A DNA stretch of 64,000 nucleotides from assembly GCA_035235625.1 (NCBI GenBank), contig CP141142.1, positions 17,866,995 to 17,930,994 on the forward strand. The letters run 5' to 3'. The notes beneath the pieces are model-generated. The model made no database searches and was not told where the DNA came from. It saw only the letters and a program-made list of their open reading frames with translations. Below, piece by piece: positions 1 to 64,000 of the stretch. A program made the translations under genes and the position numbers. This DNA is from Saururus chinensis. Lineage: Eukaryota; Streptophyta; Magnoliopsida; Piperales; Saururaceae. Positions within the stretch are counted from its first letter, which is position 1. Every line of letters starts with the position of its first letter.

Positions 1-68
1 AAGTTAGAGTGAGTTTTTCATAATGGATTCTTGTCACACGTTGCAATTCCCCGGCAACGGCGCCAATT
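1..68 (-). mobile_element. Internal edge and primer-binding site of an Athila/Tat-like LTR element (H1)
   Basis: Read on the minus strand, an LTR end (…GTAACAACA) is followed after 2 bases by TTGGCGCCGTTGCCGGGG at about 47-66. This is the tRNA-complementary primer-binding motif familiar from Athila/Tat-type Ty3-gypsy elements. The remaining bases are the first part of the untranslated leader. The body of the element lies left of the window, so its state cannot be judged. The motif is seen; the family follows from established knowledge of this primer site. Confidence 0.75.
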
Positions 69-1305
69 TGTTGTTACGTCTGAAACAAGACTATGAAGAA
101 GTCAAATTCAGATTTATTTTACTTGCCAATTGTAGTAGACAAGGTCGATCCACAGGGAAAGCCTTGTGCAACAAAGAAAATAGTTACGAAGAAATAGAGG
201 AAGAAAAATTAAGAAAGAAAGAGTAGAAGAGTATTGAGGGAATAACACGTTAAGAAATCAAGATAAGAAAACACTAAGGCATTAAAGATCATTGTAACAT
301 CTAATGATGTTCTTCATGTATCATGTTATCTCAGTTAGAATTAAATGAAAATTCTATCTAACCGGAAGATATGAACATTAAAATTAAAACTAAAGATAGA
401 AAATACTTTGGATAGATGAAGGATCAAAATAATTGTCTCTTCAAGTTTTCTATGTATCCAAATCACAAAAGATCAAGAAGGATAGCCTTCAAGCATCTTA
501 TGTATCCAAATCACAAAGAAACAAAAAGAAGAACAATATTAAATAAGCATCACTTCAAATAAACAATACTTACTTGAAACCATTGATGCAACATGAATTG
601 AACTCCATTGATTGTTACAAATCACCTCTAGCCTTAGCTTGAGAGCTTAGAAAGCCATTACAATAAAACTAAAAATAAAATTACAAAATAAGAGAAGAAA
701 ATAGGAGAAGAGAGCTCCAAAGAGGAGAGAATGCCCCATCTATCACGTCCACCCCTCTATTTATAGGAAAAGAAAGGGTTGCTTCAAAGGGTAAAATCAA
801 ATCATATCTCCAGATTTCATCCTGATTGATTGCCTGATTCGACCCCTATATCTTCGGAATTTGGAATTTCTTCCTGAAATAACACTTGTAGCCACGGAAG
901 TCTTCTTTCCATTGCCACCAGAATCGTATCAACCCAAATTATACATAAAAAGATATGATCAAAATACTAAGGCTGTGTCAATCTATCCGAATCAACTTCT
1001 TTCATAATTTAGTTCTATTCGTACAAATCTCAAATCAAATGGGTCCACAAAGTTGTGTTCGACCATTCCATGCATGTTTAGACCATTAGGAGCCCATTCT
1101 TGACTTTTAAATAGCTTTGAGTAGTTGGGCTTAACTTCCTCTTCCAGTTGTATCTTGTTGAAGCCTGTTTAGACATATAAACTCAATTAAGGTCCAACTA
1201 ACTTATTCAAAACATAAATAGCCCAAATCAGCAATGAATTAACACAAAATAGGATTGCAAATAGAAATTTGAAAACATTTTATTAAACATTATTTCAGTG
1301 TATCA
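69..1305 (-). mobile_element. 5' LTR of the H1 element (family H)
   Basis: The LTR is bounded by TGTTGTTACGTC on the + strand at 69 and by GTGTATCA at 1305, so it is TG…CA in either direction. It matches the solo LTR at 37973-39388 over its whole length, except for about 200 bp present there and absent here (junction near 840). The adjoining primer site shows it is the upstream LTR of a minus-strand element. The 67-codon frame at 23-226 lies across LTR and leader and is not a gene. By eye this copy is well over 85% like the other H copies, so it is fairly young. Confidence 0.85.
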
Positions 1306-1551
1306 CAAGCGTGCCGAATAGCTTTATTAATGAATTTCATTTAATAAATAATAATTTAAAATTTAAAATTTTAAAAATACTTCCTAAATATAATATATAT
1401 TTTATTCAATAATCACTATTTGTATATATGATAAATAAATATTAAATTTTTAATAAAAAGTAGTGTTAATAATAGATTAAACTTTCACTATTTATATATA
1501 ATATATTTATTTCTTAAAATTTCTTATTAATTTTAAAATATAATTTATAAA
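1306..1551. other. AT-rich spacer, no feature seen
   Basis: Very AT-rich unique-looking sequence lies between the H1 LTR and the purine satellite. No coding frame, terminal repeat or structured motif was recognised. Bases 1306-1310 (CAAGC) would be the right target duplication of H1, but the partner lies outside the window. Confidence 0.5.
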
Positions 1552-2321
1552 AAAGAGAGAGAAGAGAGGGATCCAAGAGACAGAGAGGAGAGAGTCTAGA
1601 GAGAGGGGGAGGCGAGAGTGTGAGGAGAGAGAGAAAGGGAAGTGTGAGATGGAGGAGAGAGAGGGTGAGGAGAGACAGAGGGTGAGGAGAGAGAGAGGGA
1701 AAGTGAGGATAGAGAAATAGGGAGGAGAGAGAAGGAGGAGAGAGGGATAGAGAGGAGAGAGAGGGAGAGGGTAGAGAGAGGGAGAGGATAGAGAGAGGAG
1801 AGAGGGTAGAGAGAGAGGAGAGGGAAGAGAGAGAGGGGAGGGAAGAGAGAGATATGGGAGGGGGTATTAACTTTAATTTTTTTTTAAAAAGTGCATTAGC
1901 AACGTATACATGTATACGCCGCTATATGTCACTAATAGACTATAGTATTAGCACGTATGCAACTATACATGGAAGAGAGAGATGAGAGGGAAGTGAGAGG
2001 ATATGGAAGAGAGAGAGAAGAGAGGGAAGTGAGAGAGGAGAGGGAAGAGAGAGGATAGGGAAGAGAGAAAGGGGAGGGAAGAGAGAGAGAAGGGAGGGAA
2101 AAGAGAGAGGGGAGGGAAGAGAGAGAGGGAGGGAGGATAGAGAGAGGATAGGGAAGAGAGAGAGAGGAGAGGGAAAAGAAAGAGATAGAGGGGAGGGAAG
2201 AGAGTGAGAGGGGAGGGTGGAGAGAGAGAGAAAGGATAGGAAAGAGAGAGTGGGGAGGAAAGAGAGAGAGGGGAGGGAAGAGAGAGGGGGGATATTCATT
2301 TTATATTTTTTTAAAAAGTGT

Positions 2322-2353
2322 ATTAGCGATGTATACATGTATACATCGCTAAT
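2322..2353. repeat. Perfect 32-bp palindrome inside a satellite spacer
   Basis: The half-site ATTAGCGATGTATACA is followed at once by its exact reverse complement, giving a loop-free 32-bp palindrome. Imperfect versions of the same palindrome recur two to four times in most of the other spacers of the array. Confidence 0.9.
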
Positions 2354-5300
2354 CGCTAATACTGTAGTGTATTATAGATGTATAGATTTATACCTCGCTA
2401 ATACAATAGTGGATTAGTGACGTATAGCTGTATATGTCGCTAATACACTACAGTATTTGCGATGTACACAGCTATATGTTGCTAATGGCTTTTGAAATGT
2501 TTTTAAAAAATTAAATTAAAATAGATAGAGAGAGTGAGGAGAGAGGAGAGGGATGAGAGAGAGAGGAGAGGGAAGAGAGAGAAGGAGGATAGGAAAGAGA
2601 GAGAGTGAGAGGAGAGGGAAGAGAGAGAGGAGAGGTGAGAGAGAGAGAGGAGAGGGAAGAGAGGGAGAGGAGAGGAGAGAGAGAGAGAAAGAGAGAGGAG
2701 AGGAGAGGGAAGAGGGAGAGAGAGAGAGAGGGAAGAGAGAAAGAAGGGAGAGGGGGATATGAATTTTATTTTTTTAATAAAAAGTGTATTACCAACGTAT
2801 ACTTGTATATGTCGCTAATACTATGGTATATTAGCGATGTATACATCTATGCATCGCTAATACAATAATGTATTTGTGACATATAGTTGTATACATCGCT
2901 AATACAATAGTGTATTAGCGACATATGTAGCTATACTTCGCTAATGGCTTTTTCAATTTTTTTAAAAATAAAATTAAAATAGATAGAGAGAGGAGAGGGA
3001 AGAGCGAGAGAGAGGATAGGTAAGAGAGAGAGAGGAGAGGGAAGAGAGAGAGAGGTTAGGTAAGAGAGAGAGGAGAGGGAAGAGAGAGAGAGGATAGGTA
3101 AGAGAGAGAGAGGAGAGGGAAGAGAGAGTGAGGAGGGGGAAGAGAGAAAGAGAGGAGAGGGCAGAGAGAGAGGGGCGGGAAGCGAGCGAGAGAAAGAGAG
3201 AGGGGAGGGAAGAAAGTGAGAGAGAGGGGGGAGGGAAGAGAGAGAGGGGAGGGACAGAGAAAGATGGAGAGAGTGAAGAGGGAAGAGAAAGAGAGAGAGA
3301 GAGAGGGAAGGGACAGAGAAAGATGGAGAGAGCAAAGAGGGAAGAGAAAGAAAGAGAGAGAGAGAGGAGGGAGAGATATGGGAAAGAGAGATAGAGAGAG
3401 ATGGAAGAGAGAGAGGAGAGGGAAGAGAGAGAAAGAGAGGCTGGGTAAGGAGAGAGGATAGGGAAGAGATCTAGTGAGAGAGGGGAGGGAAGAGAGAGAT
3501 GGGAGAGGGGGTTATTAAGTTTTTTTAAAAAGTGTATTTGTAATGTATACATTACTAATACTATGGTGTATGAGCGACGTATATATCTATATGTCACTAA
3601 TACAATAATGTATTAGCAACGTATAGTTGTATATGTCGCTGATACACTATAATATTTTCGACGTATGCAGCTATATGTTGCTAATGGCTTTTGAATTTTT
3701 TTAAAGAAAGAAAATTAAAATAGATAGTGAGAGTGAGGATAGGGAAGAGAGAGGGAGGTGAGGGAAGAGAAAGAGAGGAGAGGGAAGAGAGAGAGAAGGG
3801 AGGAAAGAGAGGGAAGAGAAAGAGGAACATGATGAGAGAGAGAGGGAGAGGGAAGAGAGAGGGGGTAAGAGAGTGGGAGAAAGAGTGGTGAGGGAAGAGA
3901 GAGAGGGGAGGGAAGAGACAGATGGGTGGGGAGAGAGATGGGAGAGAAGAAAGAGAGAGGGGAGGGAAGAGAGAGAGAGAGAGGAGGGAAGAGAGAGTGA
4001 GGGGGGATATAAAATTTTTTTTGAAATAATGTATTAGCAACATAAACATGTATACATCGCTAATACTACTATGTATTAGTAACGTATAGATGTATACATG
4101 TGTATTAGCGACATATAGCTGGATATGTCAATAATACACTATAGTATTAGCGACATATGTAGCTATATGTCGCTAAGCTATATGTCGCTAATGACTTTGA
4201 AATTTCTTTTGAAAAATAAAATTAAAACAGTTAGACAGAGTGAGGAGAGAGAGGAGATGGAAGAGGGAGAGAGGATGGGGAGGAGAGAGATAGAAGAGGG
4301 AAGAGAGAGAGGATAGGGAAGTGAGAGAGAGAGAGGAGAGGGAAGAGAGAGAGGAGAGAGGAGAGAGGAGAGGGAAGAGAGGGAGAGAGAGAGAGGGAAG
4401 AGAGAGGAGAGGGAAGAGAGAGAGAGAGAGAGCAAGACAGAGAGAGAGTGAGAGAGAGGGAAGAGAGAGAGGAGAGGGAAGAAAGAGAGAGGGGAGAGGG
4501 AGAGAGAGATGGGAGGGAAGAGAGAGAGATGGGAGGGGGATATTAAATTTAATTTTTTTATAAAAAGTGTATTAGTGACGTATATATGTATACGCGCTAT
4601 ATGTTGCTAATACACTATAGTATTAATATGTATGCATAGTATTAGTGACGTATGCAGCTATAGTAAAAAAAATAAAATTAAAATGGATAGAGTGAGGAGA
4701 GAGAGGAGAGGGGAGATCGAGAGGAGAGGGAATAGAGAGAGAGGATAGGGAAGAGAGAGAGGAGAGGGAAGAGATAGAGAGCGAAGAGAGAAAGGGAAGT
4801 GAGAGAGATGGAAGGGAAGTGAGAGAGAGAGGGAAAGAGGAGAGGGAAGAGAGAGAGAGTATAGGGAAGAGAGAGGGGGGAGGGAAGAGAGAGAGGGGAT
4901 AGGGAAGAGAGCGAGAGAGGGGAGAGAAGAGAGAGGGGAGCGAAGAGAGAGAGAGAGTGGATAAGGAAGAGAAAGAGAGAGAGGGGGAGGGAAGAGAAAG
5001 AGAGAGGGGTGGGATGAGAGGGAGGATAGGGAAGAGAGAGAAAGATAGAGGGGAGAGAAGAGAGAGAGGGGAGGGAAGAGAGAGGAGAGAAGAAAGAGAC
5101 AGGGGAGGGGAGAGAGAGAGGGGAGGGAAGAGAGTGGGGAGGGAAGAGAGAGAGCAAGGTTATTAATTTTATCATTTTTTAAAGTGTATTAGTTAACATA
5201 TACATGTAGACGTTGCTAATTTTACGATGTATTAGGAGTGTACAAATGTATAGCAATATTCGTCGCTAATACACTATAGTATTTGCATTTTATGCAGCTG

Positions 5301-5940
5301 TACGTCGCAAACAACTTTTTTAATTTTTCAAAAACCTAAACTTAAAGTTGATCGAGAGTGAGGAGAGACAAGAGAGGGAAGAGAGAGAGGAGAGAGAGAA
5401 AGGGAAGAGAGAGAGAGATGGCAGGGAAGAGGAGAGGGAAGAAAGAGATAGAGGGGAGAGGGGGATATTAATTTTTTTTAAAAAAGTGAAGTGTGTTAGA
5501 GATGTATTACATGTATATGTTGTTAATACTAAGGAGTATTAGCAATATATACATATATACATCGCAAATACACTGTAGTATTCGTGACGTATGCCGCTAT
5601 ATTTCGTAAATGACTTTTTAAATTTGTTTAAAAATAAAATTAAAATAGAAGATAGAGAGAGTGAGGAGAGATAAAATTGGGAAGAGAGAGAGAGGAGAGG
5701 GTAGAGAGAGAGGATAGGGGAGAGAGAGAGGATAGGGGAGAGAGGGGAGAGGGAAGAGTGAGAGAGAGGGGAGGGAAGAGAGAGGAGAGAGAAGAGAGAG
5801 AGGGAAGAGAGTGGGGAGGGAAGAGAGAGAGGATAGGGAAGAGAGAGAGGGGAGGGGAGAGAGAGGGGGGAGGGAAGAGTGAGTGGTGAGGAAAGAGAGA
5901 GAGAGGGTACGGAAGAGACAGAGAGGGGAGGGAAGAGAGA

Positions 5941-8900
5941 GTGAAGGGGACATAAATTTTTTTTGAAAAAAAAAATATTAGCAGCATATACATGTATATA
6001 TCGTAAATACTAATGTGTATTAGCGATGTATAGATGTATACATTGCTAATACAATAGTGTATTAGCATTCTATAGTTGGGATACTTTGCTAATACACTAT
6101 AGTATTAGCGATGTATACAACTATACGTTGCTAATGGCTTTTTAAATTTTTTTTAAAATAAAATTAAAAAAGATAGAGAGGGTGAGGAGAGAGAGGAGGG
6201 GAAGGGAGAGTGAGAGCAGAGGGAAGAGAGAGAGAGTGGATAGGGAAGAGAGATAGAGGATAGGGGAGGGAGAGAGGAGAGGAAGAGAGAGAGAAAGGAG
6301 AGGGAAGAGAGAGCAAGAGCGAATGAGAAAGAGAGAGGGAAGAGAGATATAGGAAGAGAGAGAGAAAGGGAAGAAAGAGAGAAAGGGAAGAGAGAGAAAG
6401 AGAGGGGAGGGAAGATAGAGAAAGAGGTGAGGAAACAGAGAGAGGAGGGAAGAGAGAGATAGGTAAGGGAGGGGAGAGAGAGAGAGGGGAGGGAAGACAG
6501 AGCGAGGGGGATATAATTCTTTTTAAACAAAAATATATTATCGACATATACATGTATATATCGCTAATATTATTGTGTATTCGAGTTGTATAGATGTATA
6601 CGTCGCTAATACAAAAGGACATTAATGATATATAACTGGATACGTCGCTAATACACTATAGTATAAGATTATGGCTTTTTAAATTTTTTTAAAAAATTAA
6701 AATTAAAATAGATAGAGAGAGTTAGGAGAGAGAGGAGGGGGAAGGGAGAGAGAGAGGATTTGGAAGAGAGAGGAGAGGGAAGAGAGAGAGAGTGGATAGG
6801 GATGAGAGATAGAGGATAAGGGAGAGAGAGGATAGGGAAGAGAGAGCGAGAGAAAATGATAGAGATAGGGAAGAGAGACAGAAAGGAAGAGAGAGAAAGA
6901 GAGGTGAGGGAAGAGAGAGGATAGGGAAGAGAGAGAGGGGAGGGGAGAGAGAGGGGGGAGGGAAGAGTGAGTGGTGAGGAAAGAGAGAGAGGGTACAGAA
7001 GAGACAGAGAGGGGAGGGAAGAGAGAGTGAAGGGGACATAAATCTTTTTTGAAAAAAAAATATTAGCAGCATATACATGTATACATCGTAAATACTAATG
7101 TGTATTAGCGATGTATAGATGTATACATTGCTAATACAATAGTGTATTAGCATTGTATAGTTGGGATACTTTGCTAATACACTATAGTATTAGCGATGTA
7201 TACAACTATACGTTGCTAATGGCTTTTTAAATTTTTTTAAAAATAAAATTAAAAAAGATAGAGAGGGTGAGGAGAGAGAGGAGGGGGAAGGGAGAGTGAG
7301 AGCAGAGGGAAGAGAGAGAGAGTGGATAGGGAAGAGAGATAGAGGATAGGGGAGGGAGAGAGGAGAGGGAAGAGAGAGAGAAAGGAGAGGGAAGAGAGAG
7401 CAAGAGCGAATGAGAGAGTGGGAAGAGAGAGAGAAAGGGAAGAAAGAGAGAAAGGGAAGAGAGAGAAAGAGAGGGGAGGGAAGATAGAGAAAGAGGTGAG
7501 GAAAGAGAGAGAGAGGAGGGAAGAGAGAGATGGGTAAGGGAGGGGAGAGAGAGGGGAGGGCAGACAGAGCGAGGGGGATATAATTCTTTTTAAACAAAAA
7601 TATATTATCGACGTATACATGTATATATCGCTAATATTATTGTGTAGTCGAGTTGTATAGATGTATATGTTGCTAATACAAAAGGACATTAATGATATAT
7701 AGCTGGATACGTCGCTAATACACTATAGTATAAGATTATGGCTTTTTAAATTGTTTTAAAAAATTAAAATTAAAATAGATAGAGAGAGTTAGGAGAGAGA
7801 GGAGGGGGAAGGGAGAGAGAGAGGATTTGGAAGAGAGAGGAGAGGGAAGAGAGAGAGAGAGTGGATAGGGATGAGAGATAGAGGATAGGGGAGAGAGAGG
7901 ATAGGGAAGAGAGAGCGAGAGAAAATGAGAGAGATAGGGAAGAGAGACAGAAAGGATGAGAGAGAAAGAGAGGTGAGGAAGAGAGAGAGGATAGGGAAGA
8001 GAGAGAGGGGGGAGGGAAGAGTGAGTGGTGAGGAAAGAGAGAGAGGGTACAGAAGAGACAGAGAGGGGAGGGAAGAGAGAGTGAAGGGGACATAAATCTT
8101 TTTTGAAAAAAAAAATATTAGCAGCATATACATGTATACATCGTAAATACTAATGTGTATTAGCGATGTATAGATGTATACATTGCTAATACAATAGTGT
8201 ATTAGCATTGTATAGTTGGGATACTTTGCTAATACACTATAGTATTAGCGATGTATACAACTATACGTTGCTAATGGCTTTTTAAATTTTTTTAAAAATA
8301 AAATTAAAAGAGATAGAGAGGGTGAGGAGATAGAGGAGGGGGAAGGGAGAGTGAGAGCAGAGGGAAGAGAGAGAGAGTGGATAGGAAAGAGAGATAGAGG
8401 ATAGGGGAGGGAGAGAGGAGAGGGAAGAGAGAGAGAAAGGAGAGGGAAGAGAGAGCGAGAGCGAATGAGAGAGAGAGAGGGAAGAGAGAGAGAAAGGGAA
8501 GAAAGTGAGAAAGGGAAGAGAGAGAAAGAGAGGGGAGGGAAGATAGAGAAAGAGGTGAGGAAAGAGAGAGAGAGGAGGGAAGAGAGAGATGGGTAAGGGA
8601 GGGGAGAGAGAGAGGGGAGGGAAGATAGAGCGAGGGGGATATAATTCTTTTTAAACAAAAATATATTATTGATGTATACATGTATATGTCGCTAATATTA
8701 CTGTGTATTCAAGTTGTATAGATGTATACATCACTAATACAATTGTACATTAGCAATATATAGCTAGATACGTCGCTAATACACTATAGTATAAGCTAAT
8801 GGTTTTTTAAATTTTTTTAAAAATTAAAATTAAAATAGATAGAGAGGGTGAGGAGAGAGATGAGGGTGAAGGGAGAGAGAGAAGATTGGGAAGAGAGAGA

Positions 8901-9321
8901 GGAGAGGGAAGAGAGAGAGTGGATAGGGATGAGAGATAGAGGATAGGGAGAGTGAGAGGAGAGGGAAGAGAGAGAGAAAGGAGAGGGAAGAGAGAGTGAG
9001 AGAAAATCAGAGAGATAGGGATGAGAGAGAGAGGGAAAGAGAGAGAAAGGAAGAGAGAGAAAGAGAGGCGAGGGAAGATAGAGAAAGAGAGGTGAGGGAA
9101 GAGAGAGAGGATAGGGAAGAGATGTAGTGCAAGAGAGAGAAGAGGGAAGATAGAGAGAGGGGAGCAAAGAGAGAGAGTGAGAGAAAGAGGAGAGGGAAGA
9201 GAGAGAGGGGATGGGGAAGAGAGAGAGGGGAGTGAAGAGAGAGATGGGTAGGGGAGGGGAGAGAGAGGGGAGGGAAGAGAGAGATGGGATAGAAGAGACA
9301 GAGAGGGGAGGGAAGAGAGAC
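5941..9321 (+). repeat. Higher-order repeat within the satellite, period about 1.06 kb
   Basis: Two spacer types alternate here. Type 1 starts with GTGAAGGGGACATAAAT at 5941, 7027 and 8081 (spacings 1086 and 1054). Type 2 starts with GCGAGGGGGATATAATTC at 6502, 7569 and 8630 (spacings 1067 and 1061), with a divergent fourth copy near 9321. Spacers and GA blocks in successive copies are nearly identical, so these dimeric units were duplicated more recently than the rest of the array. Confidence 0.85.
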
Positions 9322-10426
9322 CGAGGGGGATATAATTCTTTTTAAACAAAAATATATTATTGACGTATATATGTAAATGTTGCTAATATTACTGTGTATT
9401 CGAGTTGTATATACGTCGCTAATACAATAATATATTAGCGCCGTATAGCTAGATACATCGGTAATACACTATAGTATTAGCTAATGGCTTTTTAAATTTT
9501 TTCAAAAATTAAAATAAAATAGATAGAGAGATTGAGGTGAGAGAGGAGGGGGAAGAGAGAGAGAGAGGATAGGGAAGCGAGAGAGAGGAGAGGGAAGAGA
9601 GAAAGAGGATAGGGGAGAGAGAAAGGAGAGGGAAGAGAGTGTGAGAGAGGAGAGGGAAGAGAGAGAGGGGAGAGCGGGGATATTAATTTTATTTCTTAGA
9701 AAAAAGTTTGTTAGTGACGTATATGTTGTTAATACTATGGTGTATTAACAATTTATACATGTATACATCGCTAATACACCGTAGTATTTACGACATATGG
9801 CGCTATATATTGCTAATGGTTTTTTAAAATTTAAAAAATGAAATTAAAATAGATAGAGTGAGGAGAGAGGAGTGGGAAGAGAGAAAGATGTAGAGGGAGA
9901 GGGAAAACAAAGAGAGAGAGATTAGAGAGGGAAGAGAGAGAAAGTAGAGGGAAGAGAGGGGGAGAGGAGAGGGAAGAGGGAGAGGGAGAGGAGAGAGAGA
10001 GATGAGGGAAGAGAGAGAGACAGAATAGATCTAGAGAGAGATAGAGGGGTGGGTTGAGAGAGAGGGGAGAGGGGGTATTAATTTTATTTATTTAAAAAAG
10101 TGTATTAGCGGCGTATATATATATGGTGCTAATACTATGGTGTATTAGTGACCTATACATCTATACGTTGCTAATACAATAGTGTATTAGCGACATATAG
10201 CTATTTATGTTGCTAATACACTATAGTATTCGCGATGTATGTGGCTATATTTCTCTAATGGGTTTTAAATTTTTTTATAAAATAAAATTAAAATTGATAG
10301 AGTGAGTGAGGAGAGAGAGGATAGGGAAGAGTGAGGAGTGGGAAGAGTGAGAGAGGAGAGGGAAGAGAGAGAGAGGAGAGGGAAGAGAGAGAGGGGAGGG
10401 AAGAGAGAGAGAGAGGAGACGGAAGA

Positions 10427-10490
10427 GAAATTTTGCCTGCGCGGGGAAATTTCAAGCATGGGCAAAATTTCCCCTCGTAGGCAAATTTTC
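10427..10490. repeat. Inverted repeat (hairpin) at the right edge of the satellite
   Basis: The left arm starts GAAATTTTGCCTGCGCGGGG and the right arm ends CCCCTCGTAGGCAAATTTTC. The arms are about 26 bp with a few mismatches, around a ~12-base loop. It begins exactly where the last GA block stops. A TATAAAA sequence follows at about 10498. Confidence 0.75.
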
Positions 10491-10960
10491 ACCCGCTTAT
10501 AAAACCACCGCAGTCCTGCCTGCAAACATGTCGACTCCCAGTTCCCCTTAGCCACCCCGCCGACCCGCTGCCGACCCCCCACCTCCTCTGGTGCCTCCGC
10601 CCCCTTCATCCCTCCCGGTCCCTCTTTTCCCCTCCGATCCCTCCCTCCCTCCCGGGACCTGAGGCCGGCAGGGAGGCACCGTCCTTCGTCCCCCACCCCC
10701 TTCGGTACCCCCTCATTGTTCTCTGCCCTCTCTCTCCCCATTGCTCTGGTCCCCCCTCCTTCCCCCCCTCCTCTGATTTTTAGAGGGTGGGGTTGGGGGG
10801 TGGAGGAAGGAGGGGGTCGAGCATGGGAGAGGAGGACTGGTGGATGGACCATTGCAACCGCCGTCCCCTCCCCCCTCCTCTGATTTTCAGAAGTGGGGGT
10901 GGAGCTGGGAGGGGGGTGAGGGCCAGGAGGACGGCGGCGATAACTCTTAGCTTCATTTAA
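10491..10960. other. GC-rich island with an internal direct repeat; no gene recognised
   Basis: Composition switches sharply to C/G-rich, unlike anything else in the window. A phrase around CCCTCCTCTGATTTTCAGA followed by a G-rich run occurs twice (near 10765 and 10875). A 236-codon minus-strand frame covers the island and runs on into the GA array; its Gly/Arg/Pro-rich product looks like composition rather than a protein. It could be a captured GC-rich gene end or part of an unknown transposon. Confidence 0.4.
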
Positions 10961-11333
10961 CTGCCAATCGATCATTTGATTCTTCTATATTTACAATGAT
11001 TGATCATTTTGCCTAAAATTTATTACTTTACCGTTTTTGCCCTAAAGTCTTTTAAAACCTCTAAAATCACTTCTAGATCTTCTTGAAATAATTTTTGTAT
11101 GTAAATGTGATCTAAATAAGATGCAAAAATATTTAACATTCTTCATTCTTTTGTCTTGATTAATTAGAAAACCTATGTTCCTATTTTTTAAGTGACAATT
11201 CCAAATTTGACTCGACCACAAAAAACCTCAAATCAGATTCAAAGACTTAAGTACATACATAAGGTTTTTTAACATAATTTTAAGAAAGAAATATGTCACT
11301 ACACTTACATATGACTCATATTTTTTTAAATAA
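10961..11333 (-). mobile_element. SIRE-like Copia LTR fragment, reversed
   Basis: Read on the minus strand this matches the start and first third of the LTR at 18837. It shares the GTGGTCGAGTCAAATTTGGA segment, the run before AATAGGA and a GATCGATTGG motif. The LTR start is near 11333 and the rest is lost at the GC-rich island. It is a short fossil piece. Confidence 0.7.
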
Positions 11334-11597
11334 AAGTGTCTTAGACCTTAGGTAATTTTTTTCTCTATACACAATGATTGTGTGACCTTTATTAACCCTC
11401 TCTACAACCACCAATATTCCTCCACTTTTAGCTTCAAGAGTAAGAGCTGCTATATGAACTTCATCAATAGTCCTATCCTTGCATATTACTTTCACAAGTT
11501 CCCTGTATTTCCATTGCAGGTACATGTTTTCAATTGTCCCATCAAACACACCTCGTCTACATGAAGATAGATTCAATCTTGTACGACAAAAGTGCAT
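11334..11597 (-). pseudogene. CRM-domain (CRS1/YhbY-type) host gene fragment, CFM-like
   Basis: The minus-strand frame encodes [28 protein letters not shown] and [20 protein letters not shown] followed by KNY. This is the C-terminal ~80 residues of a plant CRM domain, the RNA-binding module of CRS1/CAF/CFM proteins that act in organelle intron splicing. Only one partial domain is present, where whole proteins carry two to four domains over several hundred residues. The similarity begins after an in-frame stop at about 11601-11603 and ends at the SIRE-like LTR junction near 11334, where the family's usual continuation is replaced. No other exon is visible nearby. I read it as a dead gene fragment trapped among transposons. 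The exact paralogue is not certain. Confidence 0.7.
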
Positions 11598-11787
11598 AGT
11601 TCATTGCTAATCTTTGATTATTTATTAAACCCCAAGACAATCATTGAAATAAGAAGAAAATAGGAAAATCAGTGTATCTGAAAAAAAATACCAACCACAA
11701 AATAACAAGGTTGCACTCTAAGATCTCAATCTCATATTGGTCCTAGTATTTAAGTTTTTCAACAATCATGCGAAATGCATATGATGT
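11598..11787 (-). other. Possible intron and flank of the CRM fragment
   Basis: On the minus strand a pyrimidine-rich run ending TTTTTTTTCAG at about 11678 looks like a 3' splice site upstream of the CRM coding fragment. No coding similarity was seen between it and the CRM frame. The last five bases (11783-11787, GATGT) abut the next LTR. Confidence 0.3.
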
Positions 11788-12007
<220 letters not shown>

Positions 12008-13270
12008 ACCTAATAATATCTCTAACTTATTTCCTTTTCAATTGTTCGAAATTGTTTGTTTGTCGATTTAATTTGATTTTCTTGGGGTAATGAGTTAGGT
12101 TATTTATAAATTTCTTAAGGTTTAAGTTTATTTTAGTTTAGATTATTAGTGTAAAGATTGATTCACCCAAAATTTATACCTATCTAAAGGCATTTTTTTA
12201 TTTTTCCTTCATCCAAGGAGTGGGCCCCATCGTGAGACCCACATTTGTGGGGGATGACATGCTAGCCATTTTGGCTGCCAACCTTCTTTTGAATTGTCTA
12301 AATGGGATTGGTATGCTAAATTTGTTTTTGAGTCAAAAGTACACTTAAATGGTTACTTAGGGCATTTTTACCTATTTTTCAGCCTAATAATTTAATTTAT
12401 AACCCATAAGCCTTACTATAAAAAGAAAACTCTAGCCATTTACCAAATGGGGAAGAGCTGAGAATAAGAGGGTGGCTAAACTTTACCCCCATTCCCAAAG
12501 GAAAAACACTTCTTATGGTAATATTTTCCCTCTTAATCACCCCTTAATCTTCTAATTTTTGTCTTAATCATCTTTATCTTTACTTCTCCTATTTGGATTC
12601 TCTATTTTCTTCCATCAAAATCATGTTTTTTATTCTAATTTAAAAACCTAATGAGGTAATTTTCGTTTTTAACCTAAGGAGGTTTTGAATCTATCATTTT
12701 TTAGGTTGATTTGAGTTTGTTAGTTAGTTTTGACTATAATTAAGTAAAAACCCTAACTTTTGGATATGATTTCTTGAGGTTAAAGATTGTTCAAAGGATT
12801 CAAAAGCTTGATAGATATAAGGGGTTTTCTTTATAAGAGTTTTTTCCTTAAAATGTCATTATTGTGGGCTTTTTTGAACTTTTGATTCGTCTTGATGTGT
12901 AATTAATTTATTAAACATATGCGACTTATGGTTGTTTTTGTAAGTTTAAGCATGAGAAATGTTAGATCTATCATATTTTAGGCTTGGGTAATGGTTATAT
13001 AAAGTTTTATGATTTTTTTTATTTATTTTTAAAGAATTTTGATTTAGTTTTTGAGGTAGAAGATGATTATTTTGACAGTTCTATTCAGACCATTCGATCA
13101 CCTGTGGGTAGATCAAACGGTAAGCTCTTCAAATAGGATGATAGGCCGTTCAAATGACTAACCATTCAAATGGGCCACTAGGCCGTTCAAATGGCCCAAA
13201 TAACTCTCTATTTTAGATTCATGACTATGTTTTGGATACTTTTAGTTTTGCTCTTCAATTTTTTATGGGA
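12008..13270 (+). mobile_element. Fragment of LTR family B inside copy A1
   Basis: From about 12008 to 13070 the sequence follows 43255-44420. Shared phrases include GTGGGCCCCAT…GAGACCCAC, CCTTACTATAAAA, ACCAAATGGGGAAG and TTTTCGTTTTTAACCTAAGGA. From 13070 to 13270 the match fades, with repeated CCGTTCAAATGG phrases. No target duplication was found. It has replaced most of the 5' LTR body. Confidence 0.6.
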
Positions 13271-13872
13271 ATAGCCTATCATGTATAGATTATATTCCTA
13301 ATTTTTTGAATATTTCTAGAATAATATGTATTTATTATATTTTTTGGAATACATATTGCATGGTAAAATAGCTATCTATTTTTGTGTTTAGAAGCATGTT
13401 TAGGGATGAAAGCATATGAATTTTTTGTTCCTGCGAGAGTGATATTGAGTAAATAATTAGGTTTTAATCATTTTTACTTAATAAAAAATTCTATGCGAAG
13501 AGGCTAGAACTCTTAATTTTTACTTATTGAATGTACTAGTTTTAAGACCAATCTAGTGATCCGCTAAGTCAATTAGATAGATATTAAACTCTTAATTGAT
13601 AGTTAAGGATTATTTATTAAAGAATTTTCTTTCACTACTCGATATTAATCAGATTTGCCTTGACATTGCTTTAGAATCTTGCATAAAATTTCATTGTTTA
13701 ATTGCTTGTGCTAGGGTTGAAATTCCAATTGTGCTTAAGTTTGATTTTTTTAAGAATATCTACTGAAACTTGTTGAATTGTGTGCCATAGGTTGGTAGTT
13801 TTTCTCTCATAATTTTTTTGACTTTGGTGCTTAATTTGCAGTGCTTGTGGTAATTTCTATTAATTGAATTCA

Positions 13873-15531
13873 ATGGTTGGATTGAATAACGCAATGAATA
13901 AGCTAATGGAAACAGTAAAGCTCTTAGTGCTTTATTCAATGTTGTAGGAAAATCATAATATAGGTTAATCTCTACTTGTTTGTATGCCAAAATAGCTTGG
14001 GAGAAATTATAAAAACATAATGAAGGAATTGAGGCTATGAAGGTGTTTAGGCTTTAAATGCTGAATTTAGAATTTGAAAACATGTTAATGAGTGAAGAGG
14101 AGATAATTTTTGAATAATATGCTAAAATTTTAAACATAGTCAACATGTGTAATTAACTAGGAAAACCTATTCTTGAATACCTTGTTATGACAAAACTCTT
14201 AAGGTCCTTCTCCTCAAAATATAAAATTAAGGTGGCTGCTATTAATAAATTAAAGAAAATTGACACCTTAGACTTAGAAGCGTTGGTTGAGAACCTTAGA
14301 AAATTTGAGATGTAAGAAGAGTCTTAGAGAATAAAAAGGAGATAGTTGAAAAGTCTAAGGGAAAATAGAATGCTCTAAAAATATATAGAAGAGCTTTGGG
14401 AAAAAGAAAGTTTTAAACACCTTAGATGAATATGAAGAATTTGAAAATGATGAAGAACTAACGCTTTTACTAACTATGAACTTCAAGAAATTCATGAAAA
14501 GTCAGAATATTAAATTTAGGACTAATGGACAAATTATTGAGAAGAAACAAGGGGGAAATAGAGATGAGAGACAAACAAAATAAGATAAAAAGATTTTGAA
14601 TTGTTTTAAATGTGGTAAGTTAGGTCACTTTGTCGTTGATTGTCCTAACTTAAATTTTGACAATTCTTTTGATGAGAAGCCTAAAAAGAAAAAGTGGTTT
14701 GATTATAGAAAAAAAGAAAGATGTTTCTAAACTTACTTTGATGAGTGCTCTTTTGAAGAAGAAGAATTGTGCAACTATACTACCTTCCATGGAAGTGGGA
14801 AGGATAATAATTAAGAAGAAGATTCTCATGAGTTCACTTATTTGAAGAGAACTTAGAGTCTAAACTTGATTTTGATGAGTCTAAGGGATTCATCCAATAT
14901 CTCTTAGTTTTAACGAAGAGAACAAAATGTATTGAGAGAGAGTTGAAGAAAAAAGAAGATGAACTAGTTGTGTCTTCTCAAGATACTAATAAGTTAGTGG
15001 ATTTGAATGTGAAGTGAAGGACCTTAACCAAGACCTAAAAAGTGAGAAAGAAAAATCTAGTGCTCTCAATGGATACCTCATGTCTTCTAAATGGAAATTA
15101 GTTGGGTTCAAGAGTGGTTGAAGAAGTTGGAGACTATGCTTAACATAGGTTAAATAAACAAAATGAGTTTAGGTTTTAGGAATTGTTTGTCTACCCCCTT
15201 AGCAAGACCTACTATCTTTGCGAAAGGAGGAAGGATATGTTATAGCATTGTGGGTGTGTGTTCCATTTTATATATTGATACCCATGTTAGAAGAGAATGT
15301 CCTAACCCTTTAAAACTTAGGTCAAAGAAGAATGAGAAGAAGAAGCGCACTACCTCCTCTAGCCCTAAGCTACCTCACCAACTGTATGAGGAGAATATAA
15401 AGACAGTGGGGGTGAAAAAAGATGATCTTGACGCCTTGAAGGATCAATTTGGTAAAACAAGGAAGTCTACCTTAAATTGCCTTAGGATTGGTTGGCTAGG
15501 CAAGGCTGAGGATCATTACATCTTTAAGTAA
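13873..15531 (+). mobile_element. gag relic of copy A1 (SIRE-like)
   Basis: The frame pieces match the gag of copy A2 from a start near 13873. There is a Copia-type gag body, then a zinc knuckle with CFKCGKLGHF at about 14602, a lysine-rich linker with heptad-like segments, a second CCHC-like knuckle ending THVRREC near 15300, and a tail ending near 15531. A gag of this kind forms the virus-like particle and binds the RNA. It is a fossil with many breaks. The 122-codon frame at 15163-15531 is its tail. Confidence 0.6.
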
Positions 15532-17440
15532 AAGATTTTGATTTTGTCAATGATTTAATTGTTTCAATCTTTTAGACACATATTTTTGGTTTTATCTCAT
15601 TTTTGCTTTGTTTTCATGTCTTCTAATTCATTTGTTTTGAATGAAAATGAAAACAAAAAAAATGGAATATGATAATAAAACAGAAAAAATTAGTATAGCT
15701 TTTGCTTGATTTTGCGATTAGGTGTATTTTGGTATTTGATGAAGTTCAGCTCTTGAGATATTTTAAAATTAAAATTTTTAAGCTAAAAAATAACATGATT
15801 AGTGGTCAAATATGTCTTAACTAAGAGAAGGATAGACTAAGGAAAGTGAAGATCAATTATATTTTCTTTTACTTGATGTTGTAATTCTCTAATTTTAAAA
15901 ACATACACACATTATGTTGAGATTCTAAGTCACTTTTAAAAATGAATATTAAGAGAGAATTCTTAAACATAAGTTGAGTTAGGCGTTTTGATTTTAGTAG
16001 AGTCAAGGTGAACAAATTAGAGTATCTTTGGCTATATTTCTATTTAGGACTAAAAAAATTTCATATGCACTTCAATGTTTACAAATGTTATGTACGTTAA
16101 TCTTTCTTTAGAGAATGAAATTGTTCTCCTAAAGATGATGAAAAAGCTAATGTGAAGCACCTATCCATTAACATCAAAAAAATTGAAAAAAAATGAATCA
16201 AAATGAATGACAAAGAATGAAAAAAAGTATGATGCAAGTAGAGAGGATTCAGAAAAGCCGTACCCTAGAAAAATGATTTGGGAAAAAATATCATAACTGT
16301 GAAAAAGGAGATAAATTCTAGTTAGAAAGAGAGTTAAAAAATCAGATCGTAGACTTTACTAGGGTTCAAACAAAATTTTCTTTTGGTTAAAAGTAATCTT
16401 GTGAGATTCAAGATTAAAATAGATAAGAGTTGACTACATTGGAGATTTTCTTCAAAAATTAATAAAAGAGGATTAATGTGTTAAAAAGAACATAATAAAA
16501 TTGAAAATCATATACCAATGGGAATAACTGAACTAAGGTAAGACATTAATAAACATAATATGTTGATGCACTTAGATTAAATGAGAATTGATTAAAAATC
16601 GTCGAAAGAGCTTAACTATGCTGATTTTAATGTTTGAATTTTATTTTGAGTTTTGGATGTTATACATTTTTTATTTTGATGGGTAATACCTTTAAATAAT
16701 TTTAGGAGTTTATTAAATTTTTTAGGATTTTTATGAATTCTTGCAATTTTTGTTATTTTCAAAAAAATTAAAAAATCAGATTTTTCTCAAACGGTAGATT
16801 GATTGGTCAAAACGATCAATCGCTATTCAAAATCTTTGAGAAAAAGCTTGGTTTTGATTTGTTTTCTTTCTATTTCACCTCCATTCCTCTCCAAACTTCA
16901 ATGGGAGAGAATAGAGGAGATTTGAGTACTTTTTTGGCAAAAAACAAATGATTGTTTGCATCAAAATTAACAATTTCATCTTTGCCAAAGGCATGTTTCG
17001 AACCAAATATTAAATTTTTAGTTGATTTACAATGGTATTGCATGAGATTGAACTGGAAAATAGTTAGAAATAAGATGATTTAGCTTTGGATAAGTTTTAA
17101 TGTGTTATGATCTATTAAAACACAAGATTTGATGAAAATTTTCATGCAATTTCATGAACCTTCACCGAATTGAGGGTTTTTAAAATTAGGGCGTTTAGGG
17201 TCAAAATTGACTATTGTTCCAATTGACAAAGTTGATCTCCCTATCATAATCTACCTTAGTTCAATTTTGAAGTCATTCTGTCATGCAAGTTTTTATGGTG
17301 TATTTTCAATTCAAAATTTTAATTGTTGGCGCATATGTTAATGCAATTTGAACTTCTAGGCTATTTATTTCATGTTCTATTCTCAATCCTAGTCTATACT
17401 TATCTCTAGGTTGATTTATGTGTGAATTTATCTAGATTGG
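15532..17440 (+). other. Non-coding interior of copy A1
   Basis: About 1.9 kb with no protease, integrase or reverse transcriptase similarity in any frame that I could see. It aligns over most of its length with 28807-30640 in copy A2, for example around AACATGATTAGTGGTCAAA and CTTAACTAAGAGAAGGATA, so it is a conserved part of the element. Confidence 0.6.
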
Positions 17441-18330
17441 GAAAGAAAAGAAGCAAAAGACCGTAGAGTAATGCATTAGGGATCTTGGATTATCTAGCAG
17501 TAGTCAAACCTATTTTATGTGAGTGGAGTCTGGTCCATATACTTCTAGAGACTACCATTGGTTGGATAGAGGCTAGACCATATTGGATGGACTAATTTTC
17601 AAGTATTTTCTCCTCAGGATAGCTAGTCTATCCTAGACTTGTCAGATTAGTGGTATGCATCACTTCGTTTGGAGGATGATGGCGCACTTGTAGGCGTTAC
17701 TGAAGGAGTACAAGTGAGAGTGACACATGACATTATTGCCACTATTATTGGATGTGATAGGAGAGAAATCGCATTTCCATTTGTTGGATATGTCTTTCCA
17801 CGAGTTGTCTGCCACTTTACTTGGTTTGCACGAGGTCCTGAGCTTGAGGTCTCACTACTTGCACATTCGATGACACGATACTTTAGATTACTTCATGTGA
17901 TTGCTCGGCATATTGTCTAGAGTACGAGAAATGTGTGATTAGACAAAATGATGGCTAGAGAACTACATCTTCTCTCCTAGCATCATTTGGAGCTTGATTT
18001 TCCATTGGTCATCTTTGGAAGGATCATGGAGTTTTTGCATGGCCACACTCATGAGGTATTGTCTTATCCATATATTCTATGTTGGATCTTCATACCAGTG
18101 CATATGAGAGTACCACATATAGAGCCCACTATGATTGCGATGTGACCTGTAGACATTGGAGTGGTTCGATAGATGCTATCTCACCATCAAGATGTAGTTG
18201 ATAGAGAAGATGCAACATTCGATCTACCTCTACCTGCAGATGATGATCAATTAGTGACGATGAGAGAGTTTAGAGTGTTCTAGGATGCAGTGTTACACAG
18301 ATTCATAGACCTTGATCACTTGATTTGATC
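17441..18330 (+). mobile_element. Second ORF relic of copy A1, putative plant transposon protein-like
   Basis: Frame pieces read DDGALVGVTEGVQVRV, then RLLHVIARHIV, then LELDFPLVIFGRIMEFL and VLSYPYIL. The order of an N-terminal VxGVxV-type strand, a RLLHxI helix, a DLPxxII helix and an LPYG-like turn fits the domain family known as putative plant transposon protein (Transposase_32-type in Pfam). That family is found in plant LTR-element ORFs. I name it from memory of the pattern. The same ORF stands at the same place in copy A2. Its role is unknown. The frame is broken in several places. Confidence 0.5.
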
Positions 18331-18824
18331 ACGCTTTCCATGATTAAAACTTGTTCAGTTTCATATGTTTCATTATGATGATGAGATGTATTGTTGAAAC
18401 TGATTTCATTATGGGATATGTCTTGGACGTGTGTTGCTTTAATCGTTTAATTTTATTCCATGCTTTATGTGATGATTATAACTTGATAGAGCTTTTATTG
18501 ATTATTTTTATTAATTATGACTTTAACTTACTGTCTATTTATGTCAAAAAGGAGAAGTGATTATTGAAAATCAAAGTGCCTATCTATATAATTGATTGGA
18601 CAAGGCTATGCAAATCAATTTGATTTTAAGTGTGTAGGATAAGTACAAGTTTATGCAAGGCTTTTCAAGATAAATTTCAAATTAATGAGTTTAAGTTAAT
18701 TGAGTCTATGTTAAGTCTTTGTTGTGTCAAGTTATTTTGTACAATTTGAAAGTTAATGGACTATGACAAGAGTTATAATTTAATTTTGATTATCAAATGT
18801 GTAATATTTTGACAAGAAATAGCC

Positions 18825-18835
18825 AAAGGGGGAGA
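18825..18835 (+). other. Polypurine tract of copy A1
   Basis: AAAGGGGGAGA lies directly before the TG that opens the 3' LTR at 18837. This is the usual plus-strand primer position of LTR elements. Confidence 0.85.
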
Positions 18836-18836
18836 T

Positions 18837-19920
18837 TGTAAAAACATATGAATCATGTGTCTAATTTATTGGCTAATTTCTTTTTCAAAATTATGTAAAG
18901 AAACCATATGTATATAATGAGTCTTAGAAACTAATTTAAGGTTGTTGTGGTCGAGTCAAATTTGGAGTTGACATATTTAAAAAATAGGAGGAGGCATGTT
19001 TTTATTGAATAGGTGGAAGATTGAAGAATGTGAAGAGTTTTAAAGCTTATTTAGTTCACATTGACGCACATAAATCACTTAGAAAAGGTTAAAAAGTGAT
19101 TACAGAGGTTTCAAAAGGATTTAGGTCAAAAAAGGCAAAATAGGCAAAATAATCGATTACTAAAAAATGAGGAGAGAACGATCAATCATGTGTTTATTCA
19201 GCCATGTGCAAAATGAAACCGAGAGTTATCGGTAGAACATTCTCGCAATCGATCGATCGTTTGAAGAATTATCTACGTTAGAAATATCAATAGATTTATC
19301 ACTACTTAAAATGATCGATCATTTGAGAACAGTTTACCAAAATTAAGACCTTCCAATTTCTATTTCATTCCTTTATTAAGTACAAGTCCTAAACTAACTT
19401 AATGAATTATATAAGGGTTATGAAATCTTGAAATTGAAGAGAGAAGAACCTAGAGGAAAAAAAAGAAAAGAGGGTTTACACATTTGATTATTGTTTTCCA
19501 AAGGAGAAATTATTTTAGCTTTGTATTTTAGATCTATGGTAGATTGAAGAAGACAATCCATGACTATAGAAGTTGATACATAGAGTATTCAAAGAGGTGT
19601 GTAGCATGTCTTCAATGGAAGATTGAAGATCTCTACAAGGCCACAATCAAGACAACAAGAGAAGATTGTTGAAGATTAGCTATAGGTAGAGACAAGGCAA
19701 GGATGAGAAAGTTTCAAATACTTAGAGAAGACTGGAAGGCTAGCAACAACGATCCTTGGGTCCATGTAAAGTTTGAGTTTTTAGTATATTGATTTGGTTT
19801 CTTTGGAACTATGGTGGTTTTTTTACCTAGTTGGGGTTTTTCAAGTAAATTGTTATGTTTATGTATGGATTGATTGATGGATAATTTGACAACGAGATTG
19901 AGTGAAATTGTTGTAAAATG
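18837..19920 (+). mobile_element. 3' LTR of copy A1
   Basis: It begins TGTAAAAACATATGAA after the polypurine tract. It carries the repeated CGATCGAT-type motifs (near 19150-19320) common in LTRs of SIRE-like elements. The end is estimated from the fading match with 25302-26480; no clear CA end or target duplication was found. Confidence 0.7.
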
Positions 19921-21174
19921 AATTTCAATTTGTTTTCCAAAGACAACTACTAAACGAGGTCCTAAAGAATAAAAAACATCCCCATATGTTAATGCATGCA
20001 AATCTTTCCTCCCAAGCCAAAGAATTATCACATACCGATATAGATTTTTATGCATGTTATATAATTACTGACTTTTTCCAAAAACTATGTTTACTTTCGA
20101 AAATATGAAGCAGAAAATATCAGGAATAAAAAATTAAAAGAGATGCAGGTAAAATATTTACTGACAACATGATAGTAACAACTAATTCAAACATACAACT
20201 ATGAAGAGAAATGCACAAAAAGAAATCTAAAATGCCTTGTACCTATTTCAGTATTATAAGTACGAAGAGAAAAAACCATTTTAAATAAAATTATGAGTCC
20301 CAGAAAAAATAGCATGATAGCAAATCGAAACATCCTGAATCAATTTTGAGCAAAGCATACAAGAAAAAAATTAGCATCACAGCAAATTAAACCATCTTAA
20401 ATCGAAACACAACCAAAAAATCAATTTTGAGCAAAGCATACAAGAATGTACAAATGAAGAACAATTGCCTTAAAATGGATGCATCTCGGTGATGGAAAAG
20501 CAGGAGGTAAGGCACAACTATAACGATTACTACATAGAAACAGAACCAAGAAAAATCTCAACTGGAAAAAATGACAACATGTAGAGTACTTACAAAATTG
20601 CTTCAACTTTTAGTTGATTGTGATGTGTCGGAGGTTGGGCAAGGGATTTGGGAAAATGTGATGTGGATGAGGTCGGAAGAAGGCCAAAGGTGAGGTAGTG
20701 AATTTGGGCGAAGGTGGTAGGGTGGAGATAGAAAAAAGTCCGAAGAGGAGCAGGGGATTTGGATGTAGGATGATGCAGAGGAGGTCGGATGAAGGCCAAG
20801 TCATCAAGTTGGGTGAAGGTGATGTTAGAGTGGGTGAAGAAGATTTGGTGGTTTGTGTCGAAGTCGATCAAATTAATATTGGGCATGGAGTATAGAAGCA
20901 ATGCCATCAGAACTACATACCCAAAATACCCGCTAAGTGGGCATACAAAGATGGGAATCCATGGGAAAGGTTGATAGAGAGTATGCGGGAGTGGTTGAGG
21001 GGAGAGTGTCATGGTTATATGGGAGAAGGGAAGAAGAACTGTGCAAAAGGATAACATCTACCAATGTTTAATTAATGCTATTTATTTTAAAATGTCATTA
21101 ATATGTAAGATTTAATGACTATTCTTTAAAATATAGCTATAAATGTGTCCTTAATACCTACTTTGTTTGTAGTG
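19921..21174 (-). other. Unresolved minus-strand transposon end or gene fragment with a CACTA-like terminus
   Basis: Read on the minus strand it opens at 21174 with CACTACAAACAAAGTAGG, the form of a CACTA-superfamily end. Short ATTAATGACATTTT-type repeats follow, then a 155-codon frame (21057-20590) that starts MLSFCTVLLPF and stops near a consensus splice donor, GTAAGTAC, at about 20593. Further on a donor-like GTATGTGA (near 20036) and an acceptor-like TTTATTCTTTAG (near 19966) are visible. No protein family was recognised. A direct repeat of ATCAATTTTGAGCAAAGC lies at about 20338 and 20420. The other terminus was not found, and the piece probably stops at the A1 LTR. Confidence 0.35.
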
Positions 21175-21413
21175 ATCATTTGGGCTCAAGTACTAATACT
21201 ACTGATGCCCGTGTTTAACTTTAAAAAATTTACAAGAGTTATTTGAATGATTGCTAATCAAGAAGGATTTAGTTTTCAGTGTTTTATCTATTTAATATAA
21301 AATCTATATCAAATAAAAATTTTCAAATCTAGAAAGTCTCCAATTTTTTTATTTCTTCTCTTCATGAATTGATCCTCCACTTTTATGACATGTAAATTCA
21401 GGAGTGATTTCCA
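21175..21413. other. AT-rich spacer, nothing recognised
   Basis: Short sequence between the CACTA-like terminus and the next LTR. No frame, repeat end or motif could be supported. Confidence 0.4.
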
Positions 21414-21569
21414 TGTTGGACCAAGTTATGGGCTTGGTCCATATTAGTCATGTGACCGGCTAGGGTGCACCCGTTAAGGATCAAGGGGTTAAACTATGTG
21501 CAGGGTGGACTCATGACCTCGTACATGTGTCATCTAAGTTTGTTGGGCCAGAGTTGCACGCACACTCTA

Positions 21570-21573
<4 letters not shown>

Positions 21574-21626
<53 letters not shown>
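21574..21626. repeat. (TA)n microsatellite, ~53 bp
   Basis: Pure TA run inside the E1 LTR. A shorter TA run of about 19 bp follows at 22051-22069. Confidence 0.95.
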
Positions 21627-21629
<3 letters not shown>

Positions 21630-21696
21630 TACATTGCAAACCGGGAGAGTAGTTGGGCCTAATCCGAAGCCCATCTTGGGAGGGGCAAGCCCTAAC

Positions 21697-21704
21697 TATA
21701 AAAG
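21697..21704 (+). promoter_or_regulatory. TATA box of the family-E LTR
   Basis: TATAAAAG lies in a context (CCCTAACTATAAAAGAGGGG) that recurs in the copy at 63228-63235. The sequence downstream is rich in CCTCTCC. The likely Pol II start of the LTR is some 30 bp further on. Confidence 0.6.
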
Positions 21705-22240
21705 AGGGGCCTATAGCCCCTCTCCCTCACTTCCCATGATCCCTCTCTCTACTTGGCGTGAAGAGAAGTTCAGCCCTCTCCCCCTGTCTTGCTCCCTCTC
21801 TCACCAAAGCAGTTGGCTGCAGCTCTCCTTGTGTGGGTAGAGCCACCGGTCATCTCTCCACTCCCTCTCTCACGTGGTGATCAAGAGTGTCTAGCTCTCC
21901 CTCATTTGGTGTGCCTTGGGAAGCATGCAAGGAAGTCATAAGCCACGTCAAGAGGAGATTCAAAGGACAATTTTTGTCATCTCCATGTGACAAGGTTGAG
22001 TGGTGATCTTGTTCACATGATCATCAAAGAGGTAACTTTGATCCCTCTCATATATATATATATATATAAGGTCAGTAGATCTTAATCCTTGTTGTGGTTA
22101 GTGATTAACCTTTAATTGATCTTTTACTTGTATATATGTTCTTATCTTGATTACATGTGTATTTATTTTACACAATTTAAAATCTTTATTTTTACACCTT
22201 ATTGCCAAGGGCTCATAACGAGGCTAACACTTCTGCCAGA

Positions 22241-23179
22241 CAATAGTGTTATTGGAGCCCTGATTGGTGGAGAGAGTGCTAAAAATTATAATTTTGCCTC
22301 TTGCCATCCCTAAGTAGGCCGCGTCTAGGGCTAAAATTTTTTCCCTCCACACAAATGTAATTGAAATTTTTCTTGGAAAGAATCTTTAATTAGTATATTA
22401 CATAGGTCTAAGTCAAATTTTTGTGTGATCTGATTTCGTGAAGCATACCAAATGCTATCCACACGATCAAGAGTGTTTTGGTTAATTTGGACTAAATTTG
22501 CCCAAAACAGAATTGATTTTTCCAGTATTTTTCTCAGCTTCATTAGGAGTTTGCAATTAACTTTTTTTGGTTGATTAGAGGTTGTAGAATTATTCTATAA
22601 ATGTATTTTTCGCAAAAAAGTACTTAATACTACACTTGAGGGGCATTGTGGTAATTTTACCCTATTGGAATCAATGTTTGAAGTTTGATGTTCTTCTATT
22701 TTTGCATGGCTACTTTTATGATTGTGAAGTGATTGATGCATGTTTGAAATTGCACAATTGTTGTATGTGAATTTTGTGATTAACTAGCCTAAGGACAATT
22801 TTGTAAAATCACACAATTCAGAATTTTTATTTCTTGACAGAAGTTTATATTGTTATAAATTGTTAAGTTCACTCTCTTGTCTTCCTTATTTGGCATAGTC
22901 ACTGTTGATAGATTGGTTACTTGATTGTTTTGTGTGTGAATAATTTCTATATAACCCTATATGCGGGTATAATAGTAAATTCACCTTGTTGGCACCTACG
23001 CACACCATAATTGTTGCTGAGATTGAACTTGTTTGCTGCTGAGATTAATTAGAGTCCTACTCTTTTTGTGTCAATCTAAATTAATGAACAATATATTTTC
23101 TATTGGCCTACTTACTGCCTTAACTGAAATATGTGACTTTAGATATACTTTCTCATTTTTGCCATTGCGTCTTGAATAA
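22241..23179 (+). other. Leader of the E1 Copia element
   Basis: AT-rich sequence between the LTR and the gag similarity. No frames of note were seen. The minus-strand 70-codon frame in it has no recognised similarity. Confidence 0.45.
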
Positions 23180-24290
23180 CGCTAATGAGTTGGGTAAGAT
23201 TGGGAAGCTCAACTCCACAAACTACCCCACTTGGAAGAGGAGAATCTTGTGCCATTCTCTTTCTAGACAACCTAGCTCATGTCTTAGACCAGTCAATGGA
23301 ACTGCTTGCTGAATCCTCCGCTCTTGCTCAGAAGAGTGCGTATGAAAAGTTCAAGAAAGAGGATGTCAAGGCAAGGACCACAATCCTCACATTTATGGAG
23401 CCCAACATTGAGATGCTTTTCAAAAAGCAACAGACTACCAAGGAGATGATGGAGGTAGTGGCCATGCAATATGGGGAGACCATTGAGGCATACATTCGGA
23501 TGTTGTTATTAGAACATGTGGATGATGGAAGGGGATAATGTGCTTGAGCACATTAAATCCATGCCCATCATTACCAGTGACAAGATTCTTGAGAACCACA
23601 TAACGAAGTTGTCCAAGTTTCTACTCTTTTGAATAGCCTACCTATGTCTTGGGAGAGTGTAGTCATTGCACTTAACATCTTTGATAGAAACTCATACTGG
23701 ATGACAGCACTGCCAAGCTTGGCTTGGTGCAAGAGACGAGGAACCATGTGAATGTCTTGAGTGCATCCATCTACCTTACTTAGAATGGATGCTCTAAGAG
23801 AGGTGGAGGAGGTCAAGGATTAAGATAGAGGAACTTAAGGAAAAGAGGCAAGAGATCTCAAGGTGGAGAAAAATGCAGCAACAATGACAACAAATCCAAA
23901 GGGACATGTATCAAATGAGGCTAGATGGGTCACTTTATGGATAACTGCCCTAATATAGATCAAGGAGTAGGTGACAAGATAAATTAGAATGGAAATGATG
24001 CAGACTATATGACTTTAGAGGCTTTGATTATTGTCTTCAATGGGAAGAGCTAGCGGCTAGATTTTGTAGCCATTAAGCATGCGGCCATGATAATGGGTGA
24101 GAAGATGATTAATCTGACTTTGGGTAGCACATGATCTACATGAAGAATAATATTTTTTGAGATGACCATCACAAGCTCCTACAAGATTCCTCCTTATCAA
24201 AGGATGAACTTGGTGCTGACAGATGTCCTATTTGAGACTAGGTTCAAGGGGGCAAAGGCAACTATTGGTAAGGATAAAAAAAATTATTTA
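23180..24290 (+). mobile_element. gag and start of protease region, Copia element E1
   Basis: Frame pieces read LNSTNYPTWKR, then LDNLAHVLDQ, then DVKARTTILTFMEPN with ETIEAYIRM, and near 23920 the zinc-knuckle tail GHFMDNCPN. This order fits a Copia gag of the UBN2/DUF4219 type. After it, frames near 24060-24220 resemble the gag-protease junction. The element stops near 24290, where a reversed SIRE-like piece begins, and no pol follows. It is broken in several places. Confidence 0.65.
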
Positions 24291-25301
24291 TTATTCTTTT
24301 TGTTATTTACTATTTATGTTGGATGTAGCCAATGACTTCTTTTAATAATGCAATAGCGTACTTTGATTATTTGGTGTATGTCTTATTATGATTTTCTTTT
24401 GTGGCACTTAAGGCTTTGCCATGTACATGTTAATAAGTTACGTAAAATGTCCAACACTAGAGTCCTCCCTAAGCAACATAGAGACTAAAAATTTTATATC
24501 CGTCTAATCGTCCTAGCGGATCAATAGATTGCTCCTAAAACTAGTACTTTGACAAGTAAGAATTAAGAGTTCTAGCTTCAATGTACAATTTTTTTTTCTA
24601 TAGTGGAAACAAAAAAACTAATGACTATGCACATTCATGAACATTCTATCAAGCATTCATACCACAAACATGCAAATCACACATGAACACACAACGATTT
24701 AACTTGGAAAACCCAAACTTGGGTAAAATACAAGGACAACCTCACATGGCCAAATCAATGAACTAGCATGCAAGAATTTACAAGACCAAAAAATAACAAA
24801 CAACCACTTTAACTCGACACAAATGAAAAACACTTTTCTTTATTCAGTCTTCTCTGTTGCCAGGCTTCAAGTTTCTCCCTCTGTTGAACCCTTGAAGTTT
24901 TCCTTCTTTGTTTTATGTCTTAGTCTTCTTCTAGAGGATGAATCAAAGACTAATTTTTCAATTGTTGATCCACCTTTGAGTTTCTTCAACTCTTTTGAAG
25001 ACTTTGCTGCATCTCCTCAAGCTCTTGTGTGAAATGACCTATTTTGGGAAAGTGCGAGTTTTAGTGATCGATTGCTATAGATATTGATATACTGATGAAC
25101 AACCATTTGCTATAGTACTGCTATAAGAATTTGCTACCTGTTGTTATAGTAACAAAATTGAAAATTCTTGCCTATTAATCCCAATTAATCTTGAATGAAA
25201 ATTTTTACATACTTATGTAATATTTCTCTCATTCCTTTTCTCATAATCTAATATGATAAACCTTTTATCTTAAGTGTGTTAATGTGATGTGTGTGCATTT
25301 T
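24291..25301 (-). mobile_element. SIRE-like Copia leader and LTR fragment, reversed
   Basis: On the minus strand it follows the LTR and leader at 57250-58310. Matching points include the GCGGATCAATAGATTGCTCC phrase (24516-24535 on +, matching 58259-58278), the AGTGCATTGATTTGG region and the GCGATCGATTG-type motif near 25065. The 69-codon + strand frame at 24823-25032 is a shadow inside it. It ends where the + strand LTR of copy A2 begins. Confidence 0.6.
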
Positions 25302-26480
25302 TGTAAGAATATGTGAATTATATGTCAAGGTTGTTGGTTGATTTCTTTGTCTATTTCTAGAAGCCTTGTGTATGTATTGTGTCTATAATCTAATTGAAGT
25401 TGTCAAGTTGAGTTAGATTTAGAATTGACAGACTTTAAAACTAGGGCATACCTGTTTTTATAGATGAAGAAAGAAGACAGGTGACTGTTGAAAGTTTTTG
25501 AAGCTTATTTAGATCAAATTCGCATACCAAAATTACTTAGCCAAGTTTCAAAAGTGATTTCAGAGGTTTTAAAAAGTTTCAGGGTAAAAAGAGCAAAATG
25601 GTAAAAATGTAGACAGAACAATCAATCGCGAGAGAGACAATTAAACAAAATGATCAATCGGGCACTTGATTTTGTCCTTTGTAAAACGATGGCAAGAGGT
25701 ATCAATTGATCACTTTCGTGAATCGATCAATTTTTTGAAGTGTCGTGCACAAAACAAGTAGTGAATCATCGATGGCTGTTTGGAACGATCGATTGCTTCA
25801 AGGACATGTTATCCTAATTAATCCATTCTGATTTCAATTTCCTTCATTATTCAAGTCAAAGACCTAAAACCAACTTCAGGAGCTATATCAGAGTTAAGAA
25901 ATCACAAAATTGGAGAGTGAAAAACCTAGAGGAAATTAGAGAAAAAAAATTTATACCTTTTGCACATTGTTTTCTAAGGAGGATTCACATGAAGCTTTAA
26001 GTTAAAATCAATGGTGAATTCATGAAGCTATTCCACAACTAATAGGAGATTTCACACAAAGATGTTAAAGGAGTTGCAACATATCTTTGATGGGAAATTG
26101 AAGTTTTTTAAGGAAGGCAAAGTCAACATAACAAGAGGTTCTTGTTGAAGGCTAGAAGAAGACAAAGACAAAGTATGGAGGAAGAATAAAGTTTCAAGTG
26201 CTTGATGGAGAAGACTTGAAGGCCAACAACAACAAAGATTTGTAGAGATCTAAACAAGAAGAGCTTGTGTTAGAGTCAAAGCAATGATTGGTAGTTTGCT
26301 TGTGTCAATGTGAATTGTCTTGCTTGCTAGTAGTGCATTGATTTGGTTCCAATGTAGAACTGCTATTGTTTTTATGCCTTAGTTAGAGTTTTTTTATATT
26401 AAATTATTGTGTTCATGTGTGGATTAAATGCTTATGGATTGAATGATTGATACAACGTGCGTGAGGTTTAAGAGAATATT
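25302..26480 (+). mobile_element. 5' LTR of copy A2
   Basis: It starts TGTAAGAATATGTGAATT and follows the LTR at 18837-19920, including the CGATCAATCG-type motifs at 25620-25800. The end is approximate, as no clear primer-binding site was found. Leader sequence follows to 26865. Confidence 0.65.
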
Positions 26481-26865
26481 TACTTGATTTTGCTACGTAT
26501 AAAAATTATGCATAACAAAGCTAGAGCTCATAGTTTTTTTCTTCATAGATAATCAAACTAGGGGCAATTTGGTGATATGTTGTACTCTTCTAAATGGATA
26601 TTAAACTCAGAAATAGTAGCTGAGAGCAAATTATTAAAAAATTGATTTTGCTCCATGATATCAATATGATTTGACATGTTAATCTTCTATAGTTTGATTT
26701 CTTGTGCTAGAGAATTTGCTTAAGTTTACTTGTTTTTATATTAGAAATACTTGATTAAACTTGTTAATTTGTATGCTCTAGATTGCTAATCGCTCCTCTT
26801 ATAATTTTCCTTGGTTTAAGTGCTTAAATTGTGTTGCTTGGGTTGTTTTTGTTGGATTAAAATCA

Positions 26866-28806
26866 ATGGCCGGTGTTGAATAACTCATTAAATGAACATG
26901 GAGACTTAGAAAATCCAATGAATAAACCCCCCTTGTTTGGTGGACATAATTTCTCATATTGGAAAAATATTTAAAGTATTTATACAAGTGCTTGATGGGC
27001 AAGCCTGAAAATCGGTTGTAAAAGGCTAAAGTCCTCCAATGACTAAAGATGAGGATGGAAATTCTATTCTAAAAGATGAAACTAAATAGAATGTGTATAA
27101 GAATAAATTTGCAAATCAAAATAGTAAAGTTTTAGTGCATTATTCAATGTCGTAGGAAAACCACAATATAGGTTGATCTTTAATTATGTATCTCCCAAGG
27201 TTGCATGGGGTAAATTGGTAAAATATAATGAGCGAACTGAGGTAGTTAAGGTGTTAAGGCTACAAATGTTGACTGTAGAGTTTGAGAACTTGATAATGAG
27301 TGAGGAAGAGATAATTTCTAAATACTGTGCTAAAATTTAAGACACAGTAACCCATGTGATCAACTATGAGAGCCTATAAATGATTACCTTGTTGTGAGAA
27401 AGTTATTAAGGTCTTTGTCCTCTAAATTTAAAATTAAGGTATCTACAATTAATAAATTTAAGAAAATTGACACCTTAGATATTGATGAATTTGTTAGGAC
27501 CCTTAGAACCATTGGGATGCAAGAAGAGTCCTATGTGAAGAAAAAAGAGTCGTCTGAAAAGTCCAAGGTAAAACAGAATGCCCTTAAAGTAACTGAAAGT
27601 ACTTCCAAGAAAAATAAAGCGTTAAATACCTTAGATGAATCTAAAGAGTTTGAAGATGATGAAACACTAATGCTTTTTTGGCTAAGAACTTCAAGAAATT
27701 CATAAAAACTCAAAACATTAGATTTGACAATAAGGGACAAAATTATGGGAAGAGACAAGGAGATAAGAAAGATGAGAGGCAAGCTAATAAGACAAGAAGC
27801 ATTTAAAATACATTGAATGTGGTAAATTAGGTCACTTTGCTGTTGATTATCCTAACATTAATTATGATAATTTTTTTAATTACAAACCTAAGAAATCAAA
27901 GGGGTTTTATTATAAGAGAAATGGAAAGGTGCTTGAAGCAACTTACTCTGATGAAGAAGAGTTGTGCAACTATACTACCTTCCATGCAAGTGTGAAGCAT
28001 GACAATTATGAAGAAAATTCTCATGAGTTCTCTTCTCTTGAAGAGAACTCAGAGTGTAAGGTTGATTATGATAAGTTTAAGGGATTCCTCCAACAACTCT
28101 TACTCCTGACTAAGAAAACCAAAATCCTTATGAGTGAGTTGAAGAAGAAAGAAGATGAACTAGTTTTGCTTCTCAAGATGCAAATAGGTTAATGAAGTTG
28201 AATAACAAAATTGAAATAGAGGTGCATGACCTTAGGAAAGAGACCTAGAGAGTGAGAAAGAGAAGTCTAGTGCCCTCAATAGAGAATTTATGTCATCTGA
28301 AGAGAACTTTAAAAAAAAATCAAGAGTGGGAAAAAGAAGTTGGAGACTATGCTTAACATTGGTCAAACTTACAAAATAGGCCTAAGTTTTAGGAATTTCT
28401 TGTCTACCTCCTTAGCAAAGCCTACTATCTTTGTGAAGGTAAAAGAAAGTATTAAAGACCCTAAATAGTGACCAACCCACTTAGGTCAAGAGTGAAAAGA
28501 GGTAAGATAGATTCTAGTATTGTAGGTGTATATGATATTTGCCACAGTGAGACCCATACTAGAAGAGAATGTCATAAGAATTACCTTTTCAAACTTATGT
28601 TAATGAAGAATGAGATGAAGCACATGACCCCCTCTACCCCTAAGTTGCCCCACTAAATGTATGAAAAGAAGATGAAGAGAGTGTGGGTGAAGAAGGTTGA
28701 TGTTCAAGCCTTGATGGATCAATTAGAAAGAGCAAGGAAGCTTGCCTTAGGTTGCCTTAAGATTGGGTGCCTAGGCATGGCTAAGGAGTCTCAAATCCTT
28801 AAGTAA
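26866..28806 (+). mobile_element. gag relic of copy A2 (SIRE-like)
   Basis: The start is at ATGGCCGG. Pieces read NKPPLFGGHNFSYWK (the opening of Copia gags of the DUF4219/UBN2 type), then VGKPQYRLIF, then FENLIMSEEEI, then a lysine-rich segment at 27394-27705, then a zinc knuckle with ECGKLGHFAVD near 27820, a coiled coil (27929-28192) and a second knuckle CHSETHTRREC near 28540. It would form capsid-like particles and bind RNA. Best preserved are 27394-27705 and 27929-28192. It is a fossil with several breaks. Confidence 0.65.
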
Positions 28807-30640
28807 GAGATTCTGATTTGTGTTCTTGGTTTAATTCTTTCTATAGTTTGGACATTCATGTTTTCAGTTTTATCGCATTTTACTTTGTTTTTACATGTCT
28901 TTAATTCAAAGGTTTTGAATAGAAAAAAATGGAGTATGATCCAAAACTAAAAAAAAGGTAGTGTAGTTTTAGCTTGGTTTTGCAATTGGCTTTGTTTCTT
29001 ATTTTTGATAAGTTTGGCTCTTGAGACATTGAGATTAATTTTCTTTTAAGTTAAAAAGTAACATGATTAGTAGTCAAACTTACCTTAACTAAGAGAAGGA
29101 TACACCAAGGAGAGTGAATATCAATTTGATTTTCTTTTTCTTGATGTTGTAATTCTTAGACTTTAAAAACTTGCACACATCATGTTGAGACTCAAGTCAC
29201 TTTTCTGAATGAACATCAGGAGAGAATTTTTAAATAAAGGTTGACTTTGGCATTTGGATTTTAGTGAAGCCTAGGTGATCAAATAAGAGGATTTTTAGCT
29301 CGATTTCTTTAGATAAAGGAAGTATCCTCCTAAAGATGATGAGAAAGGGCTACCTATTTAGGTCGTCCTAGGATAGTGTGAAACTCCCATCTACTTGACA
29401 TCAAGAAAAATAAATAAAAAAAATTGAATGATGCAAGAGGAGAGGCTCAAAAAGAGCAAAACCCAAAAAACATGTATAGAGGAAAAAATACCATAACTTA
29501 AAAATAGTCGTGAACATATAGATTATGAGCTTTTTGATTATTTTTATTTGTAAAAAAAAGTATGTACATAGATTCTAACTAAAGAGAGTTGCAAAATGTG
29601 AACTTAGTCTTTACTAGGGTCTAAATAAATTTGTCTCAGTTCAGTTAAGGGTGATCTTGCTCGATTCAATATTAAAAGAGACAAGAGTTGACTACATTTG
29701 TAATTTTTCTAATAATTAATAAAAGATGATTAATGTGTCAAAAATAAGAGAATAAAATTAACAATCACATACCAATGGTTGACTGATCTAAGGCAAGGCA
29801 CTAAAGAACATAATTTGTGGATGCACTTAGATAAAAAGAGAATTGATTACAAAATCATCAAAATAAAGCTCAACTTTGCTTATTTTCATTGTTTTCATTT
29901 TTAATTTAAGTTCTGAATATCAATTTTTTTTTATTTTGATAGAAAATTCTTCCAATAATCTTAGGAATTTATAAGAATTTTTTTAAATTTTTTGAATTTT
30001 TGTAATATTTATTATTTTTGTAATATTTATTATTTTTGGAAAGTTTATTATTTTTAAGCTTTGTTTAATATTTGAACACACTTTATTTCAACTCTATTTC
30101 GTAGTAAACTCTCTGAAAGAGTCCTTAAGAGGTCATTTGAGGAGTTTTTGCGCGCTTCAAGACCGATTTTTACTTTAGTGAAAGTCAGTTCCAAGGCATT
30201 TGATTTTTAGTGTGTTTTTCATGAGATTTGAATTGGTAGATTTGTTAGAAATAAGTAGATCTAGCTTTATTTAAACTTTCATGAAATTTGATCAATTAAT
30301 AATTGAGATTTCATGAAAAATCAAGTTCGGTTTCAATGTTTTTGCACAATATTGGAATATTTCAAATTCAGTCATTTTTTTTTATCAAAATTGACATTAG
30401 GTTCAGTTATAAAGTTTGATTTACTCTCTAAGATCTACTTTGGGTTCAAATTTTGAGTCATTATGACACAAATATTTTATAGGGTTTATTTAAAATTTAA
30501 AATTTGACCTTTTGGTACATTTTTCAAGGAGTTTTTGAAATTCTAGGATGTTGATTATTGTTATTTATTTATTCCCAAGTTATGCTTAGTCCTCGGTTGT
30601 TTAATTGTCAATTAATTTAGCTTGAGATGAATTATATGCA
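28807..30640 (+). other. Non-coding interior of copy A2
   Basis: It aligns with 15532-17440 in copy A1. No pol domain was seen in any frame. It contains T-rich runs near 29930 and 30000 and no internal repeat worth naming. Confidence 0.6.
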
Positions 30641-31340
30641 AGAGGAGCTTACTCCATATATGCCTAGAGACAGAAGTGGAGTGAGGCTCGTCCATATTGG
30701 ATAGAGTACTTGCGCAAGACCTCTACATTGGGTCAGTGTGTGTACCTTAGGCTGGTTAGGCTGTGGTATACATCACTCTGTTTGGAGGATGATGATGCAC
30801 TAGTTGCAGTGGCAGGTAGTGTTCATGTGCGAGTGGCACCTGACATCTTTGTTGTGTTATTGGTTGTTAGAGGAGGCAACTTACATTTCCATATGATAGT
30901 GAGTTTGACTAGGAGTTTGCTTGGTTTTTCGAGAAGACCAGAGCTGGAGGTGTCATTACTTGTATATTCTATGACACAAGATTTTAGGCTGCTACATGTC
31001 ATTGTTCATCATGACATTTAAAGTGCTAGGAAGGAGAGACTAGATATGACAATGACACAACTTATACACTTCCTAGCACATCCACAACTAGAGTTGGATT
31101 TGCCCTTTATCATTATCGGTAGGATTATGACATTTCTACATGGTCACACCCATGAGATGTTATCATATCCGTACATCATGTGTGAGATTTTTATTGTAGT
31201 ACATGTGAGGATAGCTAGAGAAGAGCCCACTATGATTAGGTAGTTTACAATTGAGCTTGAAGTGGTTTGTAGGATGTTATCTCACCATCAAGGTGATGTT
31301 CATAAGCCACATCGAGTAGAAGATGCATCAAGAGAGGCAC
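30641..31340 (+). mobile_element. Second ORF relic of copy A2, putative plant transposon protein-like
   Basis: The pieces read LWYTSLCLEDDDALVAVAG, VHVRVAPDIFVVLLVV, RRPELEVSLLVYSM, RLLHVIVHHDI, LELDLPFIIIGRIMTFL and MLSYPYIM. They match the A1 ORF piece by piece. The order fits the putative plant transposon protein (Transposase_32-type) pattern. This is the better preserved of the two copies: 30710-31021 and 31046-31243 are open. Function is unknown, and there is nothing like a catalytic triad of a transposase. Confidence 0.5.
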
Positions 31341-31354
31341 TGGCACTGATGGAT

Positions 31355-31815
31355 GATCCATATATCTTCAGAATTATGAATTTTTTCCTGCAATAGCAAT
31401 TGTAGCCATGGAAGGCTTCTTTCCAATGCCACCGAATCATATCAATCCAAATTATAAATAACAAGATATGGCCGAAAGACTAAGGTTGTGTCAATATGTC
31501 CAAATTAACTTCTTCCTGAATTTAGTTCTCTTGATGTAAATCTGAAATCTAACGGGTGCAAAAGGTTATGTTCGACTATTCATTGCATGTTTAGATCATT
31601 AGGAGCCTATTTTTGACTTTTAAATAGCTTTGGGGAGTTGGGCTTTTCTTCCTCTTCTACTTGGATCATGTTGAAGTCTGTTTAGATATGTAAACAAAAC
31701 TAAGGTCCAAGTCACCTATTCAAACATAAATAGCCCAAACAAGTAGTGAATTAACACAAAATATGATTGTAATTCAAGATTTTAAAGCATCTAATTGAAT
31801 ATTATTTTAGTGCAT
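31355..31815 (-). mobile_element. Fragment of an H-family LTR
   Basis: It matches the last 465 bp (in + direction) of the solo LTR at 37973-39388, starting at GATCCATATATCTTCAG and ending near TTTTAGTGCATAAA. It starts almost at the base where other H copies are broken (equivalent to 38924). Confidence 0.75.
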
Positions 31816-33126
31816 AAAAACACTTAGTCTTTATCTTCATTGATAATTGGACAAGGGTGAATCTAGTGATCCGCTATACTTTTCTATATGAATATTAAAC
31901 TCATAGTTTTTACCGATGAAAACACTTTCGAGCCTTTTGATATGCTTCATCTTCACCATATAATCTTGACTAGTAAATATTATATCTTATGACTCAAATT
32001 ACACATCAATTTGATATTATTTTGTTCACCGAAATAAGCTAATACAGTACATATAGTTGCATATTTTCTTGCAATATCCCCCCTTTGCTATTTAGTGACA
32101 AAACACTACAACCCATTATCTAAAATGAAAATTGCAATTCATAGTGCATCAAACAAACTTTGACATTTGTTCAACTTTGACATTGACTCTCCCCCTAACT
32201 TATGATGCACATATCTAATGGTGTGGTGATCTTCTACTTGTAATTATCCTACATATTACAAACAAGAACATATATGCATAATATTGCTCCTGAAAATAAG
32301 TAAATATAAAGTTTAAATGTTTAAGTACTTGTTATGTATGATATTTAAATTCCATTAAATTTTCTCTACATTTGACATATTAGTCACATACTACTCTCCC
32401 CATTATGTCTAAAATAAACAAAGGTTGGTACAAAAACATGCTGAGAAACAATACGTTAAGCAACCACATAAAAAATTTAGATTAGGAAGAATCATGTCAA
32501 TATGTTTATCATATAGAAAAAATATAAGCAATCAAGTCTAATCAAAACCATTAGTTAGAAGATAAATAAAAACAAACATGCAACATTCACATCTCAAACT
32601 AAATAAACAATAGATCTCTACTTCAATAAACTCATCACGTGCAATGGTTTCTGACTTATTTATTCAAAACATTCTAATATCAATCAGTAATTAGAAACCA
32701 CAATTCATAGAATCAGTCAAAATCATCATCACCTTTCAGAATTCATATAGTTCACCAATCTCAAATCAAATCAAAACTTTTAAATCTATAGAACTTAAGG
32801 TTTAGCAATATAAATTCATGAAACCGTAGGGCAATGCAAATTTATGCTCATCTAGAAACCTAATGCAAAAATTAGTAAAGAAACAACCTAGAATTGACTG
32901 AAACTCAATGACTTTATATAATAAAAAACATGTTGATCTCTCTTGTTAAATTTCATTAATTTAACCTTTAATCAAAGCGCATCCACATATTACGGTAAGT
33001 TATACCTTAACTTGTATACTTTGTCTTCATAAGTTTTTCATTCTCAATCTTCATTTCTTCAATTTAATATTTTAATCCACTTTTTTTAAAATTTTTAAGT
33101 AACCAACAATGTTTAACTATTGTCTC
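31816..33126 (-). mobile_element. Reversed 3' end of a SIRE-like Copia: LTR start, polypurine tract, 3' non-coding part
   Basis: On the minus strand AGCAAAGGGGGGATAT (about 32075-32090) is a polypurine tract and TGCAAGAAAATATGCA (from 32073) opens an LTR. That LTR matches the one at 57104, for example around TAATTTGAGTCATA. The LTR is cut near 31890-31816. From 32090 to 33126 is AT-rich 3' non-coding sequence with no coding similarity. Confidence 0.55.
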
Positions 33127-34253
33127 TGTAAGAACACAAGTGACCTTCTTCATATGTTGGCTTATTGTCGAGACTAAAACAATGTCATGAAATGTATATT
33201 TTGAGTCAGCTTATAGCTTGAAGATGGATTTTTGAAGGTAGTACGAAAAGAAGACTCATATATGCGTTTTGTCATATAAAAGCATGCGCACACACCACAT
33301 TCACACACTATATAGTAAAAGAGACCTTAAGTGAAAGAATGGTAAAGTTTGGAGTTTAAAAAAGTGAAAATGAAAATTTAAGAGAGTGATCGATTGTTTC
33401 TATAGAGCGATCAATTGGCACTTGAAATCGCTATGTGTAAAATGAAGCAAAGAGTTTGTGATCAATAGGCATGTTGAAGCGATCAATTAGTTTGAAGAGT
33501 CATAAAGAAAAATATAGGGAGTAATTGATCACGCTGTGGAAATGATCAACCATTGGAGTGACAAGTGGCCAAATTTAAAATTTTTGGTTTATGAGTCTAT
33601 GAAAAGGGATTACATTATGATAGAGGAAGAGAGAAGACCTAGAAAACTTTGAGAGCTTGTGTGGAATCTCTTCAATGGAGTTTTGAGAAAGTTGTCTTCT
33701 AAATTATGAGAATCCCTACCATAAATCAAAAGATTGATATGAGGTGAGATTAGAGCACAAACCACATGGTGTTTGCTAAAACTTGTTGCTGAGAAGATCA
33801 AGTGAATAGAAGATTCATTTTGAGCAGGAGATGAAAGATCTATGTTGATCAAGCACAAAGAAAAAGATCAAGCTATCAACGATAAACAACCAAGGAGTGG
33901 TTGATTAAGAATTTAAGAGTGGTGTGAAGATCTAGCCGGTTTGAAGAAAAAGAAGGATCTTTCATTTATATAATAGGTATTTTTATAATCTTGCGTTTAC
34001 ATAATGCATAGTTGATTTGGACAGAAAGTCCCATGGTTTTTTCCTTGTTGGGTTTCCATGTAAAAATTCTTGTATGTTTTGGTTGCTGATTAATTACAAT
34101 TTTTTTGTTAGAACATAATTGAATTAGGAGGGTTTAATTGATCAAATTCTAGGTTTGATTTATTTAAAGGGTAAAAATAATTCTTTTAATAGGTTAGAGA
34201 CACTTTATTTTCTCGCTTTGTCTAAGCCACACATGTAGTTCAACAAACCAACA
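33127..34253 (+). mobile_element. 5' LTR of a SIRE-like Copia (element F)
   Basis: It starts TGTAAGAACACAAGTG and ends …CCAACA, followed after two bases by a primer-binding site. It carries the GCGATCAATTGG / GATCGATTG motifs (33390-33550) typical of this LTR group. Confidence 0.7.
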
Positions 34254-34255
34254 AA

Positions 34256-34267
34256 TGGTATCTGAGG
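34256..34267 (+). other. Primer-binding site of Copia element F
   Basis: TGGTATCTGAGG is close to the initiator-Met-tRNA primer motif TGGTATCAGAGC used by most plant Copia elements, and it stands two bases after the LTR. Confidence 0.75.
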
Positions 34268-34379
34268 ACATTTTGAACTATTCTGAGATTTTTCCCTCGT
34301 GATTGCTTAATTTTGATTGGTTGACATGTAATTTAAAAGCATGCTTAGCTTGTCTTTATTTGTGTCAAATTTTATTGTG

Positions 34380-35085
34380 GCTAGGAATAATCATATTTTT
34401 GATTAATTGAAGTTGCTTAGAGAAAACTTTTGTACTTTGGAACATGAGAATCCTCAACTTGTACAAGTCTTTACGTGAAATCAAAAATATTGAGTTGCTT
34501 GAGAAAATTGAATGGTTGGAAGAGGAATTGAAAGCTTCAAATTCTAAATTGAAAGAATTTGTCAAAGGAAGAGAAAAACTTGATAAAATTCTCTTCTATG
34601 GTCAATCTTGAGTTGAAAAAAGTATTAGGGTATGTGGGACAAAAGAATATAAATTCTATGGGAATCACTAAATTTGTTAAGGCTAAAGATTTGAATAATC
34701 ATGGTGCTAGCACTTCTAAGTCTAAATTTTTAATTGGAACACAATTGATTAAGATAGATCTAGTACCTAAAATTGAGTCAAACAAGAACAAATTAGTGAC
34801 AAAACCATAATTTATAAGAGACAATGTGAAAATTGACTTGCTCAGATAAATCACATGGATTTGAAAAAGCGTAAGAGAACTTAGTATAAAAATTCAATGT
34901 CTTGGACATAGAAATCACACACATATTTCTCCAAGATCTCATAAGTTTGCTCATTATGGGTATCATAAGAATGGATAATGAGCAAATACAAAGAATCTTA
35001 AGAATGCTAACATGAAAGAAATCTCAGTGAAATTCAAGAATTTGTGAAAACTAAGACAACTTAGGTGAAGAGAAACAATGTAAAA
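34380..35085 (+). mobile_element. gag C-terminal relic, Copia element F
   Basis: The pieces are a coiled-coil stretch (34440-34570, …IEWLEEELKASNSKLKE), then KVLGYVGQKNIN…TKFVKAKDLNN. This follows the C-terminal half of SIRE-type gags. The N-terminal half of gag is absent. The 83-codon frame at 34559-34810 belongs here. Confidence 0.5.
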
Positions 35086-36762
35086 TGTCTTGTTGTGCAC
35101 ACTGCCATGAAAACTCAACACATAACATGTGGTATTTAGATAGTGGATGCTCAAATATATGACTAATGATAGATCTAGATTTACTAATTTGGTAGAAAAG
35201 TTTGATGGAAAAGTCACTTTTGGAGATGGGAGTACCATGAAAATAGATGGGATGGGCACTTTGAAAGTTTCGAGATTGCTTGATTTTAATAATGCTTTGT
35301 ATGTGAGTGGTTTCAAAGCTAATCTTTTGAGCATTAGTCAAATTTGTAACTCTGGGTTTGTTGCCAAATATATAGAGAAGGCTTGTTATATTATTGAAAA
35401 ATCCGAAATGACTTGTGTGAAAGGCTTAAGAGCACATCATAATCGTTATTTGTTTGATCCTATTTATTTGACAAACTTGTCCTTACTTGATAATACTTAC
35501 TCCTGATATCAAAGATTAAGACATGTGAATTTTAGAGATTTTAACAAAAATAGTAAAGGAATGGATCATTAGAGGTGCTCCTAATTTGAAAACCCCTGAA
35601 AACTTTGTATGTGGTGCCTGTCAAAAAGGTAAATAATCAAAATCCCATCATAAAAAGCAAAATCATGTGAGAATTGAAAGACTATTAGAGTTGATTCATA
35701 TGGACCTTATAGGACCAATGCGAACAACTGGTTTGGGTGGTAAAAAGTACATCTTGATGATAGTGGATGACTTATAACGATTAACTTGGGTAGATTTTCT
35801 TTGAGAAAAGTCATATGCTTTTGAAATATGTAAAACAATTCCCCTTACCATGCAAGACATAAGTTGTCTGAAAATCAAAAATATTAGAAGTGACAGAGAC
35901 GGGGAACTCACAGACTTTATGTTTAAAGAATTTTGTGATACACATAGAATTCATCGTGAGTTCTCATCCCCTAAAACTCCTCAACAAAATGAGAGAGTTG
36001 AATGAAAGTATAGGATTATTCAAGAAATGACTAGGGTTATGCTAAATGAAAAAAATTTGCCTAAATATTTTTAGGCAAAAGCTGTAAGCACTGTTACTTA
36101 CACCCTCAATAGAATCCACTTGAGACATGACACTGTCCAAAGTCCTTATGAGTTGCGGAGAGGTAAAAAGCCCACAATCAAAACACATAAGAGTCTGTAG
36201 AAGTGCTTTTCATATCTTAAGACATAGGGAAGTTTTAGAAAATTTCAATAGTAAGGGTATGATGAAATTTTTCTTGGATATTCTCTAACAAGTAGAGCAT
36301 ATAGGGTTTATAACAACATAACTTGAACCATTATGGAATTTTTCAATGTGGTTGCGAACAATGCAAAAAATTTTAAAACCCAAAACAATCAGCATGAGAA
36401 AAGAAACAAAAACATGTTTATTGCTATGATTTTGATGATTTAGCTAATGTGTTTAGTGATGCAAAAAAAATAAAAAAAAATAGGTGGAAGTTCATGATGA
36501 TCATATTCATGAAATTAAAGTTTCAGAAGAAGAAGAAAAGCCGCAAGTTCAAACTAGGCAAGTACCTAATTGGGTTAAAAAAGTTCATTCTGAAACTTAT
36601 ATTATTTGTGACATCAATGAAGGAGTGAGAACAAGCTACCAATTAGAAGAATAAATAAAATTATCTTGTTATGTATCTCTTATTGAACCAAAGAAGATTG
36701 ATGAAGCTCTTCAGGATAATAATTGGATAAATGCAAATAATAGTAACTAGGACAATTTATTA
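35086..36762 (+). mobile_element. Protease, integrase and first part of reverse transcriptase, Copia element F
   Basis: The order is as in all Copia pols. The aspartic protease site WYLDSGCS stands at 35130. KVTFGDGSTMKIDGMGTL and LLSISQICNSGF follow (35147-35506). The GAG-pre-integrase LRHVNFRDF is near 35517. The integrase core has HMDLIGPM near 35697 and ILMIVDDL. The integrase end is FLGYSLTSRAYRVYN near 36270. The reverse transcriptase opens with EPKKIDEALQDNNW near 36690. The similarity stops at 36763, the left inversion junction. It has many breaks and no working pol. Confidence 0.8.
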
Positions 36763-36763
36763 G

Positions 36764-37737
36764 GCTGGCATGCAATGGGACAGCTAGTTAACTAACCCAA
36801 GCCCAGCACATGGAGAATCTTTCCATTAGTTTGATATACATAAGAAAAGACAATGGGGCTGATTAGATAACTAAAGGAAGACTCAAAGATACTTATTTCC
36901 TAAATAAATCATTGATTTATTTTATTGATTTAGAATCTAATTATTTCTAAAAAAGTAACCAATCAAGCAATCGATCAGGATGCAATCAAGAGAGATGATT
37001 GGACTTTCCCCTTTGAAGCAACCCCTTCTACTCCTATGAATAGAGGGGTGGACATGATAGAGGTATCATCCCCTCCTCTTTGGAGCTCTATTCTCCTATT
37101 TTTCTTCTCTTCTTCTCTTCTTTTATATTTTTATTTTTAGTTTTATTGTAATGGCTTTCTAAGTTCTCAAGCTAAGGCTGTAGGTGATTTGTAACAATAT
37201 ATTGGAGTTCTATTCATGTTTCATGAATGGTTTCAAGTAAGTAGTGGTTATTTAAAGTGTTATTCATTTAATATTGTTCTTTTTCTTGTTTCTTTGTGAT
37301 TTGGATACATAAGATGCTTGAAGGCTCTCTTTCTTGATCTTTTGTGATTTTGATACATAGAACTCTTGAAGAAACAATTATTTTTATCTTTCATCTATCC
37401 AAAGTATTTTCTATCTTTATTTTTATTTTTAATATTTATATCTTCCGGTTAGATAGAATCTTCATTTCATTCTAACTGAGATAACATGATACATGAAGAA
37501 CATCATAAGATGCTACAATGACCCTTAATGCCTTAGTATTTTTTCTTCTTGATTTCTTAACTCGTTATTGCCTCAATACTCTTCTACTCTTTTTTTTTAA
37601 TTTTTCTTTCCTCTATTTTTTTCGTAATCATTTTCTTTGTTGAACAAGGCTTTCCCAATGGATCGACCTTGTCTACTACAATTAGCAAGTAAAATAAATC
37701 TGAATTTGACTTCTTCATAGTCATGGATATAGCAGCA
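36764..37737 (+). mobile_element. H-family LTR, first piece of the split solo LTR
   Basis: This is the reverse complement of the 37973-38918 part of the intact H LTR. Its right end, TATAGCAGCA (37737), is the LTR terminus. It is followed by ACTGG (37738-37742), the complement of the CCAGT found after the other piece at 47554. The left end is the inversion junction. Confidence 0.85.
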
Positions 37738-37972
37738 ACTGGTCCACTAGTGTGGGGATGATAGGGTGTATCCACTTTATGCATGATAAAATATTTCTTC
37801 AGTTAGACTCAAATGCCCTATTACAAAAATGACCACCTCCATCAGTAATGATAGCTCGAGGAGTACCAAAGCAAGAAAAAATATTTTCTTTAAAGAACCT
37901 GACCACAATTTTATGGTCATTTGTCTTGCATGGGTACAACTTCAACCCATTTGGGAACATAGTCTACAAGGT
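37738..37972 (-). mobile_element. Integrase core relic of the Athila-like gypsy element
   Basis: On the minus strand VDYVPKWVEVV and HKVDTPYHPHTSGPV mark the core domain of a Ty3-gypsy integrase. The piece is bounded by two separate H LTR insertions, at 37973 and 37737. Confidence 0.75.
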
Positions 37973-39388
37973 TGTTGTTACGTCTGAACCAAAACTATGA
38001 AGAAGTCAAATTCAGGTTTTTTTACTTGCCAATTGTAGTAGATAAGGTCGATCCATAGGGAAAGCCTTGTGCAACAAAGAAAATAGTTACAAAGAAAGAG
38101 TAGAAGAGTATTGAGGGAATAACAAGTTAAGAAATTAAGAAGAGAAAACATTAAGACATTAAGGATCATTGTAATATCTAATGATGTTCTTCATGTATCA
38201 TGTTATCTCAGTTAGAATCGAATGAAGATTCTATCTAACTAAAAGATATGAACATTAAAATTGAAAATAAAGATAGAAAATACTTTGGATAGATGAAGGA
38301 TAAAAATAATTGTCTCTTAAAGATTTCTATGTATCCAAATTACAAAAGACCAAGAAGGAAAGCCTTCAAGCATCTTATGTATCCAAATCACAAAGAAATA
38401 AGAAGAAGAACAATATTAAATAAACATCACTTCAAATAAATAATACTTACTTGAAACCATTGATGAAACATGAATTGAACTCCATTAGATTGTTACAAAT
38501 CACCTCTAACCTTAGTTTGAGAGCTTAGAAAGCCATTACAATAAAACTAAAAACAAAAATACAAAAATGAGAGAAGAAAATAGGAGAAGAGAGCTCCAAA
38601 GAGGAGGGGATTATTCATCTATCACGTCTACCCCTCTATTTATAGGAGTAGAAGGGGTTGCTTCAAAGAGGAAAGTGAAATCATATCTCTAGATTGCATC
38701 CTGATTGATTGCCTAATTGGTTACTTCTTTGGCAATAATTAGATACTAAATAAATCAAATAAATCTATGATTGATTTATCAAATAAGTATCTTTGAATCT
38801 TCCTTTAAATATCCAATCAGCCTCATTATCTTTCCTTATGTGTATCAATCAAAATCAATGAAAATATTCTTCATGTGCTGGCCTCGGGTTAGTTTACTAG
38901 CTGTCCATTTGCATGCCAGAGTCGACCCATATATCTTCAGAATTTGGAATTTGGTCCTGAAATAAGACTTGTAGCAACGGAAGTAGTCTTTCCAATGTCA
39001 CCATAATCGTATCAATCCGAATTATACAGAGAAAGATATGGTCACAATACTACGGCTGTGTCAATCTGTCCGAATCAGCTTCTTTCCTAATTTAGTTCTC
39101 TTAATACAAATATCAAATCAAACGGGTCCACAAGGTTGTGTTCGACCATTTCATGTATGTTTAGACCATTAGGAGCTCATTCTTGACTTTTAAATAGCTT
39201 TGGGTAGTTGGGCTTCACTACATATTCTAGTTGGATCTTGTTGAAGCCTGTTTAGACATGTAAACTCAATTAAGGTCCAACTAACCTATTCAAAACATAA
39301 ATAGCCCAAATAAGCAATGAATTAATACAAAATAGGATTACAATTTAAAATTTGAAAATATTTTATTAAACATTATTTCAGTGCATCA
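37973..39388 (-). mobile_element. Solo LTR, family H (intact ends, target duplication AAGGT)
   Basis: It spans TGTTGTTACGTCTG to CAGTGCATCA, 1416 bp, flanked by AAGGT at 37968-37972 and AAGGT at 39389-39393. Orientation is taken from copy H1, where the primer-binding site identifies the LTR 3' end. It lies inside the integrase relic of the gypsy element, whose reading resumes on both sides. It is a typical product of recombination between the two LTRs of one insertion. Small frames in it are not genes. Confidence 0.92.
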
Positions 39389-40069
39389 AAGGTCAAGGAT
39401 AAAAAAGTTATGAATAGATGGGGGAAATGGGCTCATGAAATCAATGCCACACACATAAAAAAGTGCAACAATCAAAATGTGGTTAAGGGGCATCATATTT
39501 TTATGAGAGATTCCACTTAACTTTTGACAGTGCTCACAAGCTTTACTGAATTCGTGGCTGACATGAAAAAGTGTAGGCCAATAGAAACCACAATGTAAAA
39601 TTTTTGTAGTGGTCTTCTTGGCACAAAAATGTCCACAACATACCTGAGAATGACAAAAGGAGATTAGACTTGTTGCTCAATATCATGAATACATCTCCTA
39701 ATGATTTGTTCAAGACAATACTTGAATAAATATGGATCATCCCAAAAGAATGATCTAACCTCAATTAAAAATTATGTTGTATCTTGCTTTGTCCTCTCAC
39801 TAGATTTGACCTATAATAAGATAGTTAGCAATATCTTAATACCAAGGGGACTGAGACACTGACAATAGCTATTCACGAGGGAATGACTCGTTAAGGGGAA
39901 AAGACTCCTCAGTGGACTCAAAAACTAGCCTAGACAAGTGATATGCTACCATATTCTTAGAACCTTTCTTATTTTAATTTCCAAATCAAATTCTTGTTGT
40001 AGAAGGATCCATCTAATCAAACAAGGTTTAGCATCTTTCTTGGAAAGAAAATATCTCAATTCTACATCA

Positions 40070-40267
40070 TCAGATGACCTTGGATCCTATAAGGTAAGAC
40101 CTAAATTTCTCTAAAGCAAAGACAACAGCTAACAATTCTTTATTAGTGGTTGAAGAATTAAGTTGGGCATCATTTAGGGTCCTACTAGCATAGTAAATGA
40201 CATGAGGTAATTTGTTTATTATTTTCCCCAAAACAGCTCTGACCACATAATCAAAAGTATCACACAT
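40070..40267 (-). mobile_element. RNase H domain piece, Athila-like gypsy
   Basis: The open piece contains [38 protein letters not shown] and IGSKVI, the RNase H signature of Ty3-gypsy pols. It lies downstream of the reverse transcriptase in the same direction. Confidence 0.9.
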
Positions 40268-40633
40268 AATCTAAAATGGGACCTTCTAATTAGGTGGTTG
40301 AATTAGGTGTGGAAGTCAACAATTTCTTAAGTTTCTCAAAAGCTTGTAAACATTCATCTCTTAAGACAAAAGTGGAATCTTTTGCAAGCAAATTGCACAA
40401 CGGTTGGGTAATCTTGCTAATGTCCTTAATGAACCTATGATAAAACCCTGCATGTCCCAAGTAAGACCTACTTCCTTCACTGTATGTGGTGGTGGAAGGC
40501 TCGAATTCAAATTAATCTTAGCCTTGTCAACCTCAATGCCATGCTTCGAAACGACATGCCCAAGAAACCATGAAATGGCATTTCTCCCAAGTCAAGACAA
40601 GATTTTTTTCTCTACACCTAATTAACACTAATG

Positions 40634-41158
40634 TCAAATGGTATAAACACTCCTAAAAAAAGATTCCAAATATTGAGAAATCATCCATAAACATCCAAGA
40701 AAATGTTCTACTATATCAAAGAAGATGCTTATCACACATCGCTGGAAAGTGGTAGGTGCATTACATAGTCCAAAAGGCATTCTCCTATAGGAAAATGTCC
40801 CAAATGGACAAGTAAATGTGGTCTTTTCTTGATCCTTGGGTGCAATGGGAATTTGGGGAGTAACCATCTAAAGAGCAATAAAAACCATGCCCAGCTAATT
40901 TCTCAAGCATCTAGTCAATGAAAGGAAGGGGAAAGTGGTCCTTCCTTGTGACTACATTTAATTTTTTGTAGTCAACACAAACTTGCCAACCAGTGTCATT
41001 TTAGTTGGGACTAATTCATTATTCTCATTTTTGAGTAGAGTGATTTTTGATTTCTTGGGGACAACTTGAACAGGGCTATCCCAAGAGCTTTCTGAAGTGG
41101 GGTAGATAATACCCACATTGAGTAACTTTAACACCTCAGCTTTGACAACCTCTCTCAT
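40634..41158 (-). mobile_element. Reverse transcriptase pieces, Athila-like gypsy
   Basis: EVLKLLNVGIIYPTSESSWDSPVQVVPKKS lies in the right-hand piece, and FGTFSYRRMPFGLCNAPTTF in the left-hand one. These are the template-grip and core motifs of Ty3-gypsy reverse transcriptase. There are two open pieces with a gap between them. Confidence 0.9.
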
Positions 41159-43250
41159 ATTATGATTAAGCCTTCATTGCATTTCTCTATACAGTTTCGA
41201 GTTATCCGCATGGTGAATGGGATGCATGCAAACAGATGGACTTATACCCTTAATATTGATAATGGTGCACCCGATGGCTGATTTGTGTGTCTTAAGGACA
41301 TTGATCAGTTGCACTTCCTGTTCAATTCCTAAGTCAAAGGAAATTATCACCAAGAGGGTTTCATGTAGACCTAAATAGGCATATTTAAGTTCAACAGGTA
41401 AAGGTTTTAGATCCAGCTTGGGTGGCTTTTCTAAAGATGGAACTTGTTTATGCTCATTAAGTGAAAGTGGCTCCACTTTGGCTTTCCTTTTGTTAGTGTC
41501 CATAAGAGGTGTAAAATTCAACAAATCATTGACCTCATTAATGGAACTAACATCATCAAAATCAGCACCAAAATGAGCTAAACATGCTGCTAGAGGGTCA
41601 TTAAAATTAGACTAGAGGAATGAATCATGAACAAGACTCTCTATCATATGAACATTAGTTAAATATTTACTACCATTTAGTTCAACTATCATATTTCCAA
41701 AAGATATTTTTATAATACCATTCCTACAATTTATCAAGGCGTTGAGATAGCAAAAAAATTTGGTCGACCAAGAACAATAGGAATCTATCCCCTAGAGCTT
41801 TCAACAAGTTGGGTGTCTGAAACAATGAAATCTACAAAATTATAGAACTTGTCAACCTAAATCAAAATATCTTAGACAACTCCATGGGGAACCTTAATTG
41901 ACCAATCAGCAAGTTGGAGCTTCACAAAAGTGGGTTTGAGATCACCGAGCCCCAACTGATCATACACAGAATATGGCAATAGATTGACACTAGCCCCCAA
42001 ATCTAGCAATGCTTGCTCTATCCTATGATTACCGACAACACTTTAAATGATAAGGCATCCAAGATCTTTGTATTTTGGTGGGGGCTTGTGTTGTAGAATT
42101 GAGCTTACTTGCTTGGTGAGGAAGGCCTTCTTATGTAGACTCAAATTGTAATTGATTGTACATAAGTCCTTCAAGAATTTGGCATAAGCAGGGATTTGTT
42201 GAATAACATCAAGAAATGGAATATTTATTTCACTTGTTTAAACACTTCCATTATCTCATTGTCATTATTTCATTTTTTAGCCAAGAGCAACCTTGAGGGA
42301 ATGGGGCAGGAGACACATAGGGTGTGGAAGATGTTAGTGCATGCTCCTCATTGTTATTCTTACCCTTAATGTGATCACAAACTAATGGATCTTGGTGTTT
42401 TTGCATCTCAATAGACTTTGTTTCCTTCGCTGGTTGCCTAAGGGTTTTGTTCACTAGCTTACCACTCCCAAAGGTAGTAGTTGATTTGGCTTCCTCTTTA
42501 TATGAATTAGGTGGTGAAACAATGCCCAGCTCATACTATCCCTTAGGGTTAGGCACATTTTGACTAGGAAACTGACCTTTCTCTCTTTCACTCATTGCGG
42601 TTGCCAATTGACTCTTGTAGACTCAAGTCTTTGTATAGCCTGGGAGGTGGATTGATTAGTCAAGATTTGGGCTTGATGAATTGTTGGAGGGTCTCCTCCA
42701 ATGAGGGTATCTTTGGCAGTTGTTGGGAAAATGGTTGTTGCATAAGGGGGCTTACAGGTGGCCATACTTGAGCCCCTTGAGGTAGACCTTGTCTCCATGC
42801 TAAATGGTCTCTTGTAAGTGTTCGAAGCATTAGTTTGCTCAGCCATAAGCTCTGGGAAGGAAAAAGGATGGATGGGTACTCTTTTGCAATGCGTGAAACA
42901 CTCTGACATATGGCACATGTGGCATTGGTTGTGATCTTAGATAAACTACCCACTTTACCTAGTCCAATGGCTTCTACCTTGTCAAATTAGCTAACTTGGG
43001 CCTCATATGTACATCCCCTTTCACTTCTTATATCCCACCTCTTAAAGGAAAAGCTTTCTCCACTTTTTTTGAACACTCCCATTGCATCAAAGAAATCCCA
43101 TGAATCTTCACCATGTTTGGCCATGAATTCCCCATTGCACATTCTTTCCACTAATTGACTTATGAGAGATGTCAAACCTTCATAGAAAAAGTTGATTAAT
43201 CTCTAGACCTCAAAACCATGGTGAGGGCATTTAAGGAGAAAGTCCTTATA

Positions 43251-45385
43251 TGTAAGATCTCTAATTTTATTTTATTTTAATTCCTTTTAATTGTGTAAAT
43301 TTGTTTGTTTGCTGGTTTGATTTGATTTTGGGGTTGTGGATTAGTTAATTATGACTTTAATAAGGTTTAATTTTATTTTAAGAGTTTTAATGCCAAGCTT
43401 GATTTTCTCAATTTTTATCGATTTAATGGCATTTTCTATTAATTTTTCTTTCATAAAGAGCGTGGACCCCACTGTGGGCCACAAGTCCATGTATGATGAT
43501 GTGTGACCCATTTGACCCTCTGATCTTTTTTTTTTTTATTTAAGTGGGTTTAGGTGTGATTAAATTTATTTTTGGGCTAAAAATAACCTTAATTATCCAC
43601 AAGGCATTTTGGCCTATTATCTAGCCCAACTATTCTTATTTCAAGCTTAAAACCCTTACTATATAAGGAAAACCCTTAATTAGCCACTTAGTGCATTTTG
43701 ACCTATTATCTAGCCCAACTATTCTTATTTCAAGCCTAAAACCCTTACTATAAAAGTAAAACCCTAGCCTATTTGCTAAATGGGGAAGGCCTGTGTTAGA
43801 AGGGAGGAAATACTCTACCCTAATTTTTTCAAAGGAGAAACTTGGATTAAGGTGTATTTTCTCCCTTAAATATCCCTAATCTTTTGATTTTGGTCTTAAT
43901 CACATCTATCTTCATTTCCCCTATCTTGATTTTTGATTTTTTCCAATAAAAATATTTTTTTAATTTTGATTTAGAACCCTAATTAGGTGCTTTTCGTTTT
44001 TAACCTAAGGATATCCTAGATCTATCTATTTTCAAGATGATTTGAGTTCATTAGATAATTTTAATTAGGTTTTAACTAAAACTAAAACCAAAATTTTGGG
44101 TAGGATTTTCTTAGGATTAAAGCTCTTTTGTAGATTCATAGGCTTATTAGAGGTAAGGGATATTTACCTTGTGTGGTTTCCTTCATTGGAAATCATGATT
44201 ATAGGTTTATTTGAGATCTTGCTTCATTTTGTGGTTTAATGGTGATTTGTTAAAAATATGTGATTTAAGGTTATTTTCTTGTGATTAAGCATGAAATTGA
44301 TTAGATTCAACATGTTATATGTTATTTTTTATTATATGATGTTCTATGGTATTTTTTTATTTTATATGGAATTTTGAAATGTTTTTGTTTGAATTTTGAA
44401 GGGTTGAAGATGAACCAGAAAAGTGTATTATTCCAACCAATCTTCTGAATGGTTGTACTATAGAATGGTGCAAAATGCTATTTTGTGAATTTTTCAGCCA
44501 TTTCTTGTTCTTTTCTGATAATTATAATTTCCTATGACTATGATGAATTATGATTACTTATCACTTAATTGCATGTGAACTTTCTTTCGATTATGATTTA
44601 GGTTAATCATGATGATGATTGTACTTGTCTGGGTCTAGCATGATGCTTTACTCATCTTAAATCCACATTTTGATGATTTCATCACATTTATTCCATGATT
44701 CCAGTAGTTTATGACATGCCACATTGATTATAGGTGAATCATGTTCAACATGTTTTAGCCTAAGTATGAACCCTACCATGTATGCACATTATTACATATG
44801 TTTATATAATTTTATTTGTCACAAATGGACCATGTTATATGCACATATGGACTGATTTGAGTACACTTATTCATACTTATAATCATTCAACTTTGTGCAC
44901 ATATGTATCATGCCGCATGCATCATAAAATGATCTCTAAGCGATGATTTCCTGTAATTAGCCATGATTAATTAATTGGATGCAATTGATGTCATGTTGCT
45001 AGATTAATTGCTAAGAGGTTTATAGAAATGGTTTTACGTCCGAAAGGATGGGTTTTTGTTTTACGTCTCTTTGAGGATGGGTTGCCTCCCTGGGTTGGGA
45101 ATTGCGAATTTGCTATATGAGTTAAACTGATATGTTATCTGGACCATGAGAATGTATGATGATATGTTCGTATGTACCAACTTACTAGGGTACTCTAGTT
45201 TTCCTTTCTAGGAACTTGGACCATCCCCGCAAGGATTGTCCTAGGTGAGAAGGGGGGTACCTTTCCAGTTGGGGAACTTACCTAAACCGCTATAGTTTTC
45301 TTTTAAGGAATTTGGATCTTCCCCACAAGGGATTGTCTTAGCGAGCGGGTTTAATCATTTTTCTCAATTGGGAGATATTCTTTGT
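43251..45385 (+). mobile_element. LTR-like piece of family B
   Basis: It starts TGTAAGATCTCTAATTTT at 43251. It matches 12008-13070 over its first ~1.15 kb and continues with TTACGTCCGAAAGGATGGG and CTTGGACCATCCCCGC phrases resembling Tekay/Del-type LTR interiors. No primer-binding site follows and no target duplication was found. It stands where the gag start, the leader and the last ~650 bp of the gypsy 5' LTR should be, so insertion came with, or was followed by, a deletion. Confidence 0.5.
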
Positions 45386-46505
45386 TGAAAACCGGTCAAA
45401 AAAAATCCTTGCTCGCAGTTTGCTACAGTAACATGAACAGTATCGTGAATAGTAACCATGAACTATGTTGCTACATTACTCGTAAATAGTGCTGCTATAG
45501 TACCATGGCTTGCGAAAATTGTTCTATGCTTTTTTCTATGCCCCATTGTTTTGAATATTAATTGCTATATTTATAGACTAATTAGTTTACTAATCCATCC
45601 ACAATAAGGACATGTTTCTTCCCATAATTCAATGAATCAGAGAGAATCCTTTCTTTTTATATCAGTTCATTTTGCTTTCTGCTGTGTTTCCTAGTCATAT
45701 TGGAGCTCCTTCTAAACCACAAATCTATCTAATAAATCCTCCAATTTAGATAAATACAAACAAACCTAAGAGAGTCCAATGTTGTTATGCTATTTTGACA
45801 CATTCTAGTAAGATAAAAGCTTCAATGAATCCATTAATGACGGCTCGAAAGTCCTTGTCACTGTCAACTCCAAATTTTGACCTCTCCAAGGTGCCAAAAA
45901 TTAATTTTTGAAACCACCTTCTTGTCTTGAAATGAGTTGGGAACAAAGCCCATAAATCAATTTTTGTGATTACAGACTCTTTAGAATTTTATTTCATTAT
46001 ATATTTTCCCTAACTGATTCATGTTTCTATACTCTCAACAATTTTGTCCAATTAATTGTTCAAATTCATTTTGGGAAGATGACTATTGTTCACTGAACTA
46101 TCCAGATTTCTGTCAAGCTTTCTATTCTATTCATTAAGCTATTTTATTATTTTCTATATTAATTTCCAACTTGTTTGTGACTTCGTTAAGTTGTCCAAAT
46201 CATTTTAAAACACGTCAAGAGTGTTTCCAAATATTTCTCACATCATGCAAGGGCCTTAATAAGCTAATCATACCTACAAAACATAAAAAAATCATAGTTT
46301 AGATATGTAGTACATACATATAATCCCAACTTAATTCAAATACATGCCTAAACTACTAATAGCACTCAAATTAACTAATAATTAAACTAAAACTACTAAT
46401 TTCTATCATAACACGAATAAACTATAATCAACCTTATATTAACCTAATCCTATACCAGCAAATAAGGTAAAAAGGTTATAAAATGAATAAAATCCGCATT
46501 AATCA
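45386..46505 (-). mobile_element. 5' LTR of the Athila-like gypsy element (truncated)
   Basis: Read on the minus strand from 46505 it starts TGATTAATGCGGATTTTATT and pairs with the LTR at 51780 (TGATGAATGAGGATTTTATC). They share CCTTATTTGC, GTGCTATTAGTAGTTT, TTTGGAAACACTCTTGAC and ACAAGTTGGAAATTAATAT. By eye the pair is roughly 80-85% alike, so the insertion is several million years old under usual plant rates. The last ~650 bp are replaced by family B. Confidence 0.85.
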
Positions 46506-46510
46506 CAAAC

Positions 46511-47100
46511 CTTTCATACTCATTTTAAATTCCTTATCCATCTCTTTTGCAAAAGCTTCAGAAAGCTTATCATTTGCAAAGCTAAATATAATGTCATCTG
46601 CATAGATGTGTGCAATCACAACATGCTTTTTATACTTTTTCACAAATAATATCTTGTCAACACCTTATCTTGTGTAACCCTACTCTGTTCGATATTTTTT
46701 CTACATATCATACCATGCTCTTGGAGCTTGTTTCAATCCATACAAAACTTGCTTCAATTTGTACACATAATCAAGATGATGAGGGTCAATAAAGCCCTTG
46801 GTTTCTTCAACATAGACTTCCTTCTTCAAGTATCCATTTAAAAAAACAATGTTGGCATCCATCTGATATACTTAAAATTTTAAATGACATGTCATAGCTT
46901 GAAGTAATCTAATAAATTTAAGTCTATCAATAGCAGAAAAAGTTTCATCTAAATCAATACATTCTACTTGTGTATAGCCTTGAGCAACCAATCATGCTTT
47001 ATTTATAACCACATTACCTTGTTCATCTGTCTTGTTCTTGTAAATCCACTTTTTACCTATGACATAATTTCTTAGGTCTAAGGACAAGAAACTAATAAAT
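46511..47100 (-). mobile_element. Reverse transcriptase middle part of Copia element F
   Basis: Minus-strand pieces: IGKKWIYKNKTDEQGN (about 47060), VYKLKQVLYGLKQAPRAWYDM (about 46735), HIYADDIIFSFAND (about 46600) and FAKEMDKEFKMSMKGL (about 46520). This continues the Copia reverse transcriptase whose start is at 36690-36762. It ends at the gypsy LTR at 46505, with CAAAC (46506-46510) as the candidate left target duplication. The 60-codon + strand frame at 46610 is a shadow. Confidence 0.85.
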
Positions 47101-47553
47101 CTTCCAAATTTCAAATTTCTTCCTGAAATAACAATTGTATCTACGGAAGTTTTCTTTTCAATGCCACTAGAATTGTATCAATCCAAATTATATATAAAAA
47201 GATATGGTGGAAATACAAAATCTGTGTCAACCTGTCCAAATTAGCTTCTTCCCAAATTTAGTTCTCTTGATACAAATATGAAATCCAATGGGTCGAAAAG
47301 GTTGTATTCGACCATTCCATGCATGTTTAGATCATTAGGAGGCCATTCTTGACTTTAAATAGCTTTAGGTAGTTGGGCTTTACCTCCTCTTCTACTTGGA
47401 TCTTGTTGAAGCCTGTTTAGATATGTAAACACCACTAAGGTCCAACTCACCTATTCAAAATATAAATAACACATATAAGTAATGAATTAACACAAAATAG
47501 AATTACAATTAAAGATTTAAAAGCATCTAATTGAACATTGTTTTAGTGCATCA
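47101..47553 (-). mobile_element. H-family LTR, second piece of the split solo LTR
   Basis: It matches 38935-39388 of the intact H LTR, from CTTCCAAATTTC to GTGCATCA. It is followed by CCAGT (47554-47558), the same target duplication as at 37738-37742 (read in complement). Confidence 0.88.
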
Positions 47554-47558
47554 CCAGT

Positions 47559-48130
47559 TGAGGTCTCCATTAGGGAAATCAAGTACATATTAGAGAAAAT
47601 GGTATAGCTAGACTGCAAACATTGGTCTCTTTAGGTTGATAGATGCTATCTACGCTTATCGCACTGCTTCTAAAACTCTGCTTAGGATGTCACCATATAG
47701 GCTTGTCTATGGGAAACCCTGTCACCTATCTATAGAATTGGAACATAGAGCCTACTGGGCTAATAAATCTTTTAATTTTTCCCTTGATAAGGCTAGCTCA
47801 CATAGAAAGCTTCAACTTAATGAGTTAGAAGAGATCTAGAATGATGCTTATCAAAGTGCTAAAATTTAGAGTGATCAAATGAAGGTGTTCCATGATAAAA
47901 TGATTCTTAGAAAATCTTTTGAACCCTCTCAAAAGGTCCATTTGTACAACTCAAGATTGCATTTATTTCCTCGAAAACTTTGATCTTGTTGAACTGGCCC
48001 TTCATTGTTAAGATAGTCGATCCTTATGGGGGTTTGAAATTGGAGACCCAAGTAATGGTAATGTTTTTAAAGTTAATGGTCAAAGATTAAAGCCATACTT
48101 GGAATTTGTTCCTCCGAAGGTTGAGATTGT
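47559..48130 (+). mobile_element. Integrase C-terminal relic of the Athila-like gypsy element
   Basis: DAIYAYRTASKTLLRMSPYRLVYGKPCHL…ELEHRAYW (open at 47636-47839) is followed by LNELEEI, VFHDKMI and YNSRLHLFP, and by GNVFKVNGQRLKPYLE near 48090. This is the end of integrase in Athila/Tat pols. It directly follows the CCAGT duplication, whereas the matching front half ends at 37743 on the other strand. It is broken in several places. Confidence 0.85.
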
Positions 48131-49378
48131 ACCTCCATATCCTTTTTTTCAGGATTGAGTTCTCATACTTACTTTGTTTGTCTAAGGACAATAAACTTAG
48201 AGCTTGTGGGAGGCAACCCATGGTTATAGTGTCATTTTTTTCTTTTGTTAGTGTTATTTTATCAATAGGGGTGATCCACTCTAGGTTTGGGGGTGATATT
48301 CTTACATGTATTTTTTTCATTCCCTAACCTGAGTTCTATTAGTTTCTTATTTTCTTTGCACCATCATGTATAGATTTTGACAGTGTGCAATACTACAGGT
48401 AGTATATTTCTTACCATTCTTCTTCTCTTTACTTGTCGTTGTAGTGTTTACTATTTTTAACAATGCGGTCAATGTCAAGTTTAGGTTTGGGGTGTAGAAA
48501 GAGTTTGTCTATATTGTCTATGTCTTGGTTATTTTGTTATTTTGATATGAAGAAATTTTAAAAAAATTAAAAAAAAATAATTTTGATTTGAGTTTCTTGT
48601 TCTTGGCTATTTACATTGATGTTTCTTTTAGACATGTGATTGCGTTTAATGATATTAGACTGTTTATAACATGTTTATATAACATGACGGATTCAATGAT
48701 TTTGAGTTTGATTACATCATATTGGTTTCTTGTGCTCCTATTTTGAAAATTAGAAAGACATTTGGCTATATGAGCATTCAATTACTTGATTATGGTTTTA
48801 CATCTTGGTAGATATAATTGAATCTAAGTAGTTATTTTCTTATAAGAGTAAAACTTTGGTATGATCTAGTAGTACTCAGGTTATCATAATATAGTTTTTT
48901 GCTTGACTATTCTTGTTTAGTAGATTATTCTAGGACTTTCTATTATCATAATTAAGGTTGAGTGTATAATGTTCCCAAGAAAAAATAAAAAAATATAAAA
49001 CAGAAAGAAAAAAATAAATTGAAATAAAAAAATGATGAATGCAAATTTGAAAAGAGTGAAGATAAAGTCTCTCTACTAAGTAGACAGGGCCTCGGTATGC
49101 CTCACTAAGCATAGGGTATTTGAGTTGAAAGGTAGAGTTGATTAATCCATGACATGCATAGCCTTGTAGCCTATTTGGTTCAAGTTGTTAAGCCCGAGGG
49201 GTGCGTTAGCACTAAGTGCCCTGAGTCAACTAGATTGGAAGTCACTTGCCTAACACTTGTTATTCGGATCTTATAGAAAGCTTAAGAAGGCTAAGCCTTC
49301 CACATGTCATGTGAGATGAGCATAATAGTTTAATAGCACATTATGCAGTTTATCCTAAATGTGTTTGTTAGGTGATCT
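48131..49378 (+). other. 3' non-coding region of the gypsy element
   Basis: It holds the GTGGGAGGCAACCCATGG phrase (48208-48225) and the TTTAGGTTTGGGG phrases (near 48280 and 48485) usual after pol in Athila/Tat elements. No env-like frame or membrane segment was recognised. The 73-codon frame at 48106 has no recognised product. Confidence 0.6.
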
Positions 49379-51262
49379 TGTAATGACCTATTTTTCGATT
49401 ATGCCTAAAGAGAGGGGTTAAGGGGTAATTCTACAATTTTGATTAAGTATTAGGTGGTTTCAAAGGATGAAATCATCATATACTAATAGAGCTCAAAGTA
49501 ACAAGTCTAACAAATCGAAGAACATGCAAAATGGAGGTCGGGAGAGAAAATTATAACCTCGGGATGTGTGCCACATTATAAGACCTACTTGAAAAGTGAG
49601 GGATAACCTGCCCATGTGTGGTCTTGTTTCAAAGGGCTCATTGATATGAGTCCATCGGTACCAAGAACGTGCAATTCCGACTTCAGAGTAGGAAGTTATC
49701 GCCTTTTGAGGTTATGATATTATTAGAGTAAAATAATATAGAATCGGATAGGAATGATTATGCAAGCGGATAGGAATGACGACTAAGCAGATATGATTGC
49801 TGACAAAGTGGATAAGATCGCTGATGCAGCAGATGAAACTGACACTCGTCAATCCTATCTACCACGTGTTAGCATCGTGTTTATCCATTTTTTCCATCAA
49901 TAGCATCCAGAGCATCTAGTTTTGGAGTAAGAATTCCTGAAAACTCTCTCATGATTCTGTATTATCTCACACATTCAAAAACTTCTTCTCTTAATTTATC
50001 ATTCATTTTAAGTCCGATTTGAGTCATTCTTGAGGCGTTCCTAGCTAATTTGAGGGTGATCTACTCAATGGAATAGTCCATTCTTTAAGTTGGTATTCCT
50101 AGATGGGCAAACGGCCCAGGGAAAGAGGAGGCTCTGCCTACCACCCTCCTGCCCTGAAGAGAGAGAAGCGGCCTAGAGAGAGAGGGGGCTCCGTCCTCTA
50201 TCACCAGCCACATTGAGAGACATGGCCTAGAGAAGGGGAGACTCTGTCCTCCACCAAAGGGCCACGCAGTGTGAGAAATGCCCCGGGGAAGGGGATGTTC
50301 TATCCGTAACTTATGAGTGGAGAAAAGAGAAGAGTCTTTAGGTAAGGGGGAGTTCTATCCGCCGCATACGGGCGTGGTATGTGTAAAGTGTACTAGGATT
50401 GGGAAGGATTAGGCCAGGGAAAAAGGAGGATTTGTCTGCCATCCTCATTCCCCGAAGAGAGAAAAGTGGCCCGAAAAAGGAGGGGGGCTCCATCTTACAT
50501 CACTAGGCTGCATCGAGAAAAGTGACCCAGAGTAGGGGAGGCTCCGTCCTCTACTGAAGGGTGATGGAGTGTGAGGAACAACCCTGTGTATGAGAGGTTT
50601 TGTTTGCTGCCCACAGGCACAGAGAGTGATGTGTCTCCGGGAAAGGGGAGGGTTTTGTCTATCACTTTCCGGCGCAATGAGAGGAATGTGCTGGAGCTAG
50701 AGAAGGTTCTGCTCACTGCCAACCTCTAGATTGGAAGGGGAGGATGCCCAGAGGGAACGAACATTTTTGAATGCCGCTACTTCTTGGGACACCAGGGGAT
50801 TAAGCATTTTTAACCTTCCAATTTAATTATAAGAATGATGTGCTAATTAGGATGTATGCTATGCTACAATTCATTGTGTTGAGTATGCTATGCTTTGATC
50901 CATTGTGTTCTGATCTACTATGCTTTGATGTGACTAAATGAGCTCGATCTCACTTTGGGGTAGAGTGAGACGTGTATGTGTGCTGTCTCGCATTAGGTTA
51001 GAGCGAGACATGTGAATGACATAGGCAACCAATGATAAGGCAAAGTTGGCCCGATCCAAATTGGATATATAATTAGGTTTGTTGTGGCCTACGCGTATGG
51101 AGCACTGAAGTTCCGTAGTGTGTAGAGGAACTTGATGACTCTCGCACTCAAGAGTACGCTGTTCCTAGTTTTTGTTTGGTTTTAATCTTTTTGGGACCTT
51201 GGAGTACAGGTCCTCCCCTATGAAACCCCAGCTCAGGTCAGTTTATGGGTCGGGGCGTTACA
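49379..51262 (+). mobile_element. Solo LTR, Tekay/Del-like (target duplication GATCT)
   Basis: It spans TGTAATGACC to GGGGCGTTACA, 1884 bp, flanked by GATCT at 49374-49378 and GATCT at 51263-51267. It lies in the 3' non-coding part of the gypsy element. At 50110-50740 it carries about ten degenerate ~60-bp tandem units around GGGGAGGCTCCGTCCTC. The TGTAA…GGCGTTACA ends are those of Tekay/Del chromovirus LTRs. Confidence 0.9.
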
Positions 51263-51267
51263 GATCT

Positions 51268-51779
51268 AGGATGTTTTTACTTTTCAGGGACGGTTTTGCA
51301 TGTTTCTCTATTATGATCTCTTGAGGTTGAATGGATGCCAATGTCTACTTTTTTAAGTGTTAAATTCAAATTGCTCAGTGGACATGAGACACATTGAGTC
51401 ATTAGATTCATTAAATTGGGATTGCATAATTACTTGACAATGTCACTTTTTAAAAAAAAACTAGTACATATGTATGAGCCTCCCACCAACATGAAGTTGT
51501 CAGAATAAATTATTGTTTTAGAAGACAAGTTGTATTATGCATTGCACTCACTAATGATTGATTTTATTAAATGGAATCATATGTTTAGGAGAAGTTAATA
51601 TGTAATTTTTTTATTGATTTTTTTTTAAATTTTTTTTGAATTTTGTGGGTAGACATACTGCAAACGGTCATGAGACTATAACTTGTGATTTCCATCGGAA
51701 GTGGAGTAGTTAGCTTTTTTTGTTGTTGTTTTCGTTTTGTTTTGCTCGAAGACTAGGAAAATATAGGTTTGAGGGTATT
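51268..51779 (+). other. 3' non-coding region and polypurine tract of the gypsy element
   Basis: AT-rich sequence ending in GGTTTGAGGGTATT directly before the LTR at 51780. This is a degenerate form of the polypurine tract seen before Athila LTRs. Confidence 0.6.
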
Positions 51780-53530
51780 TGATGAATGAGGATTTTATCC
51801 ATTTTATGATCTTTTTACCTTATTTGCAAGTATAGGATTATGTTAATTTAGGGTTAAGTATGGTTTATTAGTGTTAGGATATAAATTAGTAAATCATTAA
51901 TTCGAGTGCTATTAGTAGTTTGGGCATGTATTTGAATCAAGTCTAAATTTTATTTATGTCCTACATATCTAAAAATATGATTTTTTTATATTTTATAGGT
52001 ACGATGCACTTATCAAGGCCCTTGGATGATGTGAGAAATATTTGGAAACACTCTTGACATGCTTTAAAATGTTTTAGACAACTTTTTGGAATCACAAACA
52101 AGTTGGAAATTAATATGGATGCTAACAAAAGAGCTTAATGAACAGAATAGAAAGCTGGACAAAAATCTGGACAGTCAAGTGAACAATAGTCATCTTCCCA
52201 AACATGAATTTGGACAGTTAATTGGGCAATACTGTTCAGATTGCAGAAGTGTGGAGTAGTTAGGAAAAATGATGAAATCAAATTCTAAGGAGTCTAGAAT
52301 CACAAAAATTGATTTAGGGCTTTAGTACCCAACTCATTTCTAGACAAGAGGCTGGTTTCAAAATTTTATGTTTGGCACCTTGGAGAGGTCAAAATTTGGA
52401 GTTGAGAGTGACAAGGAGTTTTGAGCCGCCATTAATGGATTCACTTAAGCTTTTATCTTACTCAAAAGTGTCAAAGCAGCATCACATTGGTGGATTTTCT
52501 TAGATTTGTTTTTATTTATCTAAACTAAAACCAACAAATTGGAGAATCTATGATAGAGTTGTGATGTGCAAGGAATCTAACATGATTAGTAAGCATATCA
52601 GAAAGCAAAAAGAACTTAAATAAGAAGAAAGGATTCTCTCTTATTGTGGATGGATTAGGAGGCTAATGAGTCTATATAAAGAGCAATTCATATAAAAAAC
52701 ATAGGGGGAGAGAAAAAAAGTAGAGAAAAAGTTTGCACGCCATGGTACTGTATTAGCACCGTTTACAAGTATTGTAGTAGCACTGTTCATAGTTACTATT
52801 CATGATAGTGTTCGTTACTATAGCATACCGCGAGCAGGGATTTTTTTCGACTGGTTTTCTACGGAGAATTTGAAGGTGCGATATTTATTTTCTTTTATTT
52901 AATGTCTTTTTACTATCCATGAACTTAATGCATAATGCTATGCTAGCCGTAAACATGGTGTTTTAAACCTGTATAACTAAGGCTGAGATAAAGTACTAAT
53001 GAAGCATGTATTAAACTCTAGTTTTAGTTTATATTTAGTGGATTAACCTCTTTTTAATTCTACCATGTGAGTTTTCTTTTAATTATTTTGTCAAGCACAT
53101 TAATTAATTAGATTATCATTAGTGTGAATTATAATCTATGCATATGTGTAAAGAATTGATCTCTGATTACTTGTGTTCTTCGGATATGTGTAACACTTAG
53201 ACAATTAATTAAAGTTGAGGTTTCCTTGGTTATTGTATGAATTTGGATTAGAGTTGATGGTATGTGTTGATTTAGTATGGATTTGATGCCTTGGTTTAAT
53301 CCTCCATAATATTTTCTTTGAAGTGTTTTAGTTTTGTTTCTTTAGATTTTCAATCAAGAATTATTTGAGTTCTTATTTTGATAGCTCAGAAGTAAGAACA
53401 AGTGATTTCAGTTTTCAATTATTTTTCCTAGGAATTAGCATTCCTCATAGGATGGTCCTCAAATTCACTAAGCATTTTATTTCTTCACTACCTACACTTG
53501 GGTAACACTTTTTAAGTTGTTCTACAAGAT
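51780..53530 (+). mobile_element. 3' LTR of the Athila-like gypsy element
   Basis: It begins TGATGAATGAGGATTTTATC after the polypurine tract. Its first 1.1 kb pairs with 45386-46505, after which the partner is lost. The end is set at about TTGTTCTACA (53525-53530), just before Copia F coding similarity resumes. No clean right target duplication was found, and about 200 codons of Copia sequence appear to be missing at this border. Confidence 0.75.
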
Positions 53531-53534
53531 ACAA

Positions 53535-53925
53535 ATTATTGTTTCTATTTGACGCTACTTCTAAACTTGTAGGACACTCATATGCTGATTGGACTGGGAA
53601 TGTAGATATTAGAAAAAGTACTTTAGGAGGATTTTTTATGTAGGAAATTATTTAATTTCTTGGCATAGTAAAAAGAAAAATTGTATTTCTTTATCAACTG
53701 TTAAAGTTGAATATATAGCTGCTAGTACTAGTTGTACTTAATTAATGTGAATGAGAAGGAATACGTCAATGCAAGATGACTTTATATTTTGATAATCTAA
53801 GCTCATTAAAAAGAACATATTTCAAACAAGTTTCAATTGGCTGATACTTTTACAAAACCTTTTGATTTCAATAGGTTCATTAATGTTTAAAAAGTCATTG
53901 AACTTGCTTGTCCATAGTAATTGTG
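53535..53925 (+). mobile_element. RNase H end of Copia element F
   Basis: Pieces read GHSYADWTGNVDIRKSTLGGFF, then SWHSKKKNCISLSTVKVEYIAAST, then LADTFTKPFDFNRF and IELACP. These are the standard last motifs of a Copia pol. It lies in the same direction as 35086-36762, which supports one Copia element interrupted by the gypsy insertion. It has several breaks. Confidence 0.85.
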
Positions 53926-54429
53926 TAAGAGTTTTTTTGTCCTTGTTTTGATTAAAAATCTTTGGGACATTAAACACAACAAAAAATTGTATTCAATTTT
54001 TTACGTTTTTGATAGTTTGGATTTAATATAGCTTGTTTTTAAGCCTAGTTTGTTTTGTTTTAGCAAAGACAAAAGAAAATTGTTGAGATTGTTTATTTTT
54101 TTAAACATATTATATGAAACACACTTGAATTGTGAAGATATTGCATTATAGTGGGTCATATATGCAATGTATGATGAATACAATCTTATGTAAAGAGGAC
54201 TAGTAGAATATTAATTGAGTAAAGTTTTAAAATTCATAATAAGACTTGTTGCATTGTTGATTTACTAAAATGCTTAGTACTCTATAGGAATTCAAGATTA
54301 TTGATTGGGTTAAATGTATAATATGGTTGATTTACTTATTAACTATGATGCTATTAGTTAGTATGAAGTAGTTGAGCGGTTTAGATTCCTTTGCATTCTT
54401 AATGAGATTTGTTCATAGTGTTCATTCAC
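53926..54429 (+). other. 3' non-coding tail of Copia element F
   Basis: AT-rich. A purine run AAAGACAAAAGAAAATTG (54066-54083) may be what remains of the polypurine tract, but no LTR start could be fixed after it. A minus-strand 60-codon frame is not supported. Confidence 0.4.
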
Positions 54430-57103
54430 GTTTGACGGCCCACATAGTGTATGCAATGCATGCAGACTAATATATAACTAATATATATAACTGAGTGTGT
54501 GTGCGACTTGGGCCCACCAAACCTAGGTGACACATGTACAAGGTTGTGGGTCCACCCCCACGTAACCCATTGACCCTTAACTAGTTAACCCTGGCTAGTC
54601 ACATGATCCATATGGGTTGATCCCATAACTTTGTCCAACATCCCCTTCTTATGGGTGAAGCACTCGTATTGGTTCACAATGACTACTTCTAGCCCCGTCA
54701 CAACCCTAGACTATCAGCATGTTGTGCAACCTGATTTGTAGGTAGGCCCTTAGGTAATGGGTCCACCAACATCTCAAAAGTAGGAAGATGACAAATTGTC
54801 AGCTTTCCTTTCTGTTGCAGAAGATAAAGTAGTAATGCACCTCAATGTGCTTACCCTTGGTACTGATTTCTCCTTTCTTCAGTGTTGGTAAGGTGGCTAA
54901 ATTATTGCAATACATCTAGACTGGAGAATCTGATTAGTCGTCTTGCCCTAGACAAGCTAGATATTCCTATATCAACATTGCTTTTGAGGCTGCCAAACTG
55001 CAAGCATAAAATTTATACTACATAGTGGACTTAGGAATCCTCTTTTGTTTCTTGCTAGCCTATTCTATGGCTCCACCTCCAAACATGAAGGCATAAACAA
55101 CAGTAAATTTCCTATCATATTGGCCCCCTATGTATTTAAAATCACTATACCTAGCCAATGACAAACTCTCACCCTCATAGGTGAGTTTCATACCATTAGT
55201 ACCTTGTAGGTACTTGAACACCCGCTAAACATCTTGTAAGTGTTACATTCCTAGGTCAGTTTGGTATCTACTCAACAAGCCTAGAACGAAGCTTAAATCA
55301 AATCGAGTATAATTCATGACATACATTAAGCTGCCAATACCATGTGCATATGGCATTTTGAGTATTTCCTCACCACTTGAGGGTGTTGTTCTCATAGAGA
55401 GAACTGTACCATAATAAATTGAGGAATTCATGGTTTACAACCAACTACACCGAACTTTGCTTTAAAACATTTCAATGTAAGCTTCTTGAGATATACTACT
55501 AAGCTTACACATTTTTCTATCTTTATCAATATTCATCCCTAGGATATAAGAGGCCTCACCCATGTCTTTCATCTTAAATGGGGTTTTAAGCCACTCTTTA
55601 GACTGACATTTAAGCTCAAGTCATTTTCCATTAACAAGATATCATCAACGTAGAGAGAAAGTAATATAAATCTACTATCCTTGAAGTAGATACAATAATC
55701 ATGCTCATTTGCTATGAACCTATACTCACTAATCACCTTGTGAAAATCGAAGTACAATTACCTAGGAGAGTGTTTAAGCCCATACAAAGACTTTATAAGT
55801 TTACACACCTTGTGTTCCTCTCCAGGAACAACAAAAGCCCTCAAGCTATTCATGTAAATTTCATCCTCTAAATCACCATTTAGGAAGGTAGTATTTACAT
55901 CCATTCAGTGCAATTGCAAGTCTAACTGAGCCACTATAACTCATAGACACCTGATAGATGTAAATATAGTTATAGGTGAAAAGTTTTCCTTGAAGTTATT
56001 GCCCCTAACTTAAGTGAAGCCCATAGCTACAAATCTTGTCTTATATTTATCTATTGACCCAATTTCCTTGAGCTTTTTCTTGAAGATCCATTTACAGCCA
56101 ATAGGCTTTCTTTCTCTGGCAAGTAAATAACTTCCCAAACTCAGTTATTCATTATGAAATCTACTTCCTTAGAATGTAGACTATTCATTGTGTGCTCATA
56201 GGTCAAAGGCTCCTTGCTTCATACCCTCCTAATATGGCATAGAAGTCTGCAATAAGGTTGAGGGTCTGCTATCCTCACCTCCCTTACTTCAGATTTCCCC
56301 CTTAGTTTAGATCCTATAACCACCTCAGTAGAAGTAGTAGAGTTAAACTCCCTTACTAGGAATTTTAGGGTCTATCTCTTTTTCTATAAAATAAGCTTCC
56401 CTAGATTCAATGACCCCCATTGTCCCATCAAAATGGTGTACTACAAATCTATATCACTTGGAGTGTTCATTGTACCTTATAAAGTTATACTTTATTGTCT
56501 GAGGGTCCAGTTTACTTCTATGTTGGTAAAATACTTTTATATGTTCCTTGGACCCCCCACACTCTAAGATGACATAAGTCTAGACATATATTTGTCCATA
56601 ACTCAAGGTATACTATTGATAGCCTTAGTTGAGTACATATACAATGGTGTCTAATGCCTCTCCCCAAAAATTTGCTCCTAGTTCTTAGTGGTTTAAGATT
56701 GATCTAACTATGTCTAGAAGTATTCGGTTTCTCTTTTCAGCAACTCTATTTTAATGAGGAGTATAGGATAAGGTGTATTGATGTATAATTCCTACGTTGG
56801 TGAAGTAGTCCTTAAACTCATTACAGGTGTACTCACCACCTACATCCGTTATTCGGACTTTAGTTAACCTTCCTAATTGAGTCTTTACTCTATCCTTGAA
56901 TTCTTGGAAATTCTCGAAGGCTTCAAACTTCCGCTTTATTAGGTACATATACCCAAACCTAGTAAATATGAATGTAATAAAGTGCACCATCCCTCTATGG
57001 GTTTGCACATTCATAGCCCACATATGTCTAAGTGAATAACTTTGAAAAGGAATTTGGGAAGGGTTTTCTACTCATCTTGCCTACAAAATAATGCTAACAC
57101 ACC
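54430..57103 (-). mobile_element. Copia element (family E): integrase, reverse transcriptase, RNase H and start of 3' LTR
   Basis: Minus-strand order: pre-integrase (57100-57030), integrase core (HFITFIFTRFGYMYLIKRKFEAFE and GGEYTCNEFKDYF, 57023-56751), reverse transcriptase (SLYVDDILLMEND near 55650), then GIGSLMYVMNYTRFDLSFVLGLLSRY (55243-55431), and RNase H with YCNNLATLPTLKK and KHIEVHYYFI (54960-54800). A polypurine tract (54641-54655, AAGAAGGGGA) and the LTR start TGTTGGACAAAG (from 54640) follow. That LTR matches E1 at 21414. The 5' end is cut by the LTR at 57104 and the 3' LTR is cut near 54430. More than ten breaks. Confidence 0.85.
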
Positions 57104-58170
57104 TGTAGGTCCCCAGAAGAACATATGAGGCCATATGTATTGAATTGGCTTATTTTGGTGAATAAAATCAAGTCAAATTGATGTCTAATTTGAGTCATAG
57201 GATAGAATATTTGGTACTCAAGATCACACAGTGAAGATAAGCAGATCAGAAGGCTCAAGAATGTTTTTGCACGTAAAAACAAGCACACACATCCCATTCA
57301 CCCACTCAAGACAAGAGTTTCATATTATAGTGTGAGAAAAAGAATTAGTGAAAATTTAAGAAAATTTTACATAAATATGCAAAAATTTTAATTCAAGATT
57401 AATCGGGATTAAACATAAAGAATTTTAATATTTTTTATTGTAGCAACATTGCAACAAATTACTATAGCAAATTATTGTTCATCAATCGATTGGTTACTGT
57501 AACGATGGATCGCTTGAACCTACAATTTTCCAAAATAGGCAATTCCAAGTTGAATTTGATTCTTATTTAAATTCTAACACCTAAATCGTGTTAGTTATTA
57601 TATAAGGGGTATTTTGGACATGGAAAAAGAGGAGGGAAGCCATTGTTAGTGTAGAGAGATATTTGTGAGTACTTTATTATGTTTTGAGAGTGTAGAGCTT
57701 TCCTTTGGCTACATACTTATATCAATTTAATTAGTAAAAAGTGAAGAGAAATTCCCAACACAACACACATATGAGCCAAGAGTTGTAGAAAAGTTTTCAA
57801 AGGAGTTGAAGAAAGTTAGAGGTGGATCAACAATTGAAGGAGTCTTTGATTAAGCCTCTAGATAAAGACTGACAGAATGTGAAGAGGAAAATTTTCAAGG
57901 GTTCAATAGAGGGAGAAACTTGAAAGTCAACAACAGAGAGGACTGAATAAAGAAAAGGCTTTTTCGTATATGTCAAGTCAAAGAGGTTGGTTGGTTGTTC
58001 TTGGATCTAGTACGTTTTTGCTTACTAGTGCATTGATTTGTCCTTGTGAAGTTACCATAGTTTTTTATCTGAGTTGAGTTTTCCATGTTAAATTCTTGTT
58101 TATTTTGTGTGATTGCATGATTTATGGTTTGATTGCTTGATAGAATGATCATAAATGCACATAGCCATTA
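57104..58170 (+). mobile_element. LTR of a SIRE-like Copia (family G)
   Basis: It starts TGTAGGTCCCCAGAAG. It shares TAATTTGAGTCATAGGATA with the reversed LTR at 32073, and the TTTTTGCTTACTAGTGCATTG tail region with 26300 and 62740. It contains ATCAATCGATTGG and GATGGATCGCTTG motifs. The end is not sharp. Confidence 0.65.
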
Positions 58171-58917
58171 TGTTTTTATTGTTTATGCCTTAAAAAAAAG
58201 TTTTGCGAGTAGAGGCTAAAACTCTTAGTTCTTACTTGTCGAAGTACTAGTTTTAGGAGCAATCTAGTGATCCGCTACTTTGATTAGACATATATTAAAC
58301 TCTCAAAAGGTAGTTAAGTATTTTGATTGATTATTGTTAAGTTTTCATGATATCTATCTTTATTTTGCATGCATATCTTTAGTTGGTTGTGTTAGTTTTG
58401 CTCAATTCTTCATAGATTTGCTTACTTTCCAAAAAGGTGTATTTTTTGTTGTTTTGTGTATTTATTTGAACTTGTTTTTGGGGTTTATTTAACTCATTAT
58501 GTCTTATTCTTCTTTTAGTAATGATGAGAATTTAGATGTTGAAAAGCTTTTTATACAAGTCATTGAAAGTAGTAAAAAATGTAAGAAGTTAGAGAAAATT
58601 GTCAATTGAAGGATGAGACAATTAATTCTATTTCTATTGAAAAATCCCAATTGGTTGAAGATAAGGAATCACTAGAGATAGTGTTTTAAACTTTGAGGAA
58701 TAAACTTGTGAAAGAAAGGAGAAAAACTAAGTCTTTAGAAGATAAACTTGTGTCTATTAATAAAAAAGTAAATCCTTCAAATATGAAAAAAGTAATATTC
58801 TAGACAAGATAAAAAATTTAGAGAATAAAGTTCATAAAAGAGTAGAGACAAATAAGGTTTATTTGAAGAAGATTGAAGATGTAGGGAGTTAACTGACAAT
58901 TTCTCAAGAAAAATTGA
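58171..58917 (+). mobile_element. Leader and coiled-coil gag-like ORF of the family-G Copia
   Basis: The leader has the CTTACTTGTCGAAGTACTAG / CTAGTGATCCGCTA phrases found after other SIRE-like LTRs here. From 58498 frames read MSYSSFSNDENLDVEKLF, then long Lys/Glu/Leu heptad stretches such as SLEDKLVSINKKVN, ILDKIKNLENKVHK and VYLKKIEDVG. It is a coiled-coil protein part with no recognised catalytic domain. It is cut by the next LTR near 58917. Confidence 0.5.
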
Positions 58918-61028
58918 AATCTTTCTCAAAATTTGATGATTTTGAACTTGATTTGTTCAAAGAAGCTTTAAGATTTTTCGTAGCACTATCAGGGATGAAA
59001 TTATCTAGCCCATGAATGTGTCAATTGGACACTGGGATAGCAGGCTATGGCCTCAAGAAGCATGTCATAAGTGAGGCCCACATAAAATTAGTTAGAAAAC
59101 ATCCCCTTGTGTGGTCTTATTTTGAAGGGCTTGTCGATACGAGTAAACGGTACCAAGGACACACTATTCCAAGTTCAGGGTAAGGAATTTCGCTTGTTTA
59201 AAGTTCTAAATTTCATTTTAATTTAAAAAAAAACAATTAAAAAATATAAATTTGAGTAAGCACTGTTGTCATGGGCGTCAATAGTACTGATGCACTATTG
59301 AAGGCCAACCATGGCCTGCCGTTGACATGAGTGTGTGAGCAGTGATTCACGTGCTAATGTGTGGTAGCGCCGATGCATGGTGGCTTTTAGTAATCGGATG
59401 TGCGCTACATGGCACGCATTTGCCTGCTTTATTTTTTTATAAATAAAGGGCAGGGGAGGGGGGACCTTTCCAACTCACCCAAAATCTTCCTCTCGTCTAC
59501 TCTGAGCTCTGCCCGCTCTCTCAACTTCCAACACCTGTTTCTAAGCTGTTGCTCGCCCAAATCTCTCCATTCAAAAACCGTTCCTAGCTAATTTAAGAGT
59601 GTTCTACATTTTAAAGGGGTCAATTTTTTTGCTTTAACTACTCTAAAAGGGGAAATGACCTGGGGTAAGATGAGGGTCTGCTGCTTTCGGGCCAGAAGGA
59701 AGTAAACATCTTAGTTCGGGGAGACTCTGTTTGCCACTTCCGGTCCAAAAGAAGAATTCTTCAATGTGCAAGGGGAGGCTTCGTCCCCTACTTTCGAGCC
59801 CAAAAGGTGATCCTATCCTGACATGAGTAGAGGTTTTACCCACCGCTCCTAAGTCTAGGAATGCGACAAGGCTCCAACTGCTGGCCATTACTCTTGTAAA
59901 TTTGAAGAACGAAGGGCAGGTGGTTTTAAACTCTAATTTTGAGTTACGGCTATGCCGTAGAATTTTTTATTTCTCTAATAAAAGATTATTTCAAAAAATA
60001 ACATGATATTTATTAGGGGTCGGGTGAATGCTAAAATAATAACGTATCGTACACCTCTAAGATGGATTTCATCGTGATGCAAACTTTAAAATATTAATAT
60101 TATTTGAATGATATCACGATTGAATTTGATTGTACTTGAAGGGTAGTTATTTGATATAAAACCCAAACACTATCATCGGTTTTGGAGGGAAGCTAATCGG
60201 TATAAAGCCCAAAAGCTATCAAAGTTATGACTCCTAGGGACTGCCTATTATGGCAAAAGGCGTGCCAATGAAATGAGATGTTGTGGGGGGATTTCTTTCA
60301 TTTAAATGTTGTTGCCCCACGAGCATGGGTGCATGTCACTCTAGTATTGGCGACATTTTATGATTGATGATTTATCCAATTTTAAATTATTTATTGGATT
60401 CTGCTTATTTTAGCCTCTTTCAAATATGAATGTATCTGATTAATAAGGGAAGAACTTGCATGAGTATCTTAGTTTCAATACAAACATGGGTTTGATTCAC
60501 ACTCTATGAATGATTTATTCAAGTTTACCGAATTCTATGAAGAACTATTTTAGTCGACTTTTGGTATAAGAAGTACATTAGATTATGTTAATGGATAATA
60601 TTATTTTGAGACGACTTTTGAATATAAATTATTAGAAGAATATTTTACGCGTCGTTGATTACACTTTACATTTTAGTATGCTAATAGAATTTAATCTTAT
60701 CTATTGAGTATTGTTATATTCACCCACCCCCAGATGTTGCAGGTCCAAACAAAGAAGATGATGTTAATGAAGATTACCCCTAGAACTTCGAAAGGTCTAC
60801 ATTTTTTTATTTACTTTATCATGTTCTATTGTTAAGTATTAATTTTGGACTTGCACAACTTTGATTTTGTTAAGTACCGCTCAGTCTTATTTTGTATGTT
60901 TAGTAAATTTTGTATTTATGTAAATTAATAAAAATTATTGTTTTGTACATAATTGATCTTGACCCTTTTTTTATTACGAATTGGTGGCACTTCGACTCCT
61001 AAGTTAATTAAAAAGTTGGAGCACTACA
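58918..61028 (+). mobile_element. 5' LTR of a Tekay/Del-like element (family C), front end missing
   Basis: From about 58918 it follows 61316-62621 (GATTTGTTCAAAGAAGC / CCCTTGTGTGGTCTT / GGGGTCGGGTGAA). It ends GGAGCACTACA at 61028, right before a primer-binding site. It has a TATAAATAAA box near 59438, a pyrimidine-rich start region, and three to four ~60-bp degenerate units (59640-59870). The first ~80 bp of the LTR are not recognisable. Confidence 0.75.
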
Positions 61029-61234
61029 ATTGGTATAAGAGCCGAGGTTCCACAGTCTACAGATGTGTAACTAAGTATTTTAACATAAATATTATTATCG
61101 TAACTATATTTTAATAATATTATTTTATTCTTAAACATCGTTTTGTTGTTGTAAGTATTTTGCATGACAATGTAATTTTAAGAATAATTATTTTGTGCAA
61201 ATTTTGAGGACAAAAGTTTTATAAGGGGGGAGTT
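61029..61234 (+). mobile_element. Whole 206-bp interior of the family-C element: primer site and polypurine tract only
   Basis: TTGGTATAAGAGCC (61030-61043) is the primer-binding site. TTTTGAGGACAAAAGTTTTATAAGGGGGGAG (61203-61232; key parts GAGGACAAAAG and AAGGGGGGAG) is the sequence that closes Tekay/Del pols and forms the polypurine tract. Nothing coding lies between, so gag-pol is entirely missing and the element could only ever have moved with outside help. Confidence 0.8.
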
Positions 61235-62621
61235 TGTAAGGCCCCTAAAATTTTAATGATTTTGTTTTGGGCCAATAAGAGAGTTTCAGGGTCCAATAAT
61301 AAGTTTTCTAAAAAATTGGATAGTTTTAAGCTTGATTCATTTAAAGAAGCTTTAAAGTTTTTCATAGGGCTTTGAGAGACAAAAGTATTGAGCCCAAGAA
61401 TGCATCAATTAGACACAAGAATAGTAATTTATGGCTCGAGAGTATGTCATCGGTGGGGCCCACTTTAAATTAGCAAGAAAACATGCCCTTGTGTGGTCTT
61501 GTTTAGAAGGTCTCGTTAATATGAGTACAACAGTACCAAGATCATGCAATTCCAAGTTCGGGGTAAGGAATTACGCCTATTTGAAGTTTTAAATTTTGTT
61601 TTGATTTAAAAATAAAATTTTAAAAAATAAAATTAAAATATAAATTTGCATCAGCACAGCTGACGCCATGGGTGTCATAACCGTTGATGTCGTGCTATAG
61701 GCTAGCCATGGGCTACAATAGTAGGCCATGGCGCTTGCAGCAACCATGGCCTGTCATTGGGCAGGCAATGCCACACGTGTGTCAGCACTGACGTACGCAC
61801 TGGCATGTGTCAGCACTAATGCACAACAATTTTTGTAGCTGTCAGATGCGCATTATGTGGTGTGCATGCAATGGCTCTGTATTGCTATAAATAGAGGGAG
61901 AGGGGGCCTTTCCAACTCGCCCGAAATCTTCCTACCTTCTTCCCTTTGAGCTCTTCCTGCTCTCTCAACTTCTGAGCCCTGTTTCTATGCCATTTCTCAC
62001 CTAGTTTCCTTTGTTTAAAAATTATTCTTAGCTAATTCAAGGGCACTCAATGTTGTAGAGGGGTTTTTTTTTGAGTTAATTACTAAAAAGGGGGAAATGA
62101 CCTAGGGTAAGAGGAGGCTTTGCCGCCGCTTTTGGGCCGGAGGAAGAAAATGTCCTAGTTCAAGGGGAAACTCTGTTCGCCACTTCTAGTCTAGAAGAAG
62201 AATTCTTCCCAATGCAATGAGAGGCCCCACCCACCTCTTTTGAGCACGGAAGGAGATCTTATGCCTGCGCAAGAGGAGGTTTCGGCCGCCGCTCCTATGC
62301 CTTGGGAATGAGGCAAGGGTCTGACCACAGGCTGTTAGTCCGGTCAATGTCAAGAATGAAGGGTAGGTGATTTTAAACTCTAATTCTATGCTATGACTAT
62401 GCCATACAATTTCATATTTCTTTTGTAAAAGATTATTTTAAAAAAAGATGATATTTGTTAGGGGTCGGGCGAACGCTAGCGTATCATGCACCTCTAAGAG
62501 AGATTTCATCATGAGACAGACTTTAAAATATTAGTATTATTTCAATGATATTACAATTGATTTTGATCAAATTTGAATTGTAGTTATTTGGTATAAAACC
62601 CAAAAACTATCATCAGTTTTG
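61235..62621 (+). mobile_element. 3' LTR of the family-C element, back end missing
   Basis: It starts TGTAAGGCCCCTAAAATT straight after the polypurine tract. It is parallel to 58918-60190 and stops at 62621, where SIRE-like sequence takes over. A full LTR would be about 2.2 kb. Degenerate ~60-bp units lie at 62095-62340. Confidence 0.8.
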
Positions 62622-63028
62622 AACATATAACTTTGCCAAACTTTCTAGTGATTATGTCCATCTAAGTTGTTGAAATTGGGTAGATTTGGTCAATCTATCC
62701 ACCACTATAGCTTCATTTTTTCTTTGAGTTTTGTAAGTTTTTGCTTATTAGTGCATTGGTTTGGCCTTGTGATGTTGTGGTGGATTTTTAGTCGAGTTTG
62801 GGTTTTCTACGTTAAATCCTTGACTATTTTTCATGTTTGGTTTGATTTAGTGCTTTATATATTGATCATGAATGTGCATAACATTAGGTTTTATTATTTT
62901 TGCTATATAAGAATATTTTGTATAATTGTGGCCATATCTCGTAGTCTTTAGCTTTATAAGATAATCTAGCTAGGGGCAATGTGGTGACCTACTAAGCAAA
63001 CTAGACGGATATTAAACTCTCAAAACAT
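62622..63028 (+). mobile_element. SIRE-like LTR tail and leader fragment
   Basis: It matches 58000-58320 (TTTTTGCTTATTAGTGCATTG; GATATTAAACTCTCAAAA). It lies between the cut family-C LTR and the family-E LTR. The 94-codon frame at 62667 is non-coding LTR sequence. Confidence 0.6.
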
Positions 63029-63227
63029 GTGTGTGACCTAATTTGGGACCCGCTTGAACATTATAGGGGTTGGCCCTATGTGCATAGTCATGAGGGATGT
63101 GCAAGGTCTCCATGGGCTTGTGGACTCAAGCCTATACACATAAAAGAAACACCACAAGAGAACAACTGTGCAGAAGAGTCTAGTTAGGACTAAGCCCAAG
63201 CCCATCTTAGGAGGGGGAAGCCCTAAC

Positions 63228-63235
63228 TATAAAAG
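63228..63235 (+). promoter_or_regulatory. TATA box of LTR copy E2
   Basis: TATAAAAG in the same CCCTAAC…GAGGGG context as at 21697. Confidence 0.6.
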
Positions 63236-63618
63236 AGGGGCCTCTCCCTAACTTCCCACTTCCCCTCTCTCTCACACAAGCACTCCTCTCTCTCCTTGGC
63301 TTGAAGAGAGAGGTCAGCCCTCTCTCCCCCTTCATCTTGCTCTCTCTCATCCAAGCACTTAGCCATGGATCCCCATGGTGCGGGTTGATCCACCAGTCAT
63401 CCTGCTTCTCCCTCTCTTACTTGGTGATCAAGAGAGTTTTCCTCTCCCTCATTCGCTATGCCTTGGGCAGTGTGCAAGGAGGTCATAGGTTACATTAAGA
63501 GGAGGTTAAAATGGCGATCGTTGAGATATCCATATGATATGGTTGAGCAGTAATCTTGTTCATATTATCATTATCAAAGAGGTAACTTTGATTCCCCTCG
63601 TATATAGTTTTGCATTAA

Positions 63619-64000
<382 letters not shown>

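Follow-up and report, generated by a model that had tools for sequence, protein, structure and literature searches.

A probable 10.3-kb inversion inside a nest of plant LTR retrotransposons, read from one solo LTR split in two

Three described systems come closest to the DNA discussed here, each in its own part. In Drosophila, the inverted arrangement of O7 carries inverted duplications at its ends, as does our segment, and the excerpts of that paper used here weigh staggered breakage against copying during repair as the origin of such duplications (PMC7584159). In wheat, end joining with filler DNA leaves losses at the break and short insertions copied from nearby, likenesses of which are found at our locus, and in the excerpted text of that work the templates of plant filler lie more often in cis (PMC7156093). 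In maize, a region of chromosome 4 has, in the portion of its description drawn on here, nested LTR retrotransposons and solo LTRs (PMC2773423), and these are also the materials of our case.

Where plant DNA is rich in repeats, a small inversion is difficult to make out to the base, since one repeat taken alone does not tell the order. Interleaved elements serve as markers, and with them an earlier order, the bases lost and a copy left at a junction can be read from one sequence. In this paper, we focus on one such nest, within a window (the whole stretch analysed) of 64,000 nucleotides of Saururus chinensis contig CP141142.1. Judged by their relatives, its elements are LTR retrotransposons of a plant (the named Copia and Gypsy matches among those listed include Rhodiola, Prunus, Malus and Tanacetum), and the halves of several of them now point in opposite directions.

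How many events would it take to set these halves straight? Very probably one: a flip of 36764-47100 (10,337 bp), whichever source one prefers for the 9-mer discussed below. The segment is bounded by two breaks, one inside a Copia reverse transcriptase and the other inside one solo LTR of a family that we call H, and a single flip at these two breakpoints fits the strand switches and orders of the Copia element, the Gypsy pol (through its integrase), the H LTR and a pair of Gypsy LTRs. An earlier note on this DNA had proposed an inversion of about 10.3 kb; the flip accounts for the LTR halves, the target site duplication and the Copia and Gypsy pol orders on which that proposal was built, and the coordinates of the LTR pieces, of ACTGG/CCAGT and of the 9-mer hold on re-examination. 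As far as the letters can tell, both the inversion and the observation are confirmed as features of this sequence.

The Copia element is placed on the plus strand at 34411-36763, where 34411 is only the start of an open frame; it has a Pol_BBD domain (35144-35506) and, at 35805-36005, a weak match to the integrase core (rve, E 0.021) that falls short of Pfam's cut-off. Its reverse transcriptase had been described as stopping at 36763 and resuming at 47100 on the minus strand, and single proteins do run collinearly through this strand switch. The flipped continuation, 46512-47100 on the minus strand, carries an RVT_2 match (profile 15-196 of 244) from about 47063 to about 46515, ending within a few bases of a Gypsy LTR; on the plus strand, tblastn of relatives extends Copia homology to about 36735-36744. 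Among the 120 relatives listed, the best of 2418 found, 24 follow the order with the strand switch, 16 of these with a left HSP of E<1e-3, and none is reversed, these being counts of ordered HSPs with out-of-order chance HSPs left out; at least 35 residues precede the flipped piece in 27 of the 120. Beyond the Gypsy 3' LTR, where Copia would resume, there may be a remnant of its RNase H on the plus strand at 53450-53950: the motifs WHSKK...LSTxxxEYIAA and ADxFTKPF presumably point to this domain, and the search for Copia RNase H gave no Pfam match and no homologue there.

The Gypsy gag-pol (39389-43875, minus strand) has Pfam matches to RVT_1, RT_RNaseH and Integrase_H2C2, with the reverse transcriptase at 40634-40867, RNase H at 40070-40270 and the H2C2 zinc domain within 39389-39676; the gag part and the limit at 43875 are set by the position of open frames only, and Pfam found no match on 41174-41611 or 42592-42936. 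Its integrase goes on in two pieces. The middle part, at 37738-37972 on the minus strand (tblastn; a sub-threshold Pfam match to rve, profile 47-84 of 102, with E 0.0044), ends in TPYHPHTSGP, and the C-terminal continuation, at 47554-47839 on the plus strand (tblastn; no match in a Pfam search of 47612-47839), begins PVEVSIREIKYILEKM, so that the reading runs on across the gap from TPYHPHTSGP to PVEVSIREIKYILEK. That the inversion splits this integrase, as already proposed, is borne out by single relatives collinear across the break: 18 of 120 listed have a minus-strand match ending at 37700-37830 and then a plus-strand match starting at 47530-47700, the order test allowing the two matches to overlap, and in 16 the minus part has E<1e-3. 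These 120 are the best of 156 found with the right-hand part; 19 of them have at least 43 residues before the match in 47530-47700, 16 carry a VEVSNREI-type motif and 7 an uninterrupted PYHPQT..G.VE-type run.

The flip is visible again away from the breakpoints, because an element has its two LTRs in the same orientation, as direct repeats, and here they are inverted. The Gypsy LTR at 45378-46512 (minus strand; the 5' LTR of the two, turned over together with the segment) and the unflipped 3' LTR at 51774-52869 (plus strand), both given by the limits of their alignment rather than by exact LTR ends, are identical at 911 of 1078 aligned bases in opposite orientation, and we take them for the LTR pair of one Gypsy element. 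This further evidence had not been used before. The Jukes-Cantor divergence of the pair is 0.174, which would be some 6.7 to 12.4 million years at rates of 1.3e-8 or 7e-9 substitutions per site per year. Inspection by eye near 46512 and 52870 for a target duplication left by Gypsy inside Copia settled none.

The break at the other end of the segment falls in a solo LTR, and its reading depends on a second, intact one of the same family. This intact H LTR (37973-39388, plus strand, also in the Gypsy integrase) has AAGGT on both sides (37968-37972 and 39389-39393) and no internal region; we number H positions along it. The first piece of the split LTR, 36764-37737 on the minus strand, covers H22-947, and the second, 47095-47553 on the plus strand, covers H957-1416, with 47095-47100 also belonging to the 9-mer; the parts adjoin, free of the overlap that would speak against inversion. 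The earlier note's view that the two pieces cover one H LTR stands; where it put the loss at about 15-20 bp, the H bases absent between the pieces are 9 (948-956), or 15 (948-962) with 47101 taken as the place where the LTR restarts. When two cut points are drawn at random along 1416 bp, they fall 15 bp or less apart in 2.2% of draws.

At the outer ends, ACTGG (37738-37742) and CCAGT (47554-47558) are both present, as had been reported. The first, read on the minus strand as CCAGT, lies inside Gypsy integrase codons, and the second, on the plus strand, lies at the opposite outer end of the split LTR; the minus strand from 37802 to 37738 is LKKYFIMHKVDTPYHPHTSGP, and CCAGT is common to this end and to the start of the plus-strand continuation at 47554. 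The split LTR is thus flanked directly by its target site duplication and has no internal region. Its left terminus is weakly conserved: the alignment of the left piece with H spans 36765-37721, and it is chiefly the TG start and the target duplication that place the outer end at 37737, because the last 16 bp (37722-37737) only weakly resemble the H terminus.

Besides the complete copy, the window holds four other H copies or pieces, namely 69-1305, 31355-31815 and the two split pieces. The copy at 69-1305 lacks about H746-942, with TGCC at both edges of the deletion. On its inner side, GGCGCCGTTGCCGGGG (minus strand) looks like a retrotransposon primer-binding site; 69-1305 may be the 5' LTR of an element that leaves the window leftward, and the true orientation of the H LTR would therefore be minus. 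Three H copies are broken within about 15 bp of one another, at H942 (the deletion edge in 69-1305), H947/957 (the inversion) and H952 (the truncation of 31355-31815), and three random points fall within 15 bp with a probability of 0.00035, a figure computed after the data had been seen. Before the flip, the split H LTR and the copy at 37973-39388 (if already present) would have faced each other as inverted repeats, each arm about 1.4 kb long and the spacer between them 235 bp, a structure likely to be hairpin-prone. That the LTR break was non-random, H LTRs breaking again and again at one site and so giving rise to inversions and truncations, nevertheless strikes us as improbable.

Might the two pieces instead be independent, truncated H insertions? 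Truncation may recur at H942-957, three copies being cut there, yet CCAGT stands at both outer ends, the integrase codons continue across the gap, and Copia and Gypsy switch strand as well; we regard this alternative as extremely unlikely. The pieces do differ in divergence (substitutions only), the left being 0.106 and the right 0.163 from H, and 0.100 and 0.162, respectively, from 69-1305. The control pair, H against 69-1305, differs in the same direction (0.073 for the left part vs 0.101 for the right part), and when the 3'/5' divergence ratio of the split LTR is divided by the control's, resampling gives 1.13 (95% 0.68-1.88) against H and 1.20 (0.72-2.04) against 69-1305. Two pieces of different age were rejected for this reason, the difference not being significant against the control pair; the divergences are compatible with a single LTR, without proving it.

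The rest of the window has features of its own. About 9 kb at 1507-10430 consist of degenerate GA-rich tandem repeats, with periods such as 18-40 and 83-89 and long low-complexity open frames; 13893-18203 and 27102-31304 are direct copies, about 76% identical in the longer blocks and 66% in the last, and 27370-28192 is, by its motif, presumably a Copia-gag-like stretch. There are three runs of AT/TA dinucleotides (11855-11987, 21574-21634 and 63621-63735). The self-comparison of the window was read for rows with first coordinates outside about 2363 to 8309.

At the junctions themselves lies a 9-mer, ATTTATTAG, on the plus strand at 36755-36763 and, inverted, on the minus strand at 47092-47100. 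A comparison of the two 40-bp junction regions shows no other exact inverted match longer than 5 bp; random pairs of 9-mers from 33000-52000 reach at least 8 matches at a rate of 0.00023. The left copy fits the Copia frame, CAA TTT ATT AG giving QFIR, and of the 23 relatives that reach this far, one has QFIR at the same site, five have QFVR, seven QFKR and the rest other residues. The two Copia motifs on either side are 24 residues (72 nt) apart in 22 of these 23 relatives, the last being uncountable, and 56 nt apart in the window with the 9-mer counted once, a net 16 nt short. Not all of this need be junction loss: this Copia copy has other small indels, so part may have gone elsewhere.

Where did the second copy come from? 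The earlier note was right that the 9-mer is present at both junctions; its explanation, a staggered end filled in, is not established. With staggered double-strand breaks, 9-nt Copia overhangs would have been filled in on both ends, and this would explain an identical, inverted 9-mer lying exactly at both junctions with a left copy that fits Copia coding; inverted duplications at the ends of a Drosophila inversion are given this reading in the excerpts used here (PMC7584159). Yet although the inverted duplication is there at both ends, fill-in predicts a second copy running straight into the next Copia bases, and contiguity with native Copia is made doubtful by that net 16 nt (56 nt vs 72 nt), so fill-in needs a separate deletion. 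We think it unlikely, copied filler or microhomology being at least as likely. Microhomology already present before the breaks, with the LTR having CTAATAAAT where H has CCCATATAT and Copia having ATTTATTAG, is a doubtful but serious candidate: at the corresponding place, H954, H already matches the 9-mer at 6 of 9 positions (as well as do 2.5% of 9-mers in the window), yet three changes from H within nine bases are required, and the other H copies covering H954 read CCCCTATAT (69-1305) and TCCATATAT (31355-31815) rather than the 9-mer. An origin in the LTR alone was rejected, the left copy fitting Copia coding and its omission raising the net Copia loss to 25 nt. Given the inversion, our tentative first choice is filler DNA copied from the other end; it fits slightly better because resection plus a copied 9-bp filler covers both the loss and the copy.

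Nothing longer joins the two ends. Between the stretches of 3 kb that surround the two breaks, there are 95 exact inverted matches of at least 9 bp, and the longest of them, an A/T run of 16 bp, lies elsewhere than at the junctions; the junctions share the 9-mer only, as in non-homologous end joining, which works without long homology. The want of a long inverted match at the breaks makes homologous recombination less likely, and equally what usually leads an assembler to invert a segment. Homologous recombination between inverted repeats was rejected, no long repeat pair being found at the breakpoints, and so was ectopic recombination between inverted LTRs, the Copia break having neither an H LTR nor another long inverted match. 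Could an assembler have joined the segment in reverse? The region is rich in repeats and contains an inverted repeat made of H LTRs, yet for a segment to be misassembled in reverse, its ends usually have to lie in long inverted repeats, and here 9 bp are shared and no inverted repeat between the break regions is long enough to confuse an assembler. The small losses and the 9-bp copy, moreover, resemble repair, and we consider such an artefact very improbable.

From the sequence, the order of events can be read as follows. A Gypsy element interrupted Copia in its reverse transcriptase domain, an H-family element entered the Gypsy integrase (duplicating CCAGT) and was reduced to a solo LTR, and the same integrase has a second H solo LTR (duplicating AAGGT) at a distance of 235 bp. 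Two later double-strand breaks, in the Copia reverse transcriptase and near H947-957 of the first solo LTR, very probably released the 10.3-kb segment, which end joining would have put back reversed, at the cost of 9-15 bp of LTR and, at the Copia junction, of a net 16 nt (perhaps not all at the break). The 9-bp inverted copy at the second junction would most likely be filler, and less likely a filled-in stagger or microhomology. The inversion is younger than the Gypsy insertion and the first H insertion; it may be younger or older than the H LTR at 37973-39388.

What we describe looks like a break-repair fossil of an ordinary, known class, unusually well documented, rather than a new system, and it leaves the known mechanism of inversion unchanged. 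It does suggest that nests could be mined for inversions by looking for single elements whose two LTRs, or whose pol domains, face opposite ways. Set beside the closest systems, as far as the excerpts used here describe them, it differs in scale and in setting. The O7 duplications are 59 and 534-540 bp long and belong to a complex multibreak inversion (PMC7584159), whereas here 9 bp accompany a 10-kb segment inside transposons. The wheat junctions are deletions or indels (PMC7156093), whereas here a segment was inverted, and the copy would lie at the junction across from its template. The maize inversions are breaks of synteny between genomes (PMC2773423), whereas here the flip is resolved to the base inside a single nest.
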